A DNA stretch of 40,998 nt from an uncultured Alphaproteobacteria bacterium. Its GTDB lineage: Bacteria; Pseudomonadota; Alphaproteobacteria; Puniceispirillales; Marisalimonadaceae. Below the pieces are notes generated by a model, which was not told where the DNA came from, did not search any database, and saw nothing but the letters and a program-made list of their open reading frames with translations. Below are positions 1 through 40,998 of the stretch, piece after piece; positions within the stretch are counted from its first letter, which is position 1, and each line of letters opens with the position of its first letter. The translations under genes were made by a program, and so were the position numbers. The stretch is taken from contig CAKZQZ010000049.1 of NCBI GenBank assembly GCA_937142855.1, positions 1-40,998 of the forward strand. The letters are read 5' to 3'.

Positions 1-144
1 CCAGGCGATAAAGAAATATCTACTAATAATGACAGGCTTGCAAATGGACTTCCTGTAGCTCCTTTGGTATGGGAAAACATTAAAAGTACTGCACAAAAGT
101 TAAATGTAAATGATTTAGAAAGATTTGAAAAAGCAGTTAAATAA
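1..144 (+). CDS. Malate/L-lactate/ureidoglycolate dehydrogenase family protein, C-terminal fragment
   Basis: The frame is open from base 1 to a TAA at 142-144, giving the last 47 residues of a gene that begins outside the window. The tail reads PGDKEIS...RLANGLPVAPLVWENIK, which resembles the C-terminus of Ldh2/AllD-type NAD(P)-dependent dehydrogenases: a proline-glycine turn, a basic stretch, then 'GIP(L/V)...W..L'. A full-length member of the same family lies at 33238-34266 and ends in a comparable way (RMPGQTAINKRKKS). Family assignment rests on this short tail only. Its place just upstream of the xanthine dehydrogenase genes makes ureidoglycolate dehydrogenase (AllD) a reasonable guess, but substrate cannot be read from the tail. 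Confidence 0.55.
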   Translation, partial: PGDKEISTNNDRLANGLPVAPLVWENIKSTAQKLNVNDLERFEKAVK

Positions 145-159
145 TTAAACTATCTTTGA

Positions 160-189
160 TTGATTTTTTTAAAATTTGGCAGTTATAAT
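160..189 (+). promoter_or_regulatory. Probable sigma-70 promoter of xdhAB
   Basis: A perfect TATAAT (184-189) is preceded by TTGATT (160-165, 4 of 6 matches to TTGACA) with an 18-base spacer. Initiation would fall near 196, leaving a leader of about 28 bases to the TTG start at 224. The promoter lies inside the longer possible reading frame that opens at 176, which argues against that upstream start. Confidence 0.45.
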
Positions 190-223
190 CATATACTTAA
201 TTTTGTATGTGAGGAAACTGTCC

Positions 224-1627
224 TTGGCTGATTTAAAAAATACTATTTTTGTAAATAGTAAAAAAGTTGAAGTAAATAATGTCCACCATGACATAACTTT
301 ATTGGATTGGTTAAGAAATCATCATAGGATGACAGGAACCAAGGAAGGTTGTGCAGAAGGTGACTGTGGCGCTTGTTCAGTAATCATAGATGAAAATGGA
401 AGTGGTAGTTCAAGACCTATAAATTCATGCTTAATTAGATTAGGTCAAGTAATGGGCAGGAGTGTAACTACAATAGAGGGTGTTGGTTGTGTTAAAAACC
501 CACATCCTTTGCAAATTGCCTTTACAAATGAACATGCTTCACAATGTGGGTACTGTACTCCAGGTTTCATAATGTCAGGTATCAGCTTACTTAATTCTAA
601 TAAAAAAATAACAGATGAAACAATCAATGATGCAATCTCTGGTAATTTGTGCAGGTGTACAGGTTACTCGCCCATTATAAAAGCTATAAAGTCAGTAGCT
701 AAGAATAGAATTACCCAAAATAACAGTCAATCCATCAATAAAATTAAGAAAATCACTCTTGGAAATGTAACTTATTTAAAACCATCTAATTTAAAGGAAC
801 TTAAAAAACATCTCGATGAAATTAAGAGTTTTCAATTTCTAGCGGGTGGAACAGATTTGAATCTTCAAAGACCAATTATCAATCAAAAAGAAGATAAGAT
901 TATATGTTTGGGTTCCATTGTAGAGTTAAACAAAATTACGCATCTCAAAGAAAAAATAGTACTTGGAGGTGGAGTTACAATTGAGAGTTTTCTTGAAGCT
1001 GTTAGGTTAAAAATGCCAGAGCTTGTAGAAATTCTTCAAAGGTTTGGGTCACCTCAAATTAGAAATCAAGGAACAGTTGGAGGAAATTTATGCACGTCTA
1101 GTCCTATTGGAGATATTGCACCAATATTGCTAGTTTTAAATTCGGATTTAAACGTGTTTGGAAGAAACGGTTCTAAAAAAATTAACATAAAAAACTTTTT
1201 CAAAGGTTACCGAAAGAATGTCTTACAAAAAGATGAAATAATTTCATCTGTTGAAATACCTTTTGCTAACAAAAAAAATAAAATTTTTTCTTGGAAACTC
1301 TCAAAACGATATGACCAAGATATATCGACTGTTTCTTTAGCCATAAATATTCAAACACACAAAAATATTATAAAAGAATTGCATTTAGCTGCTGGGGGTG
1401 TTGCAGCTATACCAAAGATGTTAGATAATTTAAGTAATCAAATGCTTGAAAAAAAAATAGATGATGCAATTCAATTTGCAATTGATAATTTAGAACAATA
1501 TATCCAACCAATTTCTGACTTAAGAGGCTCAAGTCATTACAGATTAGAGGCAATCAAGGGATTATTTAGAAGATTACAAACTTGTTTGATACAAAATAAG
1601 AACAGTCTATCAATAATGGATTTTTAG
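224..1627 (+). CDS. xdhA: Xanthine dehydrogenase small subunit (2Fe-2S and FAD subunit)
   Basis: XdhA passes electrons from the molybdenum subunit through two 2Fe-2S clusters and FAD to NAD+ during oxidation of hypoxanthine and xanthine to urate in the cytoplasm. Counting from the TTG at 224 (467 aa), the ferredoxin cluster has C43, C48, C51 and C69. The second cluster has C108, C111, C143 and C145 (QCGYC...CRC). The FAD domain follows from about residue 180, with FLAGGTDL and GTVGGNLCTSSPIGD. The frame is open back to 176, but the TTG at 224 has a GAGGA box (211-215) eight bases ahead and puts the N-terminus where the family starts (ADLKNTIFVNSKKVEV). One base separates it from xdhB. No XdhC cofactor-insertion factor is nearby. 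Confidence 0.95.
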   Translation: MADLKNTIFVNSKKVEVNNVHHDITLLDWLRNHHRMTGTKEGCAEGDCGACSVIIDENGSGSSRPINSCLIRLGQVMGRSVTTIEGVGCVKNPHPLQIAFTNEHASQCGYCTPGFIMSGISLLNSNKKITDETINDAISGNLCRCTGYSPIIKAIKSVAKNRITQNNSQSINKIKKITLGNVTYLKPSNLKELKKHLDEIKSFQFLAGGTDLNLQRPIINQKEDKIICLGSIVELNKITHLKEKIVLGGGVTIESFLEAVRLKMPELVEILQRFGSPQIRNQGTVGGNLCTSSPIGDIAPILLVLNSDLNVFGRNGSKKINIKNFFKGYRKNVLQKDEIISSVEIPFANKKNKIFSWKLSKRYDQDISTVSLAINIQTHKNIIKELHLAAGGVAAIPKMLDNLSNQMLEKKIDDAIQFAIDNLEQYIQPISDLRGSSHYRLEAIKGLFRRLQTCLIQNKNSLSIMDF

Positions 1628-1628
1628 A

Positions 1629-3920
1629 ATGAATAATTTTAATAAAATTCCCATTCACGATTCCTCTTTAAGACATTCCACTGGTCAGGCTGTATATATA
1701 GACGACATGCCTGAACAAGAAAACCTATTGCATGCAGCACCTATTTTATCAAAAATTGCATGTGGAAAAATAATAAATATTAATTCTGATAAACTAAATA
1801 ATTTGCCTTTCTTTACTAAAGTAATAACAGCTAAAGACATTCCTGGTGAGAATGAAATTGGCCCGATAAAGAATGGGGAACCTGTTTTAGCGGACGATTA
1901 TATTTCATATTTAGGACAACCAATTGGTATTGTTTTGGCTGAAACACATCAAGAAGCTATTTACGCAACTAGTTTAGTTGAAATCGAGACTGAAATAACT
2001 ACTAAACCAATTCTTAATTTAGATGATGCTTTTAAACAAAAATCCTTTTTAGAAAATCCAATGATTTTAGAAAAAGGGAATGTTGAAAGCGATATGGCAA
2101 AATCAAATTATAAATTATCTGGTGATTTTGAAATTGGTGGTCAAGATCATTTTTATCTAGAAACTCATGTTGCTATGACCCTCCCTGGCGAGAATGAAGA
2201 ATATGTCGTGTGGTCAAGTACCCAACACCCTACTGAGGTTCAACATGGTGTTGGAAAGGTCTTAAATATACCATCAGCAAAAATTGATAGTAAAGTTAGA
2301 AGGTTAGGAGGTGGATTTGGTGGGAAAGAGAGCCAGGCAACTATTTTTGCAGCAATGTCCGCTTTAGGCGCTCACATAACTCTGAGACCTGTAAAAATTC
2401 GTCTGAATAGAGATCACGATATGACTGCATCAGGGAAAAGGCACAACTTTAAAGTATATTTCAATATAGGCTTTACAGCTGCTGGTAAGATTTTGGCGTT
2501 GGATATAAAACTTTTAAGTAATGGTGGTAATGTTTTAGATTTATCAGGACCTGTAATGACAAGAGCTCTAACTCATCTTGATAACTGTTATTTTATAAAA
2601 TCACTAAAAGCTGTTGGTTATGTGTGTAAAACCAATACTGTTTCAAATACTGCTTTTAGGGGGTTTGGAGGCCCACAGGGAATGTTAACTATTGAAAATA
2701 TACTCTTTTCAGTTAGTCAATATTTAAATAAGCCAGTAGATGAAATTCGTGAAATCAATTATTATTCTAGATTAAATGGTCTTAAAACACCTTATGGTCA
2801 AATTGTAAAAAACCCAAGAATTGAAAAGGTTTTAAGTGAAATATACAAGTTAAGTGATTATAAAAAAAGAATAAGAGATATAAAACAATTTAACCTAAAT
2901 CAAAAAATAAATAATTTACCTTTCAGAAAAGGTATAGCCTTAATGCCTGCAAAATTTGGTATTTCGTTTAACAAACCATCGTTAAATCAAGGTGGAGCTC
3001 TCGTCCATGTTTACTCTGATGGATCTATAAGGTTAAATCATGGTGGAACTGAGATGGGGCAAGGGTTATTTATTAAAGTTGCCCAAGTTGTAGCTGAATG
3101 CTTCAAGGTTCCGGTTGAACAGATTCATATTACATCAACTAATACAGCAGAAGTTCCAAACACATCAGCAACGGCAGCATCATCAGGCTCAGATTTGAAT
3201 GGAATGGCAGCATGGAATGCTTCAAATATTATAAAAAATAGAATGATTGATCACGCTGCAAAGTTATTTAAAAAGAACAAAAAAGATATTGTTTTTAATG
3301 ATGGTAGGATCATTTGTGGCAATAAAAGTTTATCTTTTTCAGAGTTAGCATTTTCTTGTTGGGAAAGCCGTATCTCTTTATCGTCAACTGGTTATTATAA
3401 AACCCCAAAAATTTTTTGGGATCAAAATAAGCTTAAAGGGCATCCTTACTTTTATTTTACTTGGGGGGCAGCAGTTTCTGAAGCTTTGTTAGATATTAAT
3501 ACAGGTGAGAGTAGAATCTTAAGGGCCGATATTGTTCAAGATTGTGGAAATTCTTTGAATGAGAATATTGATATAGGTCAAATAGAAGGTGGGTTTATTC
3601 AAGGTCTTGGATGGTTGACATGTGAAGAATTATGTTTTTCTCAAGAAGGAAAATTATTAACAACTGGGCCATCCACATACAAATTACCTGGAAGTAGAGA
3701 TATACCTAAAGCTTTTAAAGTAAAATTATTAGAAAATGCAGATAATGAGGAAAAAACAATTTTTAGATCCAAAGCAGTTGGTGAACCACCTCTATTACTT
3801 GCAATTTCTCATTTTTTAGCTCTGAAAGAAGCAATAAAAGCTTCTTCGGAAGGATCAAAACCTGAAATGCTAAATTCTCCGGCGACCCCTTCTGAGATTT
3901 TACGAGTATTGAGGTATTAA
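1629..3920 (+). CDS. xdhB: Xanthine dehydrogenase molybdopterin-binding subunit
   Basis: This is the catalytic large subunit (763 aa, usual length) that hydroxylates xanthine at the molybdenum cofactor. Visible family motifs are GGQDHFYLETH near residue 179, the glycine-rich GGGFGGKESQ, RGFGGPQGM, HGGTEMGQGL, and VGEPPLLLA, whose Glu (E719) matches the catalytic base. It follows xdhA after one base, so the two are co-transcribed and probably translationally coupled. The NCS2 purine permease downstream and the urate-degrading genes support xanthine as substrate rather than an aldehyde or CO. Confidence 0.95.
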   Translation: MNNFNKIPIHDSSLRHSTGQAVYIDDMPEQENLLHAAPILSKIACGKIININSDKLNNLPFFTKVITAKDIPGENEIGPIKNGEPVLADDYISYLGQPIGIVLAETHQEAIYATSLVEIETEITTKPILNLDDAFKQKSFLENPMILEKGNVESDMAKSNYKLSGDFEIGGQDHFYLETHVAMTLPGENEEYVVWSSTQHPTEVQHGVGKVLNIPSAKIDSKVRRLGGGFGGKESQATIFAAMSALGAHITLRPVKIRLNRDHDMTASGKRHNFKVYFNIGFTAAGKILALDIKLLSNGGNVLDLSGPVMTRALTHLDNCYFIKSLKAVGYVCKTNTVSNTAFRGFGGPQGMLTIENILFSVSQYLNKPVDEIREINYYSRLNGLKTPYGQIVKNPRIEKVLSEIYKLSDYKKRIRDIKQFNLNQKINNLPFRKGIALMPAKFGISFNKPSLNQGGALVHVYSDGSIRLNHGGTEMGQGLFIKVAQVVAECFKVPVEQIHITSTNTAEVPNTSATAASSGSDLNGMAAWNASNIIKNRMIDHAAKLFKKNKKDIVFNDGRIICGNKSLSFSELAFSCWESRISLSSTGYYKTPKIFWDQNKLKGHPYFYFTWGAAVSEALLDINTGESRILRADIVQDCGNSLNENIDIGQIEGGFIQGLGWLTCEELCFSQEGKLLTTGPSTYKLPGSRDIPKAFKVKLLENADNEEKTIFRSKAVGEPPLLLAISHFLALKEAIKASSEGSKPEMLNSPATPSEILRVLRY

Positions 3921-4001
3921 CAAGTTAAGTACATTATTGTTGTTTTTATCTATATCTTGTGATTTTCTTTCAAAGTTAAACAACATTTAGGGGAGGTATT
4001 T

Positions 4002-5327
4002 ATGAGTGCCTTAGAAAACGTTTCTCAAGAAGACTTAAAAAATCCAGATTATGTCCCACCTTTACAAGTGGGATTGATACTTGGATTGCAACATGTTTTA
4101 GCAATGTTTGTAAGTAATGTTACACCTTCAATTATTATTGCAGGAGTTGCAGGTTTTGCATTTGGCAGTGCTGATACAGTTTTTTTAATTCAGATGTCTA
4201 TGTTATTTGCAGGCATAGCCACATTAATGCAAACAATTGGATTAGGTCCAATTGGAGCAAGACTTCCAGTAATGCAAGGCACTAGTTTTGCTTTTGTTCC
4301 TGTTATGATAGGGGCAGCAAAAATGGGAATGGGCACGTTATTTGGAGGAATTGTTATTGGTGGTATTTTTCACGCATTCTTAGGATCTTTTATTGGTAAA
4401 ATTCGCCATTGGTTCCCACCATTAGTTTCAGGAATAATTATCCTAGCTATTGGAATTTATTTAATTCCAGTAGGTATTCAATACGCCGCAGGAGGGGCTG
4501 GTGATTTTAACATGTCTAAACCAACATGGGGTGGCATGGGTAATTGGAGCCTTGCACTGATTGTTATTATTGTAGCTTTCTGGTTAAAATTTTGGACTAA
4601 GGGAATTATTTCAAGCTCTTCTGTGTTATTAGGAATGATAGCTGCTTATGTAGTTGCTATTTTTATGGGAAGTGTGAATTTTTCCGGAGTAGAAAAAGCA
4701 GCTTGGTTTGCATTGCCAGAGCCTTTTAAATATGGATTTGATATTAATTTAACAGTCATTATAGCTATGTGCTTAATGTCAATTGTAAGCGCGATTGAAA
4801 CTGTTGGAGATATTTCTGGTATCGCAAAAGGTGGCGCTAACCGAGAAGCCACAGATAAAGAGATACAAGGTGGTACCTATGCAGACGGAATTGGAACTGC
4901 AGTTGCAGGTGTTTTTGGAGGTCTTCCAAATACCAGCTTTAGTCAAAATGTTGGATTGATTTCTATGACTGGCGTTATGAGCAGATCTGTGGTTACAATA
5001 GCAGCAATTTTTCTTGTCCTTTGTGGCCTAGTTCCTAAAATAGGAGCCATAGTATCATCGATGCCAATAGCAGTTTTAGGTGGTGGTGTGATTGTCATGT
5101 TTGGAATGGTCGCATCTGCAGGTATCAATATGCTAAGTAGCGTTAATTGGAATAGAAGAAATATGATGATTTTTGCTATATCACTCTCTATTGGATTTGG
5201 CTTGCAAAAAGTTCCAGCTTCTGTTTCAGGATTGGGTACTGAGATTCAGATGTTAATGACATCTGGTTTATTACCAGCCGCTTTCTTAGCTGTTGTTCTG
5301 AATTTGATGCTTCCAGAAGAAGATTAA
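4002..5327 (+). CDS. NCS2 (NAT) family purine permease, xanthine/urate type
   Basis: An integral membrane proton symporter of 441 aa with about 14 hydrophobic segments. The nucleobase-ascorbate transporter signature [Q/E/P]-N-x-G-x4-T is present as QNVGLISMTG near residue 315. The conserved VMQGTSFAF and AIETVGDISGIAKG stretches flank the substrate site. The Q at the start of the signature is usual in purine/urate rather than uracil carriers, as far as I recall. A strong ribosome site, GGGGAGG (3990-3996), precedes the ATG. It sits 81 bases after xdhB in the same direction, consistent with import of xanthine or urate for the neighbouring enzymes. The transcript probably ends at the terminator at 5361-5393. 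Confidence 0.9.
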   Translation: MSALENVSQEDLKNPDYVPPLQVGLILGLQHVLAMFVSNVTPSIIIAGVAGFAFGSADTVFLIQMSMLFAGIATLMQTIGLGPIGARLPVMQGTSFAFVPVMIGAAKMGMGTLFGGIVIGGIFHAFLGSFIGKIRHWFPPLVSGIIILAIGIYLIPVGIQYAAGGAGDFNMSKPTWGGMGNWSLALIVIIVAFWLKFWTKGIISSSSVLLGMIAAYVVAIFMGSVNFSGVEKAAWFALPEPFKYGFDINLTVIIAMCLMSIVSAIETVGDISGIAKGGANREATDKEIQGGTYADGIGTAVAGVFGGLPNTSFSQNVGLISMTGVMSRSVVTIAAIFLVLCGLVPKIGAIVSSMPIAVLGGGVIVMFGMVASAGINMLSSVNWNRRNMMIFAISLSIGFGLQKVPASVSGLGTEIQMLMTSGLLPAAFLAVVLNLMLPEED

Positions 5328-5360
5328 ATAAGCATTTAAAAGTTTATTAAATATTGATAC

Positions 5361-5393
5361 ATTACACCGCTTATAAGCGGTGTAATTTTTTTT
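5361..5393 (+). terminator. Rho-independent terminator after the purine permease
   Basis: ATTACACCGCTT (5361-5372) pairs perfectly with AAGCGGTGTAAT (5375-5386). A run of nine T (5385-5393) overlaps the end of the stem. It ends eight bases before the ATG of the next gene, which is unusually close. Confidence 0.85.
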
Positions 5394-5401
5394 GTGTGAA
5401 G

Positions 5402-6754
5402 ATGTCAAGTTTATTAATTAAAAATGCAAGTGTCATTGCGACTATGGACGATGATAGAAATGAGATTATTAACAAATCTATTTATTGTGAAGATGGCAAA
5501 ATTGTAGATATTGGGGACCTTGCAAATTTCCATTATAATCCAGAATTTGTTATTGACGCATTCGAGAAGGTCGTCATACCTGGTTTAGTAAATACACATC
5601 ACCATTTATTCCAAAATTTAACACGCTGTTACCGAGATTCTCAAAATGAATCATTATTTGGTTGGCTCACAAACTTATATCCTATTTGGAATAAAATTTT
5701 ACCGTCTGACATCTATATTTCAACTTTAATTGGATTGTCTGAAATGGTGATTAGTGGGTGTACTACTTCTAGCGATCATCTATATCTTTTTCCAAATGGA
5801 TCTAAGCTTGAAAATCAAATAGAAGCGGCAGGGGAGGTCGGTTGTCGATTTCACGCAACTAGAGGCTCGATGAGTATTGGTGTTAGTAAGGGTGGGCTTC
5901 CACCAGACACTCTTACTGAAAAAGAGGATTTTATTATAAAAGATTGTCAGAGGGTGGTTGAAGATTTTCATGATCCTTCTAAATTTTCAATGTTAAGAAT
6001 AGGTCTAGCGCCTTGTTCTCCGTTTAGCGTTAGTCAAGATTTAATGAAGGAGACTGCTAAATTAGCTCGTAGTTATTCAGTCAGCATGCATACTCATTTG
6101 GCTGAAAATGATGAAGATCTTATTTATACAAAAGAAAATTTTGGTATGACCCCGGGTCAGTATATCGAAGAATTAGGTTGGGTAGGGGATGATGTGTGGC
6201 ATGCCCATTGTGTTAAATTAGATGAAGATGAAATTGAATTATTTTCTAGAACAGGCACTGGTATTGCTCATTGCCCTTGTTCAAATATGAGACTGGCTAG
6301 TGGAATAGCTCCACTGAGAACGTGGATAGATAAAGGTGTTAAAGTAGGATTAGGAGTGGATGGTTCAAGTTCAAATGATAGCGGACATCTTTTAAATGAA
6401 GCTCGTCAAGCCATGTTATTACAAAGAGTTAACATAGGTGCTAATAAATTTTCACCAAGAGAAGCATTATATACTGCAACAAGGGGCGGTGCAGAAGTAC
6501 TAAATAGAAATGATATAGGTCAGATTTCAGTGGGAAAAGCTGCAGATTTTGCAATTTATGACTTAAATAAAATCGCTATGTCTGGAGCTTGGAGTGATCC
6601 ATTGGCTGCTTTGGTATTATGTTCACCTATAGAAACCGCCTACACAATTTGTAATGGAGAGATAATTTCTCAAAATGGTCATTTAAATAAATTTGATCTT
6701 AATTTAGCCTTGGAAAAACATAAAGTCGCGTCAAAAAGATTATTATGTTTATAA
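5402..6754 (+). CDS. 8-oxoguanine deaminase-like amidohydrolase
   Basis: A 450-aa member of the ATZ/TRZ amidohydrolase family. The metal-binding HxH is at H66 and H68 (NTHHHLFQNLTR). Further ligands are in MHTHLAEN (about 230) and HAHC (about 267), and the catalytic Asp is in GLGVDGSSSND (D320). The THHHLFQ...TR..P and GVDGSSSNDS patterns resemble 8-oxoguanine deaminases, which convert 8-oxoguanine to urate and ammonia. A guanine deaminase or related aminopurine role is the alternative. The frame is open upstream to 5354 through the terminator, but the ATG at 5402 gives the family's N-terminus (SSLLIKNASVIATMD). It overlaps allA by six bases, tail to tail. Confidence 0.85.
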   Translation: MSSLLIKNASVIATMDDDRNEIINKSIYCEDGKIVDIGDLANFHYNPEFVIDAFEKVVIPGLVNTHHHLFQNLTRCYRDSQNESLFGWLTNLYPIWNKILPSDIYISTLIGLSEMVISGCTTSSDHLYLFPNGSKLENQIEAAGEVGCRFHATRGSMSIGVSKGGLPPDTLTEKEDFIIKDCQRVVEDFHDPSKFSMLRIGLAPCSPFSVSQDLMKETAKLARSYSVSMHTHLAENDEDLIYTKENFGMTPGQYIEELGWVGDDVWHAHCVKLDEDEIELFSRTGTGIAHCPCSNMRLASGIAPLRTWIDKGVKVGLGVDGSSSNDSGHLLNEARQAMLLQRVNIGANKFSPREALYTATRGGAEVLNRNDIGQISVGKAADFAIYDLNKIAMSGAWSDPLAALVLCSPIETAYTICNGEIISQNGHLNKFDLNLALEKHKVASKRLLCL

Positions 6755-7261
6755 ATTAATGAACCTAATCTCATTATTATTGAAATGATGTTCTTTTAAA
6801 TTGATAGAAGAGCTTTCTTGATCATTTATTCTGTCAACAACCCAAAAATCTTGTTTTTTCTTTACTAAAAGAGGGTGGTGCCATACATTTTTATTGTATG
6901 TAATGCCGGTATCACCATCTACATGGAAACATCTTAAAGTATTTAAATCTGGTAATTCATTTTTTTCTTCACAAACGACTATCAACCAATCATAATCTTG
7001 AATTGGAAGAAAACTTTGTGAAGCTATTGGATGTTTTTCCATTATTTTTATTTCTATTGGAAGATCTCTTGGAGAACCAGAAAAGACAGAAATACTGGAA
7101 TTTCCATTGTTACTTTCTAAATTTAGCTTAGAAATATTATGATACCTAGTGGTAGTGCCTTGATTGATAGAACGCAATTCCAAAGCATTTTTCTTTTGTA
7201 TAATATGCCCAAATCTAGAAAAAATATTAATATCCAATTGTTCGATTGAAATATTATTCAT
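6749..7261 (-). CDS. allA: Ureidoglycolate lyase
   Basis: AllA splits (S)-ureidoglycolate into glyoxylate and urea, the last step of the allantoate branch. The 170-aa protein matches the family in length and motifs: MEKHPIASQSFLPI in the middle, then GITYNKNVWHHPLL and FWVVDR near the C-terminus, a cupin-like fold with the WHHP segment at the active site. It is the last gene of a five-gene minus-strand operon, one base downstream of alc, so it is probably translationally coupled to it. The 3' end overlaps the stop of the 8-oxoguanine deaminase gene by six bases. Confidence 0.93.
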   Translation of the reverse strand: MNNISIEQLDINIFSRFGHIIQKKNALELRSINQGTTTRYHNISKLNLESNNGNSSISVFSGSPRDLPIEIKIMEKHPIASQSFLPIQDYDWLIVVCEEKNELPDLNTLRCFHVDGDTGITYNKNVWHHPLLVKKKQDFWVVDRINDQESSSINLKEHHFNNNEIRFINL

Positions 7262-7262
7262 T

Positions 7263-8258
7263 TTACAATTTCAAACCAAAAATTCTAAATCTTGATACTC
7301 CTCCATCAGGATAAATATTTAATCTAACGTGGGTAATGCCTTCAGTCGACTTATTATCAATTTCGTAATTATGAATATTGTCTGGTTGAAGTTTTGATTT
7401 GTTCAAGATGAATTTCCAGTTCTCAGAGTCATTGATAATTTCTTCTATATCGTTTCCTTTATCAAAATATGAGACTTGAACGGAAGCTTGATCTGGATAA
7501 TTTCCTTTAAAATGAGCCGTATCTATTTCAATTCTTTTTATCAAACCTTGTGTTGCTAATTTAATTATAATCCAGTCATGGCCTGGTTCTCTTCTTCTTC
7601 TTGTTTCCCAACCATCGCCCATTGTTTTACCCCTTCCATCTGAGAGGAGAGCAGATACATCACCATAATGAGCATTATTATAAGCAACAATAGAACCACC
7701 TAACTTTAGGGATGATAATTCAATTAGATTATTTTTATTATTATTATACAAATCCCAATTAAGTTTTACTTCACCAAACAATCTGAATCTTGCTACCCCT
7801 CCATCAGGATAAATTTGTAATCTTATGTAATTAACTTTTGTTTTTGTCTGAACTTTAAATTTATTACTGGCATCTCCTTTTAACGATGATTTGGATAGGA
7901 TTTTAATCCAGTCAGAGTTTTCATTAGGTTTTTGATCACTATATAAACCTTCAATTGAAGCAAAAGGAGGAAAGTTCCCAGTAAAAAAACTTGTATCAAT
8001 ATCTACCTCAGAAATAATTCCTGGAGACCCTAATTCAATTATGGCCCAATCATTCCCACCATCTCTGCGTCTTTTACTCTCCCATCCATCCATCCACTTT
8101 CCATGTTCATCGTACTTATCTTCAATGAATACTGGATCTTTATCATCTATCATTCGGGAAGCTTTACCAAAGAAATCATCGGAAACTTCAATTATTTTTG
8201 TACCAATTTTTGGAGAAGCTAGATTTGTTAAATTTTGATTTTTATCGTTTGTACTCAT
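7263..8258 (-). CDS. alc: Allantoicase
   Basis: Allantoicase hydrolyses allantoate to (S)-ureidoglycolate and urea. The 331-aa protein shows the family's internal duplication: two jelly-roll repeats carry DGWESKRRRDGGNDWAIIEL and DGWETRRRREPGHDWIIIKL, and each repeat ends in YPDGGVARFRLFGEV or YPDGGVSRFRIFGLKL. An AGGAAAA ribosome site precedes the ATG. It is 17 bases downstream of the cyclic amidohydrolase gene and one base upstream of allA, so three consecutive pathway steps are encoded in order. Confidence 0.95.
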   Translation of the reverse strand: MSTNDKNQNLTNLASPKIGTKIIEVSDDFFGKASRMIDDKDPVFIEDKYDEHGKWMDGWESKRRRDGGNDWAIIELGSPGIISEVDIDTSFFTGNFPPFASIEGLYSDQKPNENSDWIKILSKSSLKGDASNKFKVQTKTKVNYIRLQIYPDGGVARFRLFGEVKLNWDLYNNNKNNLIELSSLKLGGSIVAYNNAHYGDVSALLSDGRGKTMGDGWETRRRREPGHDWIIIKLATQGLIKRIEIDTAHFKGNYPDQASVQVSYFDKGNDIEEIINDSENWKFILNKSKLQPDNIHNYEIDNKSTEGITHVRLNIYPDGGVSRFRIFGLKL

Positions 8259-8275
8259 TTTTTTTCCTATTTATT

Positions 8276-9682
8276 TTAAAGCATACAAAAATCTCTAGAA
8301 ATATATTTCCCTAAATTTTTGTTAACTATGAACTTATTCTGATCATAAATCTTATTTCCTCTTAGCCAAGTTTGTATTGGCCATCCAGTAATATCTAAAC
8401 CTTCATAAGGTGTGTAATCAGAGCCATGACTTAGATTAGTTTGTTGAATTTTATTTCTTTTGTTAGGGTCCCAAATTGTTATATCGGCATCAGATCCAAC
8501 TTTAATTGATCCCTTTTGAGGATAGAGACCATACATTTTGGCTGGGTTTGTAGAAGTTAGCTCTACAAACCTTTCCAAGCTAATTTTATTTTTGCTTACT
8601 CCTTCAGAAAATAAAATTGGCAGTCTTGTTTCTACTCCAGGAATACCATTTGGAACCCATTTAAATGATGTTCTTGCTCCAGGCCTATCTTTACCTTTAC
8701 TATCCTTAAAACGAAATGGACAATGATCTGATGAAAAGATGTCGAAAGTTCCATCAATTAATCCATCCCAAATAGCCTGTTGACTTTCCAAATCTCTTGG
8801 TGGAGGAGAGCATACGTATTTTGCTCCTTCAAAATCCATATTTAGTCCCTTCATATCATCTTCAGTTAAACAAATGTATTGAGGGCATGTTTCAGAAAAG
8901 ATTTTAATTCCCCTATCTTTTGCCCATTTAATTTGAGATAGTGCTTCTTCTCCCGAAACATGAACAATAACAATTGGAATATCAACTATTTGGGCATGAC
9001 TGATAGCTCTGTGTGTTGCCTCTCTTTCTACAATCTGAGGTCTAGATAATCCATGATAATAAGGGGCTAATTTTCCCTCATCTTCTAATTTTTTGGTTAA
9101 AAATCTAATAGCATCATATCCTTCTGCATGGACCATAACTAACGTTTTCTCATTCTTAGCCACTTCGAAAACTTTCAACAGTTCTTCATCATTTAAAACT
9201 AGATCGTCATATGTCATAAATACTTTGAAAGAGGTATAGCCGTCTCTTGCTAGTGCGGGAAGCTCTTGTCCTAAAACTTGTGGTGAAGGGTCACTAATAA
9301 TCAAGTGAAATGAAGTATCTACAAACAAATTACCATTAGCCTTTTTATGATAATTTTCTACACACTCTCTTAGGGATTGTCCTTTTTCTTGCATGGCAAA
9401 GGGTAAAACTGTTGTATTACCTCCAGCTGCGGCAGATTTTGTGGCGCTTTGAAAGTTGTCTGCCATCTCAACGTCTGGTCCAGATGGTTGATCTATGTGA
9501 ACATGGGCATCTATCCCGCCAGGCAGAACCAGTAAATTAGAAACATCTTCTATAACAGTTGCTTCGGCATTGATTTTACCTATTTCACAAATTTTACCAT
9601 CAGCAATGGCAATATCGCATTCTTCCACGCCGTTTTCAGTGACTGTTTTTCCATTTTTAAAAATGATGTCAAAGTTTTTCAT
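8276..9682 (-). CDS. Cyclic amidohydrolase (hydantoinase/dihydropyrimidinase/allantoinase family)
   Basis: A 468-aa metal-dependent ring-opening amidase. It has HxH at H60/H62 (GGIDAHVHIDQPSG) and a carboxylatable lysine at K153 (YTSFKVFMTYD). Later ligands are in MVHAEGYD, VHVSGEEA and SSDHCPF. The sequence looks closer to D-hydantoinase/dihydropyrimidinase than to AllB-type allantoinase. Its position between puuD/uraH and alc/allA, however, is exactly where an allantoinase is needed. A GGAGAA ribosome site precedes the ATG. Whether this enzyme or the PuuE-like protein at 13619-14518 opens the allantoin ring is undecided (see findings). HIDQPSGPD after the HxH differs from the usual HTH(L/F) form. 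Confidence 0.88.
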   Translation of the reverse strand: MKNFDIIFKNGKTVTENGVEECDIAIADGKICEIGKINAEATVIEDVSNLLVLPGGIDAHVHIDQPSGPDVEMADNFQSATKSAAAGGNTTVLPFAMQEKGQSLRECVENYHKKANGNLFVDTSFHLIISDPSPQVLGQELPALARDGYTSFKVFMTYDDLVLNDEELLKVFEVAKNEKTLVMVHAEGYDAIRFLTKKLEDEGKLAPYYHGLSRPQIVEREATHRAISHAQIVDIPIVIVHVSGEEALSQIKWAKDRGIKIFSETCPQYICLTEDDMKGLNMDFEGAKYVCSPPPRDLESQQAIWDGLIDGTFDIFSSDHCPFRFKDSKGKDRPGARTSFKWVPNGIPGVETRLPILFSEGVSKNKISLERFVELTSTNPAKMYGLYPQKGSIKVGSDADITIWDPNKRNKIQQTNLSHGSDYTPYEGLDITGWPIQTWLRGNKIYDQNKFIVNKNLGKYISRDFCML

Positions 9683-9699
9683 AAAGTATTCTCCAATAA

Positions 9700-10923
9700 T
9701 TATTTATTTTTTAGGTGATGAACACTCAAATAAAGTTGATTTATTAAATTCCTTTCATTGTCCTCAAGAAAAGAAATATTTCCAGGTGGCATCGCATAAG
9801 ATAATACAGACTGTTTATGTATGCTTTGAATATTATTAATTATATCAGTAGATGTTTCTAAGTTTACTAATTTAGGGGCATTTTTCATGTTTTCCCACAA
9901 AGGCTCTCTTGCATGGCACATAGAACATTTAGATACAATTATCTCCTTAGCACTTACCAGGGTTTCTTTGGGGATTAGTTTGATCAAAGAAGCTGTGTTT
10001 TTGATTTTAGTCAGCTGTGGTTTACCTAAGTATGAAATATAAAAAATTACTGATGCTAGAATAATTATTGGAAAACAGATCCAATAAGGTGGCTTTGCTC
10101 CAGTATGTTTTATATTGAAAAAATGACGAATGAGAGCACCAATTATAAGAATGATTGAAATGATTATCCAAGAATATTTAGTGGCATAAATAAGAGGATA
10201 ATGGTTTGAAATCATGATAAAAATTACTGGCAGAGTTAAATAATTATTATGTAGAGAACGTTGTTTTGCTACAGCTCCATGAATTGGGTCTGGAGTTTCA
10301 TTTGCTATTAAACTAGCAACAACTTTTTTTTGACCAGGAATTATAATCATGAGAACATTAGCCACCATAATGGTACCTAAAACTGTCCCTATCTGCATGA
10401 AAGCGCCTCTATAACTAAATATTTCAGAATAAATCCATGACATGACAGTTATTAAAATAAATATAGAGCTTATAAGTATGTAGATATTTGTCTTTAATGA
10501 TATTCTGCACACAAGATCATAAATAACCCAACCAAAAACGATGCCTAGTATAGAAATTATTACAGCCTCATATTTTTCTAAATCATATTTGACAATGTCA
10601 ATCATATATAATTCAGCACCTGCATAATATATAAGGGCTAACAAAGCAAAGCCTGAGACCCATGTTGCATAAGCTTCCCATTTAAACCAGGTTAATTCTG
10701 AAGGTAGTTTTGATGGTGCAACCAGATACTTAACTAAATGATAAAATCCTCCACCATGAACTTGCCACGCTTCTCCATGAGATTTATCGGGAAGATTTTT
10801 ATTTTGTTTTAAACTTAAATCTAAAGCAATGAAATAAAAGCTTGACCCAATCCAAGCAATTCCAGCAATAACATGGAACCATCTTAAAATTAGCTCTGTC
10901 CATTCTTGAAATAAAAATATCAC
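9700..10923 (-). CDS. puuD: Membrane-bound cytochrome c urate oxidase
   Basis: PuuD oxidises urate to 5-hydroxyisourate and hands electrons to its own cytochrome c, hence to the respiratory chain, rather than making hydrogen peroxide. The 407-aa protein has the Urate_ox_N membrane domain with about eight hydrophobic helices (RWFHVIAGIAWIGSSFYFIALD at the start). A C-terminal cytochrome c domain carries the heme motif CSMCH near residue 332 and a likely axial Met in YAMPPGN. The start is GTG, preceded by GAGGAAG inside the end of uraH, and the two genes are three bases apart. It replaces soluble uricase in this pathway. Confidence 0.95.
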   Translation of the reverse strand: MIFLFQEWTELILRWFHVIAGIAWIGSSFYFIALDLSLKQNKNLPDKSHGEAWQVHGGGFYHLVKYLVAPSKLPSELTWFKWEAYATWVSGFALLALIYYAGAELYMIDIVKYDLEKYEAVIISILGIVFGWVIYDLVCRISLKTNIYILISSIFILITVMSWIYSEIFSYRGAFMQIGTVLGTIMVANVLMIIIPGQKKVVASLIANETPDPIHGAVAKQRSLHNNYLTLPVIFIMISNHYPLIYATKYSWIIISIILIIGALIRHFFNIKHTGAKPPYWICFPIIILASVIFYISYLGKPQLTKIKNTASLIKLIPKETLVSAKEIIVSKCSMCHAREPLWENMKNAPKLVNLETSTDIINNIQSIHKQSVLSYAMPPGNISFLEDNERNLINQLYLSVHHLKNK

Positions 10924-10926
10924 GAA

Positions 10927-11277
10927 TTAGCTTCCTCTATAGGTACTGTAACCAAAGGGAGATAGTAATAATGGCACATGGTAATGTTCAGATTTATTAT
11001 TTACAAAGAATCTTATCGGTATTTTATCAAGGAAGATATGTTTAAGATCACTATTCTGTTTTTTTAAATAATCACCAGCAAAAAACAATAATTCATAATG
11101 AATTTCCTCTAAATTTTCAGAAGATAATAATGGTCCATCAATCCTGCCATCTTGATTTGTTGAAACAGTTTTGACTAAAACTCTTCCTGTATTAAGTATT
11201 TTGTATAATTCAATTTTTAATTCTACTGCAGGTTTGCCCTTACTTGTATCTAAAACATGAGTTGATAGACCTGCCAT
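10927..11277 (-). CDS. uraH: 5-hydroxyisourate hydrolase
   Basis: A transthyretin-like protein of 116 aa that opens 5-hydroxyisourate to OHCU. The family marks are all present: the N-terminal LSTHVLDTSKGKPA with catalytic His7, the Arg of GRIDGPLL, HYHVPLLLSPFGYSTYRGS near the end, and the invariant C-terminal YRGS. No export signal is visible, so it is cytoplasmic. It is the first gene of the minus-strand operon uraH-puuD-hydantoinase-alc-allA and is divergent from uraD, which catalyses the next step. Confidence 0.95.
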   Translation of the reverse strand: MAGLSTHVLDTSKGKPAVELKIELYKILNTGRVLVKTVSTNQDGRIDGPLLSSENLEEIHYELLFFAGDYLKKQNSDLKHIFLDKIPIRFFVNNKSEHYHVPLLLSPFGYSTYRGS

Positions 11278-11345
11278 ACATTTCTCTATTTAAATTTATA
11301 TAATATATGTTTAAATGCTGATTTACAATAATGTCAGGTGAAATA
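11278..11345. promoter_or_regulatory. Divergent uraH/uraD promoter region
   Basis: This 68-base AT-rich gap separates two divergent purine-degradation transcription units. A perfect TATAAT lies at 11299-11304 on the plus strand and TATAAATTT is readable on the minus strand. I see no good -35 element and no clear operator palindrome. The promoter role is inferred from gene orientation. Confidence 0.4.
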
Positions 11346-11867
11346 ATGTACAATAAAACTTTTAAATTTCTTTCTCAAAAAATGGAAAGAGAGGAAATTA
11401 TAAATCTTTTAAAAAGTATCTATGAGCATTCTTCATGGGTGCCAGAAAGACTTTTGTCTGAGAATATAAGCGAGATTAAAACTAAAGAAGAATTACAATT
11501 GAAGATGAAAAAAATTGTTGATAGCTCTACTGAAATAGAGAAACTAAATTTGATAAATGCCCATCCCGAACTAGGAAAAAGACTTCAAAAAAAAGAAAAA
11601 CTAACAAAGTTTTCTCAAGAGGAACAAAGATCTGCAGGATTAGATCAATGCTCTGAAGAGGAGTTTGAAATTTTAACTAATCTTAATAACTCATATAGAT
11701 TAAAATTTGAATTTCCATTTATAATTGCTGTTAAAGGCTTAACTAAAAACCAGATTATAGATAATATGAAAATAAGAGTTAATAATAGTAAATCTGAAGA
11801 ATTTGAAACTGCAATTAACGAAATTCATAAAATAGCTCGACTAAGAATTATAGATTTGACTTATTAA
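11346..11867 (+). CDS. uraD: OHCU decarboxylase
   Basis: UraD decarboxylates 2-oxo-4-hydroxy-4-carboxy-5-ureidoimidazoline to (S)-allantoin. The 173-aa all-helical protein has the catalytic His in LINAHPELG (H73). EEQRSAGL, YRLKFEFPFIIAVKG and the C-terminal EIHKIARLRIIDL also match the family. A start at 11331 is possible, but the ATG at 11346 has AGGTG (11336-11340) five bases ahead and gives the usual family length. It completes the three-enzyme urate-to-allantoin set with puuD and uraH. Confidence 0.92.
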   Translation: MYNKTFKFLSQKMEREEIINLLKSIYEHSSWVPERLLSENISEIKTKEELQLKMKKIVDSSTEIEKLNLINAHPELGKRLQKKEKLTKFSQEEQRSAGLDQCSEEEFEILTNLNNSYRLKFEFPFIIAVKGLTKNQIIDNMKIRVNNSKSEEFETAINEIHKIARLRIIDLTY

Positions 11868-11910
11868 TGTGCTAATCTAATTATTTCTCAATAAGATATA
11901 TGGAAAGTAT

Positions 11911-12864
11911 ATGTTAAAAAATTTTAAAGACATGAAAGGTGTTATTGCAATTGCAACTACACCTTTTGATAATGAAAATTTAATTGATTTTGATTCAGTT
12001 GATAGACTTTCTAATTATTATTTAGAAAGTGAAGTTTCTGGTGTTACGATTCTTGGGGTCATGGGTGAAGCTCATAAGCTTAACATTGAAGAACAAAAGC
12101 TATTAATCAAGAGGTATATAAATAAGTTATCAGGAAAAGTGCCTGTTATAGTTGGAGTATCGAATGCTGGGCTTGATAACTTAGAATTACTTTCAAAATT
12201 TTCAATGGATTCTGGTGCATCTGGAGTGATGGTATCTGGAAATAATGGTTTAAAAAATGATGATCAAATTAAATTTTATTTTAATCAAGTCATAGATCGT
12301 ACTAAAGATATTCCAATATGTTTGCAAGACTATCCACCTACAACTAATGTTTATTTTTCTGAGAGTGTAATAAATAGTATAATGGAAAGTCATCCATCTA
12401 TTGAGATGTTTAAGCACGAAGATTGCCCAGGACATAATAAATTATCAAGACTTTTGAGATATAGAGAAAATAATTTAAAAAGAATATATAGCGTCTTTGT
12501 TGGGAATGGAGGATTATATGTTCCGCAAGAACTTGAGAGAGGTGCTGACGGAATTATGACTGGTTTTGCTTTTACTGAAATGTTGGTGAGTTTATATAAT
12601 TTATTTTTTAATGATGAAAAAGAAAAAGCAGAAGACTTATTTGATATATATTTACCACTGATTAGGCACGAACAACAATTTGGAATTGGTTTAGGTTTAA
12701 GAAAATTTGTTTTGCAAAAAAGAGGTATAATTAAATCATTAAATGTAAGGTCCCCTGGCCCCATCCTTACCAAGGATGATGTTGTGGAGATCAATCATTT
12801 ATTAAACAGATTAAACTCTAAATTGATTGAAAAAGGTCTTCCAATTCCAAAAGGTATAAATTAA
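11911..12864 (+). CDS. DHDPS/NAL-superfamily aldolase or lyase of unknown substrate
   Basis: A 317-aa TIM-barrel protein of the DapA/N-acetylneuraminate-lyase superfamily. The Schiff-base lysine is K168 (EMFKHED), so carbonyl chemistry on a 2-keto acid is likely. Two sites differ from DapA: the GTTGE loop is GVMGEAHKL, and the YNVPxRT motif is LQDYPPTT (139-141 are Q, D, Y), so the catalytic Tyr is shifted or replaced. It is therefore probably not the lysine-biosynthesis enzyme. It starts a plus-strand run with a racemase-fold protein 4 bases downstream and a PuuE-like hydrolase after that. I cannot name its substrate. Confidence 0.85.
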   Translation: MLKNFKDMKGVIAIATTPFDNENLIDFDSVDRLSNYYLESEVSGVTILGVMGEAHKLNIEEQKLLIKRYINKLSGKVPVIVGVSNAGLDNLELLSKFSMDSGASGVMVSGNNGLKNDDQIKFYFNQVIDRTKDIPICLQDYPPTTNVYFSESVINSIMESHPSIEMFKHEDCPGHNKLSRLLRYRENNLKRIYSVFVGNGGLYVPQELERGADGIMTGFAFTEMLVSLYNLFFNDEKEKAEDLFDIYLPLIRHEQQFGIGLGLRKFVLQKRGIIKSLNVRSPGPILTKDDVVEINHLLNRLNSKLIEKGLPIPKGIN

Positions 12865-12868
12865 AAAA

Positions 12869-13615
12869 ATGAAAATATTGCTGTATAATCCTAATACTAC
12901 TGTATCTATTACCGAAAAACTTTATGAAACCGCTAAGTTAGTGGTGAGTGGTGAAACAATTCTTGTTCCCAAAACAGCAGATAAGGGTTTCCCTTATATT
13001 TCAACAAAAGTTGAAGCACAAATTACAGGCACATTGGTTCTAGAAAAAATAGCAGAAATACATTCAGAATATGATGCAATAATTATAGCTGCGTTTGGTG
13101 ATCCAGGTTTGATCGCTGCAAGAACATTGTTTAATTTGCCAATAATTGGGCTAGGTGAAGCAGCGATGTTAAGTGCTTGCTTATTTGGCAAGAAATTCTC
13201 TATTATCTCATTTACGAATGCAATGGCCTCCTGGTACGAAGAAAGTGTAGAATTACTTGGATTGCAATCTAGATACGCAGGATTTAGAGCCATTGATGGT
13301 GTAAACTTATCGATAGATAAAATACAATCACTACAGAAAAAATCTTTGATTGAGTCTGCTAATGATGCCATTGACATTGATGGAGGAGAAGTCGTTATTT
13401 TTGCTGGAGCACCATTATCCGGGTTTAAAAAAATTGTTCAAAATAAAATAAGGGTGCCTATAATTGATTGTGCCGAGGCAGCTGTCAAACAAGCAGAATT
13501 AGCTATCGCTATGAATAAAAATATTATAAATAAAAATAAATTACCGCCCAAAATATCTATTGGAATTGATAAAAATTTATCAGAATTAATCTCTCATAAA
13601 ACTAATAATGGTTAA
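12869..13615 (+). CDS. Asp/Glu/hydantoin racemase-family protein lacking both catalytic cysteines
   Basis: A 248-aa member of the Asp/Glu racemase fold (hydantoin/allantoin racemase group). N-terminal MKILLYNPNTT is the family's 'NPN(T/S)' start, and AAFGDPGL and PIIGLGEAA follow. In active hydantoin and allantoin racemases two cysteines 105 residues apart act as bases, in (A)CFGDPGL and LGCAGM. Here those positions are A75 and G180 (IIAAFGDPGL; IFAGAPLSGF), again 105 apart. Classical two-base racemisation is therefore unlikely, and lyase, isomerase or another role should be considered. It is four bases from both neighbours, in one operon with the DHDPS-like gene and the PuuE-like gene. Confidence 0.85.
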   Translation: MKILLYNPNTTVSITEKLYETAKLVVSGETILVPKTADKGFPYISTKVEAQITGTLVLEKIAEIHSEYDAIIIAAFGDPGLIAARTLFNLPIIGLGEAAMLSACLFGKKFSIISFTNAMASWYEESVELLGLQSRYAGFRAIDGVNLSIDKIQSLQKKSLIESANDAIDIDGGEVVIFAGAPLSGFKKIVQNKIRVPIIDCAEAAVKQAELAIAMNKNIINKNKLPPKISIGIDKNLSELISHKTNNG

Positions 13616-13618
13616 TAA

Positions 13619-14518
13619 ATGAATAGAGATTTTATTGGTTATGGAAAAGAAACGCCAAAAGTTTTTTGGCCACAAGATAATAAAATCGCAGTATCGTTTG
13701 TTGTAAATATTGAGGAGGGTGCAGAGCTTTCTATTTCATCCGGCGATGACGAAAATGAGCATGTATACGAAAATAACAAAACTAAAATATTAAATGTTCC
13801 AGATCTTTGCATGGAGTCTCATTTTGAATATGGTTTAAGGTCAGGCATTTGGCGTATTTTTGATATTTTTGATAGATATAATGTAAAAGCTACTTTTAGT
13901 TGTTGCTCTTTTGCATTAGAAAAATCTCCTTGGTTGATAGATGAAATTTTAAAGAGAAATCATGAAATATCTGCTCATGGTGTGAAGTGGGTTTCCCATT
14001 CATATCTAAGTAGAGAAGAAGAAAAAAAGATAATTAATGATTGTTACTCTTCAATTTTAAACCTTTCTGGTCACCCACCAATGGGCTGGCATACAAAATC
14101 TAGTACATCTCCATTTACAAGGGATCTTTTAATAGAACATGGAGGCTTTATCTATGACTCTAATGCTTATAATGATGATATTCCTTACGTATTAAAAAAA
14201 CAAAATCAGAAATTTGTAATTATTCCTTATTCTTTTGATACAAATGACATGAGATTTGATGGTAATAACGGTTTTGTGCATCACGAAGATTTTAGTAATT
14301 ATTGCAAAGAATCATTTAATCAGCTTATTTCTGAAACAGAAGATGGTTCAGTCAAAATGATGTCTATTGGATTACATCCGAGAATTATTGGAAGACCAGG
14401 TAGAATTAAAGGTCTCGAAGATTTTATTAAACATATAAATAATATTGAAAGTGTGTGGATCCCTAAGAGGATGGAGATAGCAAAATATTGCATAAAAAAA
14501 GATTCATTCTATCTTTGA
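13619..14518 (+). CDS. PuuE-like polysaccharide deacetylase-fold amidohydrolase (possible allantoinase)
   Basis: A 299-aa protein of the NodB/polysaccharide-deacetylase fold, colinear by eye with PuuE allantoinase: DFIGYG...P.VFWP at the start, VVNIEEGAEL, YGLRSGIWRI, HEISAHGVKWVSHSYL, MGWHTKS, GFIYDSNAYNDDIPY, FDTNDMRF, MSIGLHPRIIGRPGR. PuuE hydrolyses the allantoin ring without the cofactors of the AllB type. Substrate is uncertain: it lies in the operon with the DHDPS-like and racemase-like genes, not with alc/allA, and the family also includes enzymes for other ring amides. No signal peptide, so it is cytoplasmic. Confidence 0.82.
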   Translation: MNRDFIGYGKETPKVFWPQDNKIAVSFVVNIEEGAELSISSGDDENEHVYENNKTKILNVPDLCMESHFEYGLRSGIWRIFDIFDRYNVKATFSCCSFALEKSPWLIDEILKRNHEISAHGVKWVSHSYLSREEEKKIINDCYSSILNLSGHPPMGWHTKSSTSPFTRDLLIEHGGFIYDSNAYNDDIPYVLKKQNQKFVIIPYSFDTNDMRFDGNNGFVHHEDFSNYCKESFNQLISETEDGSVKMMSIGLHPRIIGRPGRIKGLEDFIKHINNIESVWIPKRMEIAKYCIKKDSFYL

Positions 14519-14525
14519 TTAAATT

Positions 14526-14608
14526 TACGACAATTGGCGTAGGTTCTTAATTTATTTTTTTGCTTACGTTTAATTCAATTTGACTCTTCATCACTCTAAG
14601 TGCTTAAT
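14526..14608 (+). promoter_or_regulatory. Weak terminator-like hairpin followed by probable promoter of TRAP-hyuAB unit
   Basis: TACG (14526-14529) pairs with CGTA (14538-14541) around CAATTG and is followed by a T-rich stretch ending near 14560, a weak terminator candidate. Downstream, TTGACT (14580-14585, 5 of 6) and CTTAAT (14603-14608, 4 of 6) are separated by 17 bases, a plausible sigma-70 promoter giving a leader of about 25 bases before the dctP start. Both calls are by eye. Confidence 0.35.
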
Positions 14609-14638
14609 ATTTTCACAAATACTATGAAAGGAATTAAA

Positions 14639-15613
14639 ATGCTTACAAAAACTTTTAAGAAAATTTTTATTTTTGTAGCTGTATCTATGTTTAGTTTTAA
14701 TTTGCACGCTGCAGATTGGACTATGGCATCCGGCTATCCCAAAAGTAATTTTCATACTCAAAACATTATTAAATTTATAGATGAGGTTAAATCTACAACA
14801 TCAGTAAATATTAACTTAAACCCAAATGATACTCTAATTAAAATAGATGCTATTAAAACTTCACTGCAAAGAGGACAGATACCAATAGGAGAAATTAGGC
14901 TAGGAATCTATGGTAATGAAGACCCTATGTATATTCTTGCCGGTCTCCCTTTTATAGCCCCAGACTATTCTAGTGCATGGCTTTTAAAAGATGTTCAAAT
15001 GGGCTACCTTCAAGAAAAATTTTCAAAGAAAGGTTTAATGATCCTTTATACTTCTCCATGGCCAGGACAAGGGTTTTATACAAAGTCCCCAGTTAACAGT
15101 GTGGCTGATTTTAAGGGTAAGAAGTTAAGAATATATTCTACAGCAACACAACAGATGGGATCCATGCTAGGTTTTAATGCTACAATTCTTCCTTTTGCTG
15201 AAATTCCACAAGCTTTTTCTACAGGTTTAATTGAAGCTTTATTTACCAGTCCTCAAACTGGTATAGACATTCAAGCATGGGATAATACAAAACACTTTAC
15301 CTATGCAGGTGCTATTTTTAGTAAAAACGCAGTAGTTGTTACAAAAAAAGCCTTCGAAGCATTGTCTAAAGATGATCAAAGTAACATTCTTGCAGCGGCA
15401 AAAAGAGCAGAGCTAAGAGGATGGGAAATGAGTGCTGAAACAACTAAAAAGCAGATTAAAACATTAGAAAATAATGGTATGTCTGCTAAAAATGCACCAG
15501 ACGAAGTTATTAGTACCATGAAAACTATTGGTCTTGAAATGATGAAGAGCTGGAGAGAAAAAGCAAGTCCAGAAGCTAATGCAGTTCTAGATCGTTACCT
15601 GTCAATGCGTTAA
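14639..15613 (+). CDS. TRAP transporter substrate-binding protein (DctP family), hydantoinase-linked
   Basis: The periplasmic receptor of a three-component TRAP importer, 324 aa from the ATG at 14639. That start has GAAAGGA (14626-14632) at good spacing and begins a clean signal peptide: lysine-rich head, hydrophobic core, cleavage after LHA near residue 24. The frame is open back to 14600. DctP features include the central FKGKKLRIYS with the conserved substrate-carboxylate arginine, and ALFTSPQTGIDIQAWD. TRAP receptors normally bind a carboxylate. With hyuA/hyuB directly downstream, a carboxylated ureide or oxoproline-like compound is a sensible guess. The MatP-like receptor at 28636 is a different specificity. 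Confidence 0.92.
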   Translation: MLTKTFKKIFIFVAVSMFSFNLHAADWTMASGYPKSNFHTQNIIKFIDEVKSTTSVNINLNPNDTLIKIDAIKTSLQRGQIPIGEIRLGIYGNEDPMYILAGLPFIAPDYSSAWLLKDVQMGYLQEKFSKKGLMILYTSPWPGQGFYTKSPVNSVADFKGKKLRIYSTATQQMGSMLGFNATILPFAEIPQAFSTGLIEALFTSPQTGIDIQAWDNTKHFTYAGAIFSKNAVVVTKKAFEALSKDDQSNILAAAKRAELRGWEMSAETTKKQIKTLENNGMSAKNAPDEVISTMKTIGLEMMKSWREKASPEANAVLDRYLSMR

Positions 15614-15632
15614 AAAAAATTGAGAGATAGCC

Positions 15633-16148
15633 ATGAGAAATAAACTTAATAAATTATATTTATATAGTGGCTATCTTTCTGCTTTATTTATGGTTCTGAT
15701 TGCTCTTACTATTGTAGCTCAGATACTAGGTAGATTTGTCAATATTACAGTAGATTCAACAGAAACAGCTGGTTTTAGTTTGGCTGCTCTTACATTTTTT
15801 GGATTGTCATATACATTTCATCATGGTGAACATATAAGGGTAACCTTATTTACTCGACTTCTTGGTAAAAAACTTAGAAGGTATCAGGAACTTTTTTCTT
15901 TATCTTTTTGTATAGTTATTACTTCTTATCTTACTTACTGGAGTTGGGATTTTGTTTACTTTTCCTTTATATTCGATGATATAAGTCCTGGTCTTTTGGC
16001 TATTCCGTTTTGGATACCAAGACTAAGTATGTCTATAGGTGTTACTATCTTCCTAGTCGCTCTTATAGATGACTTTGTAATTGTTTTAAAAAACGAACTT
16101 CCTTCGTACGTCAAAAATGCTAACCCAATCTTAAAAGATAATAGTTAG
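15633..16148 (+). CDS. TRAP transporter small permease (DctQ family)
   Basis: A 171-aa inner-membrane protein with four hydrophobic helices (around residues 10-32, 45-65, 85-108 and 125-148), the size and layout of DctQ. A conserved-looking TFHHGEHIRV segment lies between helices two and three, with basic loops. It is 19 bases after dctP and nine before dctM. DctQ pairs with DctM to form the membrane part of the sodium-driven importer. Confidence 0.9.
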   Translation: MRNKLNKLYLYSGYLSALFMVLIALTIVAQILGRFVNITVDSTETAGFSLAALTFFGLSYTFHHGEHIRVTLFTRLLGKKLRRYQELFSLSFCIVITSYLTYWSWDFVYFSFIFDDISPGLLAIPFWIPRLSMSIGVTIFLVALIDDFVIVLKNELPSYVKNANPILKDNS

Positions 16149-16157
16149 AGTAAAAAA

Positions 16158-17456
16158 ATGGCAACTGGCTTATCATTAATCTTATTTGTTTTTTTATTAA
16201 TTCTTTTATCCTTAGGGATATGGGTTGCTCCTGCGCTTATAACTTTAGGGTATATTTTATTAGAGTTTTTTACGCCAGCGCCTGTAGGTTCATTATTAGC
16301 GAGTACTTTATGGGACGCCAGTTGGAATTGGGCTTTAACAGCCCTGCCTCTGTTTATATGGATGGGAGAAATCCTTTTTAGGACTAGACTTTCATCAGAA
16401 ATGTTTAAAGGACTTGCGCCAATGCTCTCAAATTTGCCTGGCGGTTTGCTACATGTGAATGTTGTCGGATGTGGTATTATGGCAGCAGTTGCAGGTTCAA
16501 GCGCTGTAACATGCGCAACTATTGGAAGAATGAGTATACCAGAGTTAAAGAAAAGAAATTATGACGAGACACTAAGTATTGGTTCATTAGCGGGTTCAGG
16601 CACACTTGGTCTTCTAATACCTCCATCAATAATGTTGATTGTATATGGTGTCCTAGCTCAAGTATCAATTTCAAGATTATTTATAGCAGGCGTCTTACCA
16701 GGGATCATGATTATTATTATTTTCATGACTTATATAATCATAAGATCAAAATTAAATCCCGCATTAGCCCCTAAACAAGATGTTAAGTATACTTTTTGGG
16801 AAAAAATCAAAGCCGCAAGAAATTTATTACCAGTTCTTGCTTTGATATTCTTTGTATTAGGTTCCATTTATGGTGGCTACGCAACACCAACTGAAGCTGC
16901 GACCATTGGAGTGATAGGCGCATTATTATTAGCATGGTCTTCAAAAACTTTAAATAAACAAAGTTTTGTTGATAGTTTAATGGGGGCTGTAAAAACATCA
17001 TGTATGATAAATTTTATTATTGTTGGAGCAGCGTTTTTATCAGTTGCAATGGGATATACAGGAATTCCTAAACAGCTAGGTCAAATAGTTAGTGATTTTG
17101 AATTATCACAATTATCACTTTTGGCTATTTTAACTTTGTTATATATTTTTCTTGGTTGTTTTCTTGAGGGAACCTCTATGATGGTATTAACAGCTTCTGT
17201 AGTTTTACCTATGGTTCAAACAGCTGGAATAGACCTGATATGGTTTGGTATATTTACAGTTGTAGTTGTTGAGATGGCACAGATAACCCCTCCAGTTGGT
17301 TTTAATTTGTTTGTGCTACAAGGAATGACTGGAAGGGATATATTAAAAGTTACAAAAGCTGCGCTTCCATTCTTTTTTCTTATGTTATTAAGCATAGTGA
17401 TACTTATTATGTTTCCTGAAATAGTTACTGCACCTGTAAACTTTATGATTCAATAA
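16158..17456 (+). CDS. TRAP transporter large permease (DctM family)
   Basis: A 432-aa permease with about 12 membrane segments. DctM signatures are visible: GCGIMAAVAGSSAVTCATIG near residue 105, GSLAGSGTLGLLIPPSIM near 143, YGGYATPTEAATIG near 237, and TPPVGFNLFVLQG near 375. It forms the sodium-coupled translocation path with the preceding DctQ. The gene ends 23 bases before hyuA, so transporter and hydrolase are likely one transcript. Confidence 0.94.
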   Translation: MATGLSLILFVFLLILLSLGIWVAPALITLGYILLEFFTPAPVGSLLASTLWDASWNWALTALPLFIWMGEILFRTRLSSEMFKGLAPMLSNLPGGLLHVNVVGCGIMAAVAGSSAVTCATIGRMSIPELKKRNYDETLSIGSLAGSGTLGLLIPPSIMLIVYGVLAQVSISRLFIAGVLPGIMIIIIFMTYIIIRSKLNPALAPKQDVKYTFWEKIKAARNLLPVLALIFFVLGSIYGGYATPTEAATIGVIGALLLAWSSKTLNKQSFVDSLMGAVKTSCMINFIIVGAAFLSVAMGYTGIPKQLGQIVSDFELSQLSLLAILTLLYIFLGCFLEGTSMMVLTASVVLPMVQTAGIDLIWFGIFTVVVVEMAQITPPVGFNLFVLQGMTGRDILKVTKAALPFFFLMLLSIVILIMFPEIVTAPVNFMIQ

Positions 17457-17479
17457 TTTTAAAATGAGGATGATTACCA

Positions 17480-19549
17480 ATGAGATTGGCTATTGATATA
17501 GGCGGTACTTTTACTGATATTGTTTTAGAAAATGATAATAATCTTATTACTAAGAAAGTTCTTACATCTATTGCTCAACCAGAGATTGCTGTTATTGAAG
17601 GTATCTTAGAGCTTTTAGAAGAGAACAAAATTATGTCTTCTGAAATTAAAATGATTATCCATGGAACAACCTTAGCAACCAATGCTGTCATTGAAAGAAA
17701 AGGAGCTAAAACCTGCTTTGTCACTACAGAAGGTTTTAGAGATGTTTTGGATATCGGTTATGAAAGTAGGTTTGATCAATATGATATTTTAATTGAAAAA
17801 ACAATGTCATTAGTGCCCAGAAAACATAGATATGTGATTAAAGAAAGAACTGATGTAAATGGATCTATAATAGAGCCGATAAATACTAATGCATTTAAAG
17901 GTCTTGTTAAAAAAATCAAGGATGAAAATTTCGAAAGTGTAGGAATTGGTTTCTTACACTCTTATGCAAACCCTGAAAATGAAAATATTTTAAAAGATTA
18001 TTTAATCAATAATTTACCTGGTGTAGAAATAAGTGTTTCTTCGGATGTATGCCCTGAAATAAGAGAATATGAACGTTTTACTACGACTGTAGTAAATGCA
18101 TATATCAAACCATTGATGGCCAATTATTTAAAAAAATTAGATAACGAATTAAAGGGAAAAGGTTTTAACTGTTCTCTTTTACTAATGACCTCAGGTGGAA
18201 CTTTAACTAATATAGAAAGTGCTTGTAATAATCCTGTTAGGTTAGTGGAATCAGGGCCAGCTGGCGGGGCCATACTTGCAACTTCTATTGCTGATGATCT
18301 TGATCTTAATAAAGTTATTTCTTTTGATATGGGTGGGACAACTGCCAAAATAACTATCATAGAAAATAAAAAAGCCATTAAGGCAAGAGAGTTTGAAGTT
18401 GATAGGAAAGCTAGGTTTAAGAAGGGGAGTGGGCTTCCTTTAAGAATTCCCGTTATTGAAATGGTTGAAATTGGTGCAGGTGGTGGATCTATTGCTAGAG
18501 TTAATAAGCTAGAGCAAATAATTACTGGCCCAGATAGCGCTGGCTCTTATCCTGGTCCAGCGTGTTATGATAATGGAGGTGATAAACCAACTATTACAGA
18601 TGCGGATTTAGTTATTGGGAAAATTAATCCTAAAAATTTTGCAGGTGGAAAAATTATACTTTCTAAAGAATTAGCCACTGAAGCAATAAATAAAAATATA
18701 TGTAATATTGTAAATCTAGATACTGAAACTGCTGCGCTAGCAATTTCTGAAATTGTTGATGAAACCATGTCAAATGCAGCAAGAGTTCACACAGTTGAAC
18801 AAGGACACGAAACCTCAAATAGAACTTTGATTGCATTTGGTGGGGCTGCCCCTTTACATATAGCTAGAGTGGCTGAAAAACTAAGAGTAAAATCCATAAT
18901 TGTACCAACTAATGCTAGCGTTGGCTCTGCCGTTGGATTTCTTAAAGCGCCAGTTGGTTATGAAGTCGTGAAAAGTCTTAGAATGCTTTTGAATTCGTTT
19001 AAGGCTCAGAAAATAAATGATTTACTGAAAGATATGAGGGATGAGGCCCAAGCCATCATTCAAAGTAATTTAGATGAAGTTTCCTTCGTAGAAGAAAGGT
19101 TTGCATTTATGAGATATGCCGGACAAGGGCATGAAATCAAAGTGCCAATTGATAATTCTATTTTAGAAAATCAACATGCAGTTAAAATAAAAGCTACATT
19201 TGAAGAACAATATGAAAAATTATATTCAAGGATATTGCCTAATGCAGACATAGAAATTTTGACATGGTCTCTGTCTTTATCTATTGCCAGTGAAAATAAT
19301 AATGAATTTAAAAAACTAGATGGTTTTAAAGAAATTAAGAAAAATAAATTAGTTGATTTTGTAGATTATGAAAGAAACAAACAAATTGAGATCCCTTATT
19401 TTGAACGCATTGATTTAAATCCTGGTGATTTAATAAAAGGTCAATGCATAATATCGGAAGATCAAACTACAGTAATAGTATCTAAAAATTTTAATACAAA
19501 AGTTTTGTCAAACAATTTTTTACAAATGGAATTTATAAATGATGATTAA
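17480..19549 (+). CDS. hyuA: HyuA-type hydantoinase/oxoprolinase subunit A
   Basis: The ATP-binding (ASKHA-fold) subunit of an ATP-dependent hydantoinase or 5-oxoprolinase-like enzyme, 689 aa. It has MRLAIDIGGTFTDIVL at the N-terminus, HGTTLATNAVIERKGAKTCFVTTEGFRD near 55-80, SGPAGGAILATSIAD near 258, and SFDMGGTTAKI for the second nucleotide-binding half. The family opens five-membered lactam or hydantoin rings, or carboxylates ketones in the acetone-carboxylase branch. GAGGA stands upstream of the ATG. The end overlaps hyuB by 11 bases, so the subunits are coupled. The exact substrate is not deducible. Confidence 0.93.
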   Translation: MRLAIDIGGTFTDIVLENDNNLITKKVLTSIAQPEIAVIEGILELLEENKIMSSEIKMIIHGTTLATNAVIERKGAKTCFVTTEGFRDVLDIGYESRFDQYDILIEKTMSLVPRKHRYVIKERTDVNGSIIEPINTNAFKGLVKKIKDENFESVGIGFLHSYANPENENILKDYLINNLPGVEISVSSDVCPEIREYERFTTTVVNAYIKPLMANYLKKLDNELKGKGFNCSLLLMTSGGTLTNIESACNNPVRLVESGPAGGAILATSIADDLDLNKVISFDMGGTTAKITIIENKKAIKAREFEVDRKARFKKGSGLPLRIPVIEMVEIGAGGGSIARVNKLEQIITGPDSAGSYPGPACYDNGGDKPTITDADLVIGKINPKNFAGGKIILSKELATEAINKNICNIVNLDTETAALAISEIVDETMSNAARVHTVEQGHETSNRTLIAFGGAAPLHIARVAEKLRVKSIIVPTNASVGSAVGFLKAPVGYEVVKSLRMLLNSFKAQKINDLLKDMRDEAQAIIQSNLDEVSFVEERFAFMRYAGQGHEIKVPIDNSILENQHAVKIKATFEEQYEKLYSRILPNADIEILTWSLSLSIASENNNEFKKLDGFKEIKKNKLVDFVDYERNKQIEIPYFERIDLNPGDLIKGQCIISEDQTTVIVSKNFNTKVLSNNFLQMEFINDD

Positions 19550-21170
19550 AGATAATTTAACTGAAGAGAAAAAAAATATTCAAAATCAAGTTATGTGGAA
19601 CCGTTTATTATCAGTTGTTGAAGAACAAGGGCAGACGCTAGTTAGGACAGCTTTTAGTCCAATAGTTCGTGAATGTGGTGATATCTCTGCAGGTGTTTTT
19701 GATTTAGAGGGAAGAATGATGGCACAGGCTGTTACAGGAACACCCGGTCACGTAAACTCCATGGCGGAGTCAGTTAAACACTTTATTGATCATTTTCCTC
19801 TTAATTCAATGAATGAAGGAGATATTTTTATTACTAATGATCCTTGGATGGGTACAGGACATCTTAATGATTTTGTAATAACTACGCCATGTTTCAAAGA
19901 CAATAAAATTGTTGGACTTTTTTCTTGCACATCACATTTGACAGATATTGGAGGTTTGGGCGTTGGTCCTGATGCGACTGATATTCATATGGAAGGTTTG
20001 TACATCCCGATGTTAAAACTAGCTGACAAGGGTGTGATGGATCAAACACTGTTGAAATTGATTAGCCAAAATACCAGACAACCTGTTGAAACTGAGGGTG
20101 ATGTATATTCTTTAGCGGCGTGTAACGATATAGGTTGTAAGAGATTAGTTGAAATGATGGAAGAATTTCAAATTTCGAATCTTAAAGACTTATCTGACTT
20201 TATATATAATAAGTCTTTACAAGCTGTAGAAAATGAAATTAAGAAAATTCCAAATGGTGTATACCACAATTTTATGATGATTGATGGTTTTGAAAAAGAT
20301 ATTCGTCTTGAAGCAAAGTTAGTTGTAAAGGATAAATCTATTTCTGTTGATTTCACTGGCACATCAGATAAATCTAAATTTGGTATTAACGTACCTTTAT
20401 CTTATACAAAAGCTTATACTTGCTTTGGTTTAAGCTGCCTTGTTAGTGCAGAAATACCTAATAACGCAGGCTCTTTATATCCATTCCAGATAGATGCTCC
20501 TAAAGGATCAATATTAAACGCTCCTTATCCAGCTGCGGTCTGTGCAAGACACATTATTGGTCAAATGCTTCCTGATGTTGTCTTTGGGTGTCTAGAAAAA
20601 GCCCTGCCTGACAAAGTGCCTGCGGAAGGAGCTTCATGTTTATGGAATATAACATTTCGTGGTAAAACCGATAGAGGAGCAAATAATAATTCTTTATTTG
20701 CAGTCACAGCGGTTGTTAATGGAGGAACTGGTGCCAGACCCTCGAAAGATGGATTGTCAGCCACTGCATATCCTTCAGGAGTGAGGGGAACTCCAGTAGA
20801 AATTAATGAGGCAGTAGCACCATTATTGTTCCTTAGAAAAGAGTATAGTCCTGGAAGTGGAGGTAAAGGAAAATATAATGGAGGCTTAGGGCAAGCAATT
20901 GAAATTAAGTCAGCAATAGATGAGGATATGGACCTTTTAGCGTCTTTCGATAGAATAAAATATCCAGCCAGAGGAAGATTGCAAGGCGAAGATGGAAAAG
21001 CTGGAAGCGTTTCAATAAAAAATCAAGGGCAATTAAAAGGAAAAGGAACACAAGTAATAAAAGCAGGCGAGATATTAGAAATTTATACTCCGGGTGGAGC
21101 TGGAATTGGGAAATATTCTGAAAGAGATCAGGAACTAATTAATAGAGATGATGAAAACGAATTACTGTAA
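19539..21170 (+). CDS. hyuB: HyuB-type hydantoinase/oxoprolinase subunit B
   Basis: The partner subunit of HyuA, 543 aa. Family blocks seen: AFSPIVRECGDISAGVFD near 37-54, TGTPGHVNSM, NDPWMGTGHLNDFVI near 104, CTSHLTDIGG near 130, and the glycine-rich C-terminal YSPGSGGKGKYNGGLGQAIE and TPGGAGIGK. Two ATGs in tandem (19539 and 19542) lie inside the end of hyuA and either can be the start. The stop codon directly abuts the stop of the minus-strand racemase-like gene, with no room for a separate terminator. Confidence 0.93.
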   Translation: MMIKDNLTEEKKNIQNQVMWNRLLSVVEEQGQTLVRTAFSPIVRECGDISAGVFDLEGRMMAQAVTGTPGHVNSMAESVKHFIDHFPLNSMNEGDIFITNDPWMGTGHLNDFVITTPCFKDNKIVGLFSCTSHLTDIGGLGVGPDATDIHMEGLYIPMLKLADKGVMDQTLLKLISQNTRQPVETEGDVYSLAACNDIGCKRLVEMMEEFQISNLKDLSDFIYNKSLQAVENEIKKIPNGVYHNFMMIDGFEKDIRLEAKLVVKDKSISVDFTGTSDKSKFGINVPLSYTKAYTCFGLSCLVSAEIPNNAGSLYPFQIDAPKGSILNAPYPAAVCARHIIGQMLPDVVFGCLEKALPDKVPAEGASCLWNITFRGKTDRGANNNSLFAVTAVVNGGTGARPSKDGLSATAYPSGVRGTPVEINEAVAPLLFLRKEYSPGSGGKGKYNGGLGQAIEIKSAIDEDMDLLASFDRIKYPARGRLQGEDGKAGSVSIKNQGQLKGKGTQVIKAGEILEIYTPGGAGIGKYSERDQELINRDDENELL

Positions 21171-21875
21171 TTAAATTGGTATCCCAAAATTTCTACCAGG
21201 TTTATTCTCAAATTTTTTAATTTTTATCCCTAGACTTATTAATTGTTGTGTTAGTGCGGTTGCAGCGCCTATTCCTTCAATAAAAGGAAGATTATATTTT
21301 TCTGAAAAAGTTTTTGTAAGATCTGATATTCCAGCACTCGTTAAGATTATTGCTTCTGGTTTATCCTCTGAAATAGTTCTCTGAATTTCAATGTCTAATT
21401 TTCTAATATTGGATTTTGACATTGTTTCCATATCAAGAATTGGTACTTCTATAGATTTTAATGAGACGCATTTGTGATCCATATCGTATTTAATAAGGTT
21501 ATTTTTAATGGCTTCGTGAGTTTGGGATATATTAGTTATTATTGAAAATCTATTGGCTATAATATTTGCAATGTAAAAACAAGCCTCACCAATACCAACT
21601 ATTGGTTTTGATGTTATTTTCCTAATTGTATCAACACCGATATCCTCAAATGATGCCACTATAAATGCATCTGAGCTTTTATTATTTTCAACTTTTTTAA
21701 TTAGATCTGAAATATTGGCTGCTTCGTGGTGTTGATTAAAATCAATCTCACTTAAATCAAGATCATCAACATAAATACTTGATCCTTGTGCAATAATTTT
21801 TTCAGCTGTTAATTTGAGTTTTTCATTTGATTTTTTACTTGCGTAGGGGTTTAGAATACAAATTTCAATTTTCAA
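21171..21875 (-). CDS. Second Asp/Glu racemase-family protein, Ser in place of both catalytic Cys
   Basis: A 234-aa protein of the same fold as the one at 12869-13615 (NPYASKKSNEKL start, PIVGIGEACFYIA, LPFIEGIGAATAL). The two positions that carry catalytic cysteines in hydantoin/allantoin racemases are S75 (FIVASFEDIG) and S180 (AIILTSAGISDL), exactly 105 residues apart as in the active enzymes. The protein is divergent, with the DPGL motif changed to DIGV. It converges stop-to-stop on hyuB and lies 11 bases downstream of the BisC-like molybdoenzyme gene on the same strand, so it is probably co-transcribed with that gene. Function unknown. Confidence 0.75.
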   Translation of the reverse strand: MKIEICILNPYASKKSNEKLKLTAEKIIAQGSSIYVDDLDLSEIDFNQHHEAANISDLIKKVENNKSSDAFIVASFEDIGVDTIRKITSKPIVGIGEACFYIANIIANRFSIITNISQTHEAIKNNLIKYDMDHKCVSLKSIEVPILDMETMSKSNIRKLDIEIQRTISEDKPEAIILTSAGISDLTKTFSEKYNLPFIEGIGAATALTQQLISLGIKIKKFENKPGRNFGIPI

Positions 21876-21886
21876 AATATTTTTCT

Positions 21887-24232
21887 CTATTTTTTAACAA
21901 TTTCAGGTTCGTTAAAAATTTTTAGTGGTGGTAAATCTTTTGTATATTTCTTAATTTCAACCAATGTGGAGTGAGCTGAAGGGCCTTGTGCAAGTGATGA
22001 GGTTCCAATATCCTCAGTCAATACATTTGGATTGCCATGTATACAATAGTCATCACCAGAAGGATCGTACCAGGCCCCAACTGGAAGGAAGACTACCCCT
22101 TTCATAACTTCTTTTGAAATAATTACCCCTGCAAGACATTTACCTCTTTTATTGAATACTTCTACTATATCCCCATTATTTAAATCCCTGGACTTGGCGT
22201 CTTCTGGGTTGATCTTGATAGCCTCTCTTCCTAATATTTTATCTTTTTGACTTTCTGAACCGTTATCTAATTGGCTATGCAATCTATTATGAGGTTGCCC
22301 AGAAAGAAGTTGTAACGGAAATTTTTCTGTAATATTTGAACCCAGCCATTCATCCTGTTCTATCCAAGCTGGATGACCAAAACAATCCTTATAATTAAAA
22401 CTGGCTAAAGTTTTTGAGAATACTTCTATTTTACCTGAGGGTGTTGGCAGAGAGTTTTTTTCTGGATCAATTCTAAATTGCTCTAATAATATTGTCTGTT
22501 TTTTGGGTGATAATACATTTTGAAATCCGCTTTTCCAAAACTTATCAAAGTCAGGTAATGAAAAATTTGATTCCACAGCACCTTTTTTAGCTTCATCCCA
22601 TAAAAATCTGAGCCATTGATCTTCGTTACGGTCTTCTGTGAATTTTGAAAAAATATTTAATTTCTCAGCAATGGCAGAAAAAATTTCATAGTCTGATTTA
22701 GCCTCACCAATTGGTTCTATACATTTATGCATTGGAGATATTGTTTGATCCCAGTGTCTTATTCCAATGTCATTTCGTTCTAGAGATGTTGTTGCTGGTA
22801 AAACAATGTCAGAATGTCTTGCTAGACTATTCCACCAAATTTCATTCACAATGATGCTATCAGGCTGCTTAAATGCTTTTACAAGTTTCTTTAGATTCAT
22901 TTGGTGATGAAATGGATTACCTCCTGCCCAATAAACTAGCTTTATATCAGGGTATTTGAGATTTTGACCGTTATAGGAAAAATTTTCTTCAGGTTGCAAA
23001 AGCATATCAGAAATTCTTGCGACAGGAATGAATTCGTTCACAGGGTTTTTAAATTGATTTAATGCTGGCCACTTATGGTATTGAACAGGGTTGCCGATAC
23101 CATTTTCGGCGCTGTACCCAAGACCAAAACCACCTCCTGGCAGGCCTATCTGTCCAAGCATACATGCTAGCACCGTAATCATCCAATGTGGTTGTTCACC
23201 ATATTGTTGTCTTTGTAGAGCCCATGCTCCAGTTATCATTGTTCTGTTAGCAGACATTTTTTTTGCTAGGCTATAAATAGTATCACTTGGAATCCCTGTA
23301 ATCTTTGAGGCCCAATAGGGAGTTTTTGCTTTGCCATCTGATGTACCTTTTAAATATTTTGAGAATTCTTCGTATCCTGTACAATATTTATTTAAAAACT
23401 CTTTATCTGCCATACTTTCAGTTTCAAGTATGAAGGCTATCCCAAGCATAAGTGCAGTATCAGTTCCTGGTCTAATTTTTATCCATTCTGCATTACTTAT
23501 GATGTCAGCTTCCATCTCCATAGGACTGATGTTGATAAACTCTATCCCCTTTTTGGTACAACTTTTTATAAAGTCTTTTGTAGTATGCTTCCCAACACCT
23601 CCAGATGTAACTTGAGAATTTTTAAGTGGAAGTCCACCAAACATAACTATTACTTTAGAATTGTCTTTAATATTGTTCCAATCAGTGTGGTTGTCTAAGA
23701 ATTGCCTATAAGTTATTCCAATAACATGAGGCATAATTGTCTCACTAGCTGCATAAGAATATGTATTAACTGATTTGGTATAACCACCATAACAATTAAA
23801 AAATCTATGAAGCTGGCTTTGTGCATGATGGAATCTTCCGGCTGAACCCCAACCATAAGAACCAGCAAAAAATGCTTTGTTTTTATATTTCTTTTTGACC
23901 CTGTTTAATTCAAAAGCAACTATTTCTATCGCCTCATCCCAAGTTATTTGTACAAATGCATCTGAACCTCTTTTGCTTCGGGCTCGTTTTCCAGTTAATG
24001 ACATTTTAGGGTTTGATAGTTCTTTACGTATCTCTCTAAGGTATCCTTTTCTTACATGAGGAAACTTTATTCTTAACTTATCGTCGATACTATCAACCAG
24101 TCCATTGGCTATACTAGAAGGGTTTCTATCAAGTTCATAAGGTTTTAATCCAATAAGTTTATTATCTTCGGTTTCTGCATAATAACTTCCCCAATGGAAG
24201 GAGGTTGGTCTTTTAGTTTTTTTTGCCATCAT
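21887..24232 (-). CDS. DMSO reductase-family molybdoenzyme, biotin sulfoxide reductase-like
   Basis: A 781-aa bis-MGD molybdenum oxidoreductase. The segment GSYGWGSAGRFHHAQSQLHRF (124-144), a serine molybdenum ligand S159 in NTYSYAASETIMPHVIG, and QLLSGQPHNRLHSQLD place it with TorA/DorA/BisC S- and N-oxide reductases. There is no twin-arginine signal and no N-terminal cysteine cluster, which fits cytoplasmic BisC-type enzymes that reduce biotin or methionine sulfoxide. Two tandem ATGs (24232 and 24229) are available; the second is better spaced from an AGGGT box. It lies 37 bases after the flavin/Fe-S fusion gene and 11 before the second racemase-like gene, so all three may share a transcript. 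The substrate here is not established. Confidence 0.88.
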   Translation of the reverse strand: MMAKKTKRPTSFHWGSYYAETEDNKLIGLKPYELDRNPSSIANGLVDSIDDKLRIKFPHVRKGYLREIRKELSNPKMSLTGKRARSKRGSDAFVQITWDEAIEIVAFELNRVKKKYKNKAFFAGSYGWGSAGRFHHAQSQLHRFFNCYGGYTKSVNTYSYAASETIMPHVIGITYRQFLDNHTDWNNIKDNSKVIVMFGGLPLKNSQVTSGGVGKHTTKDFIKSCTKKGIEFINISPMEMEADIISNAEWIKIRPGTDTALMLGIAFILETESMADKEFLNKYCTGYEEFSKYLKGTSDGKAKTPYWASKITGIPSDTIYSLAKKMSANRTMITGAWALQRQQYGEQPHWMITVLACMLGQIGLPGGGFGLGYSAENGIGNPVQYHKWPALNQFKNPVNEFIPVARISDMLLQPEENFSYNGQNLKYPDIKLVYWAGGNPFHHQMNLKKLVKAFKQPDSIIVNEIWWNSLARHSDIVLPATTSLERNDIGIRHWDQTISPMHKCIEPIGEAKSDYEIFSAIAEKLNIFSKFTEDRNEDQWLRFLWDEAKKGAVESNFSLPDFDKFWKSGFQNVLSPKKQTILLEQFRIDPEKNSLPTPSGKIEVFSKTLASFNYKDCFGHPAWIEQDEWLGSNITEKFPLQLLSGQPHNRLHSQLDNGSESQKDKILGREAIKINPEDAKSRDLNNGDIVEVFNKRGKCLAGVIISKEVMKGVVFLPVGAWYDPSGDDYCIHGNPNVLTEDIGTSSLAQGPSAHSTLVEIKKYTKDLPPLKIFNEPEIVKK

Positions 24233-24269
24233 TACCCTATTTGTAAACGGTCTAAATCTGATTTTAATT

Positions 24270-27221
24270 TTAAATTATATTATTATCTAGAAACTTAGCA
24301 AGATGAATAGCTTGCATGTTTAAGCCATCTTTAATTTGACATCTACAAGAAGTTCCATCAGCAATTATGTTTATATCAGCTTTATTTTTTTTGATTGCAG
24401 GAAAAAGTTTATCATTAGCCATTTTCATGGAAATATCATAAGTATTTTTATCATAACCAAAAGCACCAGCCATTCCGCAACAACTTGTCTCAATAGTCTC
24501 AAATTTTAATCCTGGAATATAATTTAAAATTTGTTCTATCGGTTTTACGACATCAAATGCTTTTTGATGACAATGTCCATGAACTAAAATTTTTTCATTA
24601 AACCTTTTAAATTTTAATTTTTTAATATTTTTAACTAATAATTCCTCAAAAGTGAAAGAATTATCCTTTAATAAATCCGCAGTTTCATTTTTGATTAAAG
24701 ATGGTAATTCATCTCTAAACGATAGTATGCATGAAGGTTCTAAACCAACTACTGAAACTCCATTTTTTAAATATGGGTAAAAAGTTGTTAATATGTTTTC
24801 AGCTTCTAATTTAGCTTGATCAATTAAACCATTACTTAAGTATGTTCTCCCACAACAAAGTGGTTTATTACTTTTTTTAGATTCAGGAATAAAGGGGAAA
24901 TAACCAGCTGATCTTAAAACGTTTATTGTAGATCTTACATTTTCAGGTTCATAGTATCTATTAAAAGTATCTACAAATAATATGACAGGTGTCTTAGTAC
25001 TATTTTCTTCTATTGAATTAGGTAGTTCAGAGTTTTTAAAATAATCCTTTCGCCACTTTGGCAACTTTCTTTTTGCAGTAAAACCAAAAAGTATTTCACT
25101 TATTTTTGCTAAGCCAGGTATTGTATCTCTAAGGTTTAAAAACATAGAAAACTTTGATGCTAATGGTGCATATTTAGGTAAATAGGAAACAAGCTTACTA
25201 TTAATATCTAATCCATGTTTTTGGAATTTTAAATGAGAATATTCTATTTTCATTTTAGCCATATCAACGCCAGTTGGGCACTCTCTTTTACAAGCTTTAC
25301 AAGAGACACAAAGCTTCATCGTCTCTGTCATCTCTTTACTAATTAAAGCTTCTTTCCCAAGTTGCCCTGAAATGGCTAATCGAAGAGTATTAGCCCTACC
25401 TCTTGTTGAATCCTTTTCATCCCTAGTAGCTCTAAAAGATGGACACATTACACCACCATCTAATTTTCTACATGCTCCATTGTTGTTGCACATTTCAATT
25501 GCACCTTGGAAACCTCCAGACTTGCCTGTCCAAGAAGACCAATCCAATATGGTATTTAAATTTTCTGAACTATATGAAGGTGCGTATCTAAAATATTCTC
25601 TTGTATCCATTTTGGGTGCGTCAATAATTTTACCAGGGTTAAAGATACCAGTTGGGTCAAATGAAAATTTAATAGATCTAAAAATATCAATCATTTTTTT
25701 TCCAAACATAACCTCGTTAAATTCAGATCTTGCTATTCCATCACCATGTTCACCTGAATAGGACCCTTTGAATTTTTTTACTAGATCGCTTGTTTCATTG
25801 GCGATGTTTCTCATTTTAGTGACGTCATCATTTAATTTCATATTAAGGACTGGTCTTACGTGAAGGCACCCAACCGAAGCATGCGCATACCAAGTTCCTT
25901 TAGTATTATATTTATCAAAAATCTTGTTCAAACCATCTGTGTACTCAGCTAAATCTTTTAGTTCAACAGCGCAGTCTTCTATAAACGAAACTGGTTTTGC
26001 ATCTTGTTTCATTGACATCATAATGTTAAGACCAGATTTCCTCATCTCACTTACTTTAGATTGGAGATGGTTATCAATAACATCAACCACTCCTCCAACT
26101 TTCTTGTTGCCGCTCCATGAATATCCAAGGTCTTTCATTAGTTTGTTAAGATTTTTTAGCCTTCGATGATTTTCATCCATATCTTCTTCAGCAAATTCCA
26201 CTAATAAAAGAGATTTGGGATTTCCTCTAACCACAGCTTCAACAGTAGGTTTGAAAATATCAATTTTCCTAGCTAGTTGTATCATTGTATCATCTACTAA
26301 CTCTACAGCTACTGGATCTAATGGCACAATATGTTGGGCGGCATCCATGGCTTCATAAAAAGAAGGGAAATGACAAATTCCCATAATTTTTTTTGATGGG
26401 AGAGGTGATAGTTTTAATTTTATTGAAGAAGAGTAGGCTAAGGTTCCTTCAGAACCTACTAGAAGGTGAGATAAATTTATACCATCACCAATTTTTCCGT
26501 TCGGTCTTGTTGCCATTGCGTCAGAAAGTAAGGCGTCTATATTGTAACCCCCAACACGTCTTAGAACCTTTGGAAACTTTGAGAGTATTTCTTTTTCGTT
26601 TTCATTAGCAAGTTTTATTAAGTTTGAAATGATTTTTGGAGCAAGTTCCTTAGAGCGTAAAGTATTACTTGGGTCTAATTTACCAAAATTGTAGATCGAA
26701 CCATCAGATAATATTGCTTCAATCTCAAGAACATTATCTCTCATCATTCCATATCTAATTGATCTTCCGCCACAACTATTATTTCCAGCCATCCCTCCAA
26801 TGGTGGCTCTACTTGAGGTTGAAACATCTACTGGAAACCAGAGGCCATAGGGTTTCAAAAACCTATTTAGCTCATCAAGAACAATCCCAGGTTCAACAAT
26901 GCATGTCATTTTATCTTTGTCAAAATCCAAAACTTTATTAAGAAATTTAGAATTATCTATAACAATTGCTTTATTTACAGTTTGACCACATTGTGATGTG
27001 CCACCACCTCTAGCAAGTAATGGAATTTTACTTTCTCTTGCATAATTAATTGTTTCAACTAAGTCATTTTTTGTTTTTGGTACTAAAACACCATAAGGCA
27101 TCATTTGATAAATAGAGGCGTCGGTTGCATATCTGCCTCGAGTAAAATTATCGTCATAAACCTCGGCAGAGGTTTTGTTTTTTAAAGTATTAATAAGCTC
27201 ATCTATATTACCATCTGGCAT
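24270..27221 (-). CDS. GlcD-GlcF-type fusion: FAD-linked oxidase with Fe-S domain (YdiJ-like)
   Basis: A 983-aa cytoplasmic or membrane-peripheral 2-hydroxyacid dehydrogenase. The N-terminal half has the FAD-binding LLARGGGTSQCGQ (about 70-82) and GNNSCGGRSIRYG, then the FAD-oxidase C domain with YAHASVGCLHVRP and GEHGDGIARSEF. From about residue 570 come two 4Fe-4S binding sets (CNNNGACRK...MCPSF; CVSCKACKRECPTG near 637). A GlcF-like domain with two cysteine-rich motifs (PLCCGRTYLSNG; ETSCCGMAGAFGY) and GHCHQKAF closes the protein. D-lactate, D-2-hydroxyglutarate and glycolate are all possible substrates for this architecture. AAAGG precedes the ATG. It is divergent from the aminotransferase gene. 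Confidence 0.9.
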   Translation of the reverse strand: MPDGNIDELINTLKNKTSAEVYDDNFTRGRYATDASIYQMMPYGVLVPKTKNDLVETINYARESKIPLLARGGGTSQCGQTVNKAIVIDNSKFLNKVLDFDKDKMTCIVEPGIVLDELNRFLKPYGLWFPVDVSTSSRATIGGMAGNNSCGGRSIRYGMMRDNVLEIEAILSDGSIYNFGKLDPSNTLRSKELAPKIISNLIKLANENEKEILSKFPKVLRRVGGYNIDALLSDAMATRPNGKIGDGINLSHLLVGSEGTLAYSSSIKLKLSPLPSKKIMGICHFPSFYEAMDAAQHIVPLDPVAVELVDDTMIQLARKIDIFKPTVEAVVRGNPKSLLLVEFAEEDMDENHRRLKNLNKLMKDLGYSWSGNKKVGGVVDVIDNHLQSKVSEMRKSGLNIMMSMKQDAKPVSFIEDCAVELKDLAEYTDGLNKIFDKYNTKGTWYAHASVGCLHVRPVLNMKLNDDVTKMRNIANETSDLVKKFKGSYSGEHGDGIARSEFNEVMFGKKMIDIFRSIKFSFDPTGIFNPGKIIDAPKMDTREYFRYAPSYSSENLNTILDWSSWTGKSGGFQGAIEMCNNNGACRKLDGGVMCPSFRATRDEKDSTRGRANTLRLAISGQLGKEALISKEMTETMKLCVSCKACKRECPTGVDMAKMKIEYSHLKFQKHGLDINSKLVSYLPKYAPLASKFSMFLNLRDTIPGLAKISEILFGFTAKRKLPKWRKDYFKNSELPNSIEENSTKTPVILFVDTFNRYYEPENVRSTINVLRSAGYFPFIPESKKSNKPLCCGRTYLSNGLIDQAKLEAENILTTFYPYLKNGVSVVGLEPSCILSFRDELPSLIKNETADLLKDNSFTFEELLVKNIKKLKFKRFNEKILVHGHCHQKAFDVVKPIEQILNYIPGLKFETIETSCCGMAGAFGYDKNTYDISMKMANDKLFPAIKKNKADINIIADGTSCRCQIKDGLNMQAIHLAKFLDNNII

Positions 27222-27347
27222 TATAAAAACCTTTTAAGTTAGAACAAATTCTGTATGGAAAGTTTTTGATAATAACTGTATACATTATTACATAATATCT
27301 CAATTCTTTCATTTAAAGACAAGATTAATACAAAGGAATTTTAAAAT
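27222..27347. promoter_or_regulatory. Divergent promoter region between YdiJ-like and aminotransferase genes
   Basis: A 126-base AT-rich gap between divergent genes. On the plus strand TTGATA (27266-27271, 5 of 6) is followed after 19 bases by CATAAT (27291-27296, 5 of 6), a passable sigma-70 promoter. AAAGGAA stands about nine bases before the aminotransferase ATG. No obvious operator palindrome or riboswitch was seen. Confidence 0.35.
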
Positions 27348-28532
27348 ATGGTTAAAAAATACATGCCAGGTAAACATTTTTTACAATTACCTGGACCTTC
27401 CAATGTACCTGATAGGGTATTAAGAGCCATGGATTATCCAACTATTGACCATCGAGGACCAGATTTTATGGTCTTAACTCATGAGTGTTTAGATGGAATG
27501 AAAAGTATTTTTAAAACTAAGTCTGATGTAATTATTTATCCTGCTTCTGGAACTGGAGCATGGGAAGCTGCTCTAGTTAATGTGCTAAATGAAGGTGACC
27601 TCGTTTTAATGGTTGAAACGGGGCATTTTGCATCATTATGGAATAAGATGGCTTTAAACCTAGGTATAAGAACAGAGTTTTTAGAAACAGATTGGAGAAG
27701 GGGAGTTGAACCAGAAAAACTAATTGATCGATTAAAAAAAGATACCAAAAATGAGATCAAAGCGGTATGTGTTGTTCATAATGAGACCTCTACTGGAAGT
27801 ACCTCAAGAATTAAAGAGGTAAGAGAAGCTATTAACGATACCAATCATAATGCTTTATTAATGGTAGATACAATATCTGGTCTAGCTTCTATGGAGTATA
27901 AACATGATGACTGGGGCGTAGATGTAACAGTTTCTGGGTCACAAAAAGGTTTAATGTTACCTCCTGGGTTATCCTTTAATGCCGTGTCCGAAAAAGCTAA
28001 ATCAGTTGCAAAAAAATCAAAAATCAGAAGATCGTATTGGGATTGGCATGAACAAATAGAAGCTAATAAACAAGGTTCATTTCCATACACGCCAGCGACA
28101 AACCTTTTATATGGTCTTAAAGAAGCCATCACAATGCTCCATGAAGAAGGTTTGGACAATGTATTTAAAAGACATGATCGTCACGCCAAAGCTACAAGGG
28201 AAGCTGTGCAAGCTTGGGGTTTAGAGGTTCTTTGTTTAGAAGAAAGGGATTTTTCAAGCGTTTTGACGGCAGTAGTAATGCCTGATGGATATAATGCAGA
28301 TAAATTTCGACAAATAATTCTAGAAAATTTTAATATGTCATTAGGTAATGGTTTGTCTAAACTTGCCGGCAAAGTTTTTAGAATAGGACATTTAGGAGAC
28401 TTTAATGATCTGATGTTGATGGGCACATTAACAGGTGTAGAAATGGGATTGTCTTTAGCAGGTGTTCCTCACCAAAAAGGAGGTGCTAGTAGGGCATCTG
28501 AGTTTTTATCCAAAAATGTTGAAAACAATTGA
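27348..28532 (+). CDS. sgaA: Serine-glyoxylate aminotransferase (class V)
   Basis: A 394-aa PLP enzyme that resembles methylotroph serine-glyoxylate aminotransferases along its length: FLQLPGPSNVPDRVLRAMDYPTIDHRGP at the N-terminus, YPASGTGAWEAAL, VVHNETSTG, VDTISGLAS, SGSQKGLMLPPG with the PLP lysine K200, and KLAGKVFRIGHLGDFN. It would aminate glyoxylate to glycine, with serine converted to hydroxypyruvate. The related PucG (ureidoglycine-glyoxylate aminotransferase) is the alternative, of interest because this is a purine-degrading neighbourhood. Its own promoter is likely. A TRAP operon follows after 103 bases. Confidence 0.9.
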   Translation: MVKKYMPGKHFLQLPGPSNVPDRVLRAMDYPTIDHRGPDFMVLTHECLDGMKSIFKTKSDVIIYPASGTGAWEAALVNVLNEGDLVLMVETGHFASLWNKMALNLGIRTEFLETDWRRGVEPEKLIDRLKKDTKNEIKAVCVVHNETSTGSTSRIKEVREAINDTNHNALLMVDTISGLASMEYKHDDWGVDVTVSGSQKGLMLPPGLSFNAVSEKAKSVAKKSKIRRSYWDWHEQIEANKQGSFPYTPATNLLYGLKEAITMLHEEGLDNVFKRHDRHAKATREAVQAWGLEVLCLEERDFSSVLTAVVMPDGYNADKFRQIILENFNMSLGNGLSKLAGKVFRIGHLGDFNDLMLMGTLTGVEMGLSLAGVPHQKGGASRASEFLSKNVENN

Positions 28533-28635
28533 TGGTGTTAAATTTGAACCCTAATTTTTGATTATTCTTGTTTAATTTATAACAATAGTCTATTTCGTAA
28601 CATAACATTAATAATTAAACTAAAGGGGGAAGAAT

Positions 28636-29619
28636 ATGAATTTCAAAAGTTTAACAATGATGACAATAGGTGCTGTTGTATTATCTGCATCTGTATCTGC
28701 TAAAGAATTGAGACTGTCTCATCAATGGTCTACTAAAGATGTTCGCCATAAATTTGCACAAATTGTTGCAGACCATGTGGCTTCAGCAAACGTTGATTTA
28801 AGCATAAAAATTTTTCCATCTAAATCGCTTTTTAAGCCTAAGGAGCAATATAAGCCCTTAACAAGAGGTCAACTAGATATGACAGTTTTTCCTTTGTCAT
28901 ACGCCGGCGGTCAACAACCAGCATATAATTTAACTTTAATGCCTGGTCTTGTTAAAAACCATGACCATGCAGCCCGTTTAAACTATTCACCCTTTATGAA
29001 AGAAATTCAAAAAATTATGGCTAGCGATGATGTGATGGTTTTAGTACATGGTTATTTAGCTGGAGGTTTTGCTGGTAAAGATAAATGTATTACTGGACCC
29101 GACGACGTAAAAGGACTTCAGACAAGAGCAGCAGGTAAGGCTTTTGAAACAATGCTTGTGGGTGCTGGAGCTTCAATTGCTTCAATGCCTTCATCTGCTA
29201 TTTATAACGCTATGCAAACAGGTGTTTTACAAGCAGCTAATACATCTTCCTCATCTTTTGTTTCATATAGAATATATGAGCAAGTAAAATGTTACACTCC
29301 TGCAGGTAAAACGGCTTTATGGTTTATGTATCAACCTCTCCTTATGAATAAAACTGTTTTTGATAAATTAAATAAAAATCAACAAAAGGCATTGATGGAT
29401 GGTGCTAAGAAAGCAGAAGCATATTATCTTGCAGAAGCAAAAAAAGAAGATCAAGCTTCCGTAAACACTTTTAAGAAAAACGGTGTGGAAATTAAAGAAA
29501 TGTCTTCGGATGAGTTTAAAGCTTGGCAAGCCATTGCTAAAGAGACATCCTACAAAAAATTTGTATCTGGATACAAAGATGGACAGAGGCTTTTAGATTT
29601 AGCATTGTCTGTAAAATAA
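28636..29619 (+). CDS. TRAP transporter substrate-binding protein (DctP family), MCD-linked
   Basis: The periplasmic receptor of the second TRAP system, 327 aa, with a signal peptide cleaved after VSA near residue 22. A very strong ribosome site, AAAGGGGGA, precedes the ATG, as expected for an abundant binding protein. The family core is visible in MTVFPLSYAGGQQPAYNLTLMPGL and DDVKGLQTRAAGKAFE, with a conserved Arg for substrate carboxylate. Two cysteines (KDKCITG and QVKCYTP) could form a disulfide. The operon continues dctQ-dctM-malonyl-CoA decarboxylase, which points to malonate or a similar dicarboxylate as ligand, as in MatP-type receptors. Confidence 0.92.
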   Translation: MNFKSLTMMTIGAVVLSASVSAKELRLSHQWSTKDVRHKFAQIVADHVASANVDLSIKIFPSKSLFKPKEQYKPLTRGQLDMTVFPLSYAGGQQPAYNLTLMPGLVKNHDHAARLNYSPFMKEIQKIMASDDVMVLVHGYLAGGFAGKDKCITGPDDVKGLQTRAAGKAFETMLVGAGASIASMPSSAIYNAMQTGVLQAANTSSSSFVSYRIYEQVKCYTPAGKTALWFMYQPLLMNKTVFDKLNKNQQKALMDGAKKAEAYYLAEAKKEDQASVNTFKKNGVEIKEMSSDEFKAWQAIAKETSYKKFVSGYKDGQRLLDLALSVK

Positions 29620-29629
29620 TTTATACAGG

Positions 29630-29648
29630 TGGCAGGTAATTCCTGCCA
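29630..29648 (+). terminator. Intercistronic hairpin after dctP
   Basis: TGGCAGG (29630-29636) pairs perfectly with CCTGCCA (29642-29648) around a five-base loop. No contiguous T-run follows directly. It more likely protects the dctP 3' end or causes partial termination, so that the receptor is made in excess of the permease, than ends the operon. Confidence 0.6.
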
Positions 29649-29676
29649 TCAGTAATTATTCTTTTTCTAAATTATT

Positions 29677-30192
29677 ATGATCGATAGTTATATTAAATTT
29701 TCAAAGATATTATCTAGAATAGCTGGGGTAACTGCTGCTTTTATGATACTGATTGCTGTTTTAATTACAGTTCAAATGATATGGGTAAGGTTTGTTTTAA
29801 ATCATTCAACGGCATGGCAAACTGAAACTGTCATATATATGATGGTTGGAGCAACCCTTATAGGGCTCTCTTACGTGCAACTTCTGAGAGGTCATGTAAA
29901 TGTTGATCTTTTACCAATGTTATTGAAGCCTATACATAAGAAAATTTTAGCAACAGTTACAAGTGTTACTAGTATAATAATAGTTTTTATAATGTTTATT
30001 TACGGTTTTGATTATTGGTTTGTCGCATATGAAAAAAATTGGACTTCAGATACAGTTACAGCTGTGCCTCTAAAATATCCATATTTAGCATTACCAATTG
30101 GGTTTGGCTTGTTTTTGAATCAATTGATTGCTGATTTTATATCAATGTTAACGAGTAGAGAATTACCTTTTGACAAAGGAAGTCAAGTATAA
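29677..30192 (+). CDS. TRAP transporter small permease (DctQ family)
   Basis: A 171-aa membrane protein with four hydrophobic helices (about 15-38, 48-66, 88-110, 130-152). GATLIGLSYVQLLRGHVNVDLL is typical of DctQ between helices two and three. Its stop overlaps the dctM start by one base (TAATG), so translation of the two is coupled. It is the small membrane partner for the receptor upstream. Confidence 0.9.
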   Translation: MIDSYIKFSKILSRIAGVTAAFMILIAVLITVQMIWVRFVLNHSTAWQTETVIYMMVGATLIGLSYVQLLRGHVNVDLLPMLLKPIHKKILATVTSVTSIIIVFIMFIYGFDYWFVAYEKNWTSDTVTAVPLKYPYLALPIGFGLFLNQLIADFISMLTSRELPFDKGSQV

Positions 30193-31508
30193 TGGATCCG
30201 TTATCATTAGGTTTGTTAGTAGCATTTTGTACAATTTTGATTTTGTTCTCAGGTGTATCAGTTGCTAATGGATTATTAATAGTTTCATGTCTTTTTTTAT
30301 TCATTTTTGATGGTTTTCGTTCATTAGAACTAATGCCTGAAATATTTTATGGACATCTTGATAATTTTGCCCTTCTTTCTATCCCAATGTTTATTATAAT
30401 GGGAGCTGCAATATCTTCTACTAGAGCCGGTGCAGACTTATATGAAGCGTTAGACAGATGGCTTACAAGAGTGCCTGGCGGTCTTGTTATATCTAATTTA
30501 GGAGCCTGTGCTCTATTTGCTGCAATGTCAGGGTCAAGTCCTGCTACTTGCGCAGCAATAGGAAAAATGGGTATTCCTGAAATGAAAAAAAGGGGGTATT
30601 CAGATGAGGTTGCTTCAGGTTCTATAGCAGCTGGTGGAACATTAGGTATTCTTATCCCTCCAAGTGTTACTATGATAGTTTATGGAATTTCTACAGAGAC
30701 GTCTATTGGACGTCTTTTCTTAGCAGGAGCTTTGCCAGGTCTTTTGTTGGTATTTCTTTTTATGCTGTGGTCAATTTACTCAACATGGAAAAGTGGCAAT
30801 ATCCAAGCATTAAATAGAAAAAGTTTTAGTTGGAAGGAACGTTTCGATATTTTACCAAGGGTAATACCTTTTTTTGCAATTATACTTGGTGTCCTTTATT
30901 CTTTATATGGTGGTGTTGCAACTCCTTCTGAAACTGCAGCTGTAGGTGCTATTCTATGTTTAATAGTAGCTATAGTGATATATAAACTTTGGGCTCCAAA
31001 ATCTCTGTGGGTTGTTTTAAGGGACTCCACCAGAGAGTCTATAATGATACTTTTTATTATAGCAGCCGCAGGTGTTTTCTCTTATATGTTATCAAGTTTA
31101 TTCATAACTCAAAGTATAGCTGAATGGATTGGGACTTTAGAGGTAAATCGTTGGGTCTTAATGTTTACTATCAATATATTTTTATTAATAGCTGGTTTTT
31201 TCCTTCCTCCCGTAGCTGTTATTGTGATGGCTGCTCCTATATTATTACCTATTATAATAAATGCCGGTTTTGATCCATATTGGTTTGCAGTAATCCTTAC
31301 CATTAATATGGAAATTGGACTGATTTCTCCACCTGTTGGTTTAAATCTTTATGTAATTAATGGAATAGCTCCTGAAATACCTCTTAACAAAATTCTTAAG
31401 GGATCTTTACCTTTTGTAATGTGTATGGTTATTGCCATTATACTTTTATGCATTTTTCCAGACATAGCTACTTGGTTGCCAAACTATGTGATGGGGAAAG
31501 TTATATGA
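30192..31508 (+). CDS. TRAP transporter large permease (DctM family)
   Basis: A 438-aa permease with about 12 membrane segments. DctM marks include GACALFAAMSGSSPATCAAIG near 100, GSIAAGGTLGILIPPSVTMIVYG near 138, YGGVATPSETAAVG near 235, and SPPVGLNLYVINGI near 378. Its TGA overlaps the ATG of the malonyl-CoA decarboxylase gene (ATGA, 31505-31508), a strong sign that transport and decarboxylation belong to one pathway. Confidence 0.94.
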   Translation: MDPLSLGLLVAFCTILILFSGVSVANGLLIVSCLFLFIFDGFRSLELMPEIFYGHLDNFALLSIPMFIIMGAAISSTRAGADLYEALDRWLTRVPGGLVISNLGACALFAAMSGSSPATCAAIGKMGIPEMKKRGYSDEVASGSIAAGGTLGILIPPSVTMIVYGISTETSIGRLFLAGALPGLLLVFLFMLWSIYSTWKSGNIQALNRKSFSWKERFDILPRVIPFFAIILGVLYSLYGGVATPSETAAVGAILCLIVAIVIYKLWAPKSLWVVLRDSTRESIMILFIIAAAGVFSYMLSSLFITQSIAEWIGTLEVNRWVLMFTINIFLLIAGFFLPPVAVIVMAAPILLPIIINAGFDPYWFAVILTINMEIGLISPPVGLNLYVINGIAPEIPLNKILKGSLPFVMCMVIAIILLCIFPDIATWLPNYVMGKVI

Positions 31509-32806
31509 GTAAATTTAAGTTTTTTAATGGTTTAATAAATTCTTTATTTGACAAACCAATTAAAACAAAGACTTTTAATTTTTTTTCAGACAAGAAAAAA
31601 CCATTATCCACAAGAGAATTGATTGATAATGTTTCCTTAGCAACAGGAGAAGTATCAGCTCTTAGTTACGCAGAGCTATTGATGCAACATTGCGAACAAC
31701 TGAATGATAAAGATTTAATTAATTTTTTTCAATTAGTAAGAGACAAATTTGACATAGCCTCTGATGAGTTATCCAAGGCGGTTAACGAATATAAAATTAA
31801 CAGTAAAGCAGAAAGTTTAATTAAATTGATGAAACTTTCTGAACCTAAAAGACGTGAAGTATTTAGGAGATGTAACGGAATATCAAGGGGAACAATTAGG
31901 TTAGTCAATTTACGAAAAAGATTATTAGATATTTTGAAAAAGAATCCTGAACTTAAGTCTGTTGACTATGATCTAGTTTACTTATTTAAAAACTGGTTTA
32001 ATAGAGGTTTTTTGATTTTAAGACCAATTAATTGGGAAACACCAGCACATATACTAGAAAAAATTATAGCATATGAAGCTGTTCACCAAATAAATTCATG
32101 GGATGAATTGAGGGCTCGCTTAGCGCCTAAAGATAGAAAATGTTTTGCTTTTTTTCATCCAGCAATGCAAGACGAACCTATCATTTTTGTTGAGGTGGCT
32201 CTCATGAAAGAAATGCCAGGTAAAATTCAAGATATTCTTCAAGAAGAAAGAACGTCGCTTGATCCAGACGAGGCTAACGTTGCAGTTTTTTATTCAATCT
32301 CTAATTGTCAAAAAGGTCTTTCAGGCATATCTTTTGGTAATTTTTTAATTAAGCAAGTTGCTAATGATTTAAATTTAGAATTTCCAAATCTAAAAAAATT
32401 CGTAACTCTTTCTCCAGTGCCTGGCTTAAGGGCTTGGGTTAAACTTAAGAACCCTAAACTTGATAAACTAATTCAAAACTATAAAAAATCTCAGCAATTC
32501 TTAAAAATAAAACCAGAATTAATGGAGAATATAGGTAATTATTTCCTAAAATCTGATAGATCTGATGGTATGCCAAATGACCCAGTGGCAAGGTTTCATT
32601 TAGGAAATGGTGCGTCATTAGAGCAGATTAATTTTCTGGCAGATACTTCAAAGAATGGACTGGAAACGTCTTGTGGTTTAATGGTGAATTATCTTTATGA
32701 CCTCACAAAAGTAGAGCACAATCACGAAAAATTTATTGCAGAAAAGAAAATTAACATTTCAAAAAGTGCAAAAAAAGATTTATTAGAATATAGTAAAACT
32801 AACTAA
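31505..32806 (+). CDS. matA: Malonyl-CoA decarboxylase
   Basis: A 433-aa enzyme converting malonyl-CoA to acetyl-CoA and CO2 in the cytoplasm. The family catalytic domain is clear: CFAFFHPAMQDEPIIFVEVAL, VFYSISNCQKGLSGISFG (Ser264/Ser266 near the catalytic Ser), KFVTLSPVPGLRAW, and NDPVARFHLGNGA with the likely catalytic His365. An N-terminal helical domain of about 160 residues is present as in other family members. The start is the ATG at 31505, overlapping dctM by four bases. The open frame back to 31421 lies inside dctM and is not used. MatB (malonyl-CoA synthetase), which would be needed to activate imported malonate, is not in the window. Confidence 0.93.
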   Translation: MSKFKFFNGLINSLFDKPIKTKTFNFFSDKKKPLSTRELIDNVSLATGEVSALSYAELLMQHCEQLNDKDLINFFQLVRDKFDIASDELSKAVNEYKINSKAESLIKLMKLSEPKRREVFRRCNGISRGTIRLVNLRKRLLDILKKNPELKSVDYDLVYLFKNWFNRGFLILRPINWETPAHILEKIIAYEAVHQINSWDELRARLAPKDRKCFAFFHPAMQDEPIIFVEVALMKEMPGKIQDILQEERTSLDPDEANVAVFYSISNCQKGLSGISFGNFLIKQVANDLNLEFPNLKKFVTLSPVPGLRAWVKLKNPKLDKLIQNYKKSQQFLKIKPELMENIGNYFLKSDRSDGMPNDPVARFHLGNGASLEQINFLADTSKNGLETSCGLMVNYLYDLTKVEHNHEKFIAEKKINISKSAKKDLLEYSKTN

Positions 32807-32823
32807 ACTAATAAAGGAACGAA

Positions 32824-33210
32824 ATGATTATCTTGAAATACTTGTCTATTGCCTTATCAATTATTTTACTTTCATCACATAGTTTTGCTAAAGAAACAAA
32901 ATATTCTTGTAAGCCCAAAAGTGCTGCCGCGGTTCGTTCAAACGGTATTCAAGTCTTTAAAATTACAGGTGAAGAAAAACCTGTTGAGATTACAATTAGA
33001 GATGGAGAAGGTGTGGAATCAGGTTTTTTTTTAGTAAACAAGTCAAAATATGAAATATTAGACTTGGGAACTGGTAAAGCATATGCCTTTGATAAAAATG
33101 AACCATGGACTCATATTCAGGATATTTTCTTTTTGGATAATAATGTTTTGTCATTTATTTTAGCTGCCAATGCATCTATTACCAGATATTTATGTAATCA
33201 ATCAGAATAA
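32824..33210 (+). CDS. Small exported protein of unknown function
   Basis: A 128-aa protein with a convincing signal peptide (hydrophobic residues 4-20, cleavage after SFA near residue 22). The mature part is about 106 residues. It carries one cysteine near each end (YSCKPKS; RYLCNQSE), likely a periplasmic disulfide, and is predicted mostly beta-strand by composition (KVFKITGEEKPVEITIRDG; YEILDLGTGKAYAF). I do not recognise a family. AAAGGAA stands upstream and the gene is 17 bases after matA, so it is probably the last gene of the TRAP-MCD transcript or shares it with the dehydrogenase gene that follows. Confidence 0.72.
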   Translation: MIILKYLSIALSIILLSSHSFAKETKYSCKPKSAAAVRSNGIQVFKITGEEKPVEITIRDGEGVESGFFLVNKSKYEILDLGTGKAYAFDKNEPWTHIQDIFFLDNNVLSFILAANASITRYLCNQSE

Positions 33211-33237
33211 TAGTGGCTTAAAGTTAAAAAGGTCAAA

Positions 33238-34266
33238 ATGTATACATATTCGCAACTTTTAAAATTTTGTACTTTAGTCTTTGTTAAATTGGGTATGGAT
33301 GAAGATAAGGCTGCTGACACTTCTGAAATATTAATCGAAGCAGACATGATGGGACACTCCACTCATGGTGTTAGACTCCTACCATTATATATAAAAGATG
33401 TTGAAAATGGGAATATGGCCATTAAAGGTAAGGAAGAAATACTTAAGGATACGGGAAACTGTGTTACCATAAATGGTAAATTATTACCTGGAATATGGTT
33501 AACAAAAAAATCTCTTAAACTTGCAGCAGAACGAGCAAAAATTCACGGTACATCTACAGTTCTTATAAAAAATAGCCATCATAACGGAGCACTAGCTGCT
33601 TACATGCTTCCTATTGTTAATGAAGGGTTGGTACCTATAATAAAAAGTTCAGTTCCATCATCTGCAACTGTTGCACCCTATGGTGGTACAAAAGCTTTGC
33701 TTACGCCTGACCCAATGGCTATAGCTTACCCAACTAATAAGGACCCAGTTATCATTGATATTAGTGCCTCGATTACTACTAATAATATGATAGCAGACAA
33801 AATCGCAAAAGATGAAAAGTTTGAATTTGATTGTCTATTAACATCTACGGGAATACCAACAAATGATCCCCTTGAAGTTCAAAGTAAGAATGGGACCGTC
33901 ATGCCTTTAGGAGGTTTGGAGTATGGACATAAGGGTTTTGCAATGGCTTTAGGTATAGAAGCTTTGTCTCAAGGTCTTTCAGGCTCTGGTAGAAGTAAGA
34001 AGCCTAAATCTATGAATTTATCTACTTTTATTCAAGTCATTGACCCTGAAGCTTTTTCTGGTTTGAAGGCATTTAAAGAAGAAATGAGTTTTTTAACTGA
34101 ACAATGTTTAAAAAACCCACCAATAGATGATAATAATAAGGTTAGAATGCCTGGGCAGACTGCAATAAATAAAAGAAAAAAATCTATAAATGAAGGTATT
34201 TTTTTAAGTATGGAAACAAATAGTACTTTGAAAGAAATTTCCAATAAGTTTGAACTAACTCTTTAG
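33238..34266 (+). CDS. Ldh2/MdhII-family NAD(P)-dependent dehydrogenase
   Basis: A 342-aa member of the malate/L-lactate/ureidoglycolate/sulfolactate dehydrogenase family, which lacks a Rossmann fold. The catalytic segment is MMGHSTHGVRLLPLY with His43 and Arg46. NSHHNGALAAYM (about 113-124), GGTKALLTPDPMAIAYPT, IIDISASITTNNMI and GGLEYGHKGFAMAL are the usual conserved blocks. Substrate cannot be told from sequence alone: malate, lactate, 2,3-diketogulonate and ureidoglycolate enzymes share these motifs. It is 27 bases after the small exported protein and converges on the MarR gene with a seven-base gap. Confidence 0.9.
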   Translation: MYTYSQLLKFCTLVFVKLGMDEDKAADTSEILIEADMMGHSTHGVRLLPLYIKDVENGNMAIKGKEEILKDTGNCVTINGKLLPGIWLTKKSLKLAAERAKIHGTSTVLIKNSHHNGALAAYMLPIVNEGLVPIIKSSVPSSATVAPYGGTKALLTPDPMAIAYPTNKDPVIIDISASITTNNMIADKIAKDEKFEFDCLLTSTGIPTNDPLEVQSKNGTVMPLGGLEYGHKGFAMALGIEALSQGLSGSGRSKKPKSMNLSTFIQVIDPEAFSGLKAFKEEMSFLTEQCLKNPPIDDNNKVRMPGQTAINKRKKSINEGIFLSMETNSTLKEISNKFELTL

Positions 34267-34273
34267 AATTTAT

Positions 34274-34723
34274 TTATCTACCTCTCCATTGACCAATTTC
34301 ACCAAGTAGATCTAAAAGCAATTTAAGTTTATCTTCACCATAACGTTTTTGAATGGCTTTATATACTAAATCCATATCAGGAGCTACTTTCTTAAGTGTA
34401 TCTTCTCCCAGTAAAGTTAATTTAAGGTTGATACGTCGGCCATCGCTTGGATCAACAAACTTTGTAATAAACTTTTCTTTTTCAAGTTTATTAATAATTC
34501 TTGATAAGCTTGGTGCTAAAATGCAAGCATCAAAAGCAACTTGTCCTGCATCAGAGCAACCTTTTTCTCCTAAAACTCTTAGTACCCTCCATTGCTGTTC
34601 TGTAAAACCATATTTTATCAATATGGGTCTAACTGATAGCATCATTGACTCTCTAGCTCTAAGCAAAGCAATTGGGAGTGATTGGCTTGTTTCAGGAAAA
34701 GATATATTATCTGGTTTATTAAT
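34274..34723 (-). CDS. MarR-family regulator, HpaR-like, probable AUU start
   Basis: A winged-helix repressor with the HpaR pattern: RARESMM..VRPIL, GFTEQQWRVLRVLGEKG, CILAPSLSRIINKLEKEKFI, and DGRRINLKLTLLGE. HpaR proteins control hydroxyphenylacetate-type catabolism and respond to aromatic ligands. No ATG or GTG gives a complete N-terminus. A TTG at 34666 would remove the conserved SLPIALL before RARE. Six bases before an ATT codon at 34723 lies GGGGGAGG (34730-34737), an excellent ribosome site. Starting there gives 149 aa beginning with NKPDNISFPETSQSLPIALL, the family's usual length. It is divergent from the aldolase gene it probably controls. Confidence 0.85.
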   Translation of the reverse strand: MNKPDNISFPETSQSLPIALLRARESMMLSVRPILIKYGFTEQQWRVLRVLGEKGCSDAGQVAFDACILAPSLSRIINKLEKEKFITKFVDPSDGRRINLKLTLLGEDTLKKVAPDMDLVYKAIQKRYGEDKLKLLLDLLGEIGQWRGR

Positions 34724-34852
34724 TTTTGACCTCCCCCAAGGTTTAAAATAAATATTGGATGAGTATACATATCTTTTTATAAAAATATACTTTTACAAAT
34801 AATTTTTTTTTACATATTAATGGATGCTTATAATTTAAGTGATGGATAAAAA
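34724..34852. promoter_or_regulatory. Divergent MarR/aldolase control region with palindromes
   Basis: TTTTTATAAAAA (34774-34785) is a perfect 12-base palindrome. It is flanked by the inverted pair AGTATA (34762-34767) and TATACT (34786-34791), a reasonable MarR operator. A perfect TATAAT (34829-34834) serves the aldolase gene, placing initiation near 34841 with a leader of only about 12 bases; no good -35 was found at 17 bases. The regulator's ribosome site GGGGGAGG is at 34730-34737 on the minus strand. Confidence 0.5.
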
Positions 34853-35632
34853 ATGATGATAAATTTTGCAAAAGAAAAAATTTTAAAAAACGAATTATGT
34901 CTCGGTGTAGGTTTAAGACAAAGTAGGACTGTCGATATTGGTAAAATAATGTCTACATGCGGATATGATTGGTTGTTCATAGATATGGAACATAATAGCA
35001 TGGATATTGATATTGCTTCTCAGATTTCTGTCGCCGCACAAGATGCCGGAATAACCCCAATAGTCAGAGTTCCAGATTTTGCTCATCATCATGCCACAAG
35101 AGTTCTTGACTGTGGAGCAATGGGCATTGTTTTTCCACATGTCGACGATGCTGAAACAGCTAAGAGGCTAGTTTCTTATTGTTTATATCCCCCTAAAGGC
35201 CATAGATCAATGACAGGGGTATTGCCTCAGTTAGATTTCCAACAAAAACCCATTGCAGATGTTGCTAACGAAATTAATAAAAATATGTTGATTGTTATTA
35301 TGTTAGAAAGCCCAGAGGCTATTGATAACGTAGATAGCATAGCAGCAGTAGAAGGTGTAGATGTAATATTAATTGGTACTAATGATTTGTGTATGGAGAT
35401 GGGGATTCCAGGAGATTACAGTAACCCAAGAGTAAAAGAAGCTTATAGTAAAGTAATCCAAACCTGTAAAAAGTATGGAAAAACGCCTGGCATGGGAGGT
35501 GTTTATAATGAAGAACTTATGTCTGAATATATCAAAATGGGCATGGAATTCATATTGTCAGGATCAGACCTTTCATTTATGATGCAGTCTGCATCACAAA
35601 GATCAAATAAACTTAGATCCTTTATTAAATAA
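34853..35632 (+). CDS. HpcH/HpaI-family class II aldolase
   Basis: A 259-aa pyruvate aldolase of the 2,4-dihydroxyhept-2-enedioate/4-hydroxy-2-oxoheptanedioate family. Recognisable sites: YDWLFIDMEHNSMD (38-51), PIVRVPDFAHHHATRVLDCGAMGIVFPHV with the substrate-binding Arg, the metal ligands E in IMLESPEA (about 148) and D in GTNDLCMEMG (about 175). Such enzymes cleave 4-hydroxy-2-oxo acids to pyruvate or oxaloacetate-type products. Two ATGs in tandem (34853, 34856) are possible starts. A four-codon reading frame (34842-34856) overlaps the first. Likely repressed by the divergent HpaR-like gene and co-transcribed with the flavin reductase 26 bases downstream. Confidence 0.9.
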   Translation: MMINFAKEKILKNELCLGVGLRQSRTVDIGKIMSTCGYDWLFIDMEHNSMDIDIASQISVAAQDAGITPIVRVPDFAHHHATRVLDCGAMGIVFPHVDDAETAKRLVSYCLYPPKGHRSMTGVLPQLDFQQKPIADVANEINKNMLIVIMLESPEAIDNVDSIAAVEGVDVILIGTNDLCMEMGIPGDYSNPRVKEAYSKVIQTCKKYGKTPGMGGVYNEELMSEYIKMGMEFILSGSDLSFMMQSASQRSNKLRSFIK

Positions 35633-35658
35633 AAATTTAGCTTTTTTTGGAGTTCAAT

Positions 35659-36795
35659 ATGGTTAATGTCCCTTTGTTTTCTTCTTTTAATATAAAATCT
35701 AAAATATTAAGAAACCGAATAGTCCTATCCCCAATGTGTCAATATAAAGCAAAAGATGGTAAGATAGATGAGTGGCACTTACAACATTACTCAAGGTTTG
35801 CTTTTTCTGGTTTGGGAGCTGCTTTTATTGAAGCAACAGGTGTCTCTCCAGAAGGGAGGATTGGCCATGGATGCACTGGTATTTGGAGTGATGATCATGT
35901 AGATGGTTTATCAAAAATTGCTAAGGTTTTTAAAGAATATAATTGCGTAAGTGGAATACAGCTTGCTCATGCAGGTAGAAAAGCTAGTTTCTTAAGACCT
36001 TGGGATGGTGCATCTCCAATAATCAAAGATGATGGTATTGAACCAGCATGGCAGACAATTGGTCCGAGTGCTATTCCTATTAATGAAAAATCTCCAGTTC
36101 CCAAAGAAATGACTTTAGATGATATTGTAAAAGTTAGGAATGAATTTAAAGAAGGTGCTCAAAGGGCGGATAAAGCAGGTTTTGATATAATAGAAATTCA
36201 TGGAGCACATGGTTATCTGTTGCATTCATTTTTTTCTCCAATTTCAAATAAGAGAAATGACCAATATGGTGGCTCCTTTGAAAATAGAATTAGGTTTGCA
36301 TTAGAAATTATAGCTGACATTAAATCTGTTTGGCCTGATAACAAACCTATTTTTTATAGATTATCTTCTATTGACGCTCCAGGTGAGGGAGCTACTTTAG
36401 AGGATAATGTCAAATTGGCGAAAGCATTAAAGCTAGCTGGAATAGATGTTATAGACTGTTCTTCGGGCGGTATTACTGGCTCTCCTGTTCTAACCAAATC
36501 AAAAATTATCCCAGGTTTCCAGGTTCCTTACTCAGAAAAGATCAAAAAAGATGCTGAAATAAGTTCAATGGCTGTAGGTGCTATTATCAGTGCTAATCAA
36601 GCAAATGATATTATTGCTAATAACAGAGCTGATCTAGTAGCTATGGGAAGAGAGTTGCTTGCAGACACTCAGTGGGTATATAAAGCAGCAACTCATTTTA
36701 ATCTAGAAAATGCAAAAGATTATCTTCCAGACAGCTACTCTTTTTATCTATCAAGAAGAGACGAGTTTTTAGATAGAGCGGCAAAACCTGCGTAA
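35659..36795 (+). CDS. NADH:flavin oxidoreductase, old yellow enzyme (YqjM-like class)
   Basis: A 378-aa FMN-dependent TIM-barrel ene-reductase. LSPMCQY with Cys27 marks the YqjM/thermophilic-like class, where this cysteine tunes the flavin. Further sites are GIQLAHAGRKAS, EIHGAHGYLLHSFFSPISN with the substrate-binding histidines, DQYGGSFENRIRF and AVGAIISANQA. It would reduce activated C=C bonds with NAD(P)H. The ATG at 35659 has GGAG (35648-35651) seven bases ahead; the frame is open to a TTG at 35647 that overlaps this box. With the aldolase upstream it may act on unsaturated keto acids or aromatic breakdown products; this is inference. Confidence 0.92.
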   Translation: MVNVPLFSSFNIKSKILRNRIVLSPMCQYKAKDGKIDEWHLQHYSRFAFSGLGAAFIEATGVSPEGRIGHGCTGIWSDDHVDGLSKIAKVFKEYNCVSGIQLAHAGRKASFLRPWDGASPIIKDDGIEPAWQTIGPSAIPINEKSPVPKEMTLDDIVKVRNEFKEGAQRADKAGFDIIEIHGAHGYLLHSFFSPISNKRNDQYGGSFENRIRFALEIIADIKSVWPDNKPIFYRLSSIDAPGEGATLEDNVKLAKALKLAGIDVIDCSSGGITGSPVLTKSKIIPGFQVPYSEKIKKDAEISSMAVGAIISANQANDIIANNRADLVAMGRELLADTQWVYKAATHFNLENAKDYLPDSYSFYLSRRDEFLDRAAKPA

Positions 36796-36805
36796 AATTT
36801 TTAGG

Positions 36806-37129
36806 CTAAATTTTTAAATCATAAAAATCTACTGGTTTTAGTAACTTGTTTTCCTGGGACTCCAAAGCTCCAAGTTTTGCGCTTTCTTGAGTATAACTAA
36901 TCCAATCTTCATCTGCCCACATTGCTGCTCTTTTCTTTTCTCTGTCATCTGCACTTTTATATACCCATATATGAGTATATTCATTTGGGTTACCAGTCTC
37001 TGTAGTCGCAAAAAGTAATGGTTGTCCAAGATGTTTAGATTGAGCAGGTTTTCCTTTTTCACTATATAATTTTAAATGAGCCTTGATAGTTCCTGGCTTG
37101 CATCTATAAGTCCTAACGTCTAAAAGCAT
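36806..37129 (-). CDS. NIPSNAP-family protein
   Basis: A 107-aa dimeric alpha-beta-barrel-type protein. The start MLLDVRTYRCKPGTIKAHLKLY, the central THIWVYKSADDREKKRAAMW and the end KLLKPVDFYDLK are typical of single-domain bacterial NIPSNAP proteins, whose biochemical role is not settled. GAGGA stands about four bases before the ATG. It converges on the old-yellow-enzyme gene with a ten-base gap containing an AT-rich imperfect inverted repeat (about 36794-36817). Confidence 0.87.
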   Translation of the reverse strand: MLLDVRTYRCKPGTIKAHLKLYSEKGKPAQSKHLGQPLLFATTETGNPNEYTHIWVYKSADDREKKRAAMWADEDWISYTQESAKLGALESQENKLLKPVDFYDLKI

Positions 37130-37221
37130 AAAATCCTCACTATTATTTATTATTAAATAATTAACTATATAATAAATAAATGTAAAATAAAATTACCCTT
37201 TAATTATACTGATTGAATATT

Positions 37222-37509
37222 ATGAGCTTAGGTGAAAAAATAAATACAGAAGATAGGACCCTAATCGAAGCATCTAGAGTTAGTAGGTACTTAGGGTATC
37301 CAAGAAAGGTTCCAATCTGGAGACTCGAGTTTTTGTTGCCAAGAACATGTTATATTTTTAGAGATAAAGATAATTCTGATATTGCACTAGAGATTGAGAA
37401 TATGAAAGGAAATTCTATTGTTCCTGCATTATCTGCCGAAGAGGCAGAAAGAAGGTTGCGAGGATTGATACCTTCCGCAGATGTTCATGGTGAGATTACA
37501 AGACTATGA
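37222..37509 (+). CDS. Small protein of unknown function, coupled to yaiI-family gene
   Basis: A 95-aa soluble, basic-acidic mixed protein with no signal peptide or membrane helix. Notable pieces are SRVSRYLGYPRKVPIWRLEF and ALSAEEAERRLRGLIPSADVHG. I do not recognise the family. Its stop overlaps the next start (ATGA at 37506-37509), so it is translated together with the YaiI-family gene. The ATG at 37222 is preferred over a TTG at 37213; neither has a strong ribosome site. Confidence 0.68.
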   Translation: MSLGEKINTEDRTLIEASRVSRYLGYPRKVPIWRLEFLLPRTCYIFRDKDNSDIALEIENMKGNSIVPALSAEEAERRLRGLIPSADVHGEITRL

Positions 37510-37940
37510 AAAAAATTTATGTTGATGCTGATGCTTGTCCAGTAAAAGACGAAGTAACTAAAGTTGCTATTCGAAATAAGATTAGTACTTACATGGTTTG
37601 CAATGGAGGCATTAGGCCATTTAAAAATTTATTAATTAAATTGATAATAGTTTCTGAAGGAGCTGATGAAGCAGATAAATGGATTTTTAATAATGTTATA
37701 GCTAACGACATTGTTGTTACTGCCGACATACCATTAGCTGCAAAATGTCTAGACAAAGGTGCGAATGTAATAAAACATGATGGTCAGGTCTTAACAGTTA
37801 ATAATATTGGTAATATCTTGGCTACTAGGGACTTAATGTCGGATTTAAGATCATCTGATCCATTTTTAAAAGGTAAAAATAAAAGTTTTTCTCAGATTGA
37901 TAGAGGTAGGTTTCTCAACTCTTTACAAAGTTTAATATAG
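37506..37940 (+). CDS. YaiI/YqxD (UPF0178, DUF188) family protein
   Basis: A 144-aa member of a widespread family with a PIN-like fold. The N-terminal KIYVDADACPVKDEV, SEGADEADKWI, DIVVTADIPLAAKCLDKGA and ATRDLMSDLR blocks match. The aspartates in VDADAC, GADEAD and TADIP would form a nuclease-like metal site, but biochemical function is unproven. It overlaps the upstream small gene by four bases. Confidence 0.9.
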   Translation: MKKIYVDADACPVKDEVTKVAIRNKISTYMVCNGGIRPFKNLLIKLIIVSEGADEADKWIFNNVIANDIVVTADIPLAAKCLDKGANVIKHDGQVLTVNNIGNILATRDLMSDLRSSDPFLKGKNKSFSQIDRGRFLNSLQSLI

Positions 37941-37992
37941 TATTGAAATTTATAGAAATAAATTTTGGGCTTAGAGCTTTAATTTTTTTTAT

Positions 37993-38165
37993 TTGCTAAA
38001 AAACTAAATTTAGCATATACGATGATAACTATCTTAGCCTAAGAAGGCAGTCAGTGTTTCTGACTAATACGATCGACTTCCTTGCTCATTTAATGTTCAA
38101 TCTAGTCTGGCGTGTTTTGATTGAACAACAAAGCTTAAAAATAAGCTAATTACAAGGAGTTAAGT
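37993..38165 (+). promoter_or_regulatory. cspA promoter and structured 5' leader
   Basis: TTGCTA (37993-37998) and TATACG (38016-38021), 17 bases apart, are a plausible promoter. The leader of about 140 bases contains three hairpins: AGTCAG/CTGACT (38049-38065), a nine-pair TGTTCAATC/GATTGAACA (38094-38127, 16-base loop), and AGCTTA/TAAGCT (38132-38147) with an AAAA loop. The AGGAG ribosome site follows directly. Long folded leaders are known for cold-shock genes and can act as RNA thermoswitches. The stretch 37941-37992 before it holds only an AT-rich eight-pair hairpin (37946-37965). Confidence 0.5.
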
Positions 38166-38372
38166 ATGCCTAACGGTACAGTTAAATGGTTTAATCCAAA
38201 TAAAGGTTTTGGTTTCATAGAACCAGAAGGTGGATCTCAAGATGTTTTTGTTCACATTTCTGCAGTAGAAGCTGCTGGAATGAACACATTAAATGATGGA
38301 GCAAAGATTAGTTTTGAACTAGAAACTGGTAAAAATGGTAAAGTAGCTGCAGTTAATTTACAATCCATCTAA
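38166..38372 (+). CDS. cspA: Cold-shock protein (CspA family)
   Basis: A 68-aa single cold-shock domain, a nucleic-acid chaperone that melts RNA structure. The N-terminal NGTVKWFNPNKGFGFIEPEGG contains the RNP1 motif KGFGFI, and DVFVHISAVEAAGM contains RNP2 (VFVHI). AGGAG lies six to seven bases before the ATG. It is monocistronic, with its own leader and a strong terminator at 38395-38417. Confidence 0.97.
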   Translation: MPNGTVKWFNPNKGFGFIEPEGGSQDVFVHISAVEAAGMNTLNDGAKISFELETGKNGKVAAVNLQSI

Positions 38373-38394
38373 AATCGTTTTTTAACGAATATTT

Positions 38395-38417
38395 AAAGGG
38401 CCTTTGGCCCTTTTTTT
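38395..38417 (+). terminator. Rho-independent terminator of cspA
   Basis: AAAGGGCC (38395-38402) pairs with GGCCCTTT (38406-38413), followed by a T-run to 38417. It is a textbook GC-rich stem with a U-tract, 23 bases after the cspA stop. Confidence 0.92.
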
Positions 38418-38499
38418 ATTTGTACAAAAATAATTGAAAGTTTCTTTAATTTTTTTTTCAATTTGTTTACCATTATATTCAGAAGTAAAGGGGTAAGAT

Positions 38500-39072
38500 A
38501 TGAAAACATTAAGGTTATCAAAATCAACTATGGAAAAAAGAGTTTCCAAATTTGTAGAGCTAGAACCATTACCTATTCAAATTGACAAGACTGTTCCCCA
38601 AGCTGGTAAGGATATTGTTTACGCTAGAGAACTACTTTCAGTAATAGGTTTGGACCCCTCTGAAGGTAAAACCCCTATTAATTCAGGTGCTCCAATTATA
38701 GGTGCAGGTGGAATTACTATGACTTTAGCTAAATGTCCTCCTGGTCAAGGCCCAGGTTTGCATAACCATGTTGCTACTTTTGAGACTTTTACGGTTCTAG
38801 AAGGAAAATTTCTTATTAAATGGAATGATGATGGTTCCGAAGAATTGATATTAGAAAAATACGATACGATATCTATTCCTCCCGGTGTTTGTAGGTCATT
38901 TACAAATGTTGATGACAAAGAAGGACTCTTACAAGTAATTATTTCTGGAGGAGTTCACGATATGAATGATATATCTTTTACTCCTCATGCAGCTAAAAAA
39001 ATGGAAAATATAGAACCAAACCTATCTAAAAAATTTGAAAATATAGGTTTCAAGTTTAATGCAGGGTTATAA
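38500..39072 (+). CDS. Cupin-domain protein, incomplete metal site
   Basis: A 190-aa protein with one cupin barrel. Motif 1 fits PG-x5-HxH-x4-E-x6-G exactly (PGQGPGLHNHVATFETFTVLEG; H88, H90, E95). Motif 2 reads YDTISIPPGVCRSFTN: the usual leading Gly is Tyr and the fourth metal ligand His is Arg132. An N-terminal extension of about 65 residues precedes the barrel. AAAGGGG stands before the ATG. Catalytic function (dioxygenase-like) or ligand binding cannot be decided. Expressed on its own after the cspA terminator. Confidence 0.82.
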   Translation: MKTLRLSKSTMEKRVSKFVELEPLPIQIDKTVPQAGKDIVYARELLSVIGLDPSEGKTPINSGAPIIGAGGITMTLAKCPPGQGPGLHNHVATFETFTVLEGKFLIKWNDDGSEELILEKYDTISIPPGVCRSFTNVDDKEGLLQVIISGGVHDMNDISFTPHAAKKMENIEPNLSKKFENIGFKFNAGL

Positions 39073-39077
39073 ATTAA

Positions 39078-39992
39078 CTAAGATAATGTACCTGCAAGAG
39101 GAATTGTGACTATTGACAATATTGTTGTAATTAGCAAGGCTCTTGTAATAGGGTTGGGATTAACTCCATATTGAGTTGAGAAAATTAATGCCATTAGGCC
39201 TACAGGAGCAGAAGCAACCATAATAGTTGTTTCAGAAACAGAGAAATCAATTTTATTAAGATTCCATATTAAAATTATTGCAAGTATTGGATGAAGAATA
39301 ACTTTAAAAATAACAATCAAATAAGATATTTTAATTTGTGTTCTTTCTAATCTTTGAGACAGTATTATACCTGCTGCAAAAAGAGCACATGGTGCAGCAG
39401 ATTCTGAAATAAACTCTAAGGATCTCGAAATTGTTATAGGTAATTTAATTTCAAAAAATATAATTAAAAGGCCTATAATAAAGGCTAATAATGGAATGTT
39501 TGAAAACTGTTTAAGAAAAATAATTTTCAAGCTTAACTTTTGAAACTTTAGACAATCTAAAATTATTAAATTAATTACAAGAAATATTACATCAAACCCA
39601 ATTATTGCAATTATAGGATTTATTAAATTGGCTTCATATTCATTTAAAGCCATTGGGTAAACGAATAATAAGTGGTTTGCAAAAGATGATGCCATTCCAA
39701 TTATGACTGATTCACTCCAATTTAATTTAAATAAATATCTACATAATAGCATTGCTATTAAATAAATTATAATTTCTGAAATTACATAGTTTGAAATCAG
39801 CAGCCAATTGATAATGGAAAAATTAATTGACAAGGTCATTTTTAAGGTGATTGCAGGTACGGCTATAAGGCCCACATATTTGATAATCGCAAGACTTTCA
39901 CTATAATTAAAAAAAGATTTTTTTGCTGCTATAAATCCAAGAAAGATTAATATAGCGACTGGTAAAAAAGAATTTACAAAAAAATCTATCAA
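39078..39992 (-). CDS. AEC (auxin efflux carrier)-family transporter
   Basis: A 304-aa integral membrane protein with about ten hydrophobic helices in two five-helix halves. Helix breaks with AAPCALFAAGIILSQRLE (around 200) and VASAPVGLMALIFSTQYG (around 265) match the family, which exports or exchanges small carboxylates and other metabolites. The start overlaps the stop of the EamA gene by four bases (ATGA on the minus strand), so the two transporters are coupled. It converges on the cupin gene with five bases between. Confidence 0.88.
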   Translation of the reverse strand: MIDFFVNSFLPVAILIFLGFIAAKKSFFNYSESLAIIKYVGLIAVPAITLKMTLSINFSIINWLLISNYVISEIIIYLIAMLLCRYLFKLNWSESVIIGMASSFANHLLFVYPMALNEYEANLINPIIAIIGFDVIFLVINLIILDCLKFQKLSLKIIFLKQFSNIPLLAFIIGLLIIFFEIKLPITISRSLEFISESAAPCALFAAGIILSQRLERTQIKISYLIVIFKVILHPILAIILIWNLNKIDFSVSETTIMVASAPVGLMALIFSTQYGVNPNPITRALLITTILSIVTIPLAGTLS

Positions 39993-40876
39993 GATTTCTT
40001 TTGCTTTAATTTCGTTATAATTATGCCAGCTATTATAATGAGAAAAGCTCCAATAATTGTATTATTTTGAGGAACCTCATCATATATTAAATAACCCCAG
40101 AAAGCTGCTAACAATACAGTTAAATACACAAATGGAGCCGCAAAAGATGCGTTTATAATTTTCAAAGCTTCTATGAATAAAAAATGACCTAAAGTTGCTA
40201 ATAATCCTAAACAAAACATAAGAATGGTTTGATTTAAATTAGGCCATTCCCAAAAAAAGATAATAAATGGTAAAGATAATATGGTTCCCGTGATTGCCGT
40301 AAATAATAAGGTTGTTTGATTAGAATCAGATGAGTTAAGAAATTTTGTTGATATAGTAAAAAATGCAAAGCAGAGGGCTGCTAAGAAAGGAAATATAATA
40401 GCAAAGTTGAATGTTTCACTATTTGGGTTGGCTATTACTAAAGCTCCAATTAACCCAATAATGACAATAATAACCTGAATAAAAGATATTTTTTCTTTTA
40501 AAATAAAGAAAGCTAGGATTGTAGTAATTACTGGGCCAATCATATAAATTGCAATATTTTCTGCAAATGGCAAGTAAGCTAAACCAGAAAACATAAAGCA
40601 GGTTGTTACTAATAACAATACACCCCTTAGCACTTGCAAGGCTGGAAAAGCACTTTTTAAAAAACTTTTTGAATTTTTGTTAAATATAATTAATAAAATT
40701 ATTACCTGTGACAAATACCTTGCGAAAACAATTTGAAAAGGGTTAAAAATTTGGCCTAATTCTTTTGCGGTCAATTCCATTACTGAAAAAAAGAAATAAG
40801 TTGTAATAAGAAGAAAAGTTCCCAAAAGAGTGTTTGAAATTTCTACTTTAAAATATTTATTAAGAAAATTAGGCAT
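39989..40876 (-). CDS. EamA/DMT-superfamily transporter
   Basis: A 295-aa membrane protein with ten hydrophobic segments forming two EamA repeats. The first starts near FFFSVMELTAKELGQ...PFQIVFARYL, the second near FPFLAALCFAFFTISTKFL. Conserved PFAENIAIYMIGPVITTILAFFILKEKIS and APFVYLTVLLAAFWGYLIYDE mark the end of each repeat. Substrate unknown; family members export amino acids, nucleosides or drugs. First gene of a two-gene minus-strand unit with the AEC carrier. Confidence 0.9.
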   Translation of the reverse strand: MPNFLNKYFKVEISNTLLGTFLLITTYFFFSVMELTAKELGQIFNPFQIVFARYLSQVIILLIIFNKNSKSFLKSAFPALQVLRGVLLLVTTCFMFSGLAYLPFAENIAIYMIGPVITTILAFFILKEKISFIQVIIVIIGLIGALVIANPNSETFNFAIIFPFLAALCFAFFTISTKFLNSSDSNQTTLLFTAITGTILSLPFIIFFWEWPNLNQTILMFCLGLLATLGHFLFIEALKIINASFAAPFVYLTVLLAAFWGYLIYDEVPQNNTIIGAFLIIIAGIIITKLKQKKS

Positions 40877-40887
40877 TACTTAACATA

Positions 40888-40986
40888 TTAAATTTTTCTT
40901 AAATAGTCATTCCATATTTCTACAAATATCCAAACGAAAAAAGGACGAAGGATGGGGGTCCTTCGTCCTTGTGTTTTAGATGACAT
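40888..40986 (-). CDS. Possible 32-residue small protein or C-terminal fragment at window edge
   Basis: From ATG 40986 to TAA 40888 on the minus strand the frame encodes 32 residues. An arginine/proline-rich head is followed by a hydrophobic aromatic stretch (RPFFVWIFVEIWNDYL). AAGG stands ahead of the ATG. The frame is also open to the window edge, so it could be the end of a longer gene. It is crossed by the perfect hairpin at 40941-40970, which is the simpler explanation of this sequence, so the call is weak. Confidence 0.22.
   Translation of the reverse strand: MSSKTQGRRTPILRPFFVWIFVEIWNDYLRKI
40941..40970 (-). terminator. Strong hairpin, likely bidirectional terminator
   Basis: AAGGACGAAGGA (40941-40952) pairs perfectly over 12 bases with TCCTTCGTCCTT (40959-40970) around a six-base loop. 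On the minus strand the stem is followed by TTTTTT, a good terminator for a gene entering from the right. On the plus strand a T4 run follows after three bases. Confidence 0.75.
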
Positions 40987-40998
40987 ATTAGCTACCTT

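Follow-up and report, generated by a model that had tools for sequence, protein, structure and literature searches.

An Eight-Gene TRAP Transporter and HyuAB Cassette Inside the Purine Degradation Locus of SAR116 Bacteria

Gene Content and Boundaries of the Locus

The window, by which we mean the whole stretch of 40,998 nucleotides that was analyzed, has SAR116 as its source genus. The original prediction had described nine genes between positions 11911 and 21875 as a catabolic module. All nine open reading frames were confirmed, and a domain scan of the nine bore out the protein families assigned to them. The plus strand encodes, in order, a DHDPS-like protein with a class I aldolase/dehydratase fold (11911–12864; Pfam DHDPS, 1.3e-21); Rac1, which has the Asp/Glu/hydantoin racemase fold (12869–13615; Pfam Asp_Glu_race, PF01177, 1.6e-36); a PuuE-like ring amidohydrolase with a polysaccharide-deacetylase fold (13619–14518; Pfam Polysacc_deac_1, 1.4e-10); the TRAP receptor DctP (14639–15613; Pfam DctP, 6.5e-30); the small permease DctQ (15633–16148; Pfam DctQ, 1e-25) and the large permease DctM (16158–17456; Pfam DctM, 1.2e-84), both with orthologues in relatives; and subunits A and B of an ATP-dependent hydantoinase/oxoprolinase, HyuA (17480–19549; Pfam Hydantoinase_A, 1.3e-82, and Hydant_A_N, 1.8e-46) and HyuB (19539–21170; Pfam Hydantoinase_B, 1.6e-147). 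These genes are as tightly spaced as had been described, with intergenic gaps of 4, 3, 120, 19, 9 and 23 bases followed by an 11-base overlap. In the program-made list, the receptor frame begins earlier, at a GTG at 14600.

The ninth gene, Rac2 (21171–21875, minus strand; Pfam Asp_Glu_race, 6.6e-25), converges with HyuB stop to stop at 21170/21171 and adjoins BisC and YdiJ, also on the minus strand. It was rejected as a cassette member: Rac2 stays beside BisC in four genomes that have no cassette (G004, G007, G008 and G018), and is missing from the end of the cassette in three that do (G001, G002 and G045). The unit thus comprises eight genes, from 11911 to 21170, rather than nine.

The left edge proved to be no natural boundary either, because UraD (OHCU decarboxylase; 11331–11867, plus strand; TIGR03164, 173.4 bits, cut-off 96.25) ends only 43 bases upstream and is preceded by nine further purine genes. 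Within 176–11277, these are XdhA, XdhB, a xanthine permease and 8-oxoguanine deaminase on the plus strand, and AllA, allantoicase, a hydantoinase/dihydropyrimidinase-family enzyme, PuuD and UraH on the minus strand. The hydantoinase-family enzyme is the probable allantoinase of this pathway. UraD is a core purine gene that persists in relatives without the cassette, as seen by locus comparison; it is possibly cotranscribed, but does not belong to the cassette. The edge at 11911 therefore cuts through a purine locus, and the separation of the module from it was not borne out.

Inheritance of the Cassette

Rac1 was carried by 28 of the 136 genomes of the order, all of them in the SAR116 family, where it was present in 28 of 58 genomes. 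The eight genes were complete, colinear and single reading frames in 15 of the 22 named loci, so the arrangement is not due to chance; three more loci differed in having one gene split into two frames. Gene order was kept across three genera. The cassette adjoins urate genes in all 17 named loci that extend upstream past UraD, while in G001, G002 and G045, from two other genera, it sits among the urate genes, with its internal order unchanged despite the shifted position relative to UraD and PuuD.

Synonymous divergence was compared between pairs of loci. G012 (locus L081), which has the cassette, and G007 (L046), which lacks it, differ by a dS of only 0.00–0.09 in the purine genes from XdhB to UraD. 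Between L081 and L065, dS was 1.26–1.64 for XdhB to PuuD (UraH aside), but 0.45–0.78 for Rac1 to HyuB; the DHDPS-like gene, at 1.06, departed from the low values of the other seven. G013 carries HyuAB without the other six genes, with dS values to L081 of 1.39 and 0.95, compared to 0.02–0.28 for the purine genes of the same pair. To judge from these values, HyuAB of G013 is of a different ancestry from that of L081, which shows that HyuAB is able to occur without the importer. Median dN/dS ratios of 0.087 (DHDPS-like), 0.103 (Rac1) and 0.018 (DctM) indicate purifying selection, and the possibility that Rac1 is a decaying gene was rejected on its median of 0.10.

In our genome sample, all eight genes were seen together only in the SAR116 family. 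The expectation that the genes would co-occur elsewhere was not refuted for subsets: relatives of the receptor, the PuuE-like protein and the DHDPS-like protein recur in other families, with hydantoinases, carbamoylase-type hydrolases and racemase-fold proteins as neighbors. The cassette itself contains no gene for a carbamoylase, transaminase or oxidase. The eight genes form a discrete cassette that is gained and lost as a unit by SAR116, inside a complete locus for purine and urate degradation.

The TRAP Receptor

The closest PDB structures to the receptor were 2pfy (6.8e-71), 2pfz (2.7e-58) and 6wgm (1.9e-49). We take 2pfy and 2pfz to be pyroglutamate-binding DctP receptors of Bordetella pertussis. 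The PDB search labels each of these two as “Putative exported protein”. Two Bordetella DctP receptors bind pyroglutamate according to two papers. Across the receptor set, 37 residues were invariant, among them R164 and the NE-x-P, WP-x-x-G and TG motifs; 18 of these residues are absent from the two outgroup receptors. These matches place the receptor closest to the pyroglutamate-type TRAP receptors. The TRAP receptor family binds many acids, and the ligand might instead be an unrelated acid such as a sugar acid or taurine, with the enzymes misread; however, the next solved receptor matched at only 2.8e-18 and the sialic acid receptor SiaP at 5.6e-9, making this highly improbable. An AlphaFold model of the receptor (mean pLDDT 34.9) was too poor for use.

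There were six class-level receptor matches. The three closest, in G215, G512 and G242, have TRAP genes of 70–75% identity adjoining PuuE-like and cysteine-less racemase-fold genes, while receptors at 55–64% identity (G230, G413 and G228) are located away from PuuE-like genes. A Salipiger PuuE-like locus was excluded as a receptor relative; it has TRAP genes, but its receptor is only 25% identical.

Rac1 and the PuuE-Like Hydrolase

The closest PDB matches to Rac1 were 3qvk, a putative hydantoin racemase, and 5lfd, an allantoin racemase. In the allantoin racemase of K. pneumoniae (KpAllR), the catalytic residues are Cys79 and Cys184 (PMC12661438). The corresponding positions are A75 and G180 in Rac1 and two serines in Rac2. 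The description of both proteins as cysteine-less thus held for the catalytic positions, but not for the whole chains, since Rac1 has two and Rac2 three other cysteines. Within the family, 27 of 28 Rac1 sequences, the window's included, have Ala at the first position, and 27 of 28 have the FAGAP motif, with Gly at the second; the one exception at each site is a partial sequence. These residues extend beyond SAR116 into a wider subfamily. The racemase-fold gene next to the PuuE-like gene in G242 fell below the thresholds of the wider survey, and was found to be cysteine-less when read separately. Unlike Rac1, the 17 racemase-fold genes located near relatives of the DHDPS-like gene all retain both cysteines. 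With these substitutions, Rac1 cannot use the two-cysteine racemization mechanism, and it probably catalyzes another reaction on the ring substrate, such as tautomerization, decarboxylation, hydrolysis or assistance in ring opening. The AlphaFold model of Rac1 (mean pLDDT 50.9) was too poor for use.

The PuuE-like protein has 1z7a (5e-70) and 3cl6 (2e-68) as its closest PDB matches, but scored 290 bits against the TIGR03212 equivalog cut-off of 424.6. Six PuuE-like relatives from outside the family scored 263–330 bits, and the annotated Sagittula PuuE 489.6. In a FastTree phylogeny of 20 sequences, the PuuE-like branch was separate from PuuE with a support of 0.998. The PuuE side consisted of 3cl6, the annotated PuuE proteins L142, L202 (weakly attached, 0.594) and L203, an unannotated relative (L204) and L096.

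One alternative that we consider unlikely is that the cassette is an add-on to the urate pathway for scavenging allantoin or allantoate, with the ureide imported by the TRAP system, the PuuE-like protein serving as allantoinase and Rac1 as allantoin racemase. It would agree with the position of the cassette next to or among urate genes, with the presence of PuuE (3cl6) and allantoin racemase (5lfd) among the close PDB matches, and with a Sagittula plasmid on which a receptor of 53% identity lies near a PuuE above the cut-off. A 2025 study of ocean purines points the same way: its gene key covering SAR11, SAR86 and SAR116 includes allantoinase PuuE, allantoin racemase and a “purine TRAP transporter”, and it states that SAR116 varies in allantoin racemase (PMC11698098). 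However, G004, G007, G008 and G018 have the whole urate route despite lacking the cassette, through the hydantoinase-family enzyme, allantoicase and AllA, and no PuuE above the cut-off was found in these four genomes (G008 and G018 being only about 80% complete). Together with the low score and separate branch, this disfavors the PuuE-like protein as the allantoinase of the urate pathway. Rac1 has neither catalytic cysteine. It is established chemistry that allantoin carries no carboxylate with which the TRAP arginine could interact, and HyuAB and the DHDPS-like protein would be left without a role.

HyuAB and the DHDPS-Like Protein

HyuA matched the N-methylhydantoinase structures 7hk5 (4.9e-95) and 6yra (6.2e-83), and HyuB matched 7hk5 (2.2e-57). 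The Hydantoinase_A, Hydant_A_N and Hydantoinase_B models all exceeded their gathering scores, while the caprolactamase models reached 461 and 182 bits against NCBIfam equivalog cut-offs of 1000. The same genome encodes a separate, fused HyuA-HyuB-type protein of 1197 residues (L165), which is 31% identical to HyuA. It had gone unmentioned in the original prediction. Its architecture is that of the classical 5-oxoprolinase.

These observations bear on a rather unlikely second alternative, a 5-oxoproline (pyroglutamate) scavenging operon with TRAP import and HyuAB hydrolysis to glutamate. The pyroglutamate-type receptor subfamily and the membership of HyuAB in the hydantoinase/oxoprolinase family would fit, as would the finding of PxpA in none of the 58 family genomes. 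Against this, Hydantoinase_B matches in open frames of 1000 residues or more occur in 40 of the 58, including the window genome, whose L165 has both A and B parts, and HyuAB was therefore rejected as the sole 5-oxoprolinase candidate. The closest TRAP relatives adjoin PuuE-like genes rather than HyuAB, and the PuuE-like protein, Rac1 and the DHDPS-like protein would all be idle.

The DHDPS-like protein scored 77.3 bits with the dapA model (cut-off 206.15). Its closest PDB entry, 3dz1 (8.5e-72, 245 bits), is annotated as a dihydrodipicolinate synthase; we know of no tested function for it. The Schiff-base lysine, K168, is conserved in the alignments and is followed by E170, but Q139-D140 stands where 2yxg has YN. 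The tyrosine of the YN-x-P motif is catalytic in DHDPS (4-hydroxy-tetrahydrodipicolinate synthase).

Of 38 sampled genomes, 14 had a hydantoinase within 10 kb of a DHDPS-like relative; by copies, this was 14 of 36 hydantoinases. A carbamoylase-type hydrolase was also present in 10 of 39 DHDPS-like loci, one of them the source of the carbamoylase query. No hydantoinase was seen in 23 of the 39, some of these stretches being short. G188 combines a DHDPS-like protein (43% identity), HyuA and HyuB (46 and 47%) and TRAP genes, and G316 has TRAP genes (receptor 42%, large permease 61%) together with a DHDPS-like protein, a hydantoinase, a carbamoylase-type hydrolase and a racemase. Plasmid-borne DHDPS-like loci of Salipiger and Roseomonas shared no context with the cassette, except for PxpA/PxpB in Salipiger.

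The cassette could also consist of neighbors that serve two pathways, with TRAP, Rac1 and the PuuE-like protein acting on one ring compound, and HyuAB and the DHDPS-like protein on another. These halves do occur apart outside SAR116, the first in G215, G512 and G242 (with a cysteine-less racemase fold) and the second in G188, and G013 has HyuAB only. This division is nevertheless quite improbable, given that all eight genes remain grouped and in the same order across three genera and at two different positions, and that TRAP genes adjoin the DHDPS-like and HyuAB genes in G188.

Proposed Function

Our proposal, to which we give a probability of about 0.5, is that the cassette takes up a small carboxylate-bearing cyclic amide of the oxoproline or hydantoin type, opens the ring and leads in the end to a 2-oxo acid. 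The TRAP system would import the five-membered ring compound, such as 5-oxoproline or a hydantoin-carboxylate. The PuuE-like protein would hydrolyze one ring amide, acting on the same ring as Rac1, while HyuAB would open a lactam or ureide bond, spending ATP. A transaminase or oxidase that the cassette does not encode could then convert the ring-opened amino acid or ureido acid to a 2-oxo acid, which the DHDPS-like protein may dehydrate or cleave via a lysine Schiff base. Import and ring opening had been part of the original prediction, and are partly supported by the cassette, the receptor subfamily and the recurring partners, while the nine-gene edge and the isolation of the module are not; the ligand and the reactions we infer. 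To our knowledge, none of the eight proteins has a known ligand or enzyme activity, and no paper in the literature searched joined SAR116 with hydantoin. More tentatively, the PuuE-like branch may be part of an undescribed ring-opening pair, and the cassette, exchanged whole between lineages, a new route by which a cyclic nitrogen compound dissolved in the ocean is used; we consider this less likely than not.

The ocean purine study counts SAR116 as one of the most abundant groups of heterotrophs that live alongside Prochlorococcus, and proposes purine cross-feeding between ocean microbes (PMC11698098). If the cassette takes up a non-purine ring compound, tallies of “purine TRAP” and “allantoin racemase” genes in ocean data may lump two traits together, and marker genes would be gained for a source of dissolved organic nitrogen. 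The conserved cysteine-less branch of this well-studied racemase family, which in several families neighbors a PuuE-like hydrolase, presents a directly testable question in enzymology.

Comparison with Known Systems

The receptor shares the subfamily of 2pfy and 2pfz, the conserved TRAP arginine R164 and subfamily-specific residues, but is only 36–37% identical to them, so the ligand may differ from pyroglutamate; its own closest relatives are linked to PuuE-like genes. PuuE allantoinase (TIGR03212; 3cl6) has the same fold, with 50 residues invariant over five PuuE and 14 PuuE-like sequences, but has a GWYT loop where the cassette protein has GWHT. Rac1 belongs to the family of the allantoin and hydantoin racemases (KpAllR, 3qvj and 5lfd; E about 1e-23), which use two catalytic cysteines where Rac1 has Ala and Gly. 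HyuA and HyuB share the domain structure of the ATP-dependent N-methylhydantoinases, 5-oxoprolinases and caprolactamases. The DHDPS-like protein has in common with L-2-keto-3-deoxyarabonate dehydratase (7c0c/3fkk) the K-x-E at the Schiff-base lysine and the QD, which we take to be functional motifs of that enzyme; since overall similarity is only 64 bits, membership is not claimed. Finally, relatives of the DHDPS-like and TRAP genes occur in hydantoin utilization operons, which combine hydantoinase, carbamoylase and racemase, whereas the cassette has the PuuE-like protein and HyuAB as its ring openers, a racemase fold without the catalytic cysteines, and no carbamoylase.

Cassette boundaries and the purine locus

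All nine open reading frames (ORFs) of the original prediction were found where it had placed them, and Pfam and NCBIfam both agreed with its family assignments, except that the two TRAP permeases were matched by Pfam only. Its left edge at 11911 proved arbitrary: UraD ends 43 bases 5' of the first gene, and upstream of UraD lie UraH, PuuD, a hydantoinase/dihydropyrimidinase-family enzyme, allantoicase, AllA, 8-oxoguanine deaminase, xanthine permease and xanthine dehydrogenase. The 8-oxoguanine deaminase (5399–6754; 642.6 bits against a cut-off of 532) links oxidised guanine directly to urate within the urate locus. The locus is a complete route from xanthine or 8-oxoguanine through urate to the ureidoglycolate lyase step, provided that the allantoinase is the enzyme of the hydantoinase family. 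The genome, whose genus is SAR116, comprises 2.32 Mb in 122 contigs.

Relatives have a third protein of the racemase fold upstream (L032, 12311–13042; L037, 14034–18491), which retains both cysteines and is accompanied by a polyamine-type ABC importer and, in L037, also by uracil phosphoribosyltransferase. The window begins at contig base 1, and this region falls outside it. Loci of genus g4 contained urease genes (UreG and urease alpha) within the purine/cassette locus (L042, 3916–6561; L049, 5543–7249).

The cassette unit is eight genes. The genes for the DHDPS-like protein, Rac1, the PuuE-like protein, the receptor, the small and large permeases, HyuA and HyuB were complete, on one strand and in the same order in 15 of the 22 named loci. 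Three more (L075, L079, L082) had one cassette gene in two ORFs, while the remaining four were cut short (L080, L086), short and oddly joined (L073) or without a readable PuuE-like ORF (L070). With Rac1 as marker (E at most 1e-30), the cassette was found in 28 of the 136 genomes of the order, many of them incomplete. All 28 belonged to one family: 24/40 in the window's genus and 2/3, 0/2 and 2/13 in the other three genera. G001, G002 and G045 carried the eight genes in the same order at a different place in the purine locus, with no Rac2 at the end. G007, G004, G018 and G008 had no cassette and kept the purine genes, with UraD and Rac2 adjacent (31–102 bases between them). G013 had only HyuA and HyuB from the cassette, directly 3' of UraD (L161, 6748–10558).

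Rac2, a racemase-fold gene (21171–21875, minus strand), had been predicted as the ninth gene of the module. We place it outside the cassette, because each occurs without the other: Rac2 without the cassette in four genomes, and the cassette without Rac2 in three. Rac2 adjoins BisC and YdiJ, which share its minus-strand orientation, and was the most divergent gene, at 61–75% to the window's copy within the genus. The genus rows read had Ser at both cysteine positions except in G018, which, like G004, retained Cys at the first.

BisC–YdiJ (minus strand) and a BhcA-like aminotransferase (plus strand; 430 bits, under the cut-off of 650) adjoin the purine locus at 21887–28532. The same genes lay beside it in G000, G002, G004 and G045, which represent the four genera, and were accompanied by Rac2 in the window's genus and G004 only. 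A link of this neighbourhood to glyoxylate use is possible. BhcA and malonyl-CoA decarboxylase flank a second TRAP importer (28636–31508), apparently a local insertion, because the two genes adjoin directly without it in G044, G040, G004, G018 and G002. Gene names at 28636–31508 come from reading the ORFs, and that of BhcA from a family scan.

Gain, loss and selection

The purine genes from XdhB to UraD were nearly identical (dS 0.00–0.09) between L081, in which the cassette is present, and L046, in which it is absent. Between L081 and L065, dS was 1.26–1.64 for XdhB to PuuD, saturated for UraH and 1.01 for UraD, compared to 0.45–0.78 for Rac1 to HyuB; the DHDPS-like gene, at 1.06, departed from these low values. 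We infer from such comparisons that most of the cassette recombined between lineages. Between L081 and L161 (the G013 locus), dS was 0.02–0.28 for the purine genes, 1.39 for HyuA and 0.95 for HyuB. Because the HyuA and HyuB values are high, G013 does not carry its lone HyuAB as a leftover of the L081 version; the ancestry of this HyuAB differs from that of the HyuAB in its near relative L081. All eight cassette genes were under purifying selection, with median dN/dS of 0.018–0.109 over pairs among the named loci with dS 0.1–1.5.

The TRAP receptor

The closest solved receptors by sequence were 2pfy and 2pfz, which we take to be the pair of DctP proteins from Bordetella pertussis whose crystals contained pyroglutamate. 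Binding of pyroglutamate by two Bordetella DctP receptors is described in two papers (PMC5812351; PMC12344293). Counting only columns covered by at least eight of ten receptor members, 37 residues were invariant, R164 among them, and 18 of these differed in both outgroups.

In the class sample (385 genomes, window included), a receptor reached E at most 1e-100 in six other genomes. Those of G215, G512 and G242 were the closest (70–75% identity) and came from loci with a PuuE-like gene (47–48%) and a cysteine-less racemase-fold gene, and two of the three also had a hydantoinase; the loci of the other three receptors (55–64%) had no such PuuE-like and cysteine-less racemase-fold genes. In the phylum sample of 398 genomes, only G242 passed the threshold besides the window.

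Enzymes of the cassette

The PuuE-like amidohydrolase scored 290 bits against a PuuE cut-off of 424.6, and six relatives whose loci lie outside the family reached 263–330, compared to 489.6 for an annotated PuuE. A branch with support 0.998 parted PuuE-like proteins from PuuE in a small tree, and 50 residues were invariant in both. Rac1 (12869–13615, plus strand) has A75 and G180 in place of the catalytic cysteines. Among 14 class homologues, window excluded, nine had the AAFGDP motif and a cysteine at neither site, that of G364 lacked both cysteines with other motifs, three had a single cysteine, placed at a site or adjacent to it, and one had both.

K168, K-x-E and QD of the DHDPS-like protein are as in L-2-keto-3-deoxyarabonate dehydratase. 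It was found in 39 of 372 class-sample genomes, window included (E at most 1e-60). Among the 38 others, 28 genomes had a hydantoinase at E at most 1e-100, in 36 copies altogether. Fourteen of these copies, in 14 genomes, lay within 10 kb of the DHDPS-like gene, where chance would give about 0.14 (36 copies, 20 kb in 5 Mb). The 39 loci whose neighbourhoods were read cover 37 of these 38 genomes, with two loci in G337, and one plasmid; G480 was left out, and its hydantoinase lies 65 kb away by coordinates. A hydantoinase match was present in 16 (one at 25% identity) and absent from 23, and a carbamoylase-type hydrolase was present in 10, one being the source of the hydrolase query. Unlike Rac1, the racemase-fold genes near DHDPS-like homologues had both cysteines in 17 of 17 cases.

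The nearest structures to HyuAB were 7hk5 (an entry named N-methylhydantoinase) and 6yra; the genome also encodes a fused 1197-aa HyuA-HyuB-type homologue. PxpA was found in none of 58 family genomes.

Proposed function and comparison with known systems

The receptor subfamily suggests that the TRAP importer would bring in a ring amide carboxylate. Judging by family and context, the ring may be opened by the PuuE-like protein with Rac1, and by HyuAB, while the DHDPS-like protein, by its family, would handle a 2-oxo acid. From these putative steps, the originally predicted chain of import, ring opening and keto acid formation is plausible in outline. We put the probability of import and ring opening of a ring amide carboxylate, a class-level reading that makes no claim on the substrate, at about one half.

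Among the papers searched, none combined SAR116 with hydantoin. SAR116 purine operons are reported in a 2025 ocean purine study (PMC11698098), whose gene key has entries for allantoin racemase, for allantoinase PuuE and for a "purine TRAP transporter". If these labels mean this cassette, our results count against Rac1 as a racemase of known mechanism and against the PuuE-like protein as PuuE, and make a purine unlikely as the TRAP ligand.

Related gene contexts occur outside SAR116. TRAP genes accompany PuuE-like and cysteine-less racemase-fold genes in G215, G512 and G242; G188 combines DHDPS-like, HyuAB and TRAP genes; and G316 has TRAP, DHDPS-like, hydantoinase, carbamoylase-type hydrolase and racemase genes. 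A cysteine-less Rac1 relative (42%) adjoins distant HyuA/HyuB homologues in G146. A Salipiger plasmid brings together a PuuE-like protein, an amidase, a cysteine-less racemase fold, a hydantoinase, a second racemase-fold gene and TRAP genes, although its receptor type differs from that of the SAR116 cassette. All of these contexts suggest hydantoin- or lactam-type ring amides, and the SAR116 cassette appears to combine such contexts.
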